DNA from: Gonapodya prolifera JEL478
Taxonomy: Eukaryota > Monoblepharomycota > Monoblepharidomycetes > Monoblepharidales > Gonapodyaceae
DNA length: 64,000 nucleotides
Assembly (NCBI GenBank): GCA_001574975.1
Contig: KQ965735.1
Location: 200,204 to 264,203, forward strand
Direction of reading: 5' to 3'
How positions within the stretch are numbered: position 1 is the first letter of the stretch; every line of letters starts with the position of its first letter. Positions 1-64,000 of this stretch are shown one piece after another. The position numbers were made by a program, and so were the translations under genes. Under the pieces are notes generated by a model. It was not told the DNA's origin, made no database searches, and saw only the letters and a list, made by a program, of their open reading frames with translations.

Positions 1-375
1 GGGCGCGACGTCGAGACGGTAGTAGTCAATGGTTTGTGTCAGGAGGCGGGGCCAATGGCGGGGGCTGGAACGACGGGTGAACGGCACGATAGAATAGTAT
101 GAGTGTCAGTAGAGGCGTTTGGGGGTTCTGTGGGGCAGGACGTACTCTGCGCGGCGTCTCCAGGTGAGTCCGAGGAGAATGATTGCCAGTCGTTGGAGGG
201 TTTCGTTTTCGGGGTCACGCGAGTCAAACGCGGCCTCAAGTTTCTGTGTGGCCGCGAAGGGGAGAGAAGCATGAGCCAGCGAACCGAGGAAGGTTGGGCG
301 AGGAGGGAATACGCAGCGTGGCGGTGATTTGTCGTTGGGATTACTCACCTCGACGTCAACCGTGAATCCGTCCAT
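1..375 (-). CDS. 5' exons of an unidentified gene running off the left edge
   Basis: A minus-strand ATG at 375 opens a nine-codon exon (MDGFTVDVE) that ends at a clean GTGAGT donor. After a short intron with a CACAG acceptor, a second exon continues in frame with KLEAAFDSRDPENE and then LQRLAIILLGLTWRRRAE, up to a GTACGTCC donor near position 130. The rest of the gene would lie left of the window. If the donor is not used, the frame closes a few codons later and the product is only about 53 residues. I do not recognise the protein; the second exon looks helical. The splice signals and frame continuity are the whole case for it. Confidence 0.35.
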
Positions 376-818
376 GAAAGACTCAAAATGCACACAGAAC
401 ATGTATATAAATGCCGTTTCCCACTGAGAATTATCACGCCTCGTCAGAAATCACTGGACTGCGCGACATGCAAATGGCACGAACCATGTCCCTTGACGAC
501 CCATTCCGCGACTGGCCCGACGCCCTGTGGACTTTCCCTGCAGTTTGTGTCTGGAGCGGAGCGTCCGTCTGGCGGATCGCCTGGACCTGGGAGCGAGGAG
601 ACGCCGGTAAGACCGCAAGCAGCAATGCGCGACAAAGAGCGCGCTGATGCAAAAGGGAGCGCTCACGTCCGCAGTGTCCGCGTCTGTTGCGTCTGCGTGC
701 GCCGCTGTGGCTGCGTCCATCGTTCTGCTGAATCAACGAGCGGGAGTGAGCAAGGGCAGCTGCGGTCACATAAGTTGCACACCTCCCTTTTGCGATCACT
801 CCGCCGTCGATCCGCGCA
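376..818. promoter_or_regulatory. divergent intergenic region upstream of the polycystin-like gene
   Basis: Between the leftmost minus-strand start and the plus-strand polycystin-like start I see no convincing coding exon. A TATA-like TATATAAA lies at about 405-412 and could serve either side. GC-rich open frames here have no family resemblance or codon structure I trust. Confidence 0.4.
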
Positions 819-3800
819 ATGTCTGATGCTCACGCGCCCGCATCCCGACTTCGATCCGCGTCGCTGGGTCTCCTCCTCGTCGCAATCCTGGTATCGCCTT
901 CGAACCAAGCTTTGGCGGTCATGCCCAAAATCGCCGACTGCGGCTTTGCCGAAACAATGTTCTCAGCAGCGGGGCTCGATCCCCCGTGGACTGTGGGAAG
1001 CTGCTGCTTGGCTCCGTGGGCAACCTGCCAGAACATTTCCAACGTTTTGAGGGTCATTAGCATGGACTTGACAGGGACCGACTTCATGGGAACGCTTATT
1101 CCTGCTGGCGTCGCCAACGCAGCAGAGCTCCAGACCCTCACGCTACCGCGCTGTAACCTTTCGGGGGTCGTTCCACCGCTTCCGGGCGGGCTGCTCGTGC
1201 TGAACCTCTCCAACAACAGACTCGCTGGATCTGTCACCTTTGTCCAAACTCTACCAAACCTCACTTCACTGGATATCAGCTCTAATGCATTCACCGGTTC
1301 CGTTCCAAAAGTAACAACCACCAAACTCTTGACGGTCAATCTGTCCTCAAATCAGCTGGAGGGATACCTACCCATTTCTTCGCTCATCGGATCATCCCCT
1401 TCGTATCTGCAGACACTCGATGTTTCCAACAACCCACTATTGTCCGGTTCGGTTAATGATATCCATACTTCAAAATCTGTCACCCTTCTCACGACAATCA
1501 ACATTGCAAACACTTCCATCGGGGGCATGTTTCCCGACTCGCTGAGCCTTACGCCGTTCTTACGAAACCTACGCATCTCAAACACGTTGATATCTGGAAG
1601 CCTGCCCATCCTGCCCAATAGCACCCAAGTCTTTGAAGCCCGCAACTTGAATATGAACGGCTCCTTCGCCAACCTCCTCACTACAACGCAGCTACAAGCG
1701 GTCGATATCTCTGGGAACCAATTCAACGACGTCTTTGATCCAAGCACCAAACCGCTCGGGAACCTCAAGAACCTCGTTTCGCTCAACATCAGGTGGGGAA
1801 AACATTCGTCTTTTCGCGTCACGGACAGCAAGCTTGAATATAACTGTCCCTGCCCCTTATCCCTCACCAGCTCCAATCTGTTTAGCGGCAGGCTCAACAT
1901 CGCAAACTCCTCTGCACTTCGCACGTTCGACATGAGCAACAACAAACTCTCTGGCAACGTTGACGGGCTCCTGCCCGGGAACCTCACGCTGTGTTCGCTG
2001 GGTGGCAATGACCTGTACTCGTGTGCCACGCCCGTCCCAAAAATCTGCGGCTCGGTGCGTACGTACTGCCCTGCTCCCGTGAACGGCACCTGCACCGTGT
2101 CGCCATCGTCTGGAAACACTTCTACGGCGTTTTATATCAAGTGCGACGGCTGGTCGACCGAAGATTTGAATCCGCTGTTGTACGAGTACTCCTGGCAGTC
2201 CTTAGCTATGCGGACCAGCTTCCCGACGGTTGCAGCAAATCCACCGACTTTTGGGCCCTTTTCACTCCCCGTCGCTGGAAATCCTATCGTGCTTACCGTC
2301 AGAATCTCTCGCTCTGACGGCGGTCTCGCCATTGAATCGCAAATGAATGTGGTCGTCTCGTCGGTGACCATTGCTCCGGTCCTTGCCCCTACCCCAGCCC
2401 CGGCCCCGCCATCCCAGCAAAGCATCTCCAACAGCCTCGATGTGATCCGCGCTCTCGCGACCAATGTCACAAGCAATTTGGACCAAATTCTGCAGGGCGT
2501 CTCTTCTGTTGCTACCGATCTTGGCACCCTCCAGAACAACGCGTCGTCGTCAGTTCCCCCTGCGAGCGTGGACAATCTCAAGCTCAATGCTCTAGGACTG
2601 CTTTCGAATGCCATCTTGGATCAACAGAACGGTACAGACATCAACAACGCTCTCGTCGCGTCGAGCGCAGTTTTGCCCAAACTCATGCCCTCCACGTTCA
2701 ATGGATCTGCAATCGTCTCCTCTCTGTTGACGCTCTCCAAACTTGCCCAAGCAACGCACGGCAACGGCGGACTTGCGTCAGCTGGAGCTGCTGCGAACTT
2801 GCTCGAGTGCCTCGACAAAGTCTGGTCGATCACGGAGAACGTCACGGACTCCAACATGACTCTCGTTGCCAACAAAACACGCTTCGACGTCGTGGGGAGT
2901 AACGTGTCCTTTGCGCTGCTCGGTGCGATCCAGAACCTTGCCAAAGCTGTGGCAGATGGCAACCAGGAAGGGAACACGACCAAGGTCAATTCATCCTTAT
3001 TTTACATCACAGCGCACAAGGTGTACCAGAGACAAGTTCCCGCATCGCTAGAATCCGGTGATGGGGCTGTCGTGGCGAACTTAGATGCATCCTTACCTCA
3101 AATTCTCAATGGAGGACAGACCACAAACTCGTCCGGTTATCAATTACATCTCATCAGCATGAGAAAGAATCCTTTCGATAACTCTGTTGGTGCCTCGCTT
3201 AGGTAGGAGTTGGAGGCTGAATACCAAAGATGTTTTTCGCTGACTCACGTCGATGGTCCATAAGCAATTTCTCTCAGGCACTTTACTTTGGTGTGACTCA
3301 GGACTCACAGGATGTCGCGGTGGAGAACTTGACGAATTGTATTGTCATGTCAATACCGCTTCTTCAAGGAGGTAAGTTCATCCCCCGGTATAGGTATGCA
3401 CTCACGGATTGGTGATGACATATCTTGCTTTATTGCACCAGGTCGAAGAGATCGCTACCCGACATGCCTTTTCTGGAACATAACGGCAGGAAATTGGAGC
3501 GCCGGTGGAATTCAAACACAGAATTCGACAACCATCAATCCATACGCTTGCTGTACGAGTCATCTTTCTCTGTTCACGTGAGTCATCCCAAACGAGCATA
3601 CCTGAGCCAGAAAACTAAGGCACCGAAAACAGAGTCGACTTTGGAAGTTTCGACGGACTCCAGCTTACCGTCAACAATCCATTTAAAGACGTCGGTATCG
3701 TTGGGGAGCAGATTAAAAACAATCCTACCATTCTTGGTGTCCTTGCCGCTATTGGTAAGTGGGTGCAATAAACGCTGCTCATCCAAGGGAGGTTTATATT

Positions 3801-5357
3801 TGTGTTCAGTCCTTCTCTACATTGTTCTTGCCGTGAAATTCAGGCGGGATGATGCTGCAGAACTCCGAGGGGTTCGTTGGGATATCCATGGTTCGCGTTG
3901 TACCCAAGGAACTTCCGCGCCTCAAATCTCAAGCTAATACCTCATCCTTTCTGATAGAAGAAAACAATTGTGCCATTTTCCAGGTCGCTATGACAACGAG
4001 TAATGCTTGCAACATAAGTCCATCTCATGTACTGCGCATGTCATTTGCCGGCGAGAAAGGAGAAAACTCTGGCATTCTTCAACTGCCAACAAGCTATCTT
4101 GGTCGGCAACTGTTCTCCAGTGGACGCACGGTGGTGTTTTACGTCGAAGCACCGCTCCTGAGACTGAGGTCCATTCGGTTGGCACTTGACGATCGCTCGG
4201 GAGTTCAATCGCCTGAACCTCCAACGTGGGCACTCTCCAAATTGACAGTGCGATGTTACCAAACAATGGAAGAGTGGACTTTTGATGAAACGGATATCAG
4301 CAAAGAAAGCAAGCCTGGATCAATGGAACTTGCTGTAATGGAGAAGTGCGATTTGCTGCTTGATGAATTGGCAACTCAGCGTAACGTTCTTCTGATTTTA
4401 GGAAGGTGCTACTCCAGACATTTGGGCTGAGGGTCCTCAAATACTTTGACATAGATTTTCGGGACGGTCACTTATGGGCTGCCACAATTTTTGATGCAAG
4501 ACCTCTAGGTATGTTGCGTTGGTGGACTGAAAGGTGGTGGGAAAACGCTTTTCAAGCGTTATTTCGACGACATGTACTTCGACAGGTTCACACTATACCC
4601 GAGTCCAGAGACTGACTGTATGCTTCATGGTTCTCCTGCACAACATGTCAATCCTCGCCGTTTTTGTGAGTGCAAAAGATTTCTTTTCCAAATCCAACGT
4701 AATCAAACACACGAAACAGTACAATAACACCGGTTCAACAAGTCTTCTGCATAAAATTGTTACGGGATTGATCTCATCTGCAATCGTCCTTCCCTTTTCA
4801 CTTCTGGTGGAGCAACTGTTCAGGAGAGTGCGATACATCCGCATCGGGAAACATGGAGACAAATCTGTGCGACGAGCGTCTGAACTTGATGCTCAGGCAT
4901 TACGAGAGCGATGGCTTCTTCCGTACGAGTTTCTCTACGTCGCGTATGCCTTGGCTTTTGCCAGTGCTGGTCTCTCCCTTTACATCGCACTCGTCATCGG
5001 ACTGAGGCTAGACAACGCGGTGTCTGAGCCGGTACGTCATCAGTCGCTCTCGTGCAATTGAGTTCAATGATTCCCCAACCGTTGATTCCTTATTTTTAAC
5101 AGTGGCTAATCTCCTTCGTGGTTAGCTTCGTGGAGTCACTCTTCTTTTCACAACCACTCAAAATCGCAACATTTGCGACGGTTCGGGCAGCAGTTTCTGT
5201 GGCAACCATCAAAGCTCCTGACCAGGAACTTATGATCTCAGAAAAGGATGGCAATACCAGTAGAGTGCATGACAGCGATATGAGCATTGTCAAGTCAACA
5301 GCAACAAAAAGTCCGTTGCAGGAGTCACCATCATCTGCGTATTTAATTCGACAATAA
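819..5357 (+). CDS. polycystin-1-like receptor (LRR, REJ-like, GPS, PLAT, five TM)
   Basis: Ten exons join in frame to 1310 residues: 819-1792, 1871-3202, 3265-3371, 3442-3577, 3633-3754, 3810-3890, 3958-4334, 4406-4508, 4586-5031, 5103-5357. In order: a signal peptide (1-33), degenerate leucine-rich repeats (about 75-395), an REJ-like segment with CDGWSTEDLNPLLYEYSW, a Ser/Ala/Asn-rich stalk expected to be a GAIN-like fold, and a GPS motif (about 808-849) with CLFWN, NWS, a CC pair and SHLSLF, so an HL/S autocleavage site is present. Next come TM1 followed by FRRDDAAEL, a PLAT/LH2 domain (about 918-1040), DFRDGHLW and TRVQRL, then TM2-TM5 ending in the family signature SQPLK. Metazoan polycystin-1 proteins share this order and act as ciliary receptors partnered with TRPP channels. 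The six TRP-like C-terminal helices are missing; a polar tail closes the protein. The donor at 4335 and the GTTCGC donor at 3891 are the least certain borders. Confidence 0.85.
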
Positions 5358-5465
5358 CTTGTGATGCAACAAATCAAAAAAATTATTGCAAAGGACAATG
5401 GAACAAATTTTAAACTGTCGCCGTGAAGTCAGTCTATTATGCCGTTCTAAAGAGAGAGAAGAGCT

Positions 5466-6297
5466 TTAAATAAGCGCATGGAATATTGCAATTTCACATA
5501 TTGCTCCAAACAACCCCAGTATGAGACCCTCTACAATGTTACGACCCCACCTGATGACCGTGAACAAATGACATCATTATTCGATGCACCGCAGGTATTT
5601 GAAGCAATATTCACTCACCTATCATCCGTCCCCACCATCACCCCCCACTCGATTGTCACAATCACTGCGACAATCAAAACCATGAAAAGAACTTGGACAA
5701 TTTCTCCATCAAGACCAATTGCTTCCAAGAATGCAATCAGAATGAGTGGTAGAGGATTACTGTTCCAAACATGTACCAGGCTTCGTTGGCCTTGGCAAGA
5801 GCGCCCAGGCGACGTGACCAATGCCTCGGTCTTCCACGACCTGGCTCAACCACTTCAAAGCTGTCCTCTGACGTCGTGAATCCTCCATGTGCCCGCGTTG
5901 AGACGTCCTTAAGTTTATCGTTTCCGGGATTAGTCGATCAAGCTGAAGCAGAGCGGACTCGTAACCTTACTCTCAGTTCCAGGCCTCGGCGTAGTTGGCA
6001 AAGTTCCGACCCAAATTTTGTAACGAGACCAGTCAGCATGAGGACAACAACTGCCACATCAATCCAACTCACCCCTATCCGCTTTCTGAGGATCCAGAGT
6101 CTCCTTCTGATGACAAAGATGTAAAAAAACAGCAGTGCTGTGTAGAGAATGGATGTTGATGAGCGGAAAAACGGATTATGGCTCGATGTCGTCGGTGATG
6201 TCGGTCGTACCCAATTCTGGTTCCGACGAGGCATCTCCGTTGCTCCATGGGAGGCCGCGCCATGGACAACTGATTTGGAGGAAGATAGGCTCCGCAT
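5466..6297 (-). CDS. unidentified five-helix membrane protein (copy A)
   Basis: Four exons join with matching phases (6297-5971, 5907-5819, 5759-5619, 5550-5466) to give 213 residues, convergent with the polycystin-like gene and only about 110 bp from its stop. Five hydrophobic segments are visible: around ALLFFYIFVIRRRLWI, SWIDVAVVVLMLTGLV, PLILIAFLEAIGL, VLFMVLIVAVIVTIEWGV and LILGLFGAICEIAIF. The first pair recalls, weakly, the S2-S3 part of polycystin/TRP channels, but I cannot assign a family. Introns are 59-68 nt, two with excellent GTAAGG and GTGAGT donors. More 5' exons may exist upstream of 6297. Helices three and four resemble those of the gene at 7867-8785, so the two may be tandem relatives. 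Confidence 0.5.
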
Positions 6298-7866
6298 AAT
6301 TCGGAAATCTTTTCAGAATGGTGTTGACTTTTTTGATCGCTTTTTGCCGCGAACAAGTCTGTGACGTCAGAATAACCACCCGAACATCGCAAAAAAGCTC
6401 CCCCTTCACATGTAATCTACTCTTCGCAACTATTGGAAAATTTGGAAAGATCAAGAATGTACTTTGACTTATCGCTGATACACAGGGATTACATGGCTCT
6501 CCCAACGAAAACAATTTCTGTGTACTGAGACGCACCCTCAACCGCTGTTTGATTGAAGATTTTCCAGAATTTAGTCGCTCAGACCCATCCCTCGAACTTC
6601 AGCGGCAATTGAAAAGTAACGTTTGTCTGATGTAACTCACTCCTGTTTTACGTCAATAGTTTCAGAGCATCACAAGATGATCATCAAGTAGACTCCGAGT
6701 ATTGTACTGTCGAATGCAGTCTCCGGTGCATGTTCCCGCGACCCCAATTTACTGTCCAAACGGTCAAGAAAGATGCATCACGCAGCGCCGTTCATTGGGG
6801 AGCAGTTTAACAACATCCAAACTTTGATGGCTGTCGTAACACCCTGCGGCCAATAATCTCTTGCATTGTTCAGTACCACTTTATCGAGTATTGATGATTT
6901 CATACTTGAAAACAGTTGAAGTTCCTGGACGTTTATTGTCTGTTCTTGATGCATTTGAAAGACGCGTAGTGAGAGATGGAACCTGTAAAAACCAAGCTGA
7001 AGAACGCCGTCAGCTGGGGAACAACACCAAAGACGGCGGACACAGCGGCCCCACTCCCAAACCCAATGCGACGCAGTTCTTGAACGTGCGAGAAGTCGCC
7101 ACCATGCATCGCTTCCAGCATCTCGCCCCGCCAAAGGCGGTTCGTTGCACATGTGGGTACGTTGACCCGACTGCTGCAAAGGTCCAGCCCAAACGCCCCA
7201 GAGCTGCGCAACACTCGTCAGTGGGGAGCAGCCCAACAACATCCAATCTTTCAGGCTGTCATAATCACCGTGTGGCCAGCCGTCTCAGCTGTGTGGGCCT
7301 CACCTTGCTCCAAATTTTGGCTTTGGCACCAAAGAAGTGTGCAGTTGACCCAGGATGGATTGTTGTGTGTTTTTCAAGGGCATGCAGCCGCCCATCTTGA
7401 AGACAATGCCATTGAGGCGAGCCCGGTTGAATGTCACGCACGCCGAAGAACTGGAGGAGACGAGCTGCGACGCAGAGAGAACAATGTATGAATGCCACGG
7501 GTCTCGCTTGCAGAGAGAGGGAGAATGTGTTGGAGTTTTTGGTAGTTCACCCGAACATTACTTCATTTCTTTCTCTTCTTTCTAGAATGAAAACATGAAC
7601 AAAGAAGTAAAGCAATGAAATTTCAATGTATTATTCTGGCACTCTTATCACAATTTCAAACCCCCTGGCTTGTTCCCTATCCCTAGACTCCAATCAGCAA
7701 TTTCTTTAGTGTAACCATCACAATAGAACGCAGTTACGACCACCAACGTAACAATGATTATCGCATACCCGACGCGCCGGCCCGGCCTAAATGATCACGA
7801 TTAGTTGAATTTTGAACAAGGCAGAAGAGGCACTCACTATCACCCCTTTAAACCATAATGCCAGAT
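6298..7866. other. non-coding or decayed stretch between two membrane-protein genes
   Basis: No gene here can be built with confidence. The stretch contains relics of the polycystin-like gene (listed separately) and, at about 7648-7790 on the minus strand, a sequence after a good TTTAG acceptor that reads RPGRRVGYAIIIVTLVVVTA and on to a stop. That last part looks like a terminal transmembrane exon equivalent to the last exon of copy A, but the upstream gene cannot be joined to it without meeting stops. Confidence 0.45.
6777..7270 (+). repeat. degenerate duplicated fragments of polycystin-like exon 4
   Basis: Exon 4 of the polycystin-like gene has TTGGGGAGCAGATTAAAAAC at 3701-3720. A near copy starts at about 6794 (TTGGGGAGCAGTTTAACAAC) and another at about 7220 (GTGGGGAGCAGCCCAACAAC). 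The two later copies match each other for roughly 50 bp, through CATCCAA, CTTT and GGCTGTC. A weaker fourth match lies near 7015-7045. The copies carry stops or frame changes relative to the parent and look like relics of local duplication. The match is seen by eye over about 50 bp; longer homology was not established. Confidence 0.45.
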
Positions 7867-8785
7867 TCAATGGAAACGACAAGGCCAGACAACAGGGCCA
7901 AGATTTAGGACATGAATAAATTGATAATCGATGCCGTAGATTTCCAAGAAAGCGAGTAATTGGACAGGGATGATCGTGACAATAGCGAGAAGGAACAATG
8001 CCTCATAAACTTTCGCTAACATGTTGAGGTGGCGTTGCCGGTTGGAACTATTCCCTGAGCGTGGCACAGCCCGTGTACTGTGAGAAGGGCCAGAGGGTGC
8101 TGTGAATGGTAGATTTGTTGAGACAGTTGCTGGAGCACTCTCCCGTGACCTCCTCCCCTCGTTCAAAACCGGCGTGATACCATCCTTGGGGCGATACACA
8201 GGACTTCTGTGAGAAATGCCTGGCGTCGAAAAGGTGATCTTCGCTTCTGGCTGGTAGAACAAGGATGGCGGCGCCTTCTCGCCACTGACTTGAGCTCCTT
8301 TCTGGAAATGTAATGGTCAGTCATAATACCACACTCACACTTGGTGACACATACCTAAGCTCTTCCACGGCCTTCTTCCTGACTCCATTGTTTCCGCTGC
8401 TCTCGGCTACAGCGTTTTCATCAATTCCCTTTGTTGGTTCATCTTCTGAAACAACTTGCCCTGCCCCGTGGGTGTGGTGGTGGATTATATGAAGCTCTCG
8501 AACGTTTTCTTTGTCGCTGCTCTCATAGTAGAAGCTGGCATGTAAGGGGGTGGTGACGTTTGGAGGCATCGCGAACCCTCACTCGCCGCTATCAGTTTCC
8601 CCAGCCACGGCGTTGGCACGATTGTTGTGATGCTGATTGAAACCAAGAACAGAGGTGACAGCGCTCAAAAGTCTCCGATACTGCGGGATATTGCCAGATG
8701 AAGTCCGCTCCATTTTACTGCACGACACATTCAGACGAACCAAGGAAGCTGCCGCGACGTGAATGCTCTGTGATGTTTCCATCAT
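7867..8785 (-). CDS. unidentified membrane protein (copy B), possibly a pseudogene
   Basis: Starting from the ATG at 8785, a helical exon (MMETSQSIHVAAASLVRLN onward) ends near 8582 at a GTGAGG donor. It joins in frame, after a CCAG acceptor, to DFYYESSDKENVRELHIIHH and a charged linker. A second intron, with less certain borders, leads to a Ser/Pro-rich exon and a hydrophobic C-terminus (YEALFLLAIVTIIPVQLLAF, then LEIYGIDYQF), with a stop at 7867. This helix resembles the LILIAFLEAIGLDGE helix of copy A. Past the stop, another frame carries LVVSIESGIMV, matching copy A's IVTIEWGVMV, and then a stop. So either this gene ends early or it is a frameshifted relative of copy A. It lies about 110 bp downstream of INTS2 on the same strand. 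Function unknown. Confidence 0.35.
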
Positions 8786-8895
8786 AGCTTGCGCGGAGCC
8801 GTTGATCGTGTGCCTAGTAGTTTGCGAGCGAATTGTATATTCCCTTTGGTCACATTTTTCCCCAAGCACGTGACATCACCGTAACCATCACAACA

Positions 8896-11800
8896 TTACG
8901 AACCAGCGCTCTCCTTTTGAAATATAGATAGATACTCTTCTTCAATACTCGGGAAAATCAACGCGAGATCATGAGCTATTTGAAGAAGGTCGAGTGTGAA
9001 CTCCGGCTTTTTGTCTAACCAAACAATTCTCTTTTGAGTGCCAACAACCAGCATCGAAACAATTATTGACGTACCCAAAAGCTGCTCAATCTTTTGAAGA
9101 TACGACTTTGCTGCCGCCAAGCTGTCCAGGACAAGTTAGTGCAACGTATTTTCCTGGGGAATATCGCACACCCACCTGACAGGCGAAGGGTAGCGTCGAC
9201 AAAGGCCGACAAACAGTGCGAATCCGAAAATTTGACGTCTCGAGTCTTCTGAGTTTAGAAGCGAAGGAATGAAATCGAATGCCAGGACTGGACGAGATGT
9301 GTTCAGAAGCAAACAACCGCTTTCGACAGTGCGGAACTTACAAAAGGAATCAACGCCTTCCACTACAGATGGAATCACATTTACGGGGAATCCTTGAGCG
9401 ACAACGCTTTCGATGAGGGTGCGATCCGCCAAGAAGCGTTGATGGATAAACCGACAAATATTTGAACGAAGGTCGATCTCTTCCGAAACATGTGTTCTCA
9501 GTTTGTCCAAATCCACAACGCCACGATCCCAACGTACGATCTTCGAGTTGTTCCAAATGGTCGAGGAGTCGTTGAATAATGAGCAGTTCCTGTCCTTGAA
9601 GTGCTAATCGCATATGCACGGAAGAAACTCCAGCGTTTTGCTATCAAGAAAGGCATTGCTTCACAATCGAAAGCTCGCGGCAAAAAGGGTTCAAAACAGA
9701 CCAGTCGTGCATCGCGTAAACGAGTTCCGTATTTGCAATTTGCAGAACGCAAGAGTCCACTGAGGATCTGTGACGGCATGTGATTTCGTGTGAAAGAACC
9801 CTCAACGCAGCGCTTCGCGCTCACATAAAGCATCACATCCAGAGGAACGGGTTGGGTCAAACCCCTCTCATCACAATTCAACAGATAAGGCGGATCCAAC
9901 AATATCTGCTGCATCGAGGACCTGGACCAAGGTGCGCGAGCAGGGTGTCCCGGTATTATTAAAAGCCGTTTCGATGTAAAAAGTCTCCTCACGGTCTCCC
10001 TCCTCTTGTGAAGAATGTCCGCACCGTGCTCAACCAGAAGTTGGCCGGGGAAACCTCCGCGATCCTGTACCACGTGCTGCGAATAATGTCCGCGACTTCC
10101 GGAGGTAAGCTGAGATTTTGAAGTAATTTCTTTGGTTATGTTTGGAAAATGGATCAGAATACCACGATCGGCGAACTACAAACTTTTGGGATATCGCGAG
10201 AGGGAACACGTTCTGAAGGAAGGTGTCGGCGGAGTTCAAGCAAGCGTCTTTATCAAACGCTAGCAACCGCGATGCACCTGTAAAAATGTCCATTTAATGG
10301 TACTGCGTGTGACAATACTTCAAGAAAGTGATTCAACTCACTCGAGGCGGCTTTCTCGACGTTCGAGGACGCCACGTCACAGAGCACTTCGACCACCTGC
10401 AACGGCGCTTGACGCAGTGTCGCCCGTTCGTGGCTAGAACCAAGGTACTACCGTGAGCGTCCTTTCGTCGAACATAAGCCTGAACACCTGTTTCAGCAAC
10501 TCACATTGGCAGGATCTCCACCCCGGTCGGTTCAATCAGGTACGGATAATTCCCAGCAATGAGTGACGTGACTTCTGGCAGCACCACGGTAGACAACGTC
10601 GGATCGCGCAGGTTCTGAGCTCGGTCCAGGATCTGTTTCACGGGGAGCGAGGCCAGAAAGTCGTCCGAGTACTCTAGTGATGACATCTGTTCAGCTACGT
10701 AAACCCGTGCACCCCACCATCTTAGCGGACACCTCACCTTCGGGTTCGTCACCTGCCCGCAGACCCGACTGTCCACGGGAGCGATACAGCTCCGCGTTGA
10801 ACAGAAGCACAAAGTAGAGCGAGAGCACGCGCGAGCACGCGTTCGGTCCCTGAATCATATCCAACAGCGTCCGTTCATCCAACTTGGTGTGGGCTCGATG
10901 GGTGGGAAGAGCGAGGGAGCTGCGGGGTAACTCCACCACGGGTCAGTCATCGCGGAGGAAAGCCCTGGGCGCATTCGTAGGCACCTTGAAATGTAGTTCT
11001 TGACCAGGTACGGAAACGTCGCGTCGACGCGGACAGACGCAGTGCTCATGTGGGCAACGAGAAAGCGGCCCAAGGTGCCCAACTCGACCGTGAACGCGGC
11101 GGACTTTGAAATGAGAAGTTCGTCTAGTATGCGGAATGGGACTCCCGAGAGGGGCTAGGTTGGGGGCGTCAAAGCCGAGTGAGGTTGTCAGTGGTGGGTG
11201 AAGGAGCAACCCCAGCGTGCATGATCCACAACGAACTCACATTCTTGCGCGGATCGTCCGGCTCAACCTTGAGCGCCATCTGGCCCAACCGCACTTCGCT
11301 GAGCGCCGGTGCCATCCAGTTCTTGAGCCTCGTCAACCTGTTCTGGTCTGCCACCCCCATGTCGTCTCACCATTCCACCCTGCACAACAACATCACCCGA
11401 CACACTCACTCAGCGCAACGCCAAACCCCGCTGCTTCGGCCACCATTCCCTCCAGCGGCGCGAACGTGCCCAGGAAAAGGTTCACGAGTATGGCGAGCGT
11501 CGTCACGGGGGTGTGCGTGCGGGGAACGAGCTTGGCAAGCACGTCTGCCGGGGAGACCTGTTTCTGCTGCGTGGGTGGCGAAGTGGGGGATGCTCAGAGC
11601 GACCCGACCCGACTTTCCCTCACAAGTGCACGCGTCCCACGCTCCCACGCTCCCACGCTCACGCTGATGCTCACCTCCTTCCCCCCCACGAGCGCATCAG
11701 GCGCCACAAGGACGACACACAGCGCCAGCACGCGCACGGCATCGAACGCCGCGTGCTGTAAGCCGCGGTGCGCGACGGCGTCGAGGATCTTGGCGAGCTC

Positions 11801-13306
11801 GGCGAGGGAGGGGACGGCGTTGAAGAGGGCGGGGAGGGAGAGGTAGATGCAGAGGAGGGGGCGGAGCGTCGTGAGTGGGATGTGGGTCTGTTGTGTGTGT
11901 GTGTGTGGGGGGGGNGGGAGGGAAAGGGTGACGCGGGGGGGGGGAAGGTGAAAGGAGAATGGAAGGAACAGTGAAGGTGGGAGGTGGGACCTACATCGCG
12001 ACGCTCTTGCAGGACCTTGTGCAGGCACGTGCGGATGGAGGAGTAGTATTTGGGAGCGTCGCCGCTGTCGGCGATCCATTTGGTGTCGTCCGAGAGGAGG
12101 GTGTCGAAGTAGTCCATCTTTGTCATCCATTTTCAAAGGTAAGCACGTAACAACATCGTCCCGCGCCCGTAGCAAGTGAGCTGAGCTTACCACGTCGTCA
12201 AGGTGCGTCACGGTGATGTGCATGCACGTCCCGAACAGCGTCCTGTGGCGCGTGAGGCACAGCCGGGCTGGGATTGCGTGGTGCGGGGCCATGCCGACCA
12301 GCCGGGTGATGGCGTCTTCGGCGATGCTTCGCGGGGCAACGTGCCGGACGTAGCTTGTAGCAATGGCGTCGATCACCTAGAGTGGGGTCGTGTCAGTGGT
12401 GACGGCTACCGGCTACTCTGGTCAGGAGGTGGGAAAGAGAGAAGGGACTTACAGAGTCGAATTCCCACCAAAAGTTCACGGCGAGAGACGTCAAGGCGTC
12501 GAGTGCGATGGGTGTTTGAAGGAGGCCTGCAACGAGGGGCTTGGGGGTTGGAAGAGGAGGAGGTGAGGTTTGCTTAAGGGGGCGAGCATTGACCGTGCTT
12601 GCACACTTTGAGGGGAATACCGCCGCACGAGTGGATCACGAGTGCCGTGATGGCAAAGATGATGTCGTCGCGGAAGTCTGGTCGGTCGGACAGAGTCCAT
12701 AGAGGCGCCGGTGCGGGCGGGGTCTCGCTGTACGAGGTGGATGGTGCTCTGTTGGACGAGAGGAGGGATGAGCCGCGGGATACGAGGGCGTGGATGTCGC
12801 GCATGAGGTGACTGGAGTGATGTGTGCGTCGGGGTCAGATGAGAGAGTGGGTGGTCGTGGGGGGGGACAAACAACAACGCACCAAAGCGACTGGTGCATG
12901 GTTTCAGGAGTGAATAGTTGTTCTGCGGGTACGGGTGCGTCTCCAGGCTGCAGCGTGGCGGCACTTTGCACGACGCGTGGGTAGTTTGCCGCGAGATGTG
13001 CTTCGATGTGCGAGCACTGGATGGATGCAATACGGTGATGTGCATGTGTGCGGGACGTGCAGCAGGGATGTTGCTCACAGTGACGAAGCGAGCGTCCGCG
13101 TGAGGGAATTCCGCGTTTCCGTTCGCGAGCGAGTGGTGGATGAGAATTGGCCAGAAGATCGCCTCCTGTGTGAGAATGGAACAGGTGAAGACGCGAGGGG
13201 CGTGCGAACATGCCTCGCATCGATCTGTGACGCACTGCACGCGGGATGTCCTGCACAGACACGGCAGCACCGGATTCGAGAGTGCGCAGCGTGTTTCTGA
13301 CGGCAT
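8896..13306 (-). CDS. INTS2: Integrator complex subunit 2 (INTS2)
   Basis: About 17 exons with consistent phases spell an INTS2-like helical-repeat protein. Recognisable stretches in order: LTQEAIFWPILIHHSLANG near the N-terminus; LRPLLCIYLSLPALFNAVPS; KLVPRTHTPVTTLAILVNLF; RLTRLKNWMAP; LSGVPFRILDELL; KLDERTLLDMIQG; SLPVKQILDRAQNLRDPTLS; LLDPPYLLNCDERGLTQPVP; NICRFIHQRFLADRTLIESV; AQGFPVNVIPSVVEGVDSF; FDFIPSLLNS. They follow the order of metazoan INTS2, including the diagnostic FQGYPCELLP-type region. The stop is at 8896. INTS2 is a backbone subunit of the nuclear Integrator RNA endonuclease/phosphatase complex that processes snRNAs and attenuates RNA polymerase II. The ATG at 13306 is chosen because longer frames would overlap the divergent SelW-like gene. 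The first exon and the GTTTGT and GTCTGT donors near 10193 and 9699 are the weakest parts of the model. Confidence 0.85.
11891..11950. repeat. (GT)n and poly-G tract with one undetermined base
   Basis: A GT dinucleotide run is followed by a G run with an N at 11915 and a second G run up to about 11946. It lies inside an INTS2 intron, on the strand where it reads as a C-rich polypyrimidine tract ahead of the acceptor. The N suggests the tract length is not reliable. Confidence 0.85.
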
Positions 13307-13413
13307 CTGCGGCCATGTGCAGTGCAGCGCGGGGGAGAGTGCAGCGTGTGCTGCGGTCACTCTCCGGATGAACCAGTGCGCTAGATTAGCCGACCTCACA
13401 GCACCAGCTTCAC
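13307..13413. promoter_or_regulatory. short divergent promoter, INTS2 / SelW-like
   Basis: Only about 107 bp separate the chosen INTS2 start (minus) from the SelW-like ATG (plus), so both 5' UTRs and core promoters must be compact or overlap coding sequence. No TATA box is evident. Confidence 0.4.
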
Positions 13414-14234
13414 ATGGATCCGTCGTATCCACGCGTGGTCATCAAGTACTGTCCAAAGTGCAAGTGGATGCTCAGGAGTGCGTGGATTCAGCAGGAGCGT
13501 GTGTGTCTCTCGCACTTGCAGTCCCCGGCAATCCACTTTACCACTCTCCTTGATCCACGCTCGCAATCTCTCGCCACACTCACTCACTCGACCATCGCCC
13601 ACCCCAGTGCTCTCCACATTTCAAGACGAAATCGGCGAGATCGCGCTCTCCCCAGGCGCATCCGGAGAGTGGAAGTGAGCACGCTCTCTCCATTCCCGTC
13701 CCCCATCCCCTCCACCCCCTACACCCTCACACCCCGGTTTCCCCGTTTTCTCCGCTTCGCAAAGGGTCGTCGCTCTCCCCGCGCCGCAAGAGTTGCACGT
13801 CGTCTGGGACAGGAAGGAGAAGAAAGGGTTCCCTGAAATCACGGAGCTCAAGAGGGTGCGTCGTCGATTCCACCTTGTTTTCGCATCACTTCGCCCGCTC
13901 ATGGCAAATGTATTTGGTGCTTGCATTATCCAACCACTTGTAATTCATTCGGCACATCGCGTCATCCTCATCCAACCACTTTTACTTCACTCGGCACCTC
14001 ACGTTTCCAACACCTCGAAACTCATTCTTCACATACCGTTGCTGACCATCGCCGACCACTCGCTCTGAACTCACCCACCCCCATCACCTTTTCCAACTTC
14101 TTCCAAAACCCCTTTGCTCAACCTCTCAGCTCGTCAGGGACGTCGTCGCGCCCGGCAAGTCCCTCGGGCACGCCGACAGACAGGCCGCCGCCTCCGAAGC
14201 CCGCGCTGATGACAATCAGGGCGACAAGGAGTAG
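13414..14234 (+). CDS. selenoprotein-W-like Rdx family protein (Cys form)
   Basis: Four exons (13414-13498, 13608-13674, 13765-13855, 14130-14234) join in frame to about 115 residues. The product has the Rdx/SelW thioredoxin-like signature: YCPKCKWMLRSAW, then QELLSTFQDEIGEIALSPG, WDRKEKKGFPEITELKR and LVRDVVAPGKSLGHAD. The CxxC redox motif at Y-C-P-K-C-K has TGC at the position that is selenocysteine (TGA) in animal selenoprotein W, so this is the cysteine version. The product is expected to be a small cytosolic redox protein; its substrate is not known. Homologous fungal proteins share the KSLGH(S/A)D end. The Gln/Asp-rich tail is extra. Every intron has a GTG donor and a good AG acceptor, and the phases agree. 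Confidence 0.87.
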
Positions 14235-14640
14235 GAGTGATTCCATCATTGTATTGTATACGCACATATCCATAGACTTGATCTCAGGAAAACTGACAGT
14301 ACAATGCTCGGGTACAGACCACGTGGAAGCCATCAGCTGGCAGTATGCTCGCGTGCAGATGCAGAGGCGAATAGCTGGCAGTATGATCGTGTACAAGCGT
14401 AGAGGCGAATATCAACGTGAGGCAAGAAAAGTGCACACATGTAAATGCCTTCAGGTGGCGACAAGAACGTGGAGGAGTGACCACTAAACCCAGAGGCGCG
14501 AGCCACACGCAACCCTCCGTCACTTCTCTTGATAGAGACACTGGGCTTTGTTCCACTCTTTCCATCAAAGGCAATCCGATATGCATATATGGACAATACA
14601 AATGACACCACACCCAAGGCCACCACACCATCCACCCACA
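14235..14640. other. intergenic region between convergent SelW-like and ARMC3 genes
   Basis: About 400 bp between two convergent stops. Apart from the 38-bp tandem repeat listed separately I see no gene, and no tRNA-like fold was recognised. Confidence 0.5.
14335..14410 (+). repeat. 38-bp imperfect tandem repeat
   Basis: Two adjacent 38-bp units, 14335-14372 and 14373-14410, both start AGCTGGCAGTATG and end AGAGGCGAAT, differing at a handful of positions. A more diverged third copy (AACTGACAGTACAATGCTCG) lies just upstream at about 14291. The repeat is in the 3' flank shared by two convergent genes. Confidence 0.75.
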
Positions 14641-17600
14641 TCACACAAACACCCTCTGATACCTCTCCGCATCCACACTCCCACTCCGCATCAACTTCCC
14701 CACCGGCTCAAACATCAAATCCAGCACCGCCACCTCCACAACCCCGCCGTCCACACTCGCCCCTCCCAACACAATATTAACCGCGCCATTCCCGGCCCGC
14801 TTGGCATTCACGTCTGGCCCGCTCGTCACGTCGCTCTCCTCCCCCACGAGGCGCCCGAGCCCCGTCATCATCTTGACCTCCTCCTTGGTCATCTCCACAC
14901 TGCACCACCCGCGCCCGTACTCGCCGCGCCACAGCCCGACGCCCGGGATCCCGGCCCGGTCGGCGAGGACTTTGAACAGCAGCGCGCGGTGGTAGAAGGT
15001 GCCCTTCTGCACGTCACCGAGGTGCACGACGTTGGACCCGCGCGAAAGTTTCAGCTCGGCGATCTTGAACTTGTAGTCAACGTCATCTGCGGCGGTTACG
15101 TCCACGAGACCGCCCATCGCCGCGCACACGAGCGCCGCGACCTTCATTATCGATTGCAGGCGTGGCGTGGTCAGCTTAGCTCCCCTGCTGCCGCTGGACG
15201 GCCGGCTGGGTGCCGGCACGCCTTGATCCCGAGACGGAAGCTGTGGCAACCCGCCTTGATCGTGCTCCACCGCAGCGGCGGCGACAATGGCCTTGGCCTC
15301 ACCGACGAGCGTCGCCAGCTGCGCATCCTTGGCGGCGTCCACGAGCAAAACTTCTCGGAACTTGTCGGCCGGTCGTGCGCGAAGCTCGTCCAGGGTGGGA
15401 AACGAGCGGCCGAGGGCGGGGTTCGGCCCGGCAGACCCGGCGTCGTAAAAGCCGTCTTGGATAATGTTGGACGGTGTTAGGTGATCGCGTAGCCAGAACT
15501 TGGCCGATAAGTCTGTCGCATCGAGTGTCAGCGGTTTGTCTCCCAGCTACAACCGTGCCCCCCGCTTCACACTGCACTCACGAAAATTCAACAGCTTCTC
15601 CAACGCGTCCACCGCAAACTTGGCGTTCTTGGACGACGTTGACAGAACCAGCAGGGCTTCCAGCGCCCCGTGCTTACACGCCTCCATCGCGATGGCACCT
15701 ACAATGTGCGTCACAATACATCCAGGCGTCAACCCACTCCCCAGGCGCTCCACTCACCGTCACCAGCGGAGTTCGAGAGCGCCCACGCGGCGTTGCGACA
15801 CACTGTCATGTCGGGGGAGCGGAGCAGGTGGACCAGTCTGGGAATGCCGCCTGACGACACCAGGGCGATTCGGGCGTCGACTTGGCACACAGAAGCAGGG
15901 GGGAAAAGTGGTTTTTTTAGTGAGGTTTTAGCTTGGGCCTTTCCTGCCCCCCCCCCCNCCCCCCCCCCCCCCCCCCCCCCAACCGAACCGACCAGTAACG
16001 CAACGTACCGTCTTGCACAGTCCTTGCCAGCGCCCACGCCGCTGTAGCGGCCACACTCGGCTCCGCGTGGTCTAAAATGCGACACAGAGCAGATATTCCC
16101 CCTTGCTTTGTGATCTCCCCGCGTATTGATGCTGAGCGAGGGCAGGTTAGTAACGACGACTTCCACAAACACATCCCTTTACGGTTCCCTGCACAGCTCA
16201 CCGTCCTCCGCGAGGTTGTTGATGCACTGAGCGGCGCTGATAAGCGTGGCGTTGTCGTTGGTGTTAAGGAGGCCCACAATCGCCGGAATGCCATCCATCT
16301 GCCGCACCTTGCTGCGGACTTTGGCTATCGACGTCGACCGAACAACCATCAGAGAGTTCCATCGCGTGCTCAACAGGAAGACCCAGCTTACCACTGCCAC
16401 ACATCCCACCGAGACCCGACACGGCCGCACGTGCTGCGGCTTCACCTCGTGCGAGAAGACCCACCAGGGACTCGACCGCGCCGTACTTGAGCAGTTCCGC
16501 GAGGTTGAGATCGTTTCTGGCCGCGGCCGCCACGCACACGGCGGCGCCGGCGGAGATGTCCGGGTCTTGGTGATTCAGCGCCGCAGACAAGAGGTTCAAA
16601 TTGGTCGGGGGTTCTCGAAAGTGGTCCAGATTGCGGTCTGGCTTGCGCGGGGCATCATCGTCATTTAGAAAACGCGGTGGTGGCGAGAGTGAAACTGGAC
16701 AGAGGCGGAACCCCACCTATTCGCGCCACCTTCCCAAGGGCGACGAGGGCGTTGCGCTTGATCCGCGCGTCCTCAGATGCCACGTGTTTGAAGATCGCGG
16801 CGATGCCGTTCACGTCGGCAATCATGCCGTTTACCTCGGCTAGAACCCATGTCAGTTGAGTGTGTGTCCGGTGTACGGGGATAGCGTGGTCTCACTGTCA
16901 TCCAAGCAGTTGGAAAGACACTGAAGTGTCATAGCGTGGAGTTCCGGCAAGCTTGCATTCAAGAGGTCAACCAATTTCTTTGTCCCGTTGGATTTTCTAA
17001 ATTCTACCCGATTGGCGACTGGGGCGGAGAAAACCTTCGAGGATGCAGGAAAGATGTGCAACCAAAAGAGGTAGCTCACAATCTTCCACACATCTGGTTA
17101 AGCTCAACAAAGCATTCTCTTGAATCTCTTTGTAATCCGATGTCAGCAGATCAATGAGCTTCGAAACCCCGCCAGCCAATCGAACGTCCGTCCGTGCATT
17201 GTCTGCGAGCAATCATGAATGACCTTCAAGCGATCGAGCGAGCAGTACCCACAATCTTCTAGGCTGATCGCAACCGCCCACGCTGCGTTCTTCTTGACGT
17301 CCGGGTCAGAAGAGTCAAGGAGCCGAACGAGAGACTTCAGGCCCCCCGCTTTCCGGATATCCGCCTTGATAGAAACTAATGTGATGGCGATCAAGCCACG
17401 GTATCCATGCAATCGTTTCGGGAGGTCTCACAGTCTTTCGATAGGTTTGCCAAGGCGAATGCAGCTTCCTCCTGAACTTCCACGACTTCATCGGGCGATA
17501 GGAGGTGAATCAACATTTCCATGAGCTCAGGCTTTCGCAGCTCCGGAAATTCATCGATGTCGTCTGTAATGCCAAACTGTCGGAGTGCTCCAAGCGGCAC

Positions 17601-18075
17601 TTGGCATTCCACAATCTACACACCGATTTCTGTTGTTGCAGAAATGCAAGTAACGGCACTCTTCCGTATCTGTTGATCTTTCGATGATGCCAAGCACATC
17701 AAATGTTTCAGGACTCCGAGCTTCAGTAAAATTTGTCTTTGCTTGGAACCTTGAACTGTCTGTCAAATGAATTTCTCCAATCGATTGGGTCATCCTACCC
17801 ACCGATCTCTGCATATTTCGTCAACGATTCTAGACAACTGTTTGCCACCGCAATCTCCGACGAGTCCAAAAGCAGGATAAGTGTTCGCACATCGTTGACA
17901 GCGAGGTTGAGTGCAAATTGACTCTATCGTTCGCAACAGAAGAAACACAAGGCGTGATTGCCTCCGTCGAAGCTCTTGCCGACATCGCACCCACATCCAT
18001 ACGGTTCACGACGTCTTGATCGGGGTAAACCGGATGAAGCGGTGAGCTGCTTTGGTCGTGTGCTCGGTGACACAT
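14641..18075 (-). CDS. ARMC3: armadillo repeat-containing protein 3 (ARMC3) with EDR1 domain
   Basis: A multi-exon gene encodes a run of armadillo repeats followed by a C-terminal EDR1/CTR1-type domain, the arrangement of ARMC3. Typical repeats read AGGLKSLVRLLDSSDPDVKK, GGVSKLIDLLTSDYKEIQEN, MDGIPAIVGLLNTNDNATLI, QGGISALCRILDHAEPSVAA and SGGIPRLVHLLRSPDMTVCR. The C-terminal domain has GDVQKGTFYHRALLFKVLAD and LWRGEYGRGW, matching the FYHRALLFKALADRIG and RGEYGRAWNE blocks of animal ARMC3. The stop is at 14641; the ATG at 18075 opens an exon ending in VVNRMD that joins the first repeat after a 70-nt intron. ARMC3 is found mainly in ciliated or flagellated lineages and is tied to sperm flagella in mammals; its biochemical role is unsettled. 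One intron contains a long poly-C tract. Confidence 0.9.
15947..15980. repeat. poly-C homopolymer with an N
   Basis: A C run of about 34 positions with N at 15958 lies within an ARMC3 intron. Its true length is uncertain. It should not alter the predicted protein because it is bounded by intron sequence. Confidence 0.9.
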
Positions 18076-18129
18076 GGCATTTGAATACTACAACACAAAG
18101 GGCACAATGGGAAGTAAGGAGGATGGTAA

Positions 18130-20492
18130 TTACACCATTTCTATATTTTCTCCGTTCTTCGGCTTATCACGATGCCCCGCGTCTTTGTACCACGTATTCG
18201 GATCAGTAAGCCAGAAAGATGCAAAATTGCTGAAACAACCCTCATCAAATGGATTGTCATCCCTGCCGCGATGGTGCGTATGGCCTGAATGACTGCCTCC
18301 GTTGGAAGTTCGGTAGTCATATCTTGGGATGGGATTATGTAAGAATCAATGGAGTCATCCAAAAAGCGAACGCCCACCTGTGCCAGTTGACGGTTTCGTT
18401 GGTTGTTTTGTTGATCAGCACTTGGTACGTCTGTATTGCGCACAAAAACGCGACCCAAAACCAATTGAACGTAATCCACACCATCAACGCCATGGTTGGC
18501 AGATCGTAGTCAGTGAGTCGGCAAAGCTCTGGAATCAAGGGACAGTTAGGATGAACGCTCCCCAGCCTTTGCTCGATCGCAAGTCGATAATCTGCGCAGG
18601 GTTAAACGATGATGTTGATTTCCTCCTTACTGTGGGACAAACGAAACGGCTTACATTCCACCACCATGAGATCGAAAAAGACGATTCCTGGAACGAAAGT
18701 GAATAGGAAGACCATGAATTGCCGATGGTTCTGTGAACCACTTAAGGTTAAAAGGGATCGTTAAAATAGTAATTCACATATTCCAATAAAATTCAAGTAA
18801 CTCACATACAGTTGTGAGTCCACGGACAATGGTGATCAAACTTTGCAACGCATCTGTCACAGATTTTACAATGTTTGCTCCTCATGGGTTTGTATATCTG
18901 GCATGTGACACAGTAATGTCTCGTGTCCAGAAGGCCCTGTTTCGCTAATCGCAGAACGATCTCATTACGGACGTCGAAGTTTTGGGCCGTTGGCAAAAAG
19001 CCCGGATCGCTGTATGTTGCCCGAAAAAATGTATATATGCAAAAAATGTATAGTGCCACAAAGGAGATGTGATGGTATAGCAGATGTGATGTCCCTGAAA
19101 ACCCGGAAACCACACTTCAACACCGAAAAGAAGGGATAGCTCTCGTGTGGACAATACACTCACCAGGCAGTACTTTCAATACATAGTCAACGCCAAGGTA
19201 AAGCGCAGTGGACTGGAAGATTGCACTCATAAACGGAGTCTTCGCCAGTTCGCCATGTTTTCCGAGAAGAATCCACTTCCCAATGCTTTTCATCATAATG
19301 ATGAGTTCCAAGATTACGAAGGCCCATCCAAGGTACCACGGACACATAGTCAAAGTTGCAATTGCAATGGGAAGGAAGAGGAATGGTGCAATGAACGTTC
19401 CGTATCGGATCAGAAAAGGCGAGTCCTTTGCCACAGAGGATGGAGTGTGCGTTTTGTCTCGAACAACGGCGGGCTTGGAGTCCAAAATAGATTGATATTG
19501 TGCCAACAGGGAGCGCTCTGTAGCCCAATCTAAGGGCGTTTTCCCGTTGGAATCCCGCAAATCCGTTCGAGCGCCGAGATGCACGAGCTTCCTTGCCATT
19601 TCCAGATGGCTCGTCTGTCAAAACGATATGACCTTCAAACTTGTGGGCTTTCAAACTGCAAAAGAGGGTTTCATGGATCCGACCACTTACAACAAGTGCC
19701 CAATGAAGTGCTGTGAACGAGGTCGAGTCCTTTCAAACCGAGAAATGAGCAGGAAATTTCAAAAGTTTCTTTGTGAGACTCACCAGACGGTCGAGGTCAG
19801 CGTTCAGACGAATCAGGATGTCGAACGCATCCATGGAGGTCCCCATATAACACACCCACATCAACGGCGTCCTTCCCATTGTATCGAGAGTGTCCACCTC
19901 CATCCCATATGCGACCAAATATAAGAGAAGCATTGAGTGGCCCCCATGCGCCGCGAGATGCATGGCGTTGTACCCTTGAAGTGATGTCAAAGTGAGCTGG
20001 AGCGTGGATGAACGCGGCTGCCGTCATACCTTGGTTGTCTCTTTCGTTCGGGTTCGCACCATTTTGTATGAGTAGTGTAACCATCTGCATATAACCAGAC
20101 CTCGTCGCCCAATGTAATGGAGTTGCTACCAGATCCCCTGAGGAAACAACAATCAGCTTCCGGAATGGGCCATTAAATCCATGAAAAACCACTCCCACCT
20201 CCTTTTGCGTCCACTTCTGCCTTATTGTCTATGAGGTATTGGGAAATCCTCAAATGATTATTGATGGCTGCCCAGTGAAGCGCTGTCACATTCTATGAGA
20301 CCGTGGGCCCATGAGATCTTTTCGAACGCCACTTCATTCTTTTGAACGAAAGCGTTCTTTCCGAACCTGCTCGTCCCGGTCGCTGGCATTGCTATGCCCC
20401 GATTCGATAAGATATTGGACACGAGTGAGGTTGCCCTGCTGTGCAGCTTGAAATAATGATGGACCATCTGCTGGAGCGCCGTTTGGAGCCAT
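18130..20492 (-). CDS. ankyrin-repeat DHHC palmitoyltransferase (Akr1 / ZDHHC17 type)
   Basis: The ATG at 20492 starts MAPNGAPADGPSLFQAAQQG and leads into ankyrin repeats: TALHWAAINNHLRISQYLID, TPLHWATRSGYMQMVTLLIQ, YNAMHLAAHGGHSMLLLYLV, RTPLMWVC and GKTPLDWAT. Several TM segments follow, then the cysteine-rich domain RHYCVTCQIYKPMRSKHCKI and CVAKFDHHCPWTHNC, whose DHHC motif is intact. Two more TM segments follow NHRQFMVFLFTFVPGIVFFD. The C-terminus is NPFDEGCFSNFASFW, like the NPF(D/N)xGC element of Akr1 and ZDHHC13/17. Such enzymes transfer palmitate to cysteines of membrane-associated proteins at the Golgi or endosomes; the ankyrin repeats recruit substrates. The stop is at 18130, about 55 bp from the next gene on the strand. 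The region holding the last intron, near 18260-18390, is the least certain. Confidence 0.9.
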
Positions 20493-20613
20493 GCCGACTC
20501 TTCGATAGGGAATGGTGTCAGTTGGGCATCCACGGTCTATGAACCGTTCATTCGGGGTTCAACAACACTACACTAGACATATGATAGTACATATATGAAA
20601 TTGTTTTGTCTGT

Positions 20614-23118
20614 TTACCATCCCGCTTCTGAGCGCACTTCTCGTAGAACAACAGGTACACTAGGTGCCACATTCATGTCAAAATAAGACGGATTAAGGAC
20701 ATCACTTGACAACTCACCTAGTGGACGGAATAATACCCATTTCTGTCACAACAGCTGCGATGAATTTAGCCGGAGTGACATCGTAAAGAAGGTTCAAAAG
20801 TTTCAGCTGTTCCAATTCTCGCCATCCGGCCAGTGAATGTTCCGAAGACTTCCCATGAACGGTTGGATGGTGCATTGGTGACAACGAGTGATGTCCAGCT
20901 CGAGTTTCCACCAGCTCATCGGGGTCCCCTTTTATTGCAGAAGTTCTCTTCGTGTTTGTCAACAACGAGTAACCATCACTCTTCACGAACCTATCTCGTT
21001 CCACACAAAGGAGTCGAGCCGCACATTGTCCGAAAACTTGTACGTCTCGCATAGCACGACGACAGGAACCCTTGCCTCTACAGCTGCCATTGTTACACAC
21101 GCGGTACCGACTCTGCTCATCAATGCACCATTTGAAAGAAGTGCAGATGCTCCCAAAACAACAATAGTAGCCTACGACGAATCCTCGTGGGACACCACAC
21201 TAGTAATCTCTTTGCAAAACGCAATCACATACCATTTTCAAAGCGTAATTTAAACCGCTCAGAAGGCAGTACCCGCAGTTTACACCGGCGGACGCCAATC
21301 TCGCAAGCATGCCTCTACCTTCCATTCGAGGGCGCCCGTCCACTACAATGACTTTGAACCGAATTCCTTGCCGAGCTGCTTCGATGCAAAGGTCAAGAAC
21401 CGCGGCACTGCGCCCAAATGTGACTATGACCGAGCCGTCGCGTATCTTGGGAAGTGCGTTAGACACGATCGAACGCGTCGCGTCGTATATGGAAGTGTCG
21501 ATGAATCGATCAATAGAATCTATGAGGTTTGCCTTTGCCTAGGTTCAATGTCAAAGCGTTTTACATTATAGTGGTGTTGAACCAATCACGGCGCTCACAT
21601 GCGAGCCAGGGATATCCGATCCCAAAGTCGAAATCTCAGATTTTAATGCTCGGATAGCTGCACGCATTGATGTTGCTAGCGTTCGGGAGGTGGCGAGAAA
21701 GTCAATCTGCTTCGTGAGGTATGAGGAAAGCTGTCGTTGCAGCGCGACTCCGGATTGATGAGGGTTGTCCACGAAGTAGTCTGAGATCATCTGTTTCAAA
21801 AAGCAAAAGAAAAGAGACAGATGCATCGATGAAATTGTGGAACACAATGTTTCTTGGCAATTTCTCGCACCAATTTGAACGCTCCGAGCATTGCTATACA
21901 CCGCGCGTTGCCGCCAGTAATAGCGTAGGAGCTGAACTGTACCCCTAGCTGAGCAACTGCCGGATGAATTGTGCTCAAATCTGGCGTCCCCATCGTTCCT
22001 TTCTCATATTGAGGAAGGTGGGAGAAGAGTGGAACCGGTTTCTGGGACTGCACCCGATGCAGAACCTTTTTCTTCTTGTCGACAGTTACAACCGGAGGTG
22101 TCGTTAATCTTGCGTCCGGAGCCTGTACTGACGTTGCAGAACCAGGCGAAGCAGCGGCCTGTGCTGTTGTAGCCTTCAACCGATTCTGCTGCTTATTAGG
22201 TGGTTGCTTTGCTTGCTCGGAGGGTATTTGTGCCGTGTTTGTTGGCTGTTTCGATCCTGACGCCTTTGACTGACCTTCGTTTGGAGCCGGTTTTTGGGCC
22301 GGTGGTGTCGTTTGCGACTTGTTGGCAGCCTTGGCGGCTTTCTGGGCAGCCTAAATACAGCAACACAACCGGCATAAGCATAAGAATGCCATGGTACAGT
22401 AGAAAAAATGGAATCAATACCCACCTTTTGTGCTCGACGCTCCTTCCGCAAGTCCGCTTTGGATTCCGGGTCTAATCCTTCCTTATTTTCACCGGCACCA
22501 CTGTTTGCACCAGGTCGAGTGTCATTGGCCCCATCCGCATTTGAGTTTCCTTGATCAGCTGCAGTCCCTCCATTTTCTTCCTGAATTCCATTCGATCGTG
22601 GAACACCATCCATCGTTACCCCAGCCGCTCCGACCAAGTCTTGATCGTCACCATCTTCGTAGGTTCGTCTTGAATCACTGGGCTCCGAGGGAGTCAGCCG
22701 AGTCCGACCGCTTCGAATTCGTGACGCATTCTCTCGATCCTTCAGAGGTTCCGTAAACCGGCGATCAAGATAGCTGCCATCGTCAGGCGATGCTCCAAAT
22801 AATCGGTCCTCGTAGCTCGATCCTGCCTGGAGCGAATGTTGTCGTGGGGACATCACCACACCACTTGAAGGTGATTTTCCCTGCTTCGATGTGCCCGAAG
22901 ATGTCTTCCGTCTGGAAGATGAGCCGGCAATGTGTATGGAAGGCGAAACTGTTTGTGATGGAGGAATGGATGAAGGAGTGTCACTCCAACCACGGATTGC
23001 ACTCTGCGTGGGCGAGTGAGTACCAAATAAGGACCCAAAGTGGACAGCCAATAAATCTCACCGCAGTGGACGGTGACTGCTTCGGCTGACCCTTCCGAGA
23101 CCCGCCAGTACTTGCCAT
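20614..23118 (-). CDS. translation initiation factor eIF2B subunit delta (Gcd2 / EIF2B4)
   Basis: The ATG at 23118 opens a short exon (MASTGGSRKGQPKQSPSTA) that joins a long, disordered Ser/Gly/Lys-rich N-terminus with KADLRKERRAQK. The conserved core then begins: VPLFSHLPQYEKGTMGTPDL, STIHPAVAQLGVQFSSYAI and GGNARCIAMLGAFKLVREIA. The C-terminus reads LLNLLYDVTPAKFIAAVVTE, MGIIPSTSVPVVLREV, ending at 20614. These are eIF2B delta signatures. eIF2B is the guanine-nucleotide exchange factor for eIF2, and the delta subunit helps form the regulatory core that senses phosphorylated eIF2. The charged, alanine/lysine-rich linker before the core is usual for this subunit. The start lies 95 bp from the divergent Rpn7 gene. 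Confidence 0.9.
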
Positions 23119-23212
23119 GGAAAGGATGAATCGATGCAAAATTGAGTTGTCTGTGACCAAAGCACGTTTTACCCACAACTTCAGTTGCGCAACAACAACG
23201 AGATGGTTCGTT
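23119..23212. promoter_or_regulatory. divergent promoter, eIF2B delta / Rpn7
   Basis: A 94-bp interval separates the two start codons. It has no clear TATA box, and both genes are housekeeping. Confidence 0.45.
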
Positions 23213-24842
23213 TCGCACCCAAACGACGTTTTCGCAGTCGCAACGCGTATCCCGTATCTGATCGTTGTTGGTCCAGTCGGAAGAAACAATCCCCCGAATA
23301 CCCAACCTTGGCGTTCCGGCTCTTCGCTTCGTTTTGTCGCTCCCTCACATTACTGATGACGCTAGAGAGTCTAGCAAAGGAAAGCTCCTTGAGGCAATCA
23401 AGAAAGATGGTGCGTTGCGGGGGCTGTCGAATATGTTTGCCGTCCTGGTCTTTCTAAAGCTACACATGGAATCCGCCTCGACTGTAATTTAATTGGGTCG
23501 CTCCTCCTCTTTTTCATGAAGACATGGCCCCATACTATCGTCTGGTTGCTGCTGATTTGAAGTTCGCTCCCGGTAGCGTCGATATTGACGCAATGGAACA
23601 ACGCAACACTGAAGAACTGCGGAAACTCGAGGAGCGGCTTCAGGATGCGGAGCAGAATCTCGGAGAAACGGAAGTGACGGAAACACTACGTTTGAAAGCC
23701 CAGTATCTTGCCCAAATCGGAGAGAAGGTTAGAAGAACGAACTGTGTCAAATCGGTGCCTTTACTGACGTTGAGCGCGCCTGACTGCCAACAGGAGAAGG
23801 CATTGTCAGCTTATCGTGTGGCCATTGACAAAACGGGTCCCCTTGGGTCTCGAATCGACATGGTTTTCGCAACCATTCGAATTGGATTCTTCTTCCAGGA
23901 CAACGATATCATCGCAAGGAACATTGAGAAAGTAAAAAGGTATGCTACAAGTCCCCAACATGTTCAATGGTCATACCACACAATCATTGTTATTCTAGTC
24001 TCATTGAAGAGGGTGGTGACTGGGACCGTCGCAATCGCCTCAAAGTTTACGAGGGAATACACTGTCTGGCCAATCGCGACTTCAAGGGGGCGGTGAACCT
24101 TCTTCTGGACAGTCTTGCAACATTTACGAGTACGGAGCTCATGGACTACAAAGACTTCGTACGATACACTGTGCTCGCCTCAGCATTAACGCTGAAAAGG
24201 CCGGATATTAAGAAGAAAGTAAGGCTGACCGCATATCTACTTTCGCAAGATTGCTAAGGCCTTCCTCCAGGTGATTAACTCTCCAGAAATCCTGGAAGTT
24301 ATCCACGAAATTCAATACGCTGAAGACTTCGTCACCTCTTTGTACAATTCCGACTACAAGAAGTTCTTTGCTTCCCTAGGTACGCGGCCTGTGCTTAGCT
24401 GATAAGTCCAGAACCTCACGTGCAGCTCTTTGTTTCACCAGCTCTTGTAGAAAAGTCGTTGAAGACCGATTGGATCCTTTATCCTCACCACCGATACTAT
24501 GTTCGAGAAATGCGAATTATCGCTTACACGCAATTGTTGGAATCATATCGATCTCTCACCATTGAATCCATGGCCAACTCGTTTGGAGTCTCTGAAGAAT
24601 ACGTTGACCAGTGAGTTGGCATTTGCATTGAAGTACGCGATAACTGAACTGAACAATGTAATTGTAGGGATCTGGCACGCTTTATAGCTGCAGGACGGTT
24701 AAACGCAGTCATTGACAAAGTCGGCGGAATCGTGGAAACAAACCGTCCAGACGCAAAGAATCATCAATACCAAACAGCGATTAAATCTGGAGATGCGCTG
24801 CTTAACAGGCTCCAAAAACTTACTCGTGTAATCACTGCATAA
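23213..24842 (+). CDS. RPN7: 26S proteasome regulatory subunit Rpn7 (PSMD6)
   Basis: The model starts with an exon that is only the ATG (23213-23215) followed by a GTTCGT donor; exon 2 (23277-23409) gives [18 protein letters not shown], and exon 3 begins [15 protein letters not shown]. Later exons contain [79 protein letters not shown] and [20 protein letters not shown], the PCI-domain pattern of Rpn7/PSMD6. The C-terminus is [14 protein letters not shown]. Length is about 390 residues, normal for the family. Rpn7 is a lid subunit of the proteasome regulatory particle, needed to assemble the lid around the Rpn11 deubiquitinase. The single-codon first exon is an inference from frame and acceptor position; an upstream non-ATG start is the alternative. 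Confidence 0.92.
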
Positions 24843-24909
24843 TGCATGTCATCCATGTCTCAGGGAGAAAAGTTGGACGGCAAACTGAATTTCAAGGATC
24901 AACCTTTGC

Positions 24910-26154
24910 TTAGTCCCAATATGAACTGGTGGAAACCAACCTAAACCAACCTATCCACCCATGAAGTTTGCGAAAACATTGGCGCAGATATGCGGAGAGT
25001 TCCCCGATGAATGGAGAAAACACGTCGTCCTATTGTCGACAGCAACGATGCAAAAGAAAAGCTTACCTTGATTCCAACCCAAATAGAGTGGAAGACAGAG
25101 TAGAATGCAATTTTGACTTCCTGCAAGAAGGTGCGGGTGTGCTTCTTGGCGTTGAAGTCTTCCAGGGCCTTGAGCTGTTCAGGGCGAGCATGGATGAAGA
25201 ACCAAGACCCCGCGGCCAGAACGAAGCAAATGGGCATAATTGCGATGGCATAGCCCAGCAGAAGTATTACATCCAGTACGGACTGAAGAGAGCCCCGATG
25301 GTTCCAGTAACCTCGTAGAAAATGTGGACCAAACTGTCCATATGCCGGAGCTTTTCGGCGTCACCTCCGACGATCTCTGCCGGGATGACGCGACGCATAA
25401 GTTCAATCCCACCGTGGAAGACACCAGCGATGGTGAAGAAAAGGTAGATGAGGTATGGTGTCCACGAGCCCCATGTGGACCTGATGCTTGAACCATTGAG
25501 ACCGGCGTCGTTCCCAGGAATCGAACCCCCGGTGGCGCCCTCAAGGATAGGCATGAAGAGAATCGTAAATCCGAAAATAATGATGCAGATTGCCGCAAGA
25601 CGACCCGTGGTGAAACGCTTGACGATCGAGCCAACCAGGAGAGAGCCCACGCATTGAGCGACAAGGTTGAGGGATTGGGCGGCCGTCCACAGTTCACCAG
25701 TGTAGCCACTACGCGTGAAGGGTGTTAGTATCATATGAACGTCGACGAACTGTCGACACTCGCGTTAAACGATTGAGGAAAATGCCGGACGTACAGGAGT
25801 TCATTGTCTCCAAGCCGAACTTGTAGCTGATAGTCAGATAGCCAGATGCTCAGACAGATCGCACTGAGTTTTGCGTCACACTGAGAAACTCACAGCATGA
25901 TTCCGCCGATGTAGAACGCGATGTTTTTCCCCTCCTCGCGTGAAAAGCCCTGGAACGGGCGCATCAGAAAGCTCGTCATGGATGAAACGATTGTCGGTGA
26001 GATGCTGAGCGAGGAGCGGAGGAGGTGCTTTTTCATATGAGGAGGGGCACGTGCCGGCCAAGGGGTTGCGTTGGGATTCACCCACCAAAAGAGCGTAGAG
26101 TCCCAGAAATTTCATATGACGTTTTTCATTTGCTGAGCGAAAGGTACACCGCAT
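24910..26154 (-). CDS. major facilitator superfamily-like membrane transporter
   Basis: Several exons encode a polytopic membrane protein. Visible parts are HMKFLGLYALL, SLSISPTIVSSMTSFLMRPF, NIAFYIGGIML, AAQSLNLVAQCVGSLLVGSI with KRFTTGRLAAICIIIFGFTI, WTPYLIYLFFTIAGVFHGGI, and the last helices AIAIMPICFVLAAGSWFFIH. The alternating helices and basic loop (VKRFTTGR) suggest an MFS fold, with a charged cytosolic linker carrying ARPEQLKALEDFNAKKHTRT. I cannot name the subfamily or the substrate. The N-terminal exon (ATG 26154) and the C-terminal exon are uncertain. The model used here reaches the stop at 24910 through a 37-nt intron (25030-25066). The gene is convergent with Rpn7, about 67 bp apart. 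Confidence 0.68.
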
Positions 26155-27781
26155 ATGTTTCACATTTACTGCTCAAAGAGTCATCGTTTTAACCGTACAA
26201 GCATCAAGAGAGTCGAGTCTTATATTCTGGTAGCTGTGTGTAAATGAGGAAATATACGTTCAGTTTTGCGTAAAGGGGCTAAGGCAAGACGATGCCTCAA
26301 ACGTGATGTGTTTCGTCTGACGAAAGAGAATGAGAATACTGAAGTAGGGTGGATTCAGGAGAAAGCGTGGATTGTTTGTGTACAACGCTACATGGTGTGT
26401 CTGGATTGCACCGAATGATGTCAGCAATATAACATATGACAAACATACACAATTGTCCCTGTCCCCCCGCACGAAGATGTCACCGACATCAATGGACCCA
26501 CGTGAAAACGCCAGAGGTAAAATCTAGTTCCCCGTCATTTCTGGCATCACACGATCGTCGTCGAACGTTTCCTCAGGTTCTGGAACAACCGCGACCGCCA
26601 GAATCAACATCCCCATTGGCTCTGACGCTGGCGTTTCTTCCACCGCTCGAGAGCGGCTCCAGGCGCTGTTTGATCGGAAGAGAGTGTCGACGACCTTGTG
26701 GCCTGAACCTGCGCAGGGCGTAGAATGAGGACCCTTCAGTGGGGCTGTTGTATTCGTTCCATCGTAAAGAGAGAAAAGCGGCGCGAAGGACGACCTGGAA
26801 CGCATCGCGGGTCTCGCAGCAAAGAATGTCGATGGAAGATCAATTCGAGTGCAGCTGTTTGGAAGATACAAAGTACCGCCTTCACCCAGCAAAACTCTGT
26901 GACAGTTTATGTGGGGTGCGATGGAGGACAAAGTAATTGGTCAGTTGTATTGAATGAGCAGTAGTCCGCTTTCTTTGTTGACGCGGTCTTTGTTGTCAAA
27001 CTCTCAGATTCTCTTTACGGGTGGCCGCGCTCATGTCGCTCGCACTTGGACCTTACTCTGACCTCCGGCCGGATCAGAGTCCAGTCGACCCCCGCGCCTC
27101 TTTTGTTGAGAGTCTAGCAATCAATACTGCCGTCGTTATTGTTTTTGCTGCGGGATGAAAAAGAGTCAGTTTCACCGCGTCAATATGGAGCGTCAAGATG
27201 TACGTTAAAGCGCCCTCAAATGTGCCAAGAAGCCAGAATTATGTCGTCCACGGTAAAGGTCTTTTGTCTCGAGCAGTTCTGATCTATCAATTTTCAAGGG
27301 ATTTTGTGGTGGGTATGACTTGAGAAAACCCGGTATCGACCCAGCCCTCCGTCGATCCACACGGCACAAGACAGAAGCCCAAGTGGAAGCGGTCAGGCAG
27401 GCTGTAGTCAGCGTGGACAGAAGTGAGAACGATGGGGGAAAGATAATTCATCGTGGGTGAACTGGAGATCGTGGATAACTACAACGGCTGCGTTCATGTC
27501 AGCGGAACTTATTTGGAAAGCGCAATTTTGTTTTTTACGTACAAACACAAGCAAATTTGATCCACGGAAAGTATCTAATCACTGTAACCAGCTCAACAAG
27601 GGTCATACAAACACTCCCCTTTGCCATATCAACACCCAACAAAAACTTCTAGTATGTGATGCATGATTGCCACTCTGAGAAGAATCGCGAAAGTTGTTTT
27701 CGTCCCGCAAGACACACAAAATTTGAGGCAGTGGCACAGCCATGAAACAATTCCGTTGGTTGATCGGACACGATTCGAGGA
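26155..27781. other. 1.6-kb stretch without a confident gene
   Basis: Two open stretches were examined. On the minus strand about 26524-26910 an open frame of about 130 codons has no ATG at its head and no recognised motif. On the plus strand an ATG at 27033 opens MSLALGPYSDLRPDQS and continues into a short hydrophobic stretch (FVESLAINTAVVIVFAA) before stopping. The second faintly recalls the N-terminus of CSC1/TMEM63-like channels and could be a gene relic. Neither is supported well enough to call. Confidence 0.4.
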
Positions 27782-30139
27782 ATGTCCCTCTCAGTTCGGG
27801 TCAATCCATCCGACATCCAATGGGGACGAAAGCTGGGACAGGGCACATTCTCAATCGTATTCGAGGGTCTTTATCGTGGAGAGAGAGTTGCTATCAAGCA
27901 GGTCCATGGTGCTAATGTGGACGATGCCTTGAAGGAAGCGGCGATTCTCTTGATCTTCTCTCACAAATATGTTTTGCGAATGGTCGGAGTTATCGCGGAG
28001 GGAAGCCTCTTCGGAATCGTCACCGAGTTCTGTGATGGTGGCACTCTCTTTGACTATCTCCACGATCCATCCAAACCAGTTCCACCATTGTTGTGAGTGT
28101 TTCCAAATGACCGGCGAGCTTATCAACAGCACCACAAAGGAGGTGCAAGGCGCCGAGGAAGGAAAATCAAGTTCAATAATTGGGAGGAACTCAGTGGCAT
28201 CGTCAAAGCGGTCTCCAGGTCTATTCTGCTTTGTTGTCCAACTACTAACTCTAACCCCACACGTGTTCGTCAGGCGCTGGAAGTGGACGTACCAGTTTGC
28301 CTGTGGAATGCAATTCTTGCATGACAAGAACATTCAGCATCGTGATCTTAAATCTCATAATCTGCTGCTGGACGCTAGCGGAACACTAAAAATAGCCGAT
28401 GTCGGCTTAGCTAAGGTATTGGTGATATTCATGATTCAGGCGAACCACCTGAATGTTGTTCATCCCCATTCTGTGCCAGTTTCGCTCCGAGTTCGCTACC
28501 ATTGGACAGGTCGGAACTCCACTATGGATGGCTCCAGAACTCCGAAACGGATCACCCTTCACACACAAGTGTGACGTCTACTCATTTGGCGTCATTCTCT
28601 GGGAAATAGCAACGCGCGCGATTCCGCCAATGCCTCCAGTAGCTCCCCTAGTTCTTCAACCTCAGGATGACTATGCGGCGCTCGTACTAGCGTGTACTGA
28701 TCCCGATCCCGCGCGTCGGCCAACATTTACCCAAATCGTTGAGCGCGTTGGGAATGCAATGGCCGACTTTGGGAGGAGGTGTGTTGGACAAGGAGAGATA
28801 GTCAATGCAGTGAGATGGTGGCAGCCAGCCGCAGGAGATGGGAATACGGTCACATTGGGCCTTCTCAAGGCTCTTGAAAGTGACGTCCATGTAAAGATCT
28901 CAAGGGGGACGGGTAATGCAGATGTGTCCATTATCACGAAGCAAGACCCTTCCTTCCCACTGGAGTCGCTACCGCCATTACCTAATCCCATGACAAATGC
29001 AGCACAGTCGAATTCTTCACCACGCAGCTCAAATGTAAATAACCTTCCACTCTTGGCTCAAGCAGCATCTTACCATTTCAACTTATTTCTGGCTTATCGC
29101 TTTGGACTCGCGTCTCATGTGTCATCCGAAGCTTCTGCGCTTGACAATCTTTGGAAAGCAGGGCGGCTCGGATCTGCGCTTGCCACGTTTGAACTCGCCG
29201 AACAATATCGCCGGGGATCTCAAGTTCCAGGTTTTGGGCGAGACTTCTCTCGGGCGTTTGAGCTGTACCGTCGTGCTGCAGGTGCAGGTCATCCTGGAGC
29301 GCAGTCGAACTTCCTTGCTCTTAGAAAAGTTGCCGCTCAAGTGGGGCAACGTTCGTCAACATCAGCCTCACCACTGGTGACGGACCCTCGTGGACTAGTA
29401 AGCAAGGATGCGGAACAACCTTTGCGTCAAAAAAGCGCATTTCTTCCAGGAGGCATAACTCAGAACGCGGAAGTTGTTCCCAATCGATCACAAGACCAGA
29501 TTCAATCTGTCGGCAACCCAGGGGCTGCCATCGCCAACCAACGACTACCCCCTTTACCGTCTGGAGGATATAAAGGTTCGAATACAAGTGTATCACAAGT
29601 GAGCATCCGTGATCTCCCGGAAGAAAATAATAGGTAGGCTGTCTAAGAAGATCCGTTTCAGTATCGAGTCTGCAGATCAACTTCGTAGCTTTGTTAGTCC
29701 CCGGGGCTCTTCTACAAAAGAAAAACCTGGTACTGGTGGTATTCTCGTATCGGGCGCGCACGCCTTATCCCCTTCGCGAGCAATGAAAGCACCTTCCCAG
29801 ACGATACAGGCACGAAATGTTGTGGATATTCCCTCTTTGGCGCCAGGCGACAGCCAACGTCGAATGCAACAACCTGCATCGATGGTATCTTCAGAACGAG
29901 GAGAAAAAACCCCAGTTCCAGTCGCACTTTCCGAGGCAGAGGTGGAGTCCTTCTTTTCTGAAATGGAGGACAATATTCCAAGTCCAACGGAAGGACATCT
30001 CAATTCCTCATTCGGGGCCGATGCTGTTCTTCAAGAACTTTTGGACCTAGTAGGGCCAACAGGAGCTCCGCTCCCCATCAGTGGTCGGGGTGCACCAAGT
30101 TCGGGGTCGACAGTGGCAAGACCCATGAAACATGTTTAA
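27782..30139 (+). CDS. TKL-type protein kinase with C-terminal Sel1-like repeat region
   Basis: The ATG at 27782 leads directly into a kinase domain: [20 protein letters not shown] is the glycine loop with the VAIK lysine, followed by catalytic loop [12 protein letters not shown], activation-segment start KIADVGLAK and [13 protein letters not shown]. Exon 1 ends near 28095, a roughly 180-nt intron follows, and the catalytic exons resume at about 28275. The WMAPE motif and overall pattern suggest a tyrosine-kinase-like (MLK/Raf-like) Ser/Thr kinase. The usual DFG reads DVG; the magnesium-binding Asp is kept. Downstream is a long region with a Sel1-like unit ([20 protein letters not shown]) and a disordered Ser/Pro/Gln-rich tail. 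The tail after 29633 depends on a proposed 28-nt intron; without it the protein stops at 29637. Substrates are unknown. Confidence 0.8.
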
Positions 30140-30283
30140 ATCAGTTTCCAGACGAGGCACACTCCGACATGAAGAGAGAAAGTAATATGCATTTTACATA
30201 CAACTCTAAATGTTAAAACTTCCAATTTACTGGTAACATTTCGAAATGATTTTAAGAGAAGTGTGGAACGCATCGAAATCCGA

Positions 30284-31994
30284 TCAGAGAGAGGGTTCAA
30301 TCACAAATGAAACAAAATTCAAAGCAAGGAAAGTACTCGCCTGGTTCGAACATTGCACCTGCGGGCCGCTTCCTTCATCTTCATCCGTCGCATTGCCACC
30401 ATTGTACTGCGCCCGCTCCTGTGCCATTGGATCGACGTTACTCAACACAACGTCTTCCATCTCAGTGCCCTGCTGAGCTTGGGCGACAGCTTGCCGAGGG
30501 GGCAATGCTTGTTCCAATAGCCTGAGACGTTCGGGAGTAAACCAACCGTGGGGGGGGAACTCGATCTCAAATTTGACATAGAGGTTTCCTTTCTGGAAAG
30601 GATTCCGATAAACGGGCATACCCTCGCCATTGATGGACTTGACGTCGCCTAAAATAATAGTTAGTACTACCAGGCGCAATTTGTATTTTTCGGTTACACA
30701 AACCTGGCTTGATGTTTTCGCCCGGAATGATGTTTACTACCAGTACTCGGTCGTCCAAATGAGGGATGGTGAACTGTCCACCAGCGAGTGCTGTTACCAA
30801 GTCAATCTTTCCCTGATAGTACAGGTCATCCCCACGGCGTTGGAACCTCGGGTGAGGTTTCTCTTCGACCACAATGATGATGTCTCCAGGCACAACTCCA
30901 GGAGATTGGTCTGCCTCGCCAGAAAACGTGATTCGTTGACCGTCTTGCATACCCTTGTCGATGTTGACTTCAAGAATCTACGGGGAACGTTCAGAACATC
31001 AACTGACCCCGATACGAAACAGCATCTTATGAACTCACTTTGCGCTCTTGCACAACTTTCTTCCCCGTGCAGTTCTTGCACCTATCCTTCTCCTTGATGA
31101 CCTCTCCCTCTCCCCCGCAATCCGAGCAAGTTTGTTGCAATTGTTGGATCATTGGGCCAATCTGCCGCATGATGATTTTGATCCCCCGACCCTGGCAACT
31201 ACCGCAAGTCTTGGACGCGCCCTCCTTTCCTCCCCTTCCTTCGCACTTGGGGCAGATAATCTGCTTTTGCAGGGCAAGCTTTGATACTTTGCCTTTGTAC
31301 AAGTCCTCCAGCGAAACTTTGAGCGCGTGGGCCATGTCCTTTCCTCGCCGTGGTCCAGAAGATTTGCCTCGGCCACCACCGCCGCCACCAAACATGCTGC
31401 TTCCGAAGAAGTGCGAGAACAGGTCCTCCGGGGAGATTCCACCACCAGGACCTCCTTCGCCCGAAAGGCCCTCTTCGCCGTCTTCAAAGTAGAATGAAAA
31501 GATTACAAAGGAGGTCATTGGGGAACAATCATGGGGTGGAGTGCTAATTGAGTCAAGATTGGAACTCACACTTGTCGTACACGTCCCGCTTTTGCTGGTC
31601 AGACAAAACTTCATAAGCGTGAGAGATTTCCTTGAATTTATCCCCGGCGTCTGGGTTCTGTCAGGAAATAAAGGCCGATCAAGACGTATGTCAGCCAGTT
31701 GCCGTCAAGCGGAACCCAAAGAGAGGAGCTAAGCTCAACACATTCCATAGCTTTCTCATTCCAGGAGGCCGCAATGATTATTGTTTACGGGTAGGAGTCC
31801 ACCCATGGTGGGGGACAGAAGCTCAACATCGACCCATCGGAGCTCTGGCCGACCGGGACACCTGTCCATCAACCACGTACCTTGTCGGGATGGTACTGCA
31901 GAGCGAGTTTCCGGTAAGCTTTCTTTATATCGGATTCCGAGGCAGTCGCAGAGATGCCCAGCACGTCGTAGAGTTTCGTCTCTTTGGGCGGCAT
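30284..31994 (-). CDS. type I DnaJ / Hsp40 co-chaperone (Ydj1 / DNAJA type)
   Basis: The ATG at 31994 gives [20 protein letters not shown] and the J-domain with YHPDK, so the HPD motif is intact. A Gly/Phe-rich segment follows ([17 protein letters not shown]), then four zinc-finger motifs [24 protein letters not shown] and CKNCTGKK. The client-binding domains carry [15 protein letters not shown] and [20 protein letters not shown]. This is a class A Hsp40, which delivers clients to Hsp70 and stimulates its ATPase. The C-terminus passes VQCSNQ, which looks like the farnesylation CaaX end of Ydj1 (CASQ), but about 19 more codons follow before the stop at 30284, so either prenylation is lost or a tiny 3' exon was missed. 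Introns are about 55-70 nt. Confidence 0.92.
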
Positions 31995-32334
31995 CCTTCA
32001 GTGACAGAGAAAGAGGGAAAAGGAAGGGCTAGCAAGGAAATTGGGACGAGGGAGTGGCGAACGCAATCGATGAGTGTGAGGGACGCCGAAGTGTTCGGAA
32101 GTTTTGGAAAGTGTAGGAGGATTTCTTTGCCTCTTCCACTTTCGAAACGATTCCATGAGCTTCTTTTGCAATCACGTGACTTGGGGATCACATTATGAGA
32201 CCAATTTCTTTCTATTTTCAAACATATCATATTGAGGAAGACCCAGCATAATTTTTCACGGAGAAAGATGGGGGGCAGGTTTGGGGGTCAATGCACTCGA
32301 ACTTTTGTTTTCCAATGTCCAAAGCAAGCCCACC
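31995..32334. promoter_or_regulatory. divergent promoter region, DnaJ / Utp6
   Basis: A 340-bp spacer between divergent starts. CACGTG (E-box) occurs at 32173-32178. No clear heat-shock element (nGAAn arrays) was seen by eye. Confidence 0.45.
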
Positions 32335-35300
32335 ATGGCGGAAACCGTCCAGCATATGCTGGAGTCGACCCTTCCAGAGTTACATGACTTGGAGGTTCGC
32401 GGATTGTTCTCCAAGGTGGGAAATCGGTGATATCCGCGGTGATGGCGTTCCCATGTCTGAAGGTAGCATCTTCTTGTCCTTTTCATCACAGGCTGAAATA
32501 AAGGCGATTGTGAAAGCACGAACAGACCATGAGTATCGCCTCGCTCGTAGAGTTTCTCGTCAAGTCGACTATCTCAGGTATATCCAGTACGAAACGAACT
32601 TGGAGTCGCTTCGTAAGAAGCGCAAAGCGAGAATCCTTGCCCTCCTCAAAACGAAAGCGGCTTCAAGTGCAGCCACTAGTGGCTCTGATACCGCTGCGGC
32701 TGCCCGAGATGTGTCGTGGAAGGGATCAGTATCCGATCATTCAATTCGCCAAAGACTCCACTCGCTATATGATCGGATGCTGAAGAAGTTTCCGGCGAAC
32801 ACTGCTCTCTGGGTCCAATATTTTGAGTGGGCGAAATCTGCGGGAAGCTCCAAAGTCTTGGGACGAAGCTACGCGAGGTGTGTTATGAACCTTGATGGGC
32901 GCGAATTGTGTTGCGCGCGAGGACGCCGTTGGAGATGGCAGCGCATGCCTCCTATTGTCTCTTACTGCTAATGAGATGTTGTGGGACAGAGAGGTGTGCG
33001 TCCGCGAGCTTGTATGTCGCCGAGAGCTCATCTTAGCTACTCCTCCCCAGGGCAATCCAGCTTCACCCGACAAAACCAACCTTCTGGATTCTAGCCGCAT
33101 CTTGGGAGTTTGAGCACAACCTTAACATTGCGGCTGCCCGAGGTACGAAGTCGTGATCCTGAGGTTGTGGCCGTGAATCCAACCTCTGGACGTTTCAGCA
33201 CTTCTTCAGCGAGGTCTGCGGCTCAATCCAGATTCCCAAAAGCTCTGGACGGAGTACTTTCGACTGGAACTTTTGTACTCTGAAAAGCTTCGAGAGCGTC
33301 AACGGGTTCTCTTTGGCGAGGAATTGGAGGTCGAAGGAAGCCATGCTGGCGAATCCCAAAGCGAGAGTGCGGAACGTGACCTAGAGCAGAATACCAGTGA
33401 GGGGGTAGACGTCCCCGTCTTGCCCGAGGAAAGGGATCTGTCGGAACCTAAGCCTGAGGCGAAGACCACTTCAAAGGATGCTTTGAAGGTTGTCATGGAT
33501 GGAGCTATTGCCAAAACTGTTTATGCAAGCGCGATAAAGGGTAGGTGATCGTCGAATGGTGTGAATGCCGCCTTTGAAGTGACCGGGAATTCCAGCACAC
33601 CCAAGTGATCTGAAGTTCCGCATCGAATTCGTAAGGATTTTCCTGACCTTTGGTGACTGGACGGCAAAAGCTAGAGCGGAAATCTATGATGGGTGCGTTG
33701 CAGAAACGCTTTCTCTCGGCCCTTGACCATTTGAATTATGTTCGGTCTTTACATCAGCATCCGCTCGGATTTTCCCAATGACCCAGAGGCCGCAACGACA
33801 CTTGCGCAGCGATTCCTTCTTGACGTATATCCTTCCAGTCCAGATTATCCAATGAACCTCAAACGTGCCGTTGAAGATTTCCAAAGAACTGTAAAGGTGT
33901 GTATAAACGACGGGGGGAGCTGCAATGGCGTGTCAAAAAGGAACATATGTAGCAGAAACCTACGCGGATCGCTCGGAAATTCTGCCTTCACCCGAACTCT
34001 GGGTGCCGTGCATTGTATCCACTCTCGTGAGCGGTCGGTCCATGGACTTGTTTGAACTTTGGGCTGCGAGATTGAAAACGACCTAAAAAGTGGGGATGCG
34101 GTCTCCTGCCTGCCAGGGGTGGGATGGGAATGGGAGCTGCTCCTTGTACCTTGGGGTCGAACAATCCAACGTGGAAATGGTGCCTAATCGTTTGCTAGAC
34201 CTCGTCTAACCAAACACCCTTGCTTTTGATCACAGGAGCATTCTAATGCAGAAATGTTCTCTGCGTTCCTCACCTTTCTTGAGTCGCAAATTAACGTATG
34301 CGGTGCTCCAGCCCTAGCAAAGTACATACGAAAAACAGCATCGTCGGTTTTCCGACAAGCACGAGATGATTCTGCGACCTCAGAAGAAGCCTATCTAACA
34401 TGGTCCAGGCTATCCGGCAATCCGTTTGATATCCTGGAACAGGGTTTGGTGGCATTTCCGGGTGGACGAAATCTGTGGTTCGCAAAGCTAGAAGCACAAT
34501 TGAATCGTTTTGAGGAGGACACAAAATCTGGAAGGATGAATGAGGAGTTCAGTGTCCTCTTAGGGCAAGCGATCGCTGCGACTAAAGGGATCGACGTCCG
34601 CATCTGGTTACGCTACTTGCGAGTACTTCAACAATATTCCACTTCGGACTCTTCGAAGGCGAGCGACGAAGGGAAGGCGAAGATGGAGACGGCCGTCGTT
34701 CTCGAGCGGGAATATTTGGTAGGTGCTTCCTGCGATATTAAAGTTAAAGCCACTTATACTGATCTAATGTTTCACAGAGAGCAATCGCAAACGTGGAGTC
34801 CTTCGATGTCGGAGAGGTCGAACCTCTTCTGGAAGGTTATGCAACATGGGCTTGGACGCAAGGGGCGCAGAAAGGTCGTGATGTATGTGACAGGTAACTC
34901 TCCCGTGTTCGGTCCTCAGTCAATTTTCATTTTTTGACTTACTTTTTTCAGCCTTCTTCGAACAAAGAGTCGCCCGGTGACCTTTTACATGACCTGCATA
35001 TCACTCGAACTGAAGGCTGCAGGATTGAAATCAAACATACTGCGACACTTTTCCACTTCTGACCTTGAAGCGAACGAAGAATCTGAGCACGATGCTATGG
35101 CCATAGACGATGAGCAGGAGCCTGGCGTTTTGGATCACCGTAATGGGAGTCGTACTGTCAATCTACACCGTGTACGGAGACTTTTCGAGGAAGCTTTGGC
35201 GCGTCAGCAAGACAGTGAACGTGAGTACGAAGTTCTTTCGTCAGATTTATATTATACCACTTAGTATCGCCCGCATCAGATATCTTTCTGTGTTTCTACG

Positions 35301-35422
35301 ATTTTGAATTGAATGTCGCCCACTCAGTGACATCAGCCTCACACATTGCATGGAGAGGTGCCAAAGCTGTGACAGATCCAGCCCGGTTTGAACAACGTTT
35401 GCAACGCGTACAGCAAAATTAA
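32335..35422 (+). CDS. UTP6: U3 snoRNA-associated protein 6 (Utp6)
   Basis: The ATG at 32335 starts MAETVQHMLESTLPELHDLE and VRGLFSK, and after the first intron continues AEIKAIVKARTDHEYRLARR, QVDYLRYIQYETNLESLRKK and RLHSLYDRMLKKFPANTALW. This is the conserved Utp6 N-terminus followed by half-a-TPR (HAT) repeats. Later exons have GNPFDILEQGLVAFPGGRNL and ALARQQDSER, and the last exon reads ASHIAWRGAKAVTDPARFEQ and RLQRVQQN before the stop at 35422. Utp6 is a component of the UtpB subcomplex of the nucleolar small-subunit processome, needed for 18S rRNA maturation. The middle (33.5-34.3 kb) has several introns whose borders I only partly resolved, so exon count is approximate. Confidence 0.87.
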
Positions 35423-35808
35423 TTTATAATGGTACAACGACTTCAAATTTGTACATAGTAAAATACCACTCTGTCTCCCAGGATCGAGAATCGTGTGAAT
35501 TCCACCGGGTTCAAATCCCCCACACGAACTGATACCCGTACTGATGTGCTATCTGATCACCCTCTGTCACGTAGGAAAGTTCGAAAGAAGAGGAGGAGGG
35601 CGAATCTCAGCCCGCCCTCGTTGGTTGCGCAACAAGGACCAGTGGATGATATGAAAAGTTGCCAGTCCTTTCATCAACTCGGGGCGCCCAATGGCGTGCG
35701 GTGGAGGAGACCGATGTCGCCGGTGAGAAACAGGGACCACGGTGATCACGAGCGTCTGTTGGAAGGTGAAGAGTCGGTACGTCCATAACGCCGCGGGGGA
35801 AAGAGACT

Positions 35809-36024
35809 GTCTTGATGAACGTGGAGATCGCAAGCGTCTTGATGATTGTGGGGATCGAGAGCCCGTGCGCGTGGGTGGAGAGCTGGAGCGTCTCGATGGA
35901 CGTGGGGATGGGTAGAGTCTCGATGAAAGTGGGGACCGAGAGCGTCTCGATAAACGTGGGGATCGTGAGCGCGACGCCGAGGATAGAGATCCCGAGTGTC
36001 TCGATGAGTGTGGGGATCGTGAGC
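35809..36024 (+). repeat. 27-bp minisatellite, eight units
   Basis: Eight consecutive 27-bp units fill 35809-36024 exactly; the consensus starts GTCTCGATGAACGTGGGGAT. In one plus-strand frame each unit gives nine residues, consensus RLDERGDRE, with two diverged units (PVRVGGELE and RDAEDRDPE) that keep the nine-residue phase. Unit four ends in an in-frame TAG at 35913-35915. The minus strand is also open across the array, giving an IPTFIETL-type repeat. Confidence 0.85.
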
Positions 36025-36075
36025 GTCGGAAGGAGGATGTCCGGGTGGTTGCTGCCCGCGATGGTCGGATGGGCG

Positions 36076-36873
36076 TTACAGAAAGTGGAGAGGAGGGTCG
36101 TCGCGCGCGTTGCGGGGTGGTAAAAGGTCGCCAAGTGTCTTTGAAGGTGCGTATAGGTTTCTCAGGTAGGATATGCGGGTGATCCGAATTGGCCGTTGCC
36201 GTGTTTCCTCCTTTCGATCCATCCTTTGTGACTCTTTTGCCGGAGATTTGTCGGCTGCTTTTTGATCGCTATTGCCCTCAGACGTAAGATCTTTCGTGGG
36301 AACAATAGTCAGTTCGCCGTCTTCATGAGGGTAGGGTGAAGCAGCAGAACCACGTAATTGTCCCTCCAAATCATTGAACTTGGCTTTCCACAGCTCCACT
36401 TCCCTGGAGCGCGCCTCCAACATCTCCAACCGATCGTCTGCGAGAGCCATGACCTCTGATTCTGGCTACACATCCTGCACAGGTGCAGCTTGCAGCTCCA
36501 ATTCGAGCGCTTTGACCACGGCTTTTGACTCGGTGTCGTTTTCTGCAGTTGCTCCCCCGAGATCCCCTGCAGCTCCTCGAGCTTCTTCTGTAACTCCAGG
36601 GTGGCGTGTTGGGCAGCTGTCAACGCCCTCAGAGTGACTGCGTGCTCCTCGAGCGCTTTGGTGAGTTTGTCGCACGCCTCATCGCAGCGCGTCCGCCATT
36701 TTCGGCGTCGGAGTTGATTTTGCGTCAAGATGGCGCTGGTTTGTGGTGATAAGCTCGGTAAAGCTCCGCGATCGGAGACCGGACGAGGGACACCAACCCA
36801 CTGCGCCGTGATCGCTCACCTGCAGCGCACCAGACGCGTTCTCCCCGCGAGGAGGGGTGTCTCCCGTGTTCAT
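36076..36873 (-). CDS. unidentified coiled-coil protein, broken as read
   Basis: The ATG at 36873 opens an 18-codon exon (MNTGDTPPRGENASGALQ) with a GTGAGC donor. After a CCAG acceptor, heptad-rich sequence follows: KLTKALEEHAVTLRALTAAQ and HATLELQKKLEELQG, then in another frame TESKAVVKALELELQAAPVQ, and finally MALADDRLEMLEARSREVEL with WKAKFNDLEGQLRG, ending at 36076. The last two blocks are in one frame but separated by a TAG at 36466-36468, and joining the first block needs a frame change with no GT-AG intron in sight. The protein is a plausible coiled coil of about 250 residues, but as read it is a pseudogene, has sequence errors, or has introns I could not place. Confidence 0.38.
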
Positions 36874-37306
36874 TTTGTTGGTGATCGTTGACTTGGGCCC
36901 GGGTGTTTGGTGAGCTCCTCATGGCAGCGGATGACAGTCACAGTAATGCCCTCAGCAGGTTCAGCACTTTCCTTTTGCAACAAAAAGAAGAACAGACCCT
37001 TTTCCATCTAAATTCTTACTCCATCTCTAACAACGAGCCTCCGAATCATCTTTTCAGTGGCCTTGATTTTTGGTGAAATAGTATTTTATATTGGGTCTTC
37101 ACTTCTGCATGCATTGCAAACGTCACGAGCGACGCCCATGCTTCCATATTCTTGTCCTCTGCTTCTCCCTCGCCTCTCTTCTTTCCAAGTCGCAGTTACC
37201 CGCCCACAGGCTGTCCGCTCACTTACTCACATGTGCTTCGTCGATTGGGCACCATTCGGCCGCTCCTTGTTACACAGATGTAGTGCTCCCATTTAAATTA
37301 CAGTTT
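36874..37306. other. intergenic region
   Basis: About 430 bp between a minus-strand start and the next plus-strand start. An open plus frame crosses part of it but shows no conserved motif. Probably a divergent promoter region. Confidence 0.4.
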
Positions 37307-38379
37307 ATGGAAAGGTGTGCGCATGTGATTAACAAGGGCAGCGAGTTTCAGGGCAATGAAAACATAGCAGGTGCTCCGCAACGGTCAGTCAATGACTCAG
37401 ATTCGGCAAAGACACAATCCACTTCTGCGACAGTGCAACAGCAGCAGCCACACCAGCCACCACTTTCATCGATGGCAGCGCAGAAGCGTCAAACTGAGAA
37501 CGTCGCGGGTCCGCAGAAGGACGATGGCGGGGATGGCTCTTGGTATGTCTTTCAGATTGAAGCGAATGCTTTATTTAACTCGTCCAATCTCACCCAGGCA
37601 AAACTTGAGGAGCGGGTAGCGTCGTTGAGACGAATAACGCAGATGTACCGAACGATCCAACCTATTCTGATGCGGGTTGTCAACGCAGCGAGGAGCCAAG
37701 GTATGTTTTCAACATTCCATATCCTTGTCAACGCATTATATTGAAACGATTACGTTCAGATGGAGGTGCACCCGAAGGCAGTGGTGGGAATGCATGGGAT
37801 GGAACTGAACCATCTCCAAGCGGATGGGGAGCGAGTCAAGAAGCAGGCACAAGCGGAGCTAGTGCTACACCGGTACAAGGCGGTGATTGGAGTTCCCAAG
37901 TGACTGGTGAAGGTTCGGGAGGACAGAAAGCGACTTGTGCAACAAACAATCAACACTCCACGTTGGGGAGCTGCAGCGGACAAAAACCTTACATCGAGCG
38001 CAAATGGTTTGGGTGCTGGTGGTGGAGCAGGCACAAGATCTTCTCTCGAAGTTTCCATCGGGGGTCTTGGGTTGGGAGTTTGGGGCGGAGCAGCGACCAG
38101 TGTTGGAGGAGGGGGCGTTTGGGGAGCCGGTGGGGCACCGGCGGGGAAAAACAACGAGTATTGGAGAATGGGGTTCCCGTCCCCGGGGGGTTGGAGGGCT
38201 CTGGTGAGTACTTTGGCACACTGTCGTCAAGTTACATCATTCATTGTTGTTGTTGCAGGTATGATCCACTTTCCGCTGGAATTCGGGGATCCCACCTTGG
38301 TGCGAAATCGGGAAACAATGGGGGCGGAGGAGAAACGAAGAACCGGAGCCAGATCTTGCACGATCTCCAGGCAATATAG
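37307..38379 (+). CDS. unidentified Gln-rich / coiled-coil / Gly-rich protein
   Basis: The ATG at 37307 opens MERCAHVINKGSEFQG, a Gln-rich stretch (ATVQQQQPHQPP) and a helical segment AKLEERVASLRRITQMYRTI, ending at a GTATGT donor near 37701. After the acceptor at 37759 two frames compete. The splice-consistent one is Gly/Ser-rich (DGGAPEGSGGNAWDG) and runs to a stop at 38379. The other starts MEVHPKAVVGMHGMELNHLQ and looks more like a folded helical protein, continuing LVKVREDRKRLVQQTINTPR and a Gly-rich tail, but contains an in-frame TGA at 37901-37903. I do not recognise the family, and the exon structure is unsettled. Confidence 0.35.
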
Positions 38380-38951
38380 GAGGTCCAGTTGGAGGTAATG
38401 TTCGATTCTTCTGGCGCTGACTACTGGCCCCGAATTGAGCAATGCTCGCCATAGATTGGGAAGGAGCTGGAGAAGGAGCTGGAGCTCGTGACGAAAAAGA
38501 AGAATGTTGTGGTACGTCACATTCCTTTCGACAATGTTTCCTTCCGATATGACACCTCTTCCTTCATGTCTGTCTGACTCATTTTGCCTCCAAAACCATC
38601 AACGATGACTACATTACGACTTTTCATATATTAGCTCATCAGATCAATATGTTGATGAATGGTGATGATGTAGATGCTCGTGTTCATGAGAAAGTGATCT
38701 CAAAAAACGAGTTCAAGATAGATCTTATTTAAGTGCTGATCTTGAGCAATGATGCGAAACGAAAGACAAAAAGCAATATTCGAGACGTCATGAATGTGGG
38801 ATGCCATCCATTAGGTCCAAGTCCATCCGTTTAGGCATCCTCTCTCTGTTTAGAGCGAGGAGCTTAGCGTGAGTTCGATCGATAGTATTGCTAGCCACTC
38901 TGAAGGTGCCTAGACTTTTATAATAGAACGTTTGGTAATTATATAAAACGT
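38380..38951. other. AT-richer intergenic region
   Basis: Between a plus-strand gene end and the deubiquitinase stop I see no coding exon, no tRNA cloverleaf and no clear repeat. Base composition is more AT-rich than the surrounding genes. Confidence 0.45.
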
Positions 38952-41900
38952 TCATGCTTCACTAGCTAGTCCACTGGACATCTCCCGCCCGTCGCGATCC
39001 GCCATTCGTACGTCACCATTGGGGTCCATAAGTGCTTGAACATTGGGAGGAAGATCTGGTCCGTATGTCGGTCCATTTGCATCCATTTGAGCCCCATCGT
39101 CGGGAAACGAGACAGGAATGGAGGGGAACCGCCGAACATACTCATCTCGAACTTCTTGGAATCGGGTAAACACGTCCACAATGCTGTTGATCTCTAAAGA
39201 TCAAAAAGTCGTCAGGATTAGTATCAAGAGTAAAAGACACTGGGCGTCCGTACCTTCCTGGCGAACGTAAACAAGGCAGTAAGCGTTGGCATTTCCGCCA
39301 CGATCTCTGAAGACTTCGGCAGGGTCAACTGGTGTGACCATTGTATCATTGTACTTCAGCCACCGGGGGCCAAACGGGCCAGAAGGGTCGTGAATAAATA
39401 TCCAATACTGGTTTCAGTAATAACGGCGGAACGGCACAAATTTTAGTTATAAGAAGGTCAACATTTTGCATGCAAATAACTCACGTGCCCAAACATGGCT
39501 TCTCCTTCATGTAACAGAACAGCATGAAGCGCGTACTTGGAATCTTCTGTAGAAAGCTCGTCCCACACCGTTTTCAGTTCGTCTTTACATCGTTGGATGA
39601 GCCCCTGACATTCTTTTGCAAACGACACCTATGACTGGGCGATTATACTTTGGTAAAAGGGAGGCTTGCCGTACCTTCTTTCACTCTTCGCGCTTCATGC
39701 ACTTGCTGCATCAAGCCTTCCACATTTTGTTCACGAATTGTCGGCGGTACGGTTATGTCGTTCATGACAAATTGAAGTGTTTGCTCGAACTCCTGGGAAC
39801 ACACAGCGACCGACGTCAGCATTCCGATACCGGAACCATTTTATCTACCCAAAAAAAAAATTGAGCTTAAAGGACAAAAGACGCACCTCAGGATTCCCCG
39901 CTTCCTTCATCCTTATTTCTAACATCGCAATCTCATTCCGCAGCTCCTGTTCCTTCTCAATCACCTTCTTCCGGCTGTCCCAAGGGTGCTCAAACCTTCC
40001 CACATCCAGGTGAGCCGGGAATTCGGTGAACACGTTCGACTTCCACGACCGTCCCTGCCCAGCGTCAAACTGCACTCGATTGAGAATGATGGTCAGCACG
40101 GGCGGCGTCCGTGCCAGAACCACGTGCCGCCGTGCCGCCGCGTCGCCCTCGTAGGTCACCTGCGCTTCACCAAAGTAGGCATCAAGCGATGACACAAGCG
40201 TGTCATGCGCCTGAACCAACAAGTGGGAGAAAGACTCCTCCTTAGTGGCGGTCTTTGGCGCCTCGGCGTCGGGCGGATGGTATGACAAGTGCTGCGTGAC
40301 AGTGCCATAGAAGAGCGTTTGTACGAGTGTGGTAGGTGCCGATGACGACGCCGCGTCAGGGTCCACCTTGACCCATCCTTGCTGGACGTCCTCTGTGACG
40401 GTGCGGGAGGCCCCCACGCTGGCGTCGCGCTTTCGCTTACCGCCTGAAATCGTGCGGAAGATCGAGGCCGCCGATGAAGCCGCGATGGCCGTAAGAGAGG
40501 ACGAGGAGGACGACGTTGGTGGGGGGCTGCTCTCGGAATCGGACTGATGTTGCGTGGCGGGTTTTGGCTGAGCAGAGGCCGACCGAGTCAGCACCTTCTC
40601 AAGAATACCGTTGACGCTGTCCATTGCCTCGGTCATATCCTGCTGCATTCCGAGGGAATACTGGTCAGTTGTCGCTGACGAGCTCTGTCCGTTACTGCTT
40701 TCAGGCCCATTATCCTGCAGAGTCCCGTCGGTTCCAACCACACTCTTCAGATGCTGGTCCACCCACTCGACTTCGGGCTGCATGATTATGCCAACAAGTT
40801 CTTTGGCGGGCGCTACAGCGCGGGATTGGGAGAAAATGAGCCGGGCGAAGAGGTTGGCAGTATGGGTCAAGACTGACAACAGTGACACGTGAAGACGGGG
40901 CAAAGAAACCAAAAGCAGCACGGAGGATTCAAAAATTATCACATCGCGCGCACGCAAAAAAAAAAAATTCAAGATCGCGAAACCCACACAAGCGGTCCCT
41001 CATAGCCAGCACCTCATTGCGTGCTTCCTTCCCGGTCCTATCCTGTGCCGGCTGGTCCTCTGCCTCTACTCTCTCGACCTGGACCACTTCTGCATCCTCC
41101 ACGGATGCACTACCTCCTCCCTCCCCACCGTTGGAGCCCGCCACATCAACTCCGTAGACCTCATCCAAAACTCCATCCCGGACGGGCCTGAGACTAAATA
41201 GCAACTGTAACACCGAATTCAAGTAGCACGTCGCTCCTAAATTTGCCAGTCCTGCTGGAACATCTCCTAACAAGGCAGCGTCACCGGGAACGTCCTCCAC
41301 AACCACTGGCACCTCCCACACACCACCGTCACCCTCCCCGTCGGCGATGGCAGGACACCCTTCTTCCGCCCACCGCACGGCCCATTCCCACCCTCTATGG
41401 GTCCCGACAACACGCACGGCACGAATGACACGGTCGCGAAGTCCGGGCGACTCTTCGAGACGCACGGCGACACACGAGCGGAACAGGCCGGCGTCGGCGG
41501 GCATGTTCGAGGATACGTCCAGTAGCGCATAGGCTGAGCCCAAATCCGGGTCCGACGCCGGGATCGGGGCGGCCGCGGGCGGGAGTAAGGGGTAGGTTGG
41601 GAACGGAGCATACGGATCTGAGGTGGTTGGTTCGGCGGTAGGTTCCCACATGACCTGACGGGTCCTGGGAGGGATAGGGCGACGTGGGTCCGGGGCGGAC
41701 ATGGGCACGGGCGCGGGCATTACCGCTCTGGGATCGACGCCCGTGTCGTAGTGGCGGGCAGAGCGTTGCGATGCTTCGGCCATGTCGATGTCGCTGACGA
41801 GGGTAGATGCCTGAGACATATCCATGTCGCCCACGCCCACTCCCGCCATCTCGAGGGACGAGATCGTGGCGACTTCCAGCTCCAAATCGTCGTCCCGCCG

Positions 41901-44397
41901 CGCGGATGCGAGCCGGGCGGCGGCGGGGATGTACACCGACGACGCGAGAAGGGGCTGGTGTTTGCACAGGAGGCGCAGGGCGTGCAAGACGGCAGGGCGT
42001 GGATCGGTACTACCACCCGTGGAAGTGTTTGGTGTGGGGAGAGAGTGGTGCATTGATGTGTGGGATTTGTGTGGGTTACATTGGGCGTGGATTCCAGTGG
42101 GTGTGTGCAGCGTGGTGTATGGTAGGAAGTACGTTGTGGACCCACATGATGTGTCATAGCGAGTCGATCATGGCGAGTGAGACAACACGAACTCAATTGT
42201 GCCGACTAAAACCTCCAACTCACTCTGCGACACCCAACACCGCTGTCTCGGGCATTCCACGACCTTCGTATTTCTGGGTGAACCCCACTTTGTCAGCACC
42301 AAGAAACACTTTGAGGAGGGAGAGTGATGTGGAGTGGGGTCGGAAGGAGGGGGGCGAGGGGTCTGGGTTCGGTGTGGGGCATGGGGTGGGAGTTATTCAA
42401 AGCGTTTTGAGGTTGTCAGACACACGTCAAAACAGAAGAACAAGTAAACATGAGGGCCTGATCCTACGCACGCACAGGCGCAGGTCCTAAGCCGACCTGT
42501 CACCCCATGCGGCCTTCGCCAGACATCATGAGAGTTCCGCGCTCCGCATACGGCACAGACATGGCACATCTGCGCGCATCCACTCGAAACCACCTCGTGC
42601 TCATGTAGAAGCACACACGTCCGCTCTGGGTCTCTGTCCGCCCAAGCCATCTACCACCGCATCCTCGTTTCCAAGCAACCCCTACGGCCCCCCTTTACCC
42701 CAAACCCAAGCAAAACGCACCTCCGCCCATCGCCTTACGCCATGCCCACCACGCAAACGCGCACTCCCATGCCGCCCTATCGAGTCTCTTGATCGTCTCT
42801 TCGTCTCCCCGCGTCATGTGGTCCTGTATGGAATCCTCGTAGTCTGGCGAGGCGGTGGAGACGGGGGCGGGGGCGGAGCTGGAAGTTGGACGGAGGAACG
42901 AGAATGGTGGAGGGTGGAACATGCCATCGCCGACGGGTGTGTTCCCATCCTGTGGGGTGAAGCCGAGGGAGATGAGGAATGCAGAGCTGTCGGGGAAGAG
43001 GGGGAGGGAAAAACCGTGAGTTGGCGGAACGGAAACCAACAAATCGAGATGTGTGATGGGGTTCCGCCAGACCGAGAAGAACACCTTAGCGTGCTTGACC
43101 CGAATCCCCGCCATCCACACTGGCTCTCGTTGTCGCTCCAGCTGCACGCCATGGTACCCACACAGTCCCCAGTTCAGTCGCCAGGGACTGAATCCGCTCT
43201 ACGCTCCACGCCCGCCAGCAGCTGAGGTCCGTACCCCCGAAACCCCAACCCCAACCACCACGTGCCGACGTGTACTCACCCGCCCTTCGCCTCGCCGACA
43301 TACTTGTCGAGCGCCGTTCCGTGCCCGTACGCGATGGCCTTGCGCATATCCGGGCGGCGTGTATCCGTGCGCGGGCCGTCGTTGTCCTCTTGCTCCTGTC
43401 CCTGTCCACCGCCGCCGTGCGCGTCGGAGGACTTGTCGCCGTCCACCTCCTGCGTAACCACGTGTCTGTCCGCATCCACGCCCTCTGCCGCACGGGAGCC
43501 CTCCTGGGCCTTGATCTCGCGTTCCGGCGACGGGGAAGGGGAGGGAAGTGGGGAGGACGCGGGCCACGTGCCGGGCGCGAGGAGTGCCGAGAGCTGTGAT
43601 GACTTTTTGGGCGTGGTGGTGAGGGGGGATGAGGAGGGTTTGAACAAGTGGGCGCCGGACCTGGCGGATGGAGTGCCAGTGGCTATTCCAGGGGGTCCTT
43701 GTGCTGGTCCAGGCATATCTCCACGCCCACTCCGATCACTTCTTCCACGCCAGTCCACGCCGTCCAAGATGTCCAGTGGAATGGCGCCTCGGGTCCACGT
43801 GATAACGCAGCGGAATACGTCAAACACTTCTGGGTGCGTTCTGTGGACGAGGAGTTTCGCCCAGACACTGTGGGAAACGACTGGTTCGAAGAATGTGACC
43901 GAGAGCGTGGCGAGACAATCGCAGCAGGTGTACGTTGTTGTGAGCGAGTCTCCGTCTGTGGTGGGTAAGGGAGGAGGGGAGTTGGGAGTGTGGAAGTGAC
44001 AGTAGGGGTGAGGAGACGAGGAAGGGAGCAGCGGGGCAGGCTGCGCGCGGAGGGAGAGCCGGCAAGCGAGTCTGCAGTTTGCGCATATGAGCAGCAGCGC
44101 GTCGGGATGCGGTGATGTTATGAGTGGTTGCGAGCGGTGTTGCGGTGTAGCCGGGAGAAGGGAGGGGAACGTTGCCCTTAGCGGTGGCATTCTGTCGAGT
44201 CCGCGCCTGTTGGATGCTGCGTTTCTGGCTTCGCTGTCCTCGACAAACAGTCTGTGCTCGTGGGCGTCGAACGCGTGCCAGACGTGCTGCAGGCCCTCGC
44301 ATGGCGATGGAGTTGCGTGCGAAAAGGGCGACGCGGTGCTCAGAAGAGAAAACAGGAAAGTCGGCAGCGCGGACATCCCAGGCGCGGGGGCACTCAT
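38952..44397 (-). CDS. large ubiquitin-specific protease (Ubp2 / USP25-USP28 type)
   Basis: A multi-exon gene read from the ATG at 44397 to the stop at 38952. The catalytic cysteine box is GLANLGATCYLNSVLQLLF (near 41250-41200). A long insertion follows with QPEVEWVDQHL and a lysine/serine-rich segment, then TPPVLTIILNRVQFD, and the histidine box YALHAVLLHEGEA, GHYWIFIHDP and WLKYNDTMVTPVD, ending NANAYCLVYV. This is closest to USP25/28 and yeast Ubp2. The long N-terminal region (42.7-44.4 kb) has CxxC pairs and helical segments resembling the extended N-terminus of Ubp2 proteins; several introns there were only partly resolved. The enzyme removes ubiquitin from substrates in cytosol or nucleus; the specific target is unknown. 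The start lies about 50 bp from the divergent Cns1 gene. Confidence 0.82.
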
Positions 44398-44447
44398 GTT
44401 GCGTGGGGTGCTGCCGTGGCCTGACCACAGACACGCTCTCTCACGAA
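44398..44447. promoter_or_regulatory. 50-bp spacer between divergent Ubp2-like and Cns1 starts
   Basis: The two ATGs are separated by only 50 bp, so promoter elements must overlap 5' coding sequence, or at least one start is further downstream than modelled. Confidence 0.35.
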
Positions 44448-46375
44448 ATGTCTTCACCTCACCCTCCACCACACACGCCACACACTCCCGCGCGCGCAGA
44501 TGCAGACGACGACGACTTCCCCTTCCCAGTCCCGAAACCGGACCCATCAAAAGCGAACTTGTCTGCGGACGAGTGGGTCGCAGAGCTGCAGCAGCATCCA
44601 TTCTTCATGACCCACTTGCCATCCGACACGAAGAGCAACTCTTACGTGACTGCGCTGCAGGAGGTGCTGTACGATGGCACGCCAGATGGTGAGTTGATTG
44701 GACAGAAGAGAGGGCGAGTGGGTTGAGATGGGGAATGCCATCAGTCTAACATACGGAGGTGGAAGTGGAACAAGACCAATTGCTGGGAGTCGGAGCAATA
44801 CACTATTCTACGACGGATGCACGTGTGGAGTAGAATGAGACTGCGTGATTTGGCGAGTGGAGGTGAATGGAGACATGGAGACTCGGCGAATGACCCCATT
44901 GTGAACAACGCAGAGATTACACTGCCGTTCATGACATGAGGAGCTTGACACGCATCTCGTACACCAAAATCATCGAGATATCTTTTTCTTTTCTACTTAC
45001 CAAAGGAGAGGGGACGGGCTTCAGTCACCGAGCTATTATTCCTCTCTTCTCTGACTCAATCTCTCACATCTCATCCCACACCACCCACCCCCACCACAGA
45101 AATCGCCACAAACTTCAAAACCCAAGGCAACGAAGCATACCGCGCCGGCCGCTCCTCCTACCCGGACGCCATCACGTTCTACTCCAAGGGCATCGCCGCC
45201 TCTCCGACCGACTCCTCGCTCCTTTCCGTGCTCTACGCAAACCGCGCCGCAGTCCACCTCGAACTGGGTAATCACAGGTCCGCGGCTGAGGATGCCTCGA
45301 GGGCTGTGCAGGCTGATGCGTCCAATGTGAAGGCGTGGTACCGAGGCGCGAGGGCTAGATTGGGGTTGGAGGATGTCGTGGAGGCTGAGAGGTTGGTCGA
45401 AGAAGGGTTGAAGGTGAGGAGCGTGTCGACTTGCGGAGTCACGAACTCCAGTTGGAGTAGTTACGCCAAAAGCGCATTATCATGCGTGAAGTACATGTTA
45501 TGTGGCGAAGAAGAATTAACTTGCGCGGAGCGCATATGCAGTCGACAGACAGACGAGGCGAATTATCTTTCGCGGAGCGGATTATTGAGTTCAGAGTGTG
45601 TCCTTGGATGAGTATGACACGGAACGGACGCGAAGGAGGATTTTGGACGCTGCCCCCCCTTCCACCTTCATTTGGAACTTCTGACACCCGTGCTTTGCCC
45701 ACCTCAACCCCCAAGCTCGACCCCGCTAACGCGCCCATAATCACACTCCGCGCCACCATCGAATCCAAACGCGCGGACCTCCTCGCCGCCCAACGCCGGC
45801 GCGAAGAACGCGAGCGGGTCGAAAATGTGCGGGCGCAGATGGTCGAGCGGGCGTTGAAGGACCGCGGGGTATGCGTTCTTCCTTCCTCTGCATCCGCCTC
45901 CGCTTCCTCGGACGACTCGCACTCACCCGCGCCGGACCTCCCTCGCCCTACGCTGGACACAACGACCAAACCCGCCACGCTGCGCCTCCCCGTGCTGTTT
46001 TTGTACCCCGAGCACGCGCAGACGGATCTCGTCCAGGTCGCGTCCGAGCACGACGCGCTCGCGGACCACCTTGACGAGGTTCTTGCAGAGTCCCCGCCCT
46101 GGGACTCGGGGGGCGTGTACGGAGCAGCCAAGGTCGATATATGGGTCCAAGTGCCCCTGGATCCTCCTGGAGCGAGCGCGTCGGGAGGAAGCGCGTGGGC
46201 GTCGGACCCGTCGCGTACAAGAATAGTGCGAGTCGGGAGGGACAGGACTGTCGGCGACGTTGCGCGGACGAAGGGACTCGTGGTGTGGGATGGCGTGTTA
46301 AGCGTGGTGGTGTTGCCGAAGAAGGGAAAGTTCACCGTGGCGTTTTTGAAGGCGTTTAAGGAGAGGGTCATGTAG
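44448..46375 (+). CDS. CNS1: Hsp90 co-chaperone Cns1 / TTC4 (TPR protein)
   Basis: Exon 1 from the ATG at 44448 reads through DDDDFPFPVPKPDPSKANLS, ADEWVAELQQHPFFMTHLPS and LQEVLYDGTPD. After a long intron, exon 2 gives TPR repeats: TNFKTQGNEAYRAGRSSYPD, VLYANRAAVHLELGNHRSAA and NVKAWYRGARARLGLEDV. A second, roughly 280-nt intron precedes the last exon, which encodes a charged helix and the C-terminal wheel domain with LPVLFLYPEHAQTDLVQ and PWDSGGVYGAAKVDIWVQVP. The stop is at 46375. Cns1/TTC4 binds the Hsp90 and Hsp70 C-termini through its TPR domain and is essential in yeast, where it also supports translation elongation factor folding. The intron at about 45416-45710 contains no other gene that I can see. 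Confidence 0.9.
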
Positions 46376-48288
46376 GCGGGTCGGGGGCGGGTTTGGGACA
46401 CTGGTGCAGGCTGGGGAGGGGGAAGAGGTTGGGCGCAAGTGCACATGGACGTTGAGGGATACCGAGGGTGTATTTATTCGTTTGGGACATTGTAGACAGG
46501 TCGAATCAACATCTTGCATGTCGCAACACAAGATCATTTATACTAGCACACGCACACGGAAGGTTGTTCACCCCCTTATGACGGCAGGATATCGTATGCT
46601 CTTAAATCGGGTAACAAGAGTAAACGCCGTGAACTCGGACAAATGGAAGGTGATGACGGCAGAAAAAAAAAGGCGTGAAGCTTGAAGGAAGGATCTGAAC
46701 ATCCGCTCTAAGTATTGCCACTCTTACATTTGCACTCTACTTCAAATTCTAAATGTAGAACAGACAACATAAAACTACATATATTGCCAGGCCCAACGAC
46801 CAGAGAACGAGAGGACAAAAGCACGTCTGCAATCGGACCGCAGTCAAACGCCTTCCCACAGACCGAAGTCCGGGTCTGCCATTCCTTCCCATCACCGCAG
46901 TGAATTTATTTGCGGAGCGCACTCCGCTGTCGGAAAATGTGGCAAGCAGCAACGCAGTTCTTGACGTCCTGAAATCAGAAAGTTGTTAATGCCGGTTACA
47001 GAATGCGAGAGCTAAGGATGGTGCGAGCTCTCCAGTATATCTCGTTGCATGAAACACTGGATGGCATCAGCTAAGCCAGTGGAATGTGATGAGCAGATAA
47101 GATATTCCTGGGTCGATATGTAGCTCCGGTCAAATCAAGAAAAACTGTTTACGTCGTTCAAAGATACCAAAACTGCAAGAACATGCCGTCCAATTCAAAA
47201 AGGTGAGCGTGTACATGATTTCGAATCGTCCAATTCGGCAAGATTCCGCACCGCTCTTCAAGCGACACAGAAATCTGGTTGGATATAATGGTTCGAAAAA
47301 GAATGTGTTTTGGGAACTAGGCAGCTCTTCGGTCTTAGAACGTCCCTAGAGTGCCACCGCGTTTTGACCAGCAGTGGAATCCAGAGCACTGCGTGTTGTA
47401 TCACGATTCTGCGGCAAAACCTTCTCATTGCCAACATATCCACAGAGGGGCGAGAAATCTGTGAGACTCCCTCATGACACTGTTCACCGACACCCCATGA
47501 GGCATCAATGCGGAGGTTTTTAGCGCTCTGGCGCATCCTCAAAGACCCACCGCGTATAAGGTCGTGGTTGTGCGGTCGAAACCAAGCCAAATAGTCAGCA
47601 CGCTCTTTGAAAACCACTTATGATCATCTTCCGGAACGGCTGACTGCTCGGGTTCGCACAGCGTGACAGCGAAGCGTCCGGAACGAAACCGCAGAGACCC
47701 GTGACTCCGTACTCCAACGAGAATGAGTTTGGACCGAGACCTCCCATCGCGTCCGTAGTCCCGCTCCAATCTCCTGTGTCTCAGGACTCACAAACATATG
47801 GTCGCCAATTGTGGAGTGTCACGGCCCTCTGTCCAGCTCCCCTGTTGGAGGAAGTCTTGGTAAGGCGCCATCAAACTTGGAGTAGAGAGTCTGGTACTAC
47901 CATTTTTGAGGGAATGATTCACTGGGGAGATGCCTGGAGACGTTCGCTGTCTGCGGAAGTGATGGAGGGTAGTCGCGCGACCACAGGCCCAGACTTCCCA
48001 TGAAATTTCACCGAGTTGATAATTCTACCCAGATCTGAAAAACCGAAAGGAATGATATGTATTGATGCACCATTCCCATGCCACGTTTTTTCCCAACCCA
48101 GGTGTTCCTTTTCCACAAAACATGCCTCGGAAAACATTAAAAGATTTCTCGGAAATCCCTCAAAGACTTGGGAGGTGTTCTGAGTTTGTCAGCGTGTTGC
48201 CATTGCAGTGTGTGAACACGTAAGTTTAGCCGAGCTATGGCCATGAGGCCGCAGGTTCTCCTTAGACCCACGCACAACGCAACACTCA
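46376..48288. other. 1.9-kb stretch without a confident gene
   Basis: No gene here can be modelled with confidence. On the minus strand, after a TTTCAG acceptor at about 46971, a short frame reads DVKNCVAACHIFRQRSALRK and stops, which looks like a terminal exon. Upstream, another open piece reads HSTGLADAIQCFMQRDIL. They do not join cleanly, and no family was recognised. Longer open frames at 47.25-47.77 kb lack an ATG at their heads. The last few hundred bases should contain the promoter of the dioxygenase gene. Confidence 0.4.
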
Positions 48289-49563
48289 ATGCATCCCACC
48301 GTCCGCACCCTCGCAGAGCTAGACCTCGTCCGCGAAGACCTTGCCCGCGACGGGTACGCTGCGGTCCAGGCCGTGCCCGATTCAGACCGACTCCAGCACC
48401 TTCGCGATGGATTCTGGGACTGGCTGGAGCACTTCGACCCCGCGATCAAGAGGAACGACCCGCGCACATGGGACTCGCCCAACGGGCCGACCTCGTTCTA
48501 TGGGATATTGCACGGGTATGGGATCAGCCATGCCCAGTTTTTGTGGGATTTGAGAACGGACGAAAAAGTGGGGAAGGTGTTTGCGGAGTTGTGGGGGACG
48601 GACAAACTGTTGGTGTCCTTTGATGGAGCGTGTTTCAGTGAGTAGAGGTACGAAGCGAGGACACCGGGGCCTTAGCGCTGCTAGGCGCTGACTGAGGACT
48701 CTTTCGCGGAACAAACCCGAGGCCTAGGCGTGATAGCGCTGACCGAGGCTGTGCGCCGGAGGCGAATAGACCGTCGGGTGGACGGTGGGCTATGGTTCTA
48801 TGGTTGATCCGCATCCTGCCCGTCAGTGCAACCACCCGAGTACTTCCGCAACAAATGGAAACGGTTCAGCTCGTGGGCCCACATCGACCAGCCGCGGGAT
48901 AAATCCGGCTTGCACTGCTACCAGGGCCTTGTGACACTCTACGACGCCAACGAGCAGGACGGCGGGCTTGTCGTGTGGCGGGGGAGCCACACCAAAGTGA
49001 CGGAAGCACTGGGTACCGCCACGGTGTTTGACGAGGACTATGAGGGGCTGGAACGGGTTTGCAAGATGAAAGGGTGCGAGAGGGTCAAGTTGTGCGGACC
49101 GGTGAGTTGACTTGGTCGTCTGCGGGTTGTTCTTGGTGGCACTCATATGCCCCCGCTCCCCCACCACGCGGCTCCGTGCACTTTCTCTAGGCGGGTACGT
49201 TGTTTCTGTGGGACTCCCGCACCGTCCACTGCAACGCCGCGCCCGACCCGAAGCGGCACCTCGAGGAGCCAATCCCACGCATGGTTGGATACGTCTGCAT
49301 GCTGCCCAGGGCCGTGGCGACTGAAGAGAACCTGCACCGAAAGGCCGTGGCTTTCGAGAACATGTGGGGGCACGGGCACGATCCATGCGCGTCCGCCGGG
49401 TAAGTTGTCGGGTTGTTGATTGATGTGTGTGGTTTGTGGAGATGACGACTGGGTCCACCTTAGGAGCAGCACGTTCAAGAGAGGGCCGATGAAGACGCAG
49501 CGACCGGTGGTTTCGTATCGGGGGCTGCAACTGGCGGGGATTGAAAGCTATGACGACGACTGA
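48289..49563 (+). CDS. phytanoyl-CoA dioxygenase-like (PhyH) Fe(II)/2-oxoglutarate oxygenase
   Basis: The ATG at 48289 starts MHPTVRTLAELDLVREDLAR and DGYAAVQAVPDSDRLQHLRD. Later exons give FYGILHGYGISHAQFLWDLR and, after an intron near 48640-48815, WKRFSSWAHIDQPRDKSGLH. The HID is the HxD iron-binding pair, and the distal histidine is in LFLWDSRTVHCN, followed by candidate 2-oxoglutarate-binding arginines in PKRHLEEPIPRMVGY. The last exon ends QLAGIESYDDD. The fold is that of PhyH-family oxygenases, which hydroxylate varied small molecules and lipids; the substrate cannot be read from sequence. No peroxisomal C-terminal tripeptide is present. The gene is convergent with the 4CL-like gene, 149 bp away. 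Confidence 0.85.
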
Positions 49564-49712
49564 TACTGCTGTCTGGTCACTTGAGTGTCCATTGGGGTTC
49601 TGAAATGATAAGATTTGCTCGTATTCCAAGCACAGGCGTCTTGCCTTTAAATTACATCAAATGTTTGCACGTGTACAAAAACGGTATAGATAGGTGCTTC
49701 ATGGTGCGCTTT

Positions 49713-52262
49713 TCACAGCTTGGCGCTCTTCTCGGCGGCCCATTCCTTCTTGGCCTGGTCTCGCAAGTACCGTCTAAGGATCTTGCCAGAGGGACTCTTG
49801 GGGACAGACTCGACAAACTTGATGCCCCCGTCGAGCCATTTGTGACGCGCTGTTGGACCAAAGTACGTGGTAAGACCAAGTCGACAGAAGGGCAAAGGTA
49901 GAGACGTACCGAGGTGCTTGGACACGTGCTTGTAAATGCTATCCCTGGTACCGTTACTGCTGTCAACGTTCTTGATTCACGAAGTAAGATTAGGAACCCG
50001 CCTTCCTCAAACCACCCCAAACGTTTGACTCACTGCGTGCAGCACAACGTAGGCGCGGGGAAGTTCTCCCGACCGCTCGTCGGGAACTTGAACGACGCAA
50101 GAATCGGCAACGGCGGGGTGGCCGAGGAGAACGGCCTCGAGCTCAGCGGGGGCGACCTGGAGACCCTTCACTTTGATGAGCTCTTTGATGCGGTCCTTGA
50201 TTTGAAGATGGCCGTCCGGTTCGAACACGCCAATGTCGCCTGCACGCGGTCACGTTGAGAGTCTGAAAATCCCAGATCAACGAGTGATTCGAAAACATAC
50301 CAGTGTGAAGGAACCCGTCCGCGTCATAAGTCTCGGCAGTCGCCTTAGCGTTGTTCAAGTATCCGAGGGTGATGTTCCTGTGGAGCAACTACCATTACAA
50401 CGACTGTGTTGGGCGATATGACTTTGCCACCACTCACGGCCCGCGAACAAGAAGCTCTCCCTCCTCTCCCACTCCGACCACACGACCAGTGTCTGGGTCA
50501 ACAAGTTTGACCTCCTGGCTCTGAAGACGGACGATGACGCGTGAGAAAAACCGGATCAAGCATACGGTAGAAACTCGTATTCTCACAGGCAAAATAATTC
50601 CAACCGAGCTCTCACGGTTTCCAGGCATAGGGCTGTTGGTGACGGCCACGCAGGACTCAGTCATCTGACAAAGCAAAGTCGTTTAGCACGAGACCTCTGG
50701 CAGTCGTGCGATATGACCACTCACACCCCATCCCTGAACAAGGTGCCAGTTCTTAAGCGTTTTGCGCTTCTGCAGCTGTACGACACTCTCCCAAGGCAAG
50801 GGCGCAGCCGCGGAGTAGATGCAGCGCACGGCCGTGAGGTCGTACTTGTCCACGAGGGGGCTTTGGGCCAAGAAAAGGACGAGGGGCGGGACGAGGTAGA
50901 GGATGGAGCACTTGTACTTTTGGCAAGCCTCCAGGAACACAACGGGCTCAAACTTTTGGAAAATGACGGTCAAGCATCCACGAAAGATGTTGTAGTGTAG
51001 GAAGTACACGATGCCGTAGATGCTAACATCAAGGTTGTACTCGTTAACTCGACACCACCGCGGACCAGAAACAGCCTCGCAACTCACTGGTACATGGGAA
51101 GCACCGCTGTGCACGATGGCGTGGGGTTCGCCTTGGTCTCCTCCCGGTCGAACAGCTCGAGCTGGGTGATGTTGGCCACGACGTTGGTGTGGGAAATCAT
51201 GACACTTGATTTGAATCGTTCGTGAGCTCCATTGATCACGGCGGAAAATCACAAAAGGTCTATTTTCGCTCACCCTTTGGACCGACCGGTGGTTCCCGAA
51301 CTGTAGGCCAAGATGGCAACTCGCTTCTTGGCCTCTGCGCCCAAGCGGAACGCAGGGAGGGGGGCCTTGCCCTGTTTCCTCTTGGCGCCCCACTCGGCAA
51401 GGAGCTCCCACACGGTGGGGATGGCCTTCTGCTCGGGGTCCTTGTCGTCCCTGGAGAAGAGGATGAGCTTGTCCTTGTTGATCCCCGCGGTTTTGCCGGC
51501 GCGAACGGCAAGAGCGAACACGTTGGGGTGAGTAAAGAGGACAGATGCAGAGGAGTCGGTGAGTTGGTGGACGAGCTCCTCTTCGGTATCTGTAATGGGT
51601 GAGAGGTTAAGGAATGTGTGAGATGATGTAACTCATCGAGAGCCTTACAAGTGTGCTAGTTTTTAGAAATCAGGAGTTCGCGGTTAGATTCGGAAATCCC
51701 TGGCAAGATGGGCGTACTATTGCTCACGTTGTTTGTGGTTGTGATTCCGCCCACTCTAAGAGGTGCCAAAAAGGCCAATGGGTAGGCCACTGCCACCAAA
51801 TGAATGCAATTGTAAAAAAAGGCCGCCCGCAAAGGTTTCTTATGTCAACTCACGATCGTTTGGAGAGAAGATTCCAACAACTGATCCCTCCTTGACACCA
51901 AATCGTCCAACAAGGGCGGCTGCCAAATCTTCACACAAGCCCTTGAGAGCGTCGTGTGAGATTGTCTTTCCAGTGAGAGAGTCCACATAGGCAGTTCGAC
52001 CGACACGGTGGGAGGGCAACTTTTTCGGGAACAAAAAGCTGAAGATCTGGGAGGGGGGGACGTTAGTGCGATGAGGGGGTGGCAGGGCAAATCAGCACAG
52101 CGACGCCTCCCACTGTGAAGACACTTGTATCGTCCGAACGATGATCCCCATGGCATCGATTCCGAGAGGTCCTGCTCCAGTGAACGAGCTCCTGTCCCCC
52201 AAGGAACTCACATCGATGTCGGGGATGGTAACGTCCGGGAACGACGATTTGAAAATTGTCAT
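49713..52262 (-). CDS. 4-coumarate-CoA ligase-like acyl-CoA synthetase, peroxisomal
   Basis: The ATG at 52262 opens MTIFKSSFPDVTIPDID, and later exons give FPKKLPSHRVGRTAYVDSLT, GVKEGSVVGIFSPND and the adenylate-forming loop ILAYSSGTTGRSKG. Further on are YKCSILYLVPPLVLFLAQSP and WHLVQGWGMTESCVAVTNSP, the NITLGYLNNAKATAETYDAD motif, GHLQIKDRIKELIKVKGLQV and the C-terminal catalytic lysine region PKSPSGKILRRYLRDQA. The protein ends KSAKL; AKL is a PTS1-type peroxisomal import tripeptide. Fungal 4CL-like enzymes with PTS1 activate fatty or aromatic acids as CoA thioesters through an acyl-AMP intermediate. At least eight introns of ordinary size are present. The substrate is not determined. Confidence 0.92.
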
Positions 52263-52614
52263 GATGGCGATTGATTGGGGTTCGGGTGAGTGGATGGAGT
52301 TGGGATTGGGAGAATCTGAAAAGGAGGCAGTGGAAACCGGAGCTTTTGACGGGGAAGTAATCTTCGGCTGCTACGCCGTTGCGGGTCATCAACAACTCCT
52401 CCCGGCCTTCTCATCCCTCCCTTTCTAACAATTGACGAATTCCTTCCGATTGTTAGAAAGGGAACACAAAAAGACAGCGACTATACACTAAGCAAGAGAA
52501 GAAGAAGACCGGACGAAGGTCCCGATGACGCCCAGAAAAGCTTCCGGAGAGTTTGTGACGTCCCTTCCTCGTTGCTTTGGTTACTGAGGTCACCCGATAC
52601 TTCTACCGCTCACG
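52263..52614. promoter_or_regulatory. divergent promoter region, 4CL-like / UBR1
   Basis: A 352-bp spacer between divergent starts. It contains a perfect 15-bp inverted repeat (52418-52432 and 52449-52463), listed separately. No TATA box was noticed. Confidence 0.45.
52418..52463. repeat. perfect 15-bp inverted repeat with 16-bp loop
   Basis: TCCCTTTCTAACAAT at 52418-52432 is exactly repeated in reverse complement, ATTGTTAGAAAGGGA, at 52449-52463. It could form a hairpin or be a palindromic protein-binding site. It lies between two divergent genes. Confidence 0.85.
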
Positions 52615-55600
52615 ATGGACGCGGGCAGTGGCTTGGATGCGGCACCCGTCTCAGAAAACAATCCATCAGCCACACCCGAGGAAGGGTTTGACGACGCCCT
52701 GTGGCAGTTCCTGACATCGTTTCCTCAGGAGATCATCACGGCACCCAGAATCCTTCGAGCGAGAACTCAGCCGCAGGAAAACTCTGCCACGGTGCTGCCT
52801 CTGTCTCCAGAATCACGGCAGAGGGTGTTTTTGCGCCTGGACAGCGCGCTTTGCGGTGGATGCGAATCAGACCAGGACCGTACTGCTCTCCTCGGTGAGG
52901 GCGATGGAAGCAAGACAGCAGACAGCAGGAAGGGAAAGAGTCCCCGTGAAAGTGATGGGGGAAGCAGGGGAGGGAGCAAAAAGATCAGACGCAATTCGCC
53001 ACCTCCAAACATGCAATCGGCAGTCCTCCCCGAACCCTCGTCCGCGGACGCCGGGAACACTGAGGCTGATAACGATGATATGTGGGTCGACGATGACGAC
53101 GACGAGACTGAGTCGGACTCGGAGCAAGATCAAGCGTCCGATGACGAGGACATTGTTGGGGCCGAGTACTCAAGCGCGCATCGCGGCAAAGTTTGCGGGT
53201 ACGTAGGGAGGCGAGGCTGTCCGGCGGAGGTAGATGATCCTTGCGCGAAGCGCGAATGATGGGAGAGTCATGATTCGTGGAGACATAAACCATTCGAAAA
53301 CATTCCACGTCTGGCATCCCTCATCTTACTCCAATTACCCATTGCTAAAATCTTTCGTCTCATCATAGCCACGTCTTCCGCAAGGGCGAGGCCATCTACC
53401 GGTGCCGGACCTGCTCGCTCGACGAAACGTGCGTCCTTTGCCTTGCCTGTTTCCGCTCCACCCACCCATCATTCGACCCCGCGACCGCATCGCACGAGTA
53501 CAACTTCTCCATCTCGCGGGGCGGCGGTGGATATTGCGACTGCGGCGACCCGGAAGCGTGGCGAGTCCCTCTTGCATGCCAGTATCATTCCCCTACCGCA
53601 CCGGGCTCGGGCTCTTCGTCCGACGCGGACCCCCAGAACGCCCAACTTCCCGAAAGAGGCGCGATTCCGCCGCACATCCTGTCCGCCATTCGATCCACAA
53701 TGTCCACAACGCTCGACTTCATCCTTCTCAGCTTCCTCGCCGCCCCCGCCCACCCGCCTGCACCGCCACGCAGCGCCGACGCCGTCGCTGCCGCGCTTGC
53801 TCGTGCGCGGGAGCGGCCCGTTTGGCTGGCTGCCGGAGGGTCGCCCCGAGCCGATGAGGATGGAGAGCAGAAAGAGGAAGTGGCCCTGGTTCTCTGGAAC
53901 GACGAGGAGCACAGTTTCGATGTGGTCATTGACGCGATCAGAAGGGCGCTCGGAGTGGATGCGGCGAGAGCGCGCGATCTTACGGTGGAAGTTGACAAAG
54001 TGGTGAGCCCTCATGTGTGCCTATTGAGAAACTTTTCGCGCTCGTCCGCTCACCACCATCCCGACCGTTACTCCAGGGACGATCCATCCTTCTTCACTCC
54101 TCTCGCCCCAACGTCGTCTACACCTCCTCCCGACCTCTCACTCGCGTCCGCCTCACCGTCACCGCCCATCCGCTCCGCCTCGTCATCCTCGAGGAGGTTG
54201 GCGCCCTTTGCCTGACATGGCTTCTCCGTACCGTCAATCGGGCGGCCAAAGGACCTTGGGGCGCAGAGCTTCGCACGGCGCTGTGCGAGGCGCTGCTCAA
54301 GCACGGGAGGCGGACGGTGGTGGAAGGGATGCCGCATGAGGTGCAGGAGTGGGCAGGGGAGGTCGGATGGGAAGGACTGGACGGAACCGCCCAAGAGAGC
54401 CAGGCAGCTGGCTCGTCGGCGAGTGGGCCAGGATCCTCGGGTGTCCCGGCGGAATATTCTCTGCAGGCCGTAGACACCGACATCGTGCCCTTGGAGCCGC
54501 CCCGCGCCGTACCGCTTGTGGCGGACCCGAATGAAGCAGCGTGGGCAATGGACGACGTGGTGGAAATTGAGGACGACGATAACTCGGAGGTCTCAGAGGA
54601 CGACAATGACAATGCCGTCGTTGAGGTCGACATGGATGTCGATGGGGAAGGGGAGGATATGTTTTCCTCGGACGGAGAAAACCCGGCTGGAATGATGCAA
54701 GGTCTAACGCAGGCTATGCAGGAGCTGGTTGCAAACGCGATAGCGACAAATCTTCTGAACCGTGGTGCCTTGGGAGGTCAGGTTAACAACGCTGCCGACG
54801 GTGGAGGTTTGGCGCTGGGAAATGCTCAACAGAATAATGGTGGTGCTCAGGCTAATACAGTAGTGACGGTTCTCCCCGGAACTGCTGCGGGCAATGTGAC
54901 CGCCGAAGGTCCGCTCACAGCAGATGAGAATATCATGTTCCGTCCCGACGGTGCGAGGCCCCAACTTCGAGATCCATCGGAAGCCGCGGTCGATGGAACT
55001 GTGGGTGCTGCAACCGGGAACGTTGGGGCGGATGCGCATCCCAACCCAGCGAACGGACCGACAAACCCGACTGCGGACCCCGCATTGGTGGCTCAGCTCA
55101 TGGAACAAATTCAGCAAATCCTTGCAGGGCAACCTTCGGTCATTGAAGTGAACGAACGAGGTGAAGAGGTGGAGGTATTCACCGGGGGCATGGGTGTCGC
55201 CGTCGGCCCCAACGGCCAATTGGAAATGCAAGTGCTCCCTGCCCCTCAAGCCACTGCGATGCTTCAACAAGGAGTGGAGGATGCGCTTCTGCAGACTGCA
55301 ACTGCTCAGGAACAAGCTGAGGTGGACGAACCTAACGCAGCGGCTGCAGTAGCTACGGGTGGGACCGGTGGCTTTGTTCCTGCGATAGGACAGACACTTG
55401 CAGAGCGCTTTTTGGAGCAACTTGAAGGCCGTGATGGACGTGTGCAACCGCCTGCAGGCTGGAGCGGATTAGCTCAAGCGCAGAGTATCACTCCGCCGCC
55501 TGTACCACACAATCGCCCAATGGTGAGGCCTCGATTGGATTACTTCTTCAAAGTGGAACGGAACCTCCCGAAGAGTCTTCGAGACCTCTTGAGAGACTTG

Positions 55601-58600
55601 TTTATTCGAACTTTGATGATAGATGCGTGGTCAAAGAAAGACTTCGGTAAGCCGCCTATGTGCTATCCTGAAGTTCCAGCTATTAATGAAATCTTTGAAT
55701 AGGCTCTCGGTTTGCCAGCAACTACCTTCCGATTGCTCATTCTCACCTTTTCCTCGATCGGGAACCTGAGCATTCGATATTCCTGTTCTGTGTGCAACTT
55801 TTCACCGTTCCTTCGGTTGCTGAGCATCTCGTTTCCGACACGCGTGCGCTGTTCACCCTCACCAATGTCTTTAAAGCGTTCTACCTCAATGATGCGCTTC
55901 GTCAGGAACTTCCTCTTGATCCCGCCCGTGTTGCGACGTCATTCCAACTGGCGTTGACGCACCGTGCCCCGTGGTACCCGCCATTGCCCACGAAATCCAA
56001 TGTGATGAAATCAAAACGTACGAGTCATTTGTTTGCTGACTTGGAATACCTCTTGTCGGTGCCACCAGTCCGGAAAACTATCTTCCGACAGCGAGTTGAT
56101 GAATATTTTCCCTGGGTGCTTGACGCCCTGTGTGTATGGCAGGGGATGCACCCTCAAGCACGCAAGCTCGGCTCTCATGTTGATTACGAGGATCAGACCT
56201 GGGTGGATTCGTTCAGAGTTGCAATCTACGCGGGGAAGCTTGTTTGGGTGATTGGCGCGGCGGTAGCCCCGACGGGCGAGTACACTGTACCCTCGACGCT
56301 GCAAAATGATTACGAGCAGTGGAAAAAGGCGGTGAACATGACCATAGTTTGGTTGGATAAGTGGAGTCAGACTCAAGTCACAATGGACCCACTCGCTGGA
56401 GTTTGGGACCACATAATACCCACTTATGCCCAAATGGAAGCGTTTAGAATGCCGAACTTTACGATCGGGGGAGCTCTGGGCCAAGACAATCTCAAGTATA
56501 CCTCCAGCTATCACTATCCGGTCCATTGGCTCCTTGCAGAACTGCTCTCGGCATCCGCTTATTTTTTTAAAGACAGCATGACTTCAGGTGTCTCCCAAGC
56601 ACTTGCGCCTCCCTCGTGGACCGAGCTCCTACGTCTTCCTGAGGTGCCGTCTGCAGAAACCGAGACCCCCACTTGGGACGAGAGGTTGCATAGAATATTT
56701 GACTACACGATGAGAGTTCTGGTATTGTCAGGACAAGTGCGAGCCGGTTTGTGGGTTAGAAATGGCTGGTCTCTGATGGAACAAGATTCGAATTATCGCA
56801 GCCGAAATTTGCAAGAAGTGAGTCGTACCATCTTTTCAGGAAGAATTACCTGATGTGGGGCGATCATTTCCGCAGCTTGGCCGCGATCAAGATGTTTTTA
56901 TTCTTCAAACGTTCGCAGCGTGTCTTCCAGCATCCCGCTTCTTGGGATCACTTCTTCACCGTTACGGTCTGGCGGATTGGTTCGCTGGCAACCATAAAGC
57001 ATCTATCGGAGTGGAAATGGAGCCGCAACACCTCTCCACCATGGCTGAAGACATGCTGGAGTTGCTCATCGTCATTATCACCGAAAGAACAAAACTCGGC
57101 GGACAAAGTTGGGAGGAGCAAACTCGGAAGGAAATTGTTCACCAGTTGGCGCTTCACTGGAAAAAAGGTGGTGCAGGTGAGCGCTTCATGTTTGTTTTCC
57201 GCGTGTACCAAACAATGCACGTTTCTGCGGCAACTCTGTAGCACATTCCGAAATTTTGCGCACCATGTCTTCGAGGAACGAAGTGCTGGTGTACTCAATT
57301 TCTGCGAGCCGCGAAGATGTGATGCGGAATCAGGAGCGATACTTTGACCTGATTCTTGCGGAAGTCACAAACTTCAAGGAGCCCGAAGGCTCGAGGGAAG
57401 TTGGCCTATATGAGTTAAAGGAAGCATATTGGGGAGATGTTGACCCTTGGTTTTACAAGTATACGCGAAACCAAAGGCAAGAAGTGGAGGAAGTAAGTCT
57501 ACGTTACGCACAGCAGCACTTGTGGTGTTGAAGTTTCACGAATTGCATATCTATTTAGGCGCTGAAATCGCGACGCTCCAAGGAAACAAGTGACAGCGAT
57601 AGTACACTTGCTCGACTGCCTCGTCTTTTGGATTTACCAAGGGGAAGTTTGTATACCGGCATCTGCGACCTCGTACAATCAGAACTCTTCACTCAGATCC
57701 TGTATTTCTCTGTTTATAATGCAACCACCCGAATTCTTATGTCGGGTGTGAGAAGCAGGGTACCATCAGCGGAGTTCATTCTTGGCGCTGCCGGACATCT
57801 CTTGCTTATTGCTGTTGCAGAAGAGTCAGCAAAGAGTGTTCAATCGGAAAGCGTGGGAGCCAGAACGTCCTTTTTCGAATCGGCATTGACTCTCGTGTTC
57901 TCTGTTCCAGAGGAAGAGGGTGGTGCGAAGCGAACTCTTCTTGATCTACTGTTGGATGTTGTGGACCGAGGCGACCCAGCGAACTCTCAGAGTATCGATA
58001 CAACTCTGAAATCTGAAGTCCAGGAGATTCTCTCAACAGTTAAGGTTGCCCTAGAAGAATTTGGTCGCCTTGGCTCACCGAGCCTAAAGGCTAAACTTGA
58101 GCAATGGCGTAAGCACAAAGAAACTCGCTCTCAATTGGAAGATACCTTTGCAACACGGCATTCCGAAGAGAATGAGAAAAAAAAGGCGGCAGCCAAAGCA
58201 CGCCAAGCTGCAATCATGGCTCAGCTGAAGCAGCAGCAACAGAATTTCTCAAAGAAGTATGCTGATGATTTGGAACGTGTTGGAAATCCAAATGAGGATG
58301 ACGACGATGATGATGATATGGACACGTATGCTGACTCTAAGGCGGATGAACTGTCAGGAAAGACTTGGCACTTCCCCAGAGGGGATTGCATTGTCTGCCA
58401 GGTTGGGAAGCTTTGCAAACGTGAGACAAGCGTTGTCACTAATCCGATTTCCAACCTCTAGGAACCAGCAAACGAAGAAAGCAACATATATGGAATTCTA
58501 GGACTCATTCAAGTGTCATCTGCTGTTCGAACCCTTACCTGTGAGGATAAAACAACAGTAGCAACTCTCTTGGCTACACCGGATTCTCTAGATACGCCTG

Positions 58601-61094
58601 ATCCCACTCGAATTCGTCGGGAATACCAGTCAGATTTGCTTCCACACGCAAAACGTCGAGCACGATCTCGGGGAATGCACATTTCAACATGTGGTCATCT
58701 CATGCATTTTGGATGTTTTGAATCGTACATCCAAAGCATTGAGGCCAGACACGAAAGGGAGCCGCAAAGGTTTCCGCCAGAAACCTTGGAGAAGTGCGAA
58801 TTTCTTTGTCCTCTCTGCAAAGGCCTGGGTAACGTGCTCCTTCCAATTCTATGGACCACTAAAACGGAGAAAGTGCTAAACTTGACAAAGCTCGAGACTG
58901 GAAATACGACAAATTATGCAAAGGAAATTGTCGATCTTTCGGCGTGGGGCTACCAGTTGGTCCAACGAGGCATCATAGATCAGATCACAAACAACTTTTC
59001 CGGCTCATCTCGAGATATTACGGCAGCTTTGGTGTCATCCGTCCAATCGGGACAATCAAGTGTACCTGATGCGTCTGAAGGGACATCATTAGCACCACCG
59101 AGTGGAGGAATACTTTCCACGGCGGCAAGACTCCCCCGTTTGTTGGGTAATGCGATGTCCCACTTGTGGCGTCGCAATTCGTTGTCGTCCACGAGCACGG
59201 ACGAATCGTCATCAAACACTGAGCAGATGGTCAACCGAGTGAAGGAGATGTACCGTTCAAGGGTTATTCGGACCTTCCAAATTGCGATGAAAGATGTTGT
59301 GGCACCATACGACCAAGACGAAAACTACCCAGATTTGCAGATTATGTGGGAAGCATTCTCATACACATTGCAAACTACTGAACTGGCTTCAAGAAGAGTG
59401 GACCCTCTCGGTCCAGAGGGTCCAGAGATGTACCTCTTCGTCGACGGCATCAACAATCAGACCCTTCTGCGGGTTCTGAGCCAAACGATCATGACTTATT
59501 CAACAATTGCCACACAGGAATCAGCGGCCGCAAATGATCTGAAAACCTCAACACAGAAGTTTATCGTGGCGTTGTTCTTTGGATTTGAGAAACGTCCAGA
59601 GGAATCAGCTGAGCAGGGGACACCTCGCCCATCAACTTCACCATCTGAGTCTTCTCCCACCACCTTGAACGCTTGGGCTCGGTCTGAAATGGACAGAGGA
59701 GCTGTGCTTTCTGAATTCCCACCCTCTTCTTGGAGTGGCTCAACGCCGCTTCTCCTGGAACACGCCATTGGGCATTTAACGAGAATTGCAATGACCGTCA
59801 CTCCTTCGGCGGGCTTATCAGAAATTTCCGATGTACTGAACTGGATTCGTCTGTTTCATCTTCTGGAGCTTGTTCGTATATTTATTTTCGTTGCAGATGC
59901 ACTGAGCAAGGGAGATCTTACGTTAGCCAGTGATGCGACTCTCTCTCAGGCTTTGAAATCTTCGGAGGGATTTCCGGGTGCAGCAACCGTTGAAGAGGAA
60001 TCTATGGAAGACATTCTTCTAGCGGCAGCTGAACCACCCGCAGTTCGGGAATTCATGCATTGTATTCTCGAGAAGCTGCGCGCGACCCCATCCGAAGCGA
60101 GCAACGTCATGAAGGAATTGGATGGGGAGATGGTGCACAAACTTGTTCGAATTCTTCTCATACCATACATGCGATCCGCATCGCTCCTACTCTACTCACG
60201 ATTTGACACGGTTCCTCCATCCATCCAATCCACTGGCGAACCTGAATACGAAAGACTTCGCAAATTCCTGAGACTTCCACAACTTTCCGAACTCATCTCT
60301 CCGTCTGTTTTCTCCACTGACCCATTCCTATCTCCCCTTATTGGCGGCTGGATCGCTCATTTGAACGAATTTTCAACAGTTCTTTGTGCGATCCGCAGTC
60401 AGGAGCCTTCATCTTCACCATATTTTGCCTACAAAGCACGGGAACCGTCGTTCCATGTTCCTGTTGTAAATCCGCTGCCTCTTCAACTTGCACCTCTTCC
60501 TCCACGACTAGACGAACTCGTCCAGGAGGGAATGCGTCGACGGTGTCCAAACTGTAACACTTCACCTGTAAACCCGGCACTCTGTCTGCTCTGCGGTGCA
60601 ATTGTGTGCGCATCGAGTATGTGTTGCGTGAGTGAGCAACAGGGAGAGTGCAACATGCACATGGCCTCGTAAGTTGAAGACCTATTTTCTGTTGATTGCA
60701 ACATAATCTTCCTGTTCCTCAGGTGCGGTATTAATGTTGGTGTTTATGTCTTGGTGAAGAAAGGGATCTGCTTGCTGTTAAGTGGAGGAAAAGGCACCTA
60801 TCATCCTTTGCCCTACTTGGATGCTCATGGGGAGAGCGATGTTGGACTTAAGTGAGTTGCGAGCCATCACTGGGAGATGACATGTCAACGAAACCATCTT
60901 TCCAGGCGAGGTCGTCCCCTCTTCTTGAACACAAAGAGGTTCGAAGACATCAGGAAGTTATTTGTATCACATGGGGTGGCAAGTTTCATCGCCAGGAAGA
61001 TCGAGCAGGTCAGTGTTCCTATTCTTTTCCCCGCGCCTCTCTGATTCCTTCCTGTTTCCAGAGTTGGGATATGGGTGGATGGGAGCGGTTCTGA
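52615..61094 (+). CDS. UBR1: E3 ubiquitin ligase UBR1 (N-recognin)
   Basis: About eleven exons give roughly 2590 residues, longer than yeast or human UBR1. An acidic N-terminus precedes the UBR box (HRGKVCGHVFRKGEAIYRCR, CVLCLACF, CDCGD), which binds basic N-degrons. A ClpS-like segment follows (ALVLWNDEEHSFDVVIDAIR), usually the hydrophobic N-degron site, then a long acidic and Gln/Gly/Ala-rich insertion (54.5-55.5 kb) and the helical core with FASNYLPIAHSHLFLDREPE. Near 58.4 kb the RING begins with DCIVCQ, EPANEESNIYGILGLIQVSS and HISTCGHLMHFGCFESY. The end has CNTSPVNPALCLLCGAIVCA, ECNMHMASCGINVGVYVLVK, PYLDAHGESDVGL and RGRPLFLNTKRFEDIRKLFV, with a stop at 61094. UBR1 ubiquitinates N-degron proteins together with an E2 of the Rad6 type. 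Confidence 0.92.
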
Positions 61095-61142
61095 TTTGTT
61101 CAATTTCATTTAAATACATGTTTCATTTTTGCTTTTTCGAGA

Positions 61143-64000
61143 TCATGCCAATCCAGTCAAAAAGTTGGGAGTTCTAGGACCTGGCCTCTTTCCTTTCACT
61201 TCATTGGTTACGTGAGCGTGAAGTTGAGGTAACGCCGAAGGCTGCGATCGGGTCCTCAAAATGGTGTGGGAAACCATTGCTTCGCAATCACGTTCCATTT
61301 GCAATGTAGAAGACGCATCAAACAGAAGCTGTGGTCTTGCAGGCTCAGGTAATCGTTTGTCCAATGCTGTCTCATGCTGCATGACTGCGTTGAGGCCTAT
61401 GTTTCGCGTGTGAAAACTCTGCACTCCGCGTCGTCCAAGCACCCGTTCCCTCCACTTCCATGCATACTTGCTCGCCAGCGTAAACGCTTCCACCGTCCAC
61501 CCAACCGCCCGCTCCATGAAGTAACGCTCCCTCTCCTTCCTCAACATGTCAGCCGTTTCGATCCACTTCACAATCCCCCTCCGCACCATCCGATCCTTTC
61601 TCCACTTCACCATCGCCCTGCATCTTTCCTTTGTCCTCTTTGTCGTGCGCACGTACTCGCACCAACCTTTCAAGACCGTTTTGGTCAGTACTCTCGACCA
61701 GTGCACAATAGGGAGGACGTTGGCGCGGAAAGAAAGCACCTGCCAGTCAAGCCGGCGAGCTCGCCAAACAGTGACCGCGCGTTTAAAAAGCATCTTGTTG
61801 CGGAAGGTATCCGCAGTAGCGATTCGAGAGCGCAGCCAGAGACGGTGACTTGTGAGGCGGCGCCAGACATGAAATGCGCGCTCTGAGAGGGTACGGGAAC
61901 AAAATGCATGGGCGGTATGCAAGCGCCGGTCAGAGATGAGTTGGTGGTGGTGGAAGTGCAACCAGGCGTCAAACAAGCGTCGAAGTTTTTCTGTGAGGAA
62001 ACGGGGAGCTTACCACCAGTTAGATCGACCGTTAGTAAATGTTTGCTCACCAGTCTTCAAAACCTGCTTGGCTGCTTTGACCCTCTTATCCTCCTCTGCC
62101 CGCGCCCTCCTCCGCGCCAGCACAAATGCCCTCCACCCTCCAAACCCCGTCGCAAGTCTGGCTGCATTGGTGGCCTTAACTTCCACCTCGACCGTCTTCT
62201 TGATCAGGACCCGCTCGGCTGCGCGTCGCCGCCACAACCCAACGCAGGTAGCAAAATGGTGCTCCAAGCGAGAAGCAACGAAAAGATCAAGCGAGATTCG
62301 AGCGAGAGAGCGGGCGCGGGCGAATTCCTATATGTAGCGAGATCAACATCCGGTCTCAACGTTCTCACCCCACAAAACACACAAGTACCTTCCACGCTCT
62401 CAAAACCCTCCTTCCCCCCCTCGCCCCCGAAAACACAACGGCAACATTCCACCGTTCCCTCTGTTCCCTCCGTCTTCGCACCCCCTCGCCCCATTGTTCC
62501 CACGCCCACTCCACGCCCTTGACAAAGGCAACCCGGCGGGCAACGTTCTTATCCTCCTTCCTTTCCCTTCGAGTGATCACGTAGGCCTCCCACGCGCCCC
62601 ACGCCTTACGCACCGCCACGCGCTCGGAAAAGACGCGCGCGACGTCCTCAATTCCCCTATCCGCCTTTTGTCGTGCCGCGTTCTCTCTCAAGGCTCGCAA
62701 CCCACGCCGCAACAGAATCCCCTCGTGTGCCTCACCCGCACAGGCCATCAACATCTTCTGTCGGGCGCACCACGCGTGCGCGGCGACCCAACGCGCCATA
62801 TGGGAACGGAGGAGCCGCGCGGTGCGGTACGTCTCCTCGGCCATCCGGAGCAGACGCAGACGGAGGCGGTGCGTAGTGAGGCGACGCCATCTTTTGATGG
62901 CAGATGCGAGCAGGAGTGCGCGTTGGTGTGCGGTAGCAACGTGGGCGCGGGTCTAGGGGGTGGGTGAGAATGAGGGGGTGGATGTATGGGTCGACGCGAC
63001 AGTGCCACGACGCATGACGCACCTCCTTGGCCTTGCGGTAGGCAACGTACGCCCTCCAACCACCCACGGCCCTCTTCAGCGCCGCGCTGCGCCACGCCAG
63101 GATGCCGGGAAGGAGCAAGGCGTGCTCGCGAGCGGCGGCAAGGGCGCGGCGGCGCCAGAGCCAACGGTAGAAGTGAGTTGCGGCGAGCTTTAGAGTGGTT
63201 GTTGGGAGTGTGGGTGGGTGAGGGGGGAGGTAAGGAAAGAAAAGAAGTTTGAGAAAGGTGCCCTATGAATGATTAATCACCTTCGCTACCGAGCGGACCG
63301 ACTCACCTTTACCGCATACATCCCCCCTGCGCCCTCCAATTGGTCTATCTTGGCCCTCCATTTGCGAAAAATTCTTTTCTGTCGCACATGTGTGTGGAAG
63401 TGGAGACGGTGAGGGAGAGGAAGCCGGCTGAGTGAGTCAAGTAACCGAGCAACGCACGTCCCGCAACTACTCAATCATTGCCGTCCCGCGTCCCCCGCGG
63501 CGGCCACCCGGCGGCCCTCTGAAACCCACCTTGACTCCACCCTCCCACCACCCATCCGCCCTATTCTGCATCCGCCCCACTTCCATTCGCGCTCCCAACC
63601 GATCTCTCCACACCTTGAATGCCCTCTTCCGCACGGCTCGGTCGGACAGGACACACCCGGTGTGCGCGAGGGAGTGAAAATGGACCCGTACGAGGAGGCG
63701 GGAGTACCAGGTGTGCAGAAACATGGCCAGGAGGCGGTGCGAGTGATGCGTGCGCGCGAGGGCTGGTGCCGTGGTGGGAGGACGGTGGGCGGAGAAAGGG
63801 GAGAAGGGAAGGCAAAAAACGACACGAGTGAGAACTAGGTCGCGGCAGTGCAGCCAACCAACAAGGAGAAAGCACACGTCCGCGTTTTGATGTATTGTGG
63901 CACTATGAGGATCCGTTGTCCTTCGGCTCTCACCACGCCCTCCAGTTCCCAACCCCAACCACACGCTCACACTTGCCAAATACAACCCTCCCAGTCCCCT
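61143..64000 (-). CDS. SFI1-like centrin-binding repeat protein (partial, runs off right edge)
   Basis: Minus-strand exons from the right edge to the stop at 61143 encode spaced tryptophan-containing helical repeats: RALLLASAIKRWRRLTTHRL, ERAFHVWRRLTSHRLWLRSR, FKRAVTVWRARRLDWQVLSF, VLKGWCEYVRTTKRTKERCR, RRGIVKWIETADMLRKERER and RKAWGAWEAYVITRRERKED. The recurring Ax(2-3)W pattern, high Arg content and spacing are those of Sfi1 repeats, which bind centrin along an extended helix at spindle pole bodies, centrosomes and basal bodies. The C-terminal end lies 48 bp from the convergent UBR1 stop. The N-terminus is outside the window. Exon borders are only partly resolved, because the sequence is GC-rich and open in several frames. 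Confidence 0.76.

What the first reader, a model, noticed from the sequence alone, without database searches (positions are those of the whole stretch)
819..5357. Polycystin-1-like receptor in what appears to be a fungus
The ten-exon model reads through signal peptide, LRRs, an REJ-type CDGW block, a complete GPS with a cleavable HL/S site, TM1, a PLAT domain, the FRDGHLW and TRVQRL blocks and the SQPLK signature, all in the order of metazoan polycystin-1. This is seen in the sequence; polycystin-1 domain order is established knowledge. I know of polycystin-2-like channels in fungi, but a full LRR-REJ-GPS-PLAT polycystin-1 is not something I associate with them. With ARMC3 and SFI1 nearby in the same genome, a role at the zoospore flagellum is a reasonable inference.
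Basis: partly seen in the sequence, partly recalled or inferred. Interest (0 to 1): 0.92.

Follow-up and report, generated by a model that had tools for sequence, protein, structure and literature searches.

The report
Poreless polycystin-1-like receptor in zoosporic fungus
A fungus that appears to make swimming spores carries an intact gene for a relative of the human kidney-disease protein polycystin-1, but only its receptor half, without the ion-channel half, which bears on how this receptor family was put together.

Summary
The gene is real. A ten-exon model (819-5357, + strand, all GT-AG, 1315 aa) reads through without a break. It has a signal-like N-terminus, LRRs, a REJ domain (36.3 bits, cut-off 25), a GPS (27.9 bits, cut-off 22.5) with an HL/S site, TM1, a PLAT domain, and a TM2-TM5 block whose only PDB matches at E <= 1 are polycystin-1 (best 3.4e-9; reversed control 0 hits). 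Pfam does not see the PLAT, but the exon folded alone matches lipoxygenase, lipase and alpha-toxin PLAT domains (Z up to 11.3).

It is not a full polycystin-1. It ends 64 residues after SQPLK, in the TM5-TM6 linker, before the TRPP-like pore and TOP domain. I found no pore in the downstream frames tested and no polycystin (TOP) domain in the genome, though these searches can miss. The LRRs are plant-type; WSC, PKD repeats and C-type lectin gave no hit.

The host is a fungus with a flagellar gene. Best reading: a self-cleaving surface receptor made of polycystin-1's receptor module without its channel. Ancestral state or loss is open.

The parts
819..5357 (+). polycystin-1-like receptor gene, 10 exons, 1315 aa, stop at 5355-5357
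   Evidence: spliced open frame, all introns GT-AG, 55-78 nt
819..917 (+). N-terminal hydrophobic segment read as signal peptide (LGLLLVAILVSPSNQALAV); bounds approximate
   Evidence: hydropathy 1.83; no signal-peptide predictor was run
1044..1991 (+). leucine-rich repeats of plant-specific type, across intron 1793-1870; bounds approximate
   Evidence: Pfam LRR_4 9.7e-11; best PDB hits are plant LRR receptor kinases, FLS2 1.6e-34; 7 repeats fit a loose motif, 4 a strict one
2073..2372 (+). C-terminal part of a REJ domain (CDGW block)
   Evidence: PF02010 model positions 313-417 of 452: 36.3 bits, E 4.4e-8; 35.3 bits, E 6.5e-9; not reported in the longer scans
2400..3202 (+). presumed helical subdomain A of a GAIN domain
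   Evidence: AlphaFold2 on 2049-3200 gave eight helices after a beta stretch, but pLDDT 38.9, so weak
3459..3575 (+). GPS motif, exon 4
   Evidence: PF01825: 26.6 bits, 27.9 bits, cut-off 22.5; in the full protein 22.5 bits; resembles the aGPCR ADGRG3 GPS, E 0.012
3561..3569 (+). H845-L846/S847, predicted self-cleavage site
   Evidence: read from sequence; the HL/(T or S) rule is from PMC9672506 (passages)
3730..3841 (+). TM1 (residues 883-901), across intron 3755-3809
   Evidence: hydropathy 2.73
3958..4345 (+). PLAT domain, exon 7
   Evidence: AlphaFold2 single-sequence model, pLDDT 73.0, pTM 0.67; Foldseek best 7.8e-5; VIA-align Z up to 11.3 to lipoxygenase PLAT; Pfam PLAT not detected
4457..4477 (+). 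FRDGHLW block, aligned to FFDKHIW of polycystin-1
   Evidence: phmmer alignment, coordinates
4597..4614 (+). TRVQRL block, aligned to TRIQRA of polycystin-1
   Evidence: phmmer alignment, coordinates
4612..4668 (+). TM2
   Evidence: hydropathy 2.21, aligned to polycystin-1
4756..4812 (+). TM3
   Evidence: hydropathy 1.96, aligned to polycystin-1
4948..5004 (+). TM4
   Evidence: hydropathy 2.12, aligned to polycystin-1 in the weak second block
5103..5174 (+). TM5 with SQPLK (5148-5162)
   Evidence: aligned to WLLSSSASFLASFLGWEPLK of polycystin-1 in the weak second block; below the hydropathy threshold used
5175..5354 (+). C-terminal tail that ends where the TM5-TM6 linker of polycystin-1 would lie
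   Evidence: stop codon at 5355, tail sequence

Best explanation
The gene encodes a polycystin-1-family surface receptor reduced to, or never larger than, the receptor half: signal peptide, plant-type LRR ectodomain, REJ plus GAIN/GPS, TM1, cytosolic PLAT, TM2-TM5, short cytosolic tail. Shown: domain order, intact frame, sequence homology of TM2-TM5 to polycystin-1, PLAT fold, absence of the pore module from the gene model. Inferred: the GAIN domain cuts itself between L846 and S847; the LRR head stays on non-covalently; pulling or ligand binding frees the new N-terminus (SLFTVDFG...), which acts as a tethered agonist on the five-helix bundle; the PLAT domain anchors the inner face to membrane lipids or couples it to a G protein, a scaffold or a separate channel. 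Because it has no pore domain, it should not conduct ions by itself. My odds: identity about 0.88; self-cleavage about 0.65; tethered-agonist signalling about 0.4; action in the zoospore membrane about 0.4.
For: Spliced open frame. Polycystin-1 chains were the only PDB matches at E <= 1, 3 of 3 sequences (that they are human is recalled), with 0 for the reversed control. PLAT by fold: all 23 Foldseek matches at E <= 0.001 are lipoxygenases or lipases, and the top VIA-align rows are lipoxygenases, lipases and alpha-toxin. REJ and GPS reach their cut-offs. The TM2-TM3 loop, extracellular in polycystin-1 (recalled), carries an N-glycosylation sequon at 1129. On the + strand from 5358 to 8960 only 5 hydrophobic windows occur, 4 of them at 8387-8822 in short frames cut by stops without PKD_channel at E <= 10. 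No Polycystin_dom in the genome. Codon usage like the neighbours. Organism is a fungus with IFT57.
Against: The polycystin-1 match is remote and rests on one protein; no fungal or protist relative could be searched. REJ is not reported when longer segments are scanned. Pfam does not recognise the PLAT. The GAIN model is poor. No RNA evidence; two weak splice donors. No paralog in this genome and no measure of selection. The published stalk mechanism of polycystin-1 runs through the TOP domain (PMC9672506, passages), which this protein lacks. No test of cleavage, location or signalling.
Confidence: 0.72

Rival explanations
1. Full 11-TM polycystin-1 whose pore half is missed: further exons lie downstream or the contig is rearranged there.
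For: Nine hydrophobic windows lie on the opposite strand between 5.4 and 8.0 kb, and four on the same strand at 8387-8822. One opposite-strand stretch (ILYTALLFFYIFVIRRRLWILRKRIGVSWIDVAVVVLML) looks by eye a little like a TRPP S2-S3.
Against: No PKD_channel in the 6 minus-strand and 2 plus-strand downstream frames scanned at E <= 5 (best other match PTPS_related 0.034, below cut-off) or in the 4 short plus-strand frames at E <= 10. The same-strand windows at 8387-8822 lie in frames of 31-51 aa cut by stops. Exon 10 ends in a clean stop. The window's only N bases are at 11915 and 15958.
Confidence: 0.07
2. Decaying remnant: the gene lost its channel half recently and is on the way to a pseudogene.
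For: Truncation in the TM5-TM6 linker, divergent PLAT, weak donors at introns 6 and 7.
Against: 1315 codons over 10 exons with no stop or frameshift; 29 N-glycosylation sequons before TM1 and codon usage at least as close to the neighbours as their own leave-one-out values.
Confidence: 0.08
3. Contaminating metazoan, choanoflagellate or other protist DNA.
For: The family is best known from animals.
Against: 925,649-base contig; codon usage like six coding stretches of four neighbouring genes; LYS2-type and Chitin_synth_1N genes in the same assembly. The LRRs match plant receptor LRRs best.
Confidence: 0.02
4. Convergent assembly: an adhesion-GPCR-like or REJ/GPS protein that gained a PLAT independently.
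For: GPS resembles the aGPCR ADGRG3 GPS; a second REJ protein with a GPS-like end and one TM exists in the genome.
Against: Five TMs rather than seven, and collinear TM2-TM5 similarity to polycystin-1, blocks FRDGHLW, TRVQRL and PLK included.
Confidence: 0.05

Closest known systems
Polycystin-1 (PKD1), PDB 6a70/8z6f
   Same: TM2-TM5 with the same blocks by sequence; REJ, GPS and PLAT by family model or fold, in the polycystin-1 order (domain list in PMC9672506, passages)
   Different: no TOP domain and TM6-TM11 pore; no WSC, PKD repeats or C-type lectin hit; plant-type LRRs; 1315 aa against more than 4000 (recalled)
Ectocarpus Esi0130_0068 (PMC4700764, passages seen)
   Same: 1427 aa, long extracellular part with REJ and GPS, 6-7 TMs, outside animals
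   Different: brown alga, male-gamete expressed; the paper's domain scan reports a polycystin channel match, and the word PLAT does not occur in its main text
Adhesion GPCRs
   Same: GPS with HL/(T or S) before TM1
   Different: 7 TM and no PLAT (recalled); here TM1-PLAT-TM2-5
Plant LRR receptors (FLS2, PEPR1)
   Same: plant-specific LRR ectodomain
   Different: no kinase; a polycystin-1 module instead

Membership tests
Polycystin-1 family | GPS/GAIN before TM1 with HL/(S or T) | tested here: met
   PF01825 27.9 bits against cut-off 22.5; HLS at 845-847. Cleavage itself not tested; GAIN fold not resolved
Polycystin-1 family | REJ module | tested here: met
   36.3 bits against cut-off 25, but only positions 313-417 of 452; not reported in longer scans
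Polycystin-1 family | PLAT between TM1 and TM2 | tested here: met
   by fold, Z up to 11.3, rmsd 2.9, 111 residues aligned; Pfam PLAT model gave no match
Polycystin-1 family | TM2-TM5 with conserved blocks | tested here: met
   phmmer to polycystin-1 E 3.4e-9, reversed 0 hits; TM4-TM5 block weak by itself
Polycystin-1 family (11-TM form) | TOP domain and TM6-TM11 TRPP-like pore | tested here: not met
   stop 64 residues after SQPLK; no PKD_channel in the protein at E <= 1 or in 12 downstream frames scanned (8, 4); no Polycystin_dom in the genome (where no control rang either)
Polycystin-1 family | WSC, C-type lectin and PKD repeats in the ectodomain | tested here: not met
   no Pfam hit at E <= 1; these are variable within the family (recalled)
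Adhesion GPCR | 7-TM domain after the GPS | tested here: not met
   TM1, PLAT, then four TMs
Polycystin-1 family | partner TRPP/PC2 channel in the same genome | tested here: inconclusive
   PKD_channel gave 2 places: C1, 23.4 bits, just over the cut-off of 22.4, and C2, 18.4 bits, under it; from their translations I read both as voltage-gated-type channels, by eye; a miss does not show absence

The most novel reading that the evidence does not exclude
The fungal gene keeps the pre-fusion state: polycystin-1 arose when a stand-alone self-cleaving receptor (REJ-GAIN-TM1-PLAT-TM2-5) fused to a TRPP channel, and zoosporic fungi still carry the receptor as a separate, poreless signalling protein of the swimming spore. 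This would separate the receptor role of polycystin-1 from its channel role by natural experiment.
Probability: 0.18. Interest if true: 0.85.

Novelty: new variant of a known kind. Interest (0 to 1): 0.56.

Why it matters
How polycystin-1 works as a receptor beside its channel role is still argued (PMC9672506, passages). A natural polycystin-1 relative that has the cleavable ectodomain, PLAT and TM1-TM5 but no pore would show that the receptor half can be a working unit, and would put its origin at or before the opisthokont ancestor. It would also add an LRR/GAIN receptor type to the poorly known sensory kit of fungal zoospores.

Tried and rejected
Pfam PLAT in the genome, in the whole protein and in exon 7 alone: nothing (in one search no control rang either); rescued by fold. 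PKD_channel in the genome: two places, one just over the cut-off (23.4 against 22.4 bits) and one under (18.4). From their translations I read both as voltage-gated-type channels, by eye and not by a family test. Polycystin_dom: nothing, with the tool's warning that nothing rang in any control. Opposite-strand TM segments downstream as an inverted pore half: no PKD_channel. Same-strand hydrophobic windows at 8387-8822: no PKD_channel; best match PBP_sp32 at 0.018, below its cut-off. The downstream stretches 5358-6900 and 7300-9000 compared by blastn: no hit. Alternative splice acceptor at 3984 for intron 6: rejected because it removes the first PLAT strand. GAIN structure: pLDDT 38.9, not usable. 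PDB search with the UBR1 C-terminus to place the organism: 2 sequences, UBR2 and UBR1, not informative. Viral contigs: 9 pattern matches, none confirmed (one of its six patterns held my slip). The 50 rows shown by Foldseek and by VIA-align do not include polycystin-1's own PLAT; I did not follow this up. Literature: 10 searches listed no paper whose title or abstract start describes a polycystin-1-like protein in fungi. PMC6712302 links a gut-fungus Gal_Lectin domain to animal polycystin-1 (passages), a different matter. I saw passages only of PMC6712302, PMC12716839, PMC13197933, PMC7399828, PMC3251606, PMC9672506 and PMC4700764; the rest as listings. Subscription papers and sequence-database annotation were not searchable, so such proteins may already be annotated in public fungal proteomes.
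Full report
What was checked. The window is C5:200204-264203 of a 47.6-Mb, 207-contig assembly; C5 is 925,649 bases long. I rebuilt the gene by hand from the reading frames and tested it by script. Ten exons between 819 and 5357 give 1315 aa without a stop; all nine introns are GT-AG and 55-78 nt long.

Domains. Scanning the full protein gives LRR_4 (9.7e-11) and GPS (22.5 bits, exactly at cut-off), and no REJ, PLAT or PKD_channel at E <= 1. Scanning by exon changes this: REJ on 2013-3200 has 35.3 bits against a cut-off of 25 (E 6.5e-9), and GPS on exon 4 has 27.9 bits. The genome search finds the same REJ stretch with 36.3 bits and the GPS with 26.6 bits. REJ is not reported in a 534-aa spliced segment or in the 810-aa frame, probably through HMMER's filters (inference). 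I therefore call it present but fragile. It covers only positions 313-417 of 452 of the model, where the CDGW block lies.

PLAT. No Pfam PLAT match even at E <= 10 for exon 7 alone. The exon folded without an alignment gives a beta sandwich (pLDDT 73.0, pTM 0.67). Foldseek lists 23 matches at E <= 0.001, all lipoxygenases or lipases. VIA-align gives Z up to 11.3 (111 residues, rmsd 2.9) to a lipoxygenase; its 50 rows are lipoxygenases, lipases and alpha-toxin C-domains, the founders of the PLAT name, plus one RAB6-interacting protein. Polycystin-1's own PLAT is not among the rows shown.

Membrane part. The last 465 residues match only polycystin-1 in the PDB, as 3 of 3 distinct sequences at E <= 1 (best 3.4e-9). 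Two collinear blocks align: the PLAT end, FRDGHLW, TRVQRL and TM2-TM3, then TM4-TM5 with PLK; the second is weak by itself (i-Evalue 4). The reversed sequence matches nothing. TM1 and TM2-TM4 are clear by hydropathy; TM5 is placed by the alignment.

What is missing. The frame ends 64 residues after SQPLK, in what is the TM5-TM6 linker of polycystin-1. On the + strand from 5358 to 8960 there are 5 hydrophobic windows; 4 of them cluster at 8387-8822, but in frames of 31-51 aa cut by stops, without PKD_channel at E <= 10. Six minus-strand and two plus-strand frames of this stretch give no PKD_channel at E <= 5. In the genome, PKD_channel finds two places, one just over the cut-off, that I read by eye as voltage-gated-type channels, and Polycystin_dom finds none; the tool warns that misses do not show absence. 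So this protein has polycystin-1's receptor half only.

Ectodomain. The LRRs are plant-specific in type: the best PDB hits are FLS2 and other plant receptor kinases. Seven repeats fit a loose motif and 29 N-glycosylation sequons lie before TM1. WSC, PKD repeats and C-type lectin are absent from the Pfam scan at E <= 1. The GPS has three cysteines. Set against the ADGRG3 GPS, two of them sit on the usual four positions and the second and fourth positions are replaced, by eye. PMC9672506 (passages) gives 2-4 cysteines for this motif and HL/(T or S) as the cut site. That human polycystin-1's GPS also keeps only two is recalled.

Organism. The assembly has a LYS2-type aminoadipate reductase in exon pieces on C8 that together cover most of the model (best piece 454.5 bits; no single piece reaches the whole-protein cut-off; 12 of 14 prokaryote controls ring below the cut-off). 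It has Chitin_synth_1N in 6 matches on 5 contigs with 0 of 14 controls, and IFT57 over the cut-off on C16, with 5 of 14 controls ringing below it. The window itself holds an ARMC3/EDR1-type domain and UBR1, UTP6, DnaJ, USP and kinase-type domains. This fits a flagellate fungus; the species is not known to me. The gene's codon usage correlates 0.84 with six coding stretches of four neighbouring genes, whose own leave-one-out values are 0.55-0.72 (the smaller sets are noisier). Contamination is very unlikely.

Mechanism. Inferred: a self-cleaving LRR receptor whose freed stalk acts on a five-helix bundle with an inner PLAT. The tethered-agonist model for polycystin-1 is described in PMC9672506 (passages), where the stalk is thought to act through the TOP domain. 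This protein lacks TOP, so that route cannot apply as described; this counts against a simple transfer of the model.

Known relatives. Polycystin-1-like proteins outside animals exist: Ectocarpus Esi0130_0068 has REJ, GPS and 6-7 TMs (PMC4700764, passages). Chytrids have animal-like GPCR families (PMC3251606, passages). An eLife survey places the GAIN-7TM module in stem holozoans but the GAIN domain earlier (PMC12716839, passages), which fits a GAIN-type protein in a fungus. Ten literature searches listed nothing that describes polycystin-1 in fungi by title or abstract start; database annotations could not be searched.

Verdict. A real, intact, resident gene; a new variant of the polycystin-1 family, without the pore. 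Interest rests on the missing pore and on fungal presence, and is limited by having one sequence and no expression data.

Noticed in passing
L018 1528-5744 (C4, about 171,500-175,750): A second REJ protein in this genome (57 bits and 37.8 bits): 1201-codon frame, then a GPS-like CKTNHLTSF end and one TM in a further frame, so perhaps a REJ-GPS-1TM protein; its GPS was not tested by Pfam.
   Followed up: partly
window 5400-6200 and 7700-8100, minus strand: Two TM-rich opposite-strand stretches that look alike by eye in protein (LAKVYEAL...LLAFLEIYGID and LAKANEAW...LIAFLEAIGLD), the second broken by a frame change; possible tandem small membrane genes or pseudogenes, no Pfam match above cut-off.
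   Followed up: partly
window 14644-15546, minus strand: EDR1/CTR1/ARMC3 peptidase-like domain, 4.6e-25, consistent with a flagellar ARMC3.
   Followed up: no
window 28453-29634: Kinase domain end followed by Sel1-like repeats.
   Followed up: no
window 53349-60669: UBR1-type N-recognin over several frames (UBR box, ClpS-like, PRT6_C).
   Followed up: no
window 2013-3200: REJ scores 35 bits on this fragment but is not reported for longer queries holding the same residues: a warning for annotation pipelines.
   Followed up: partly
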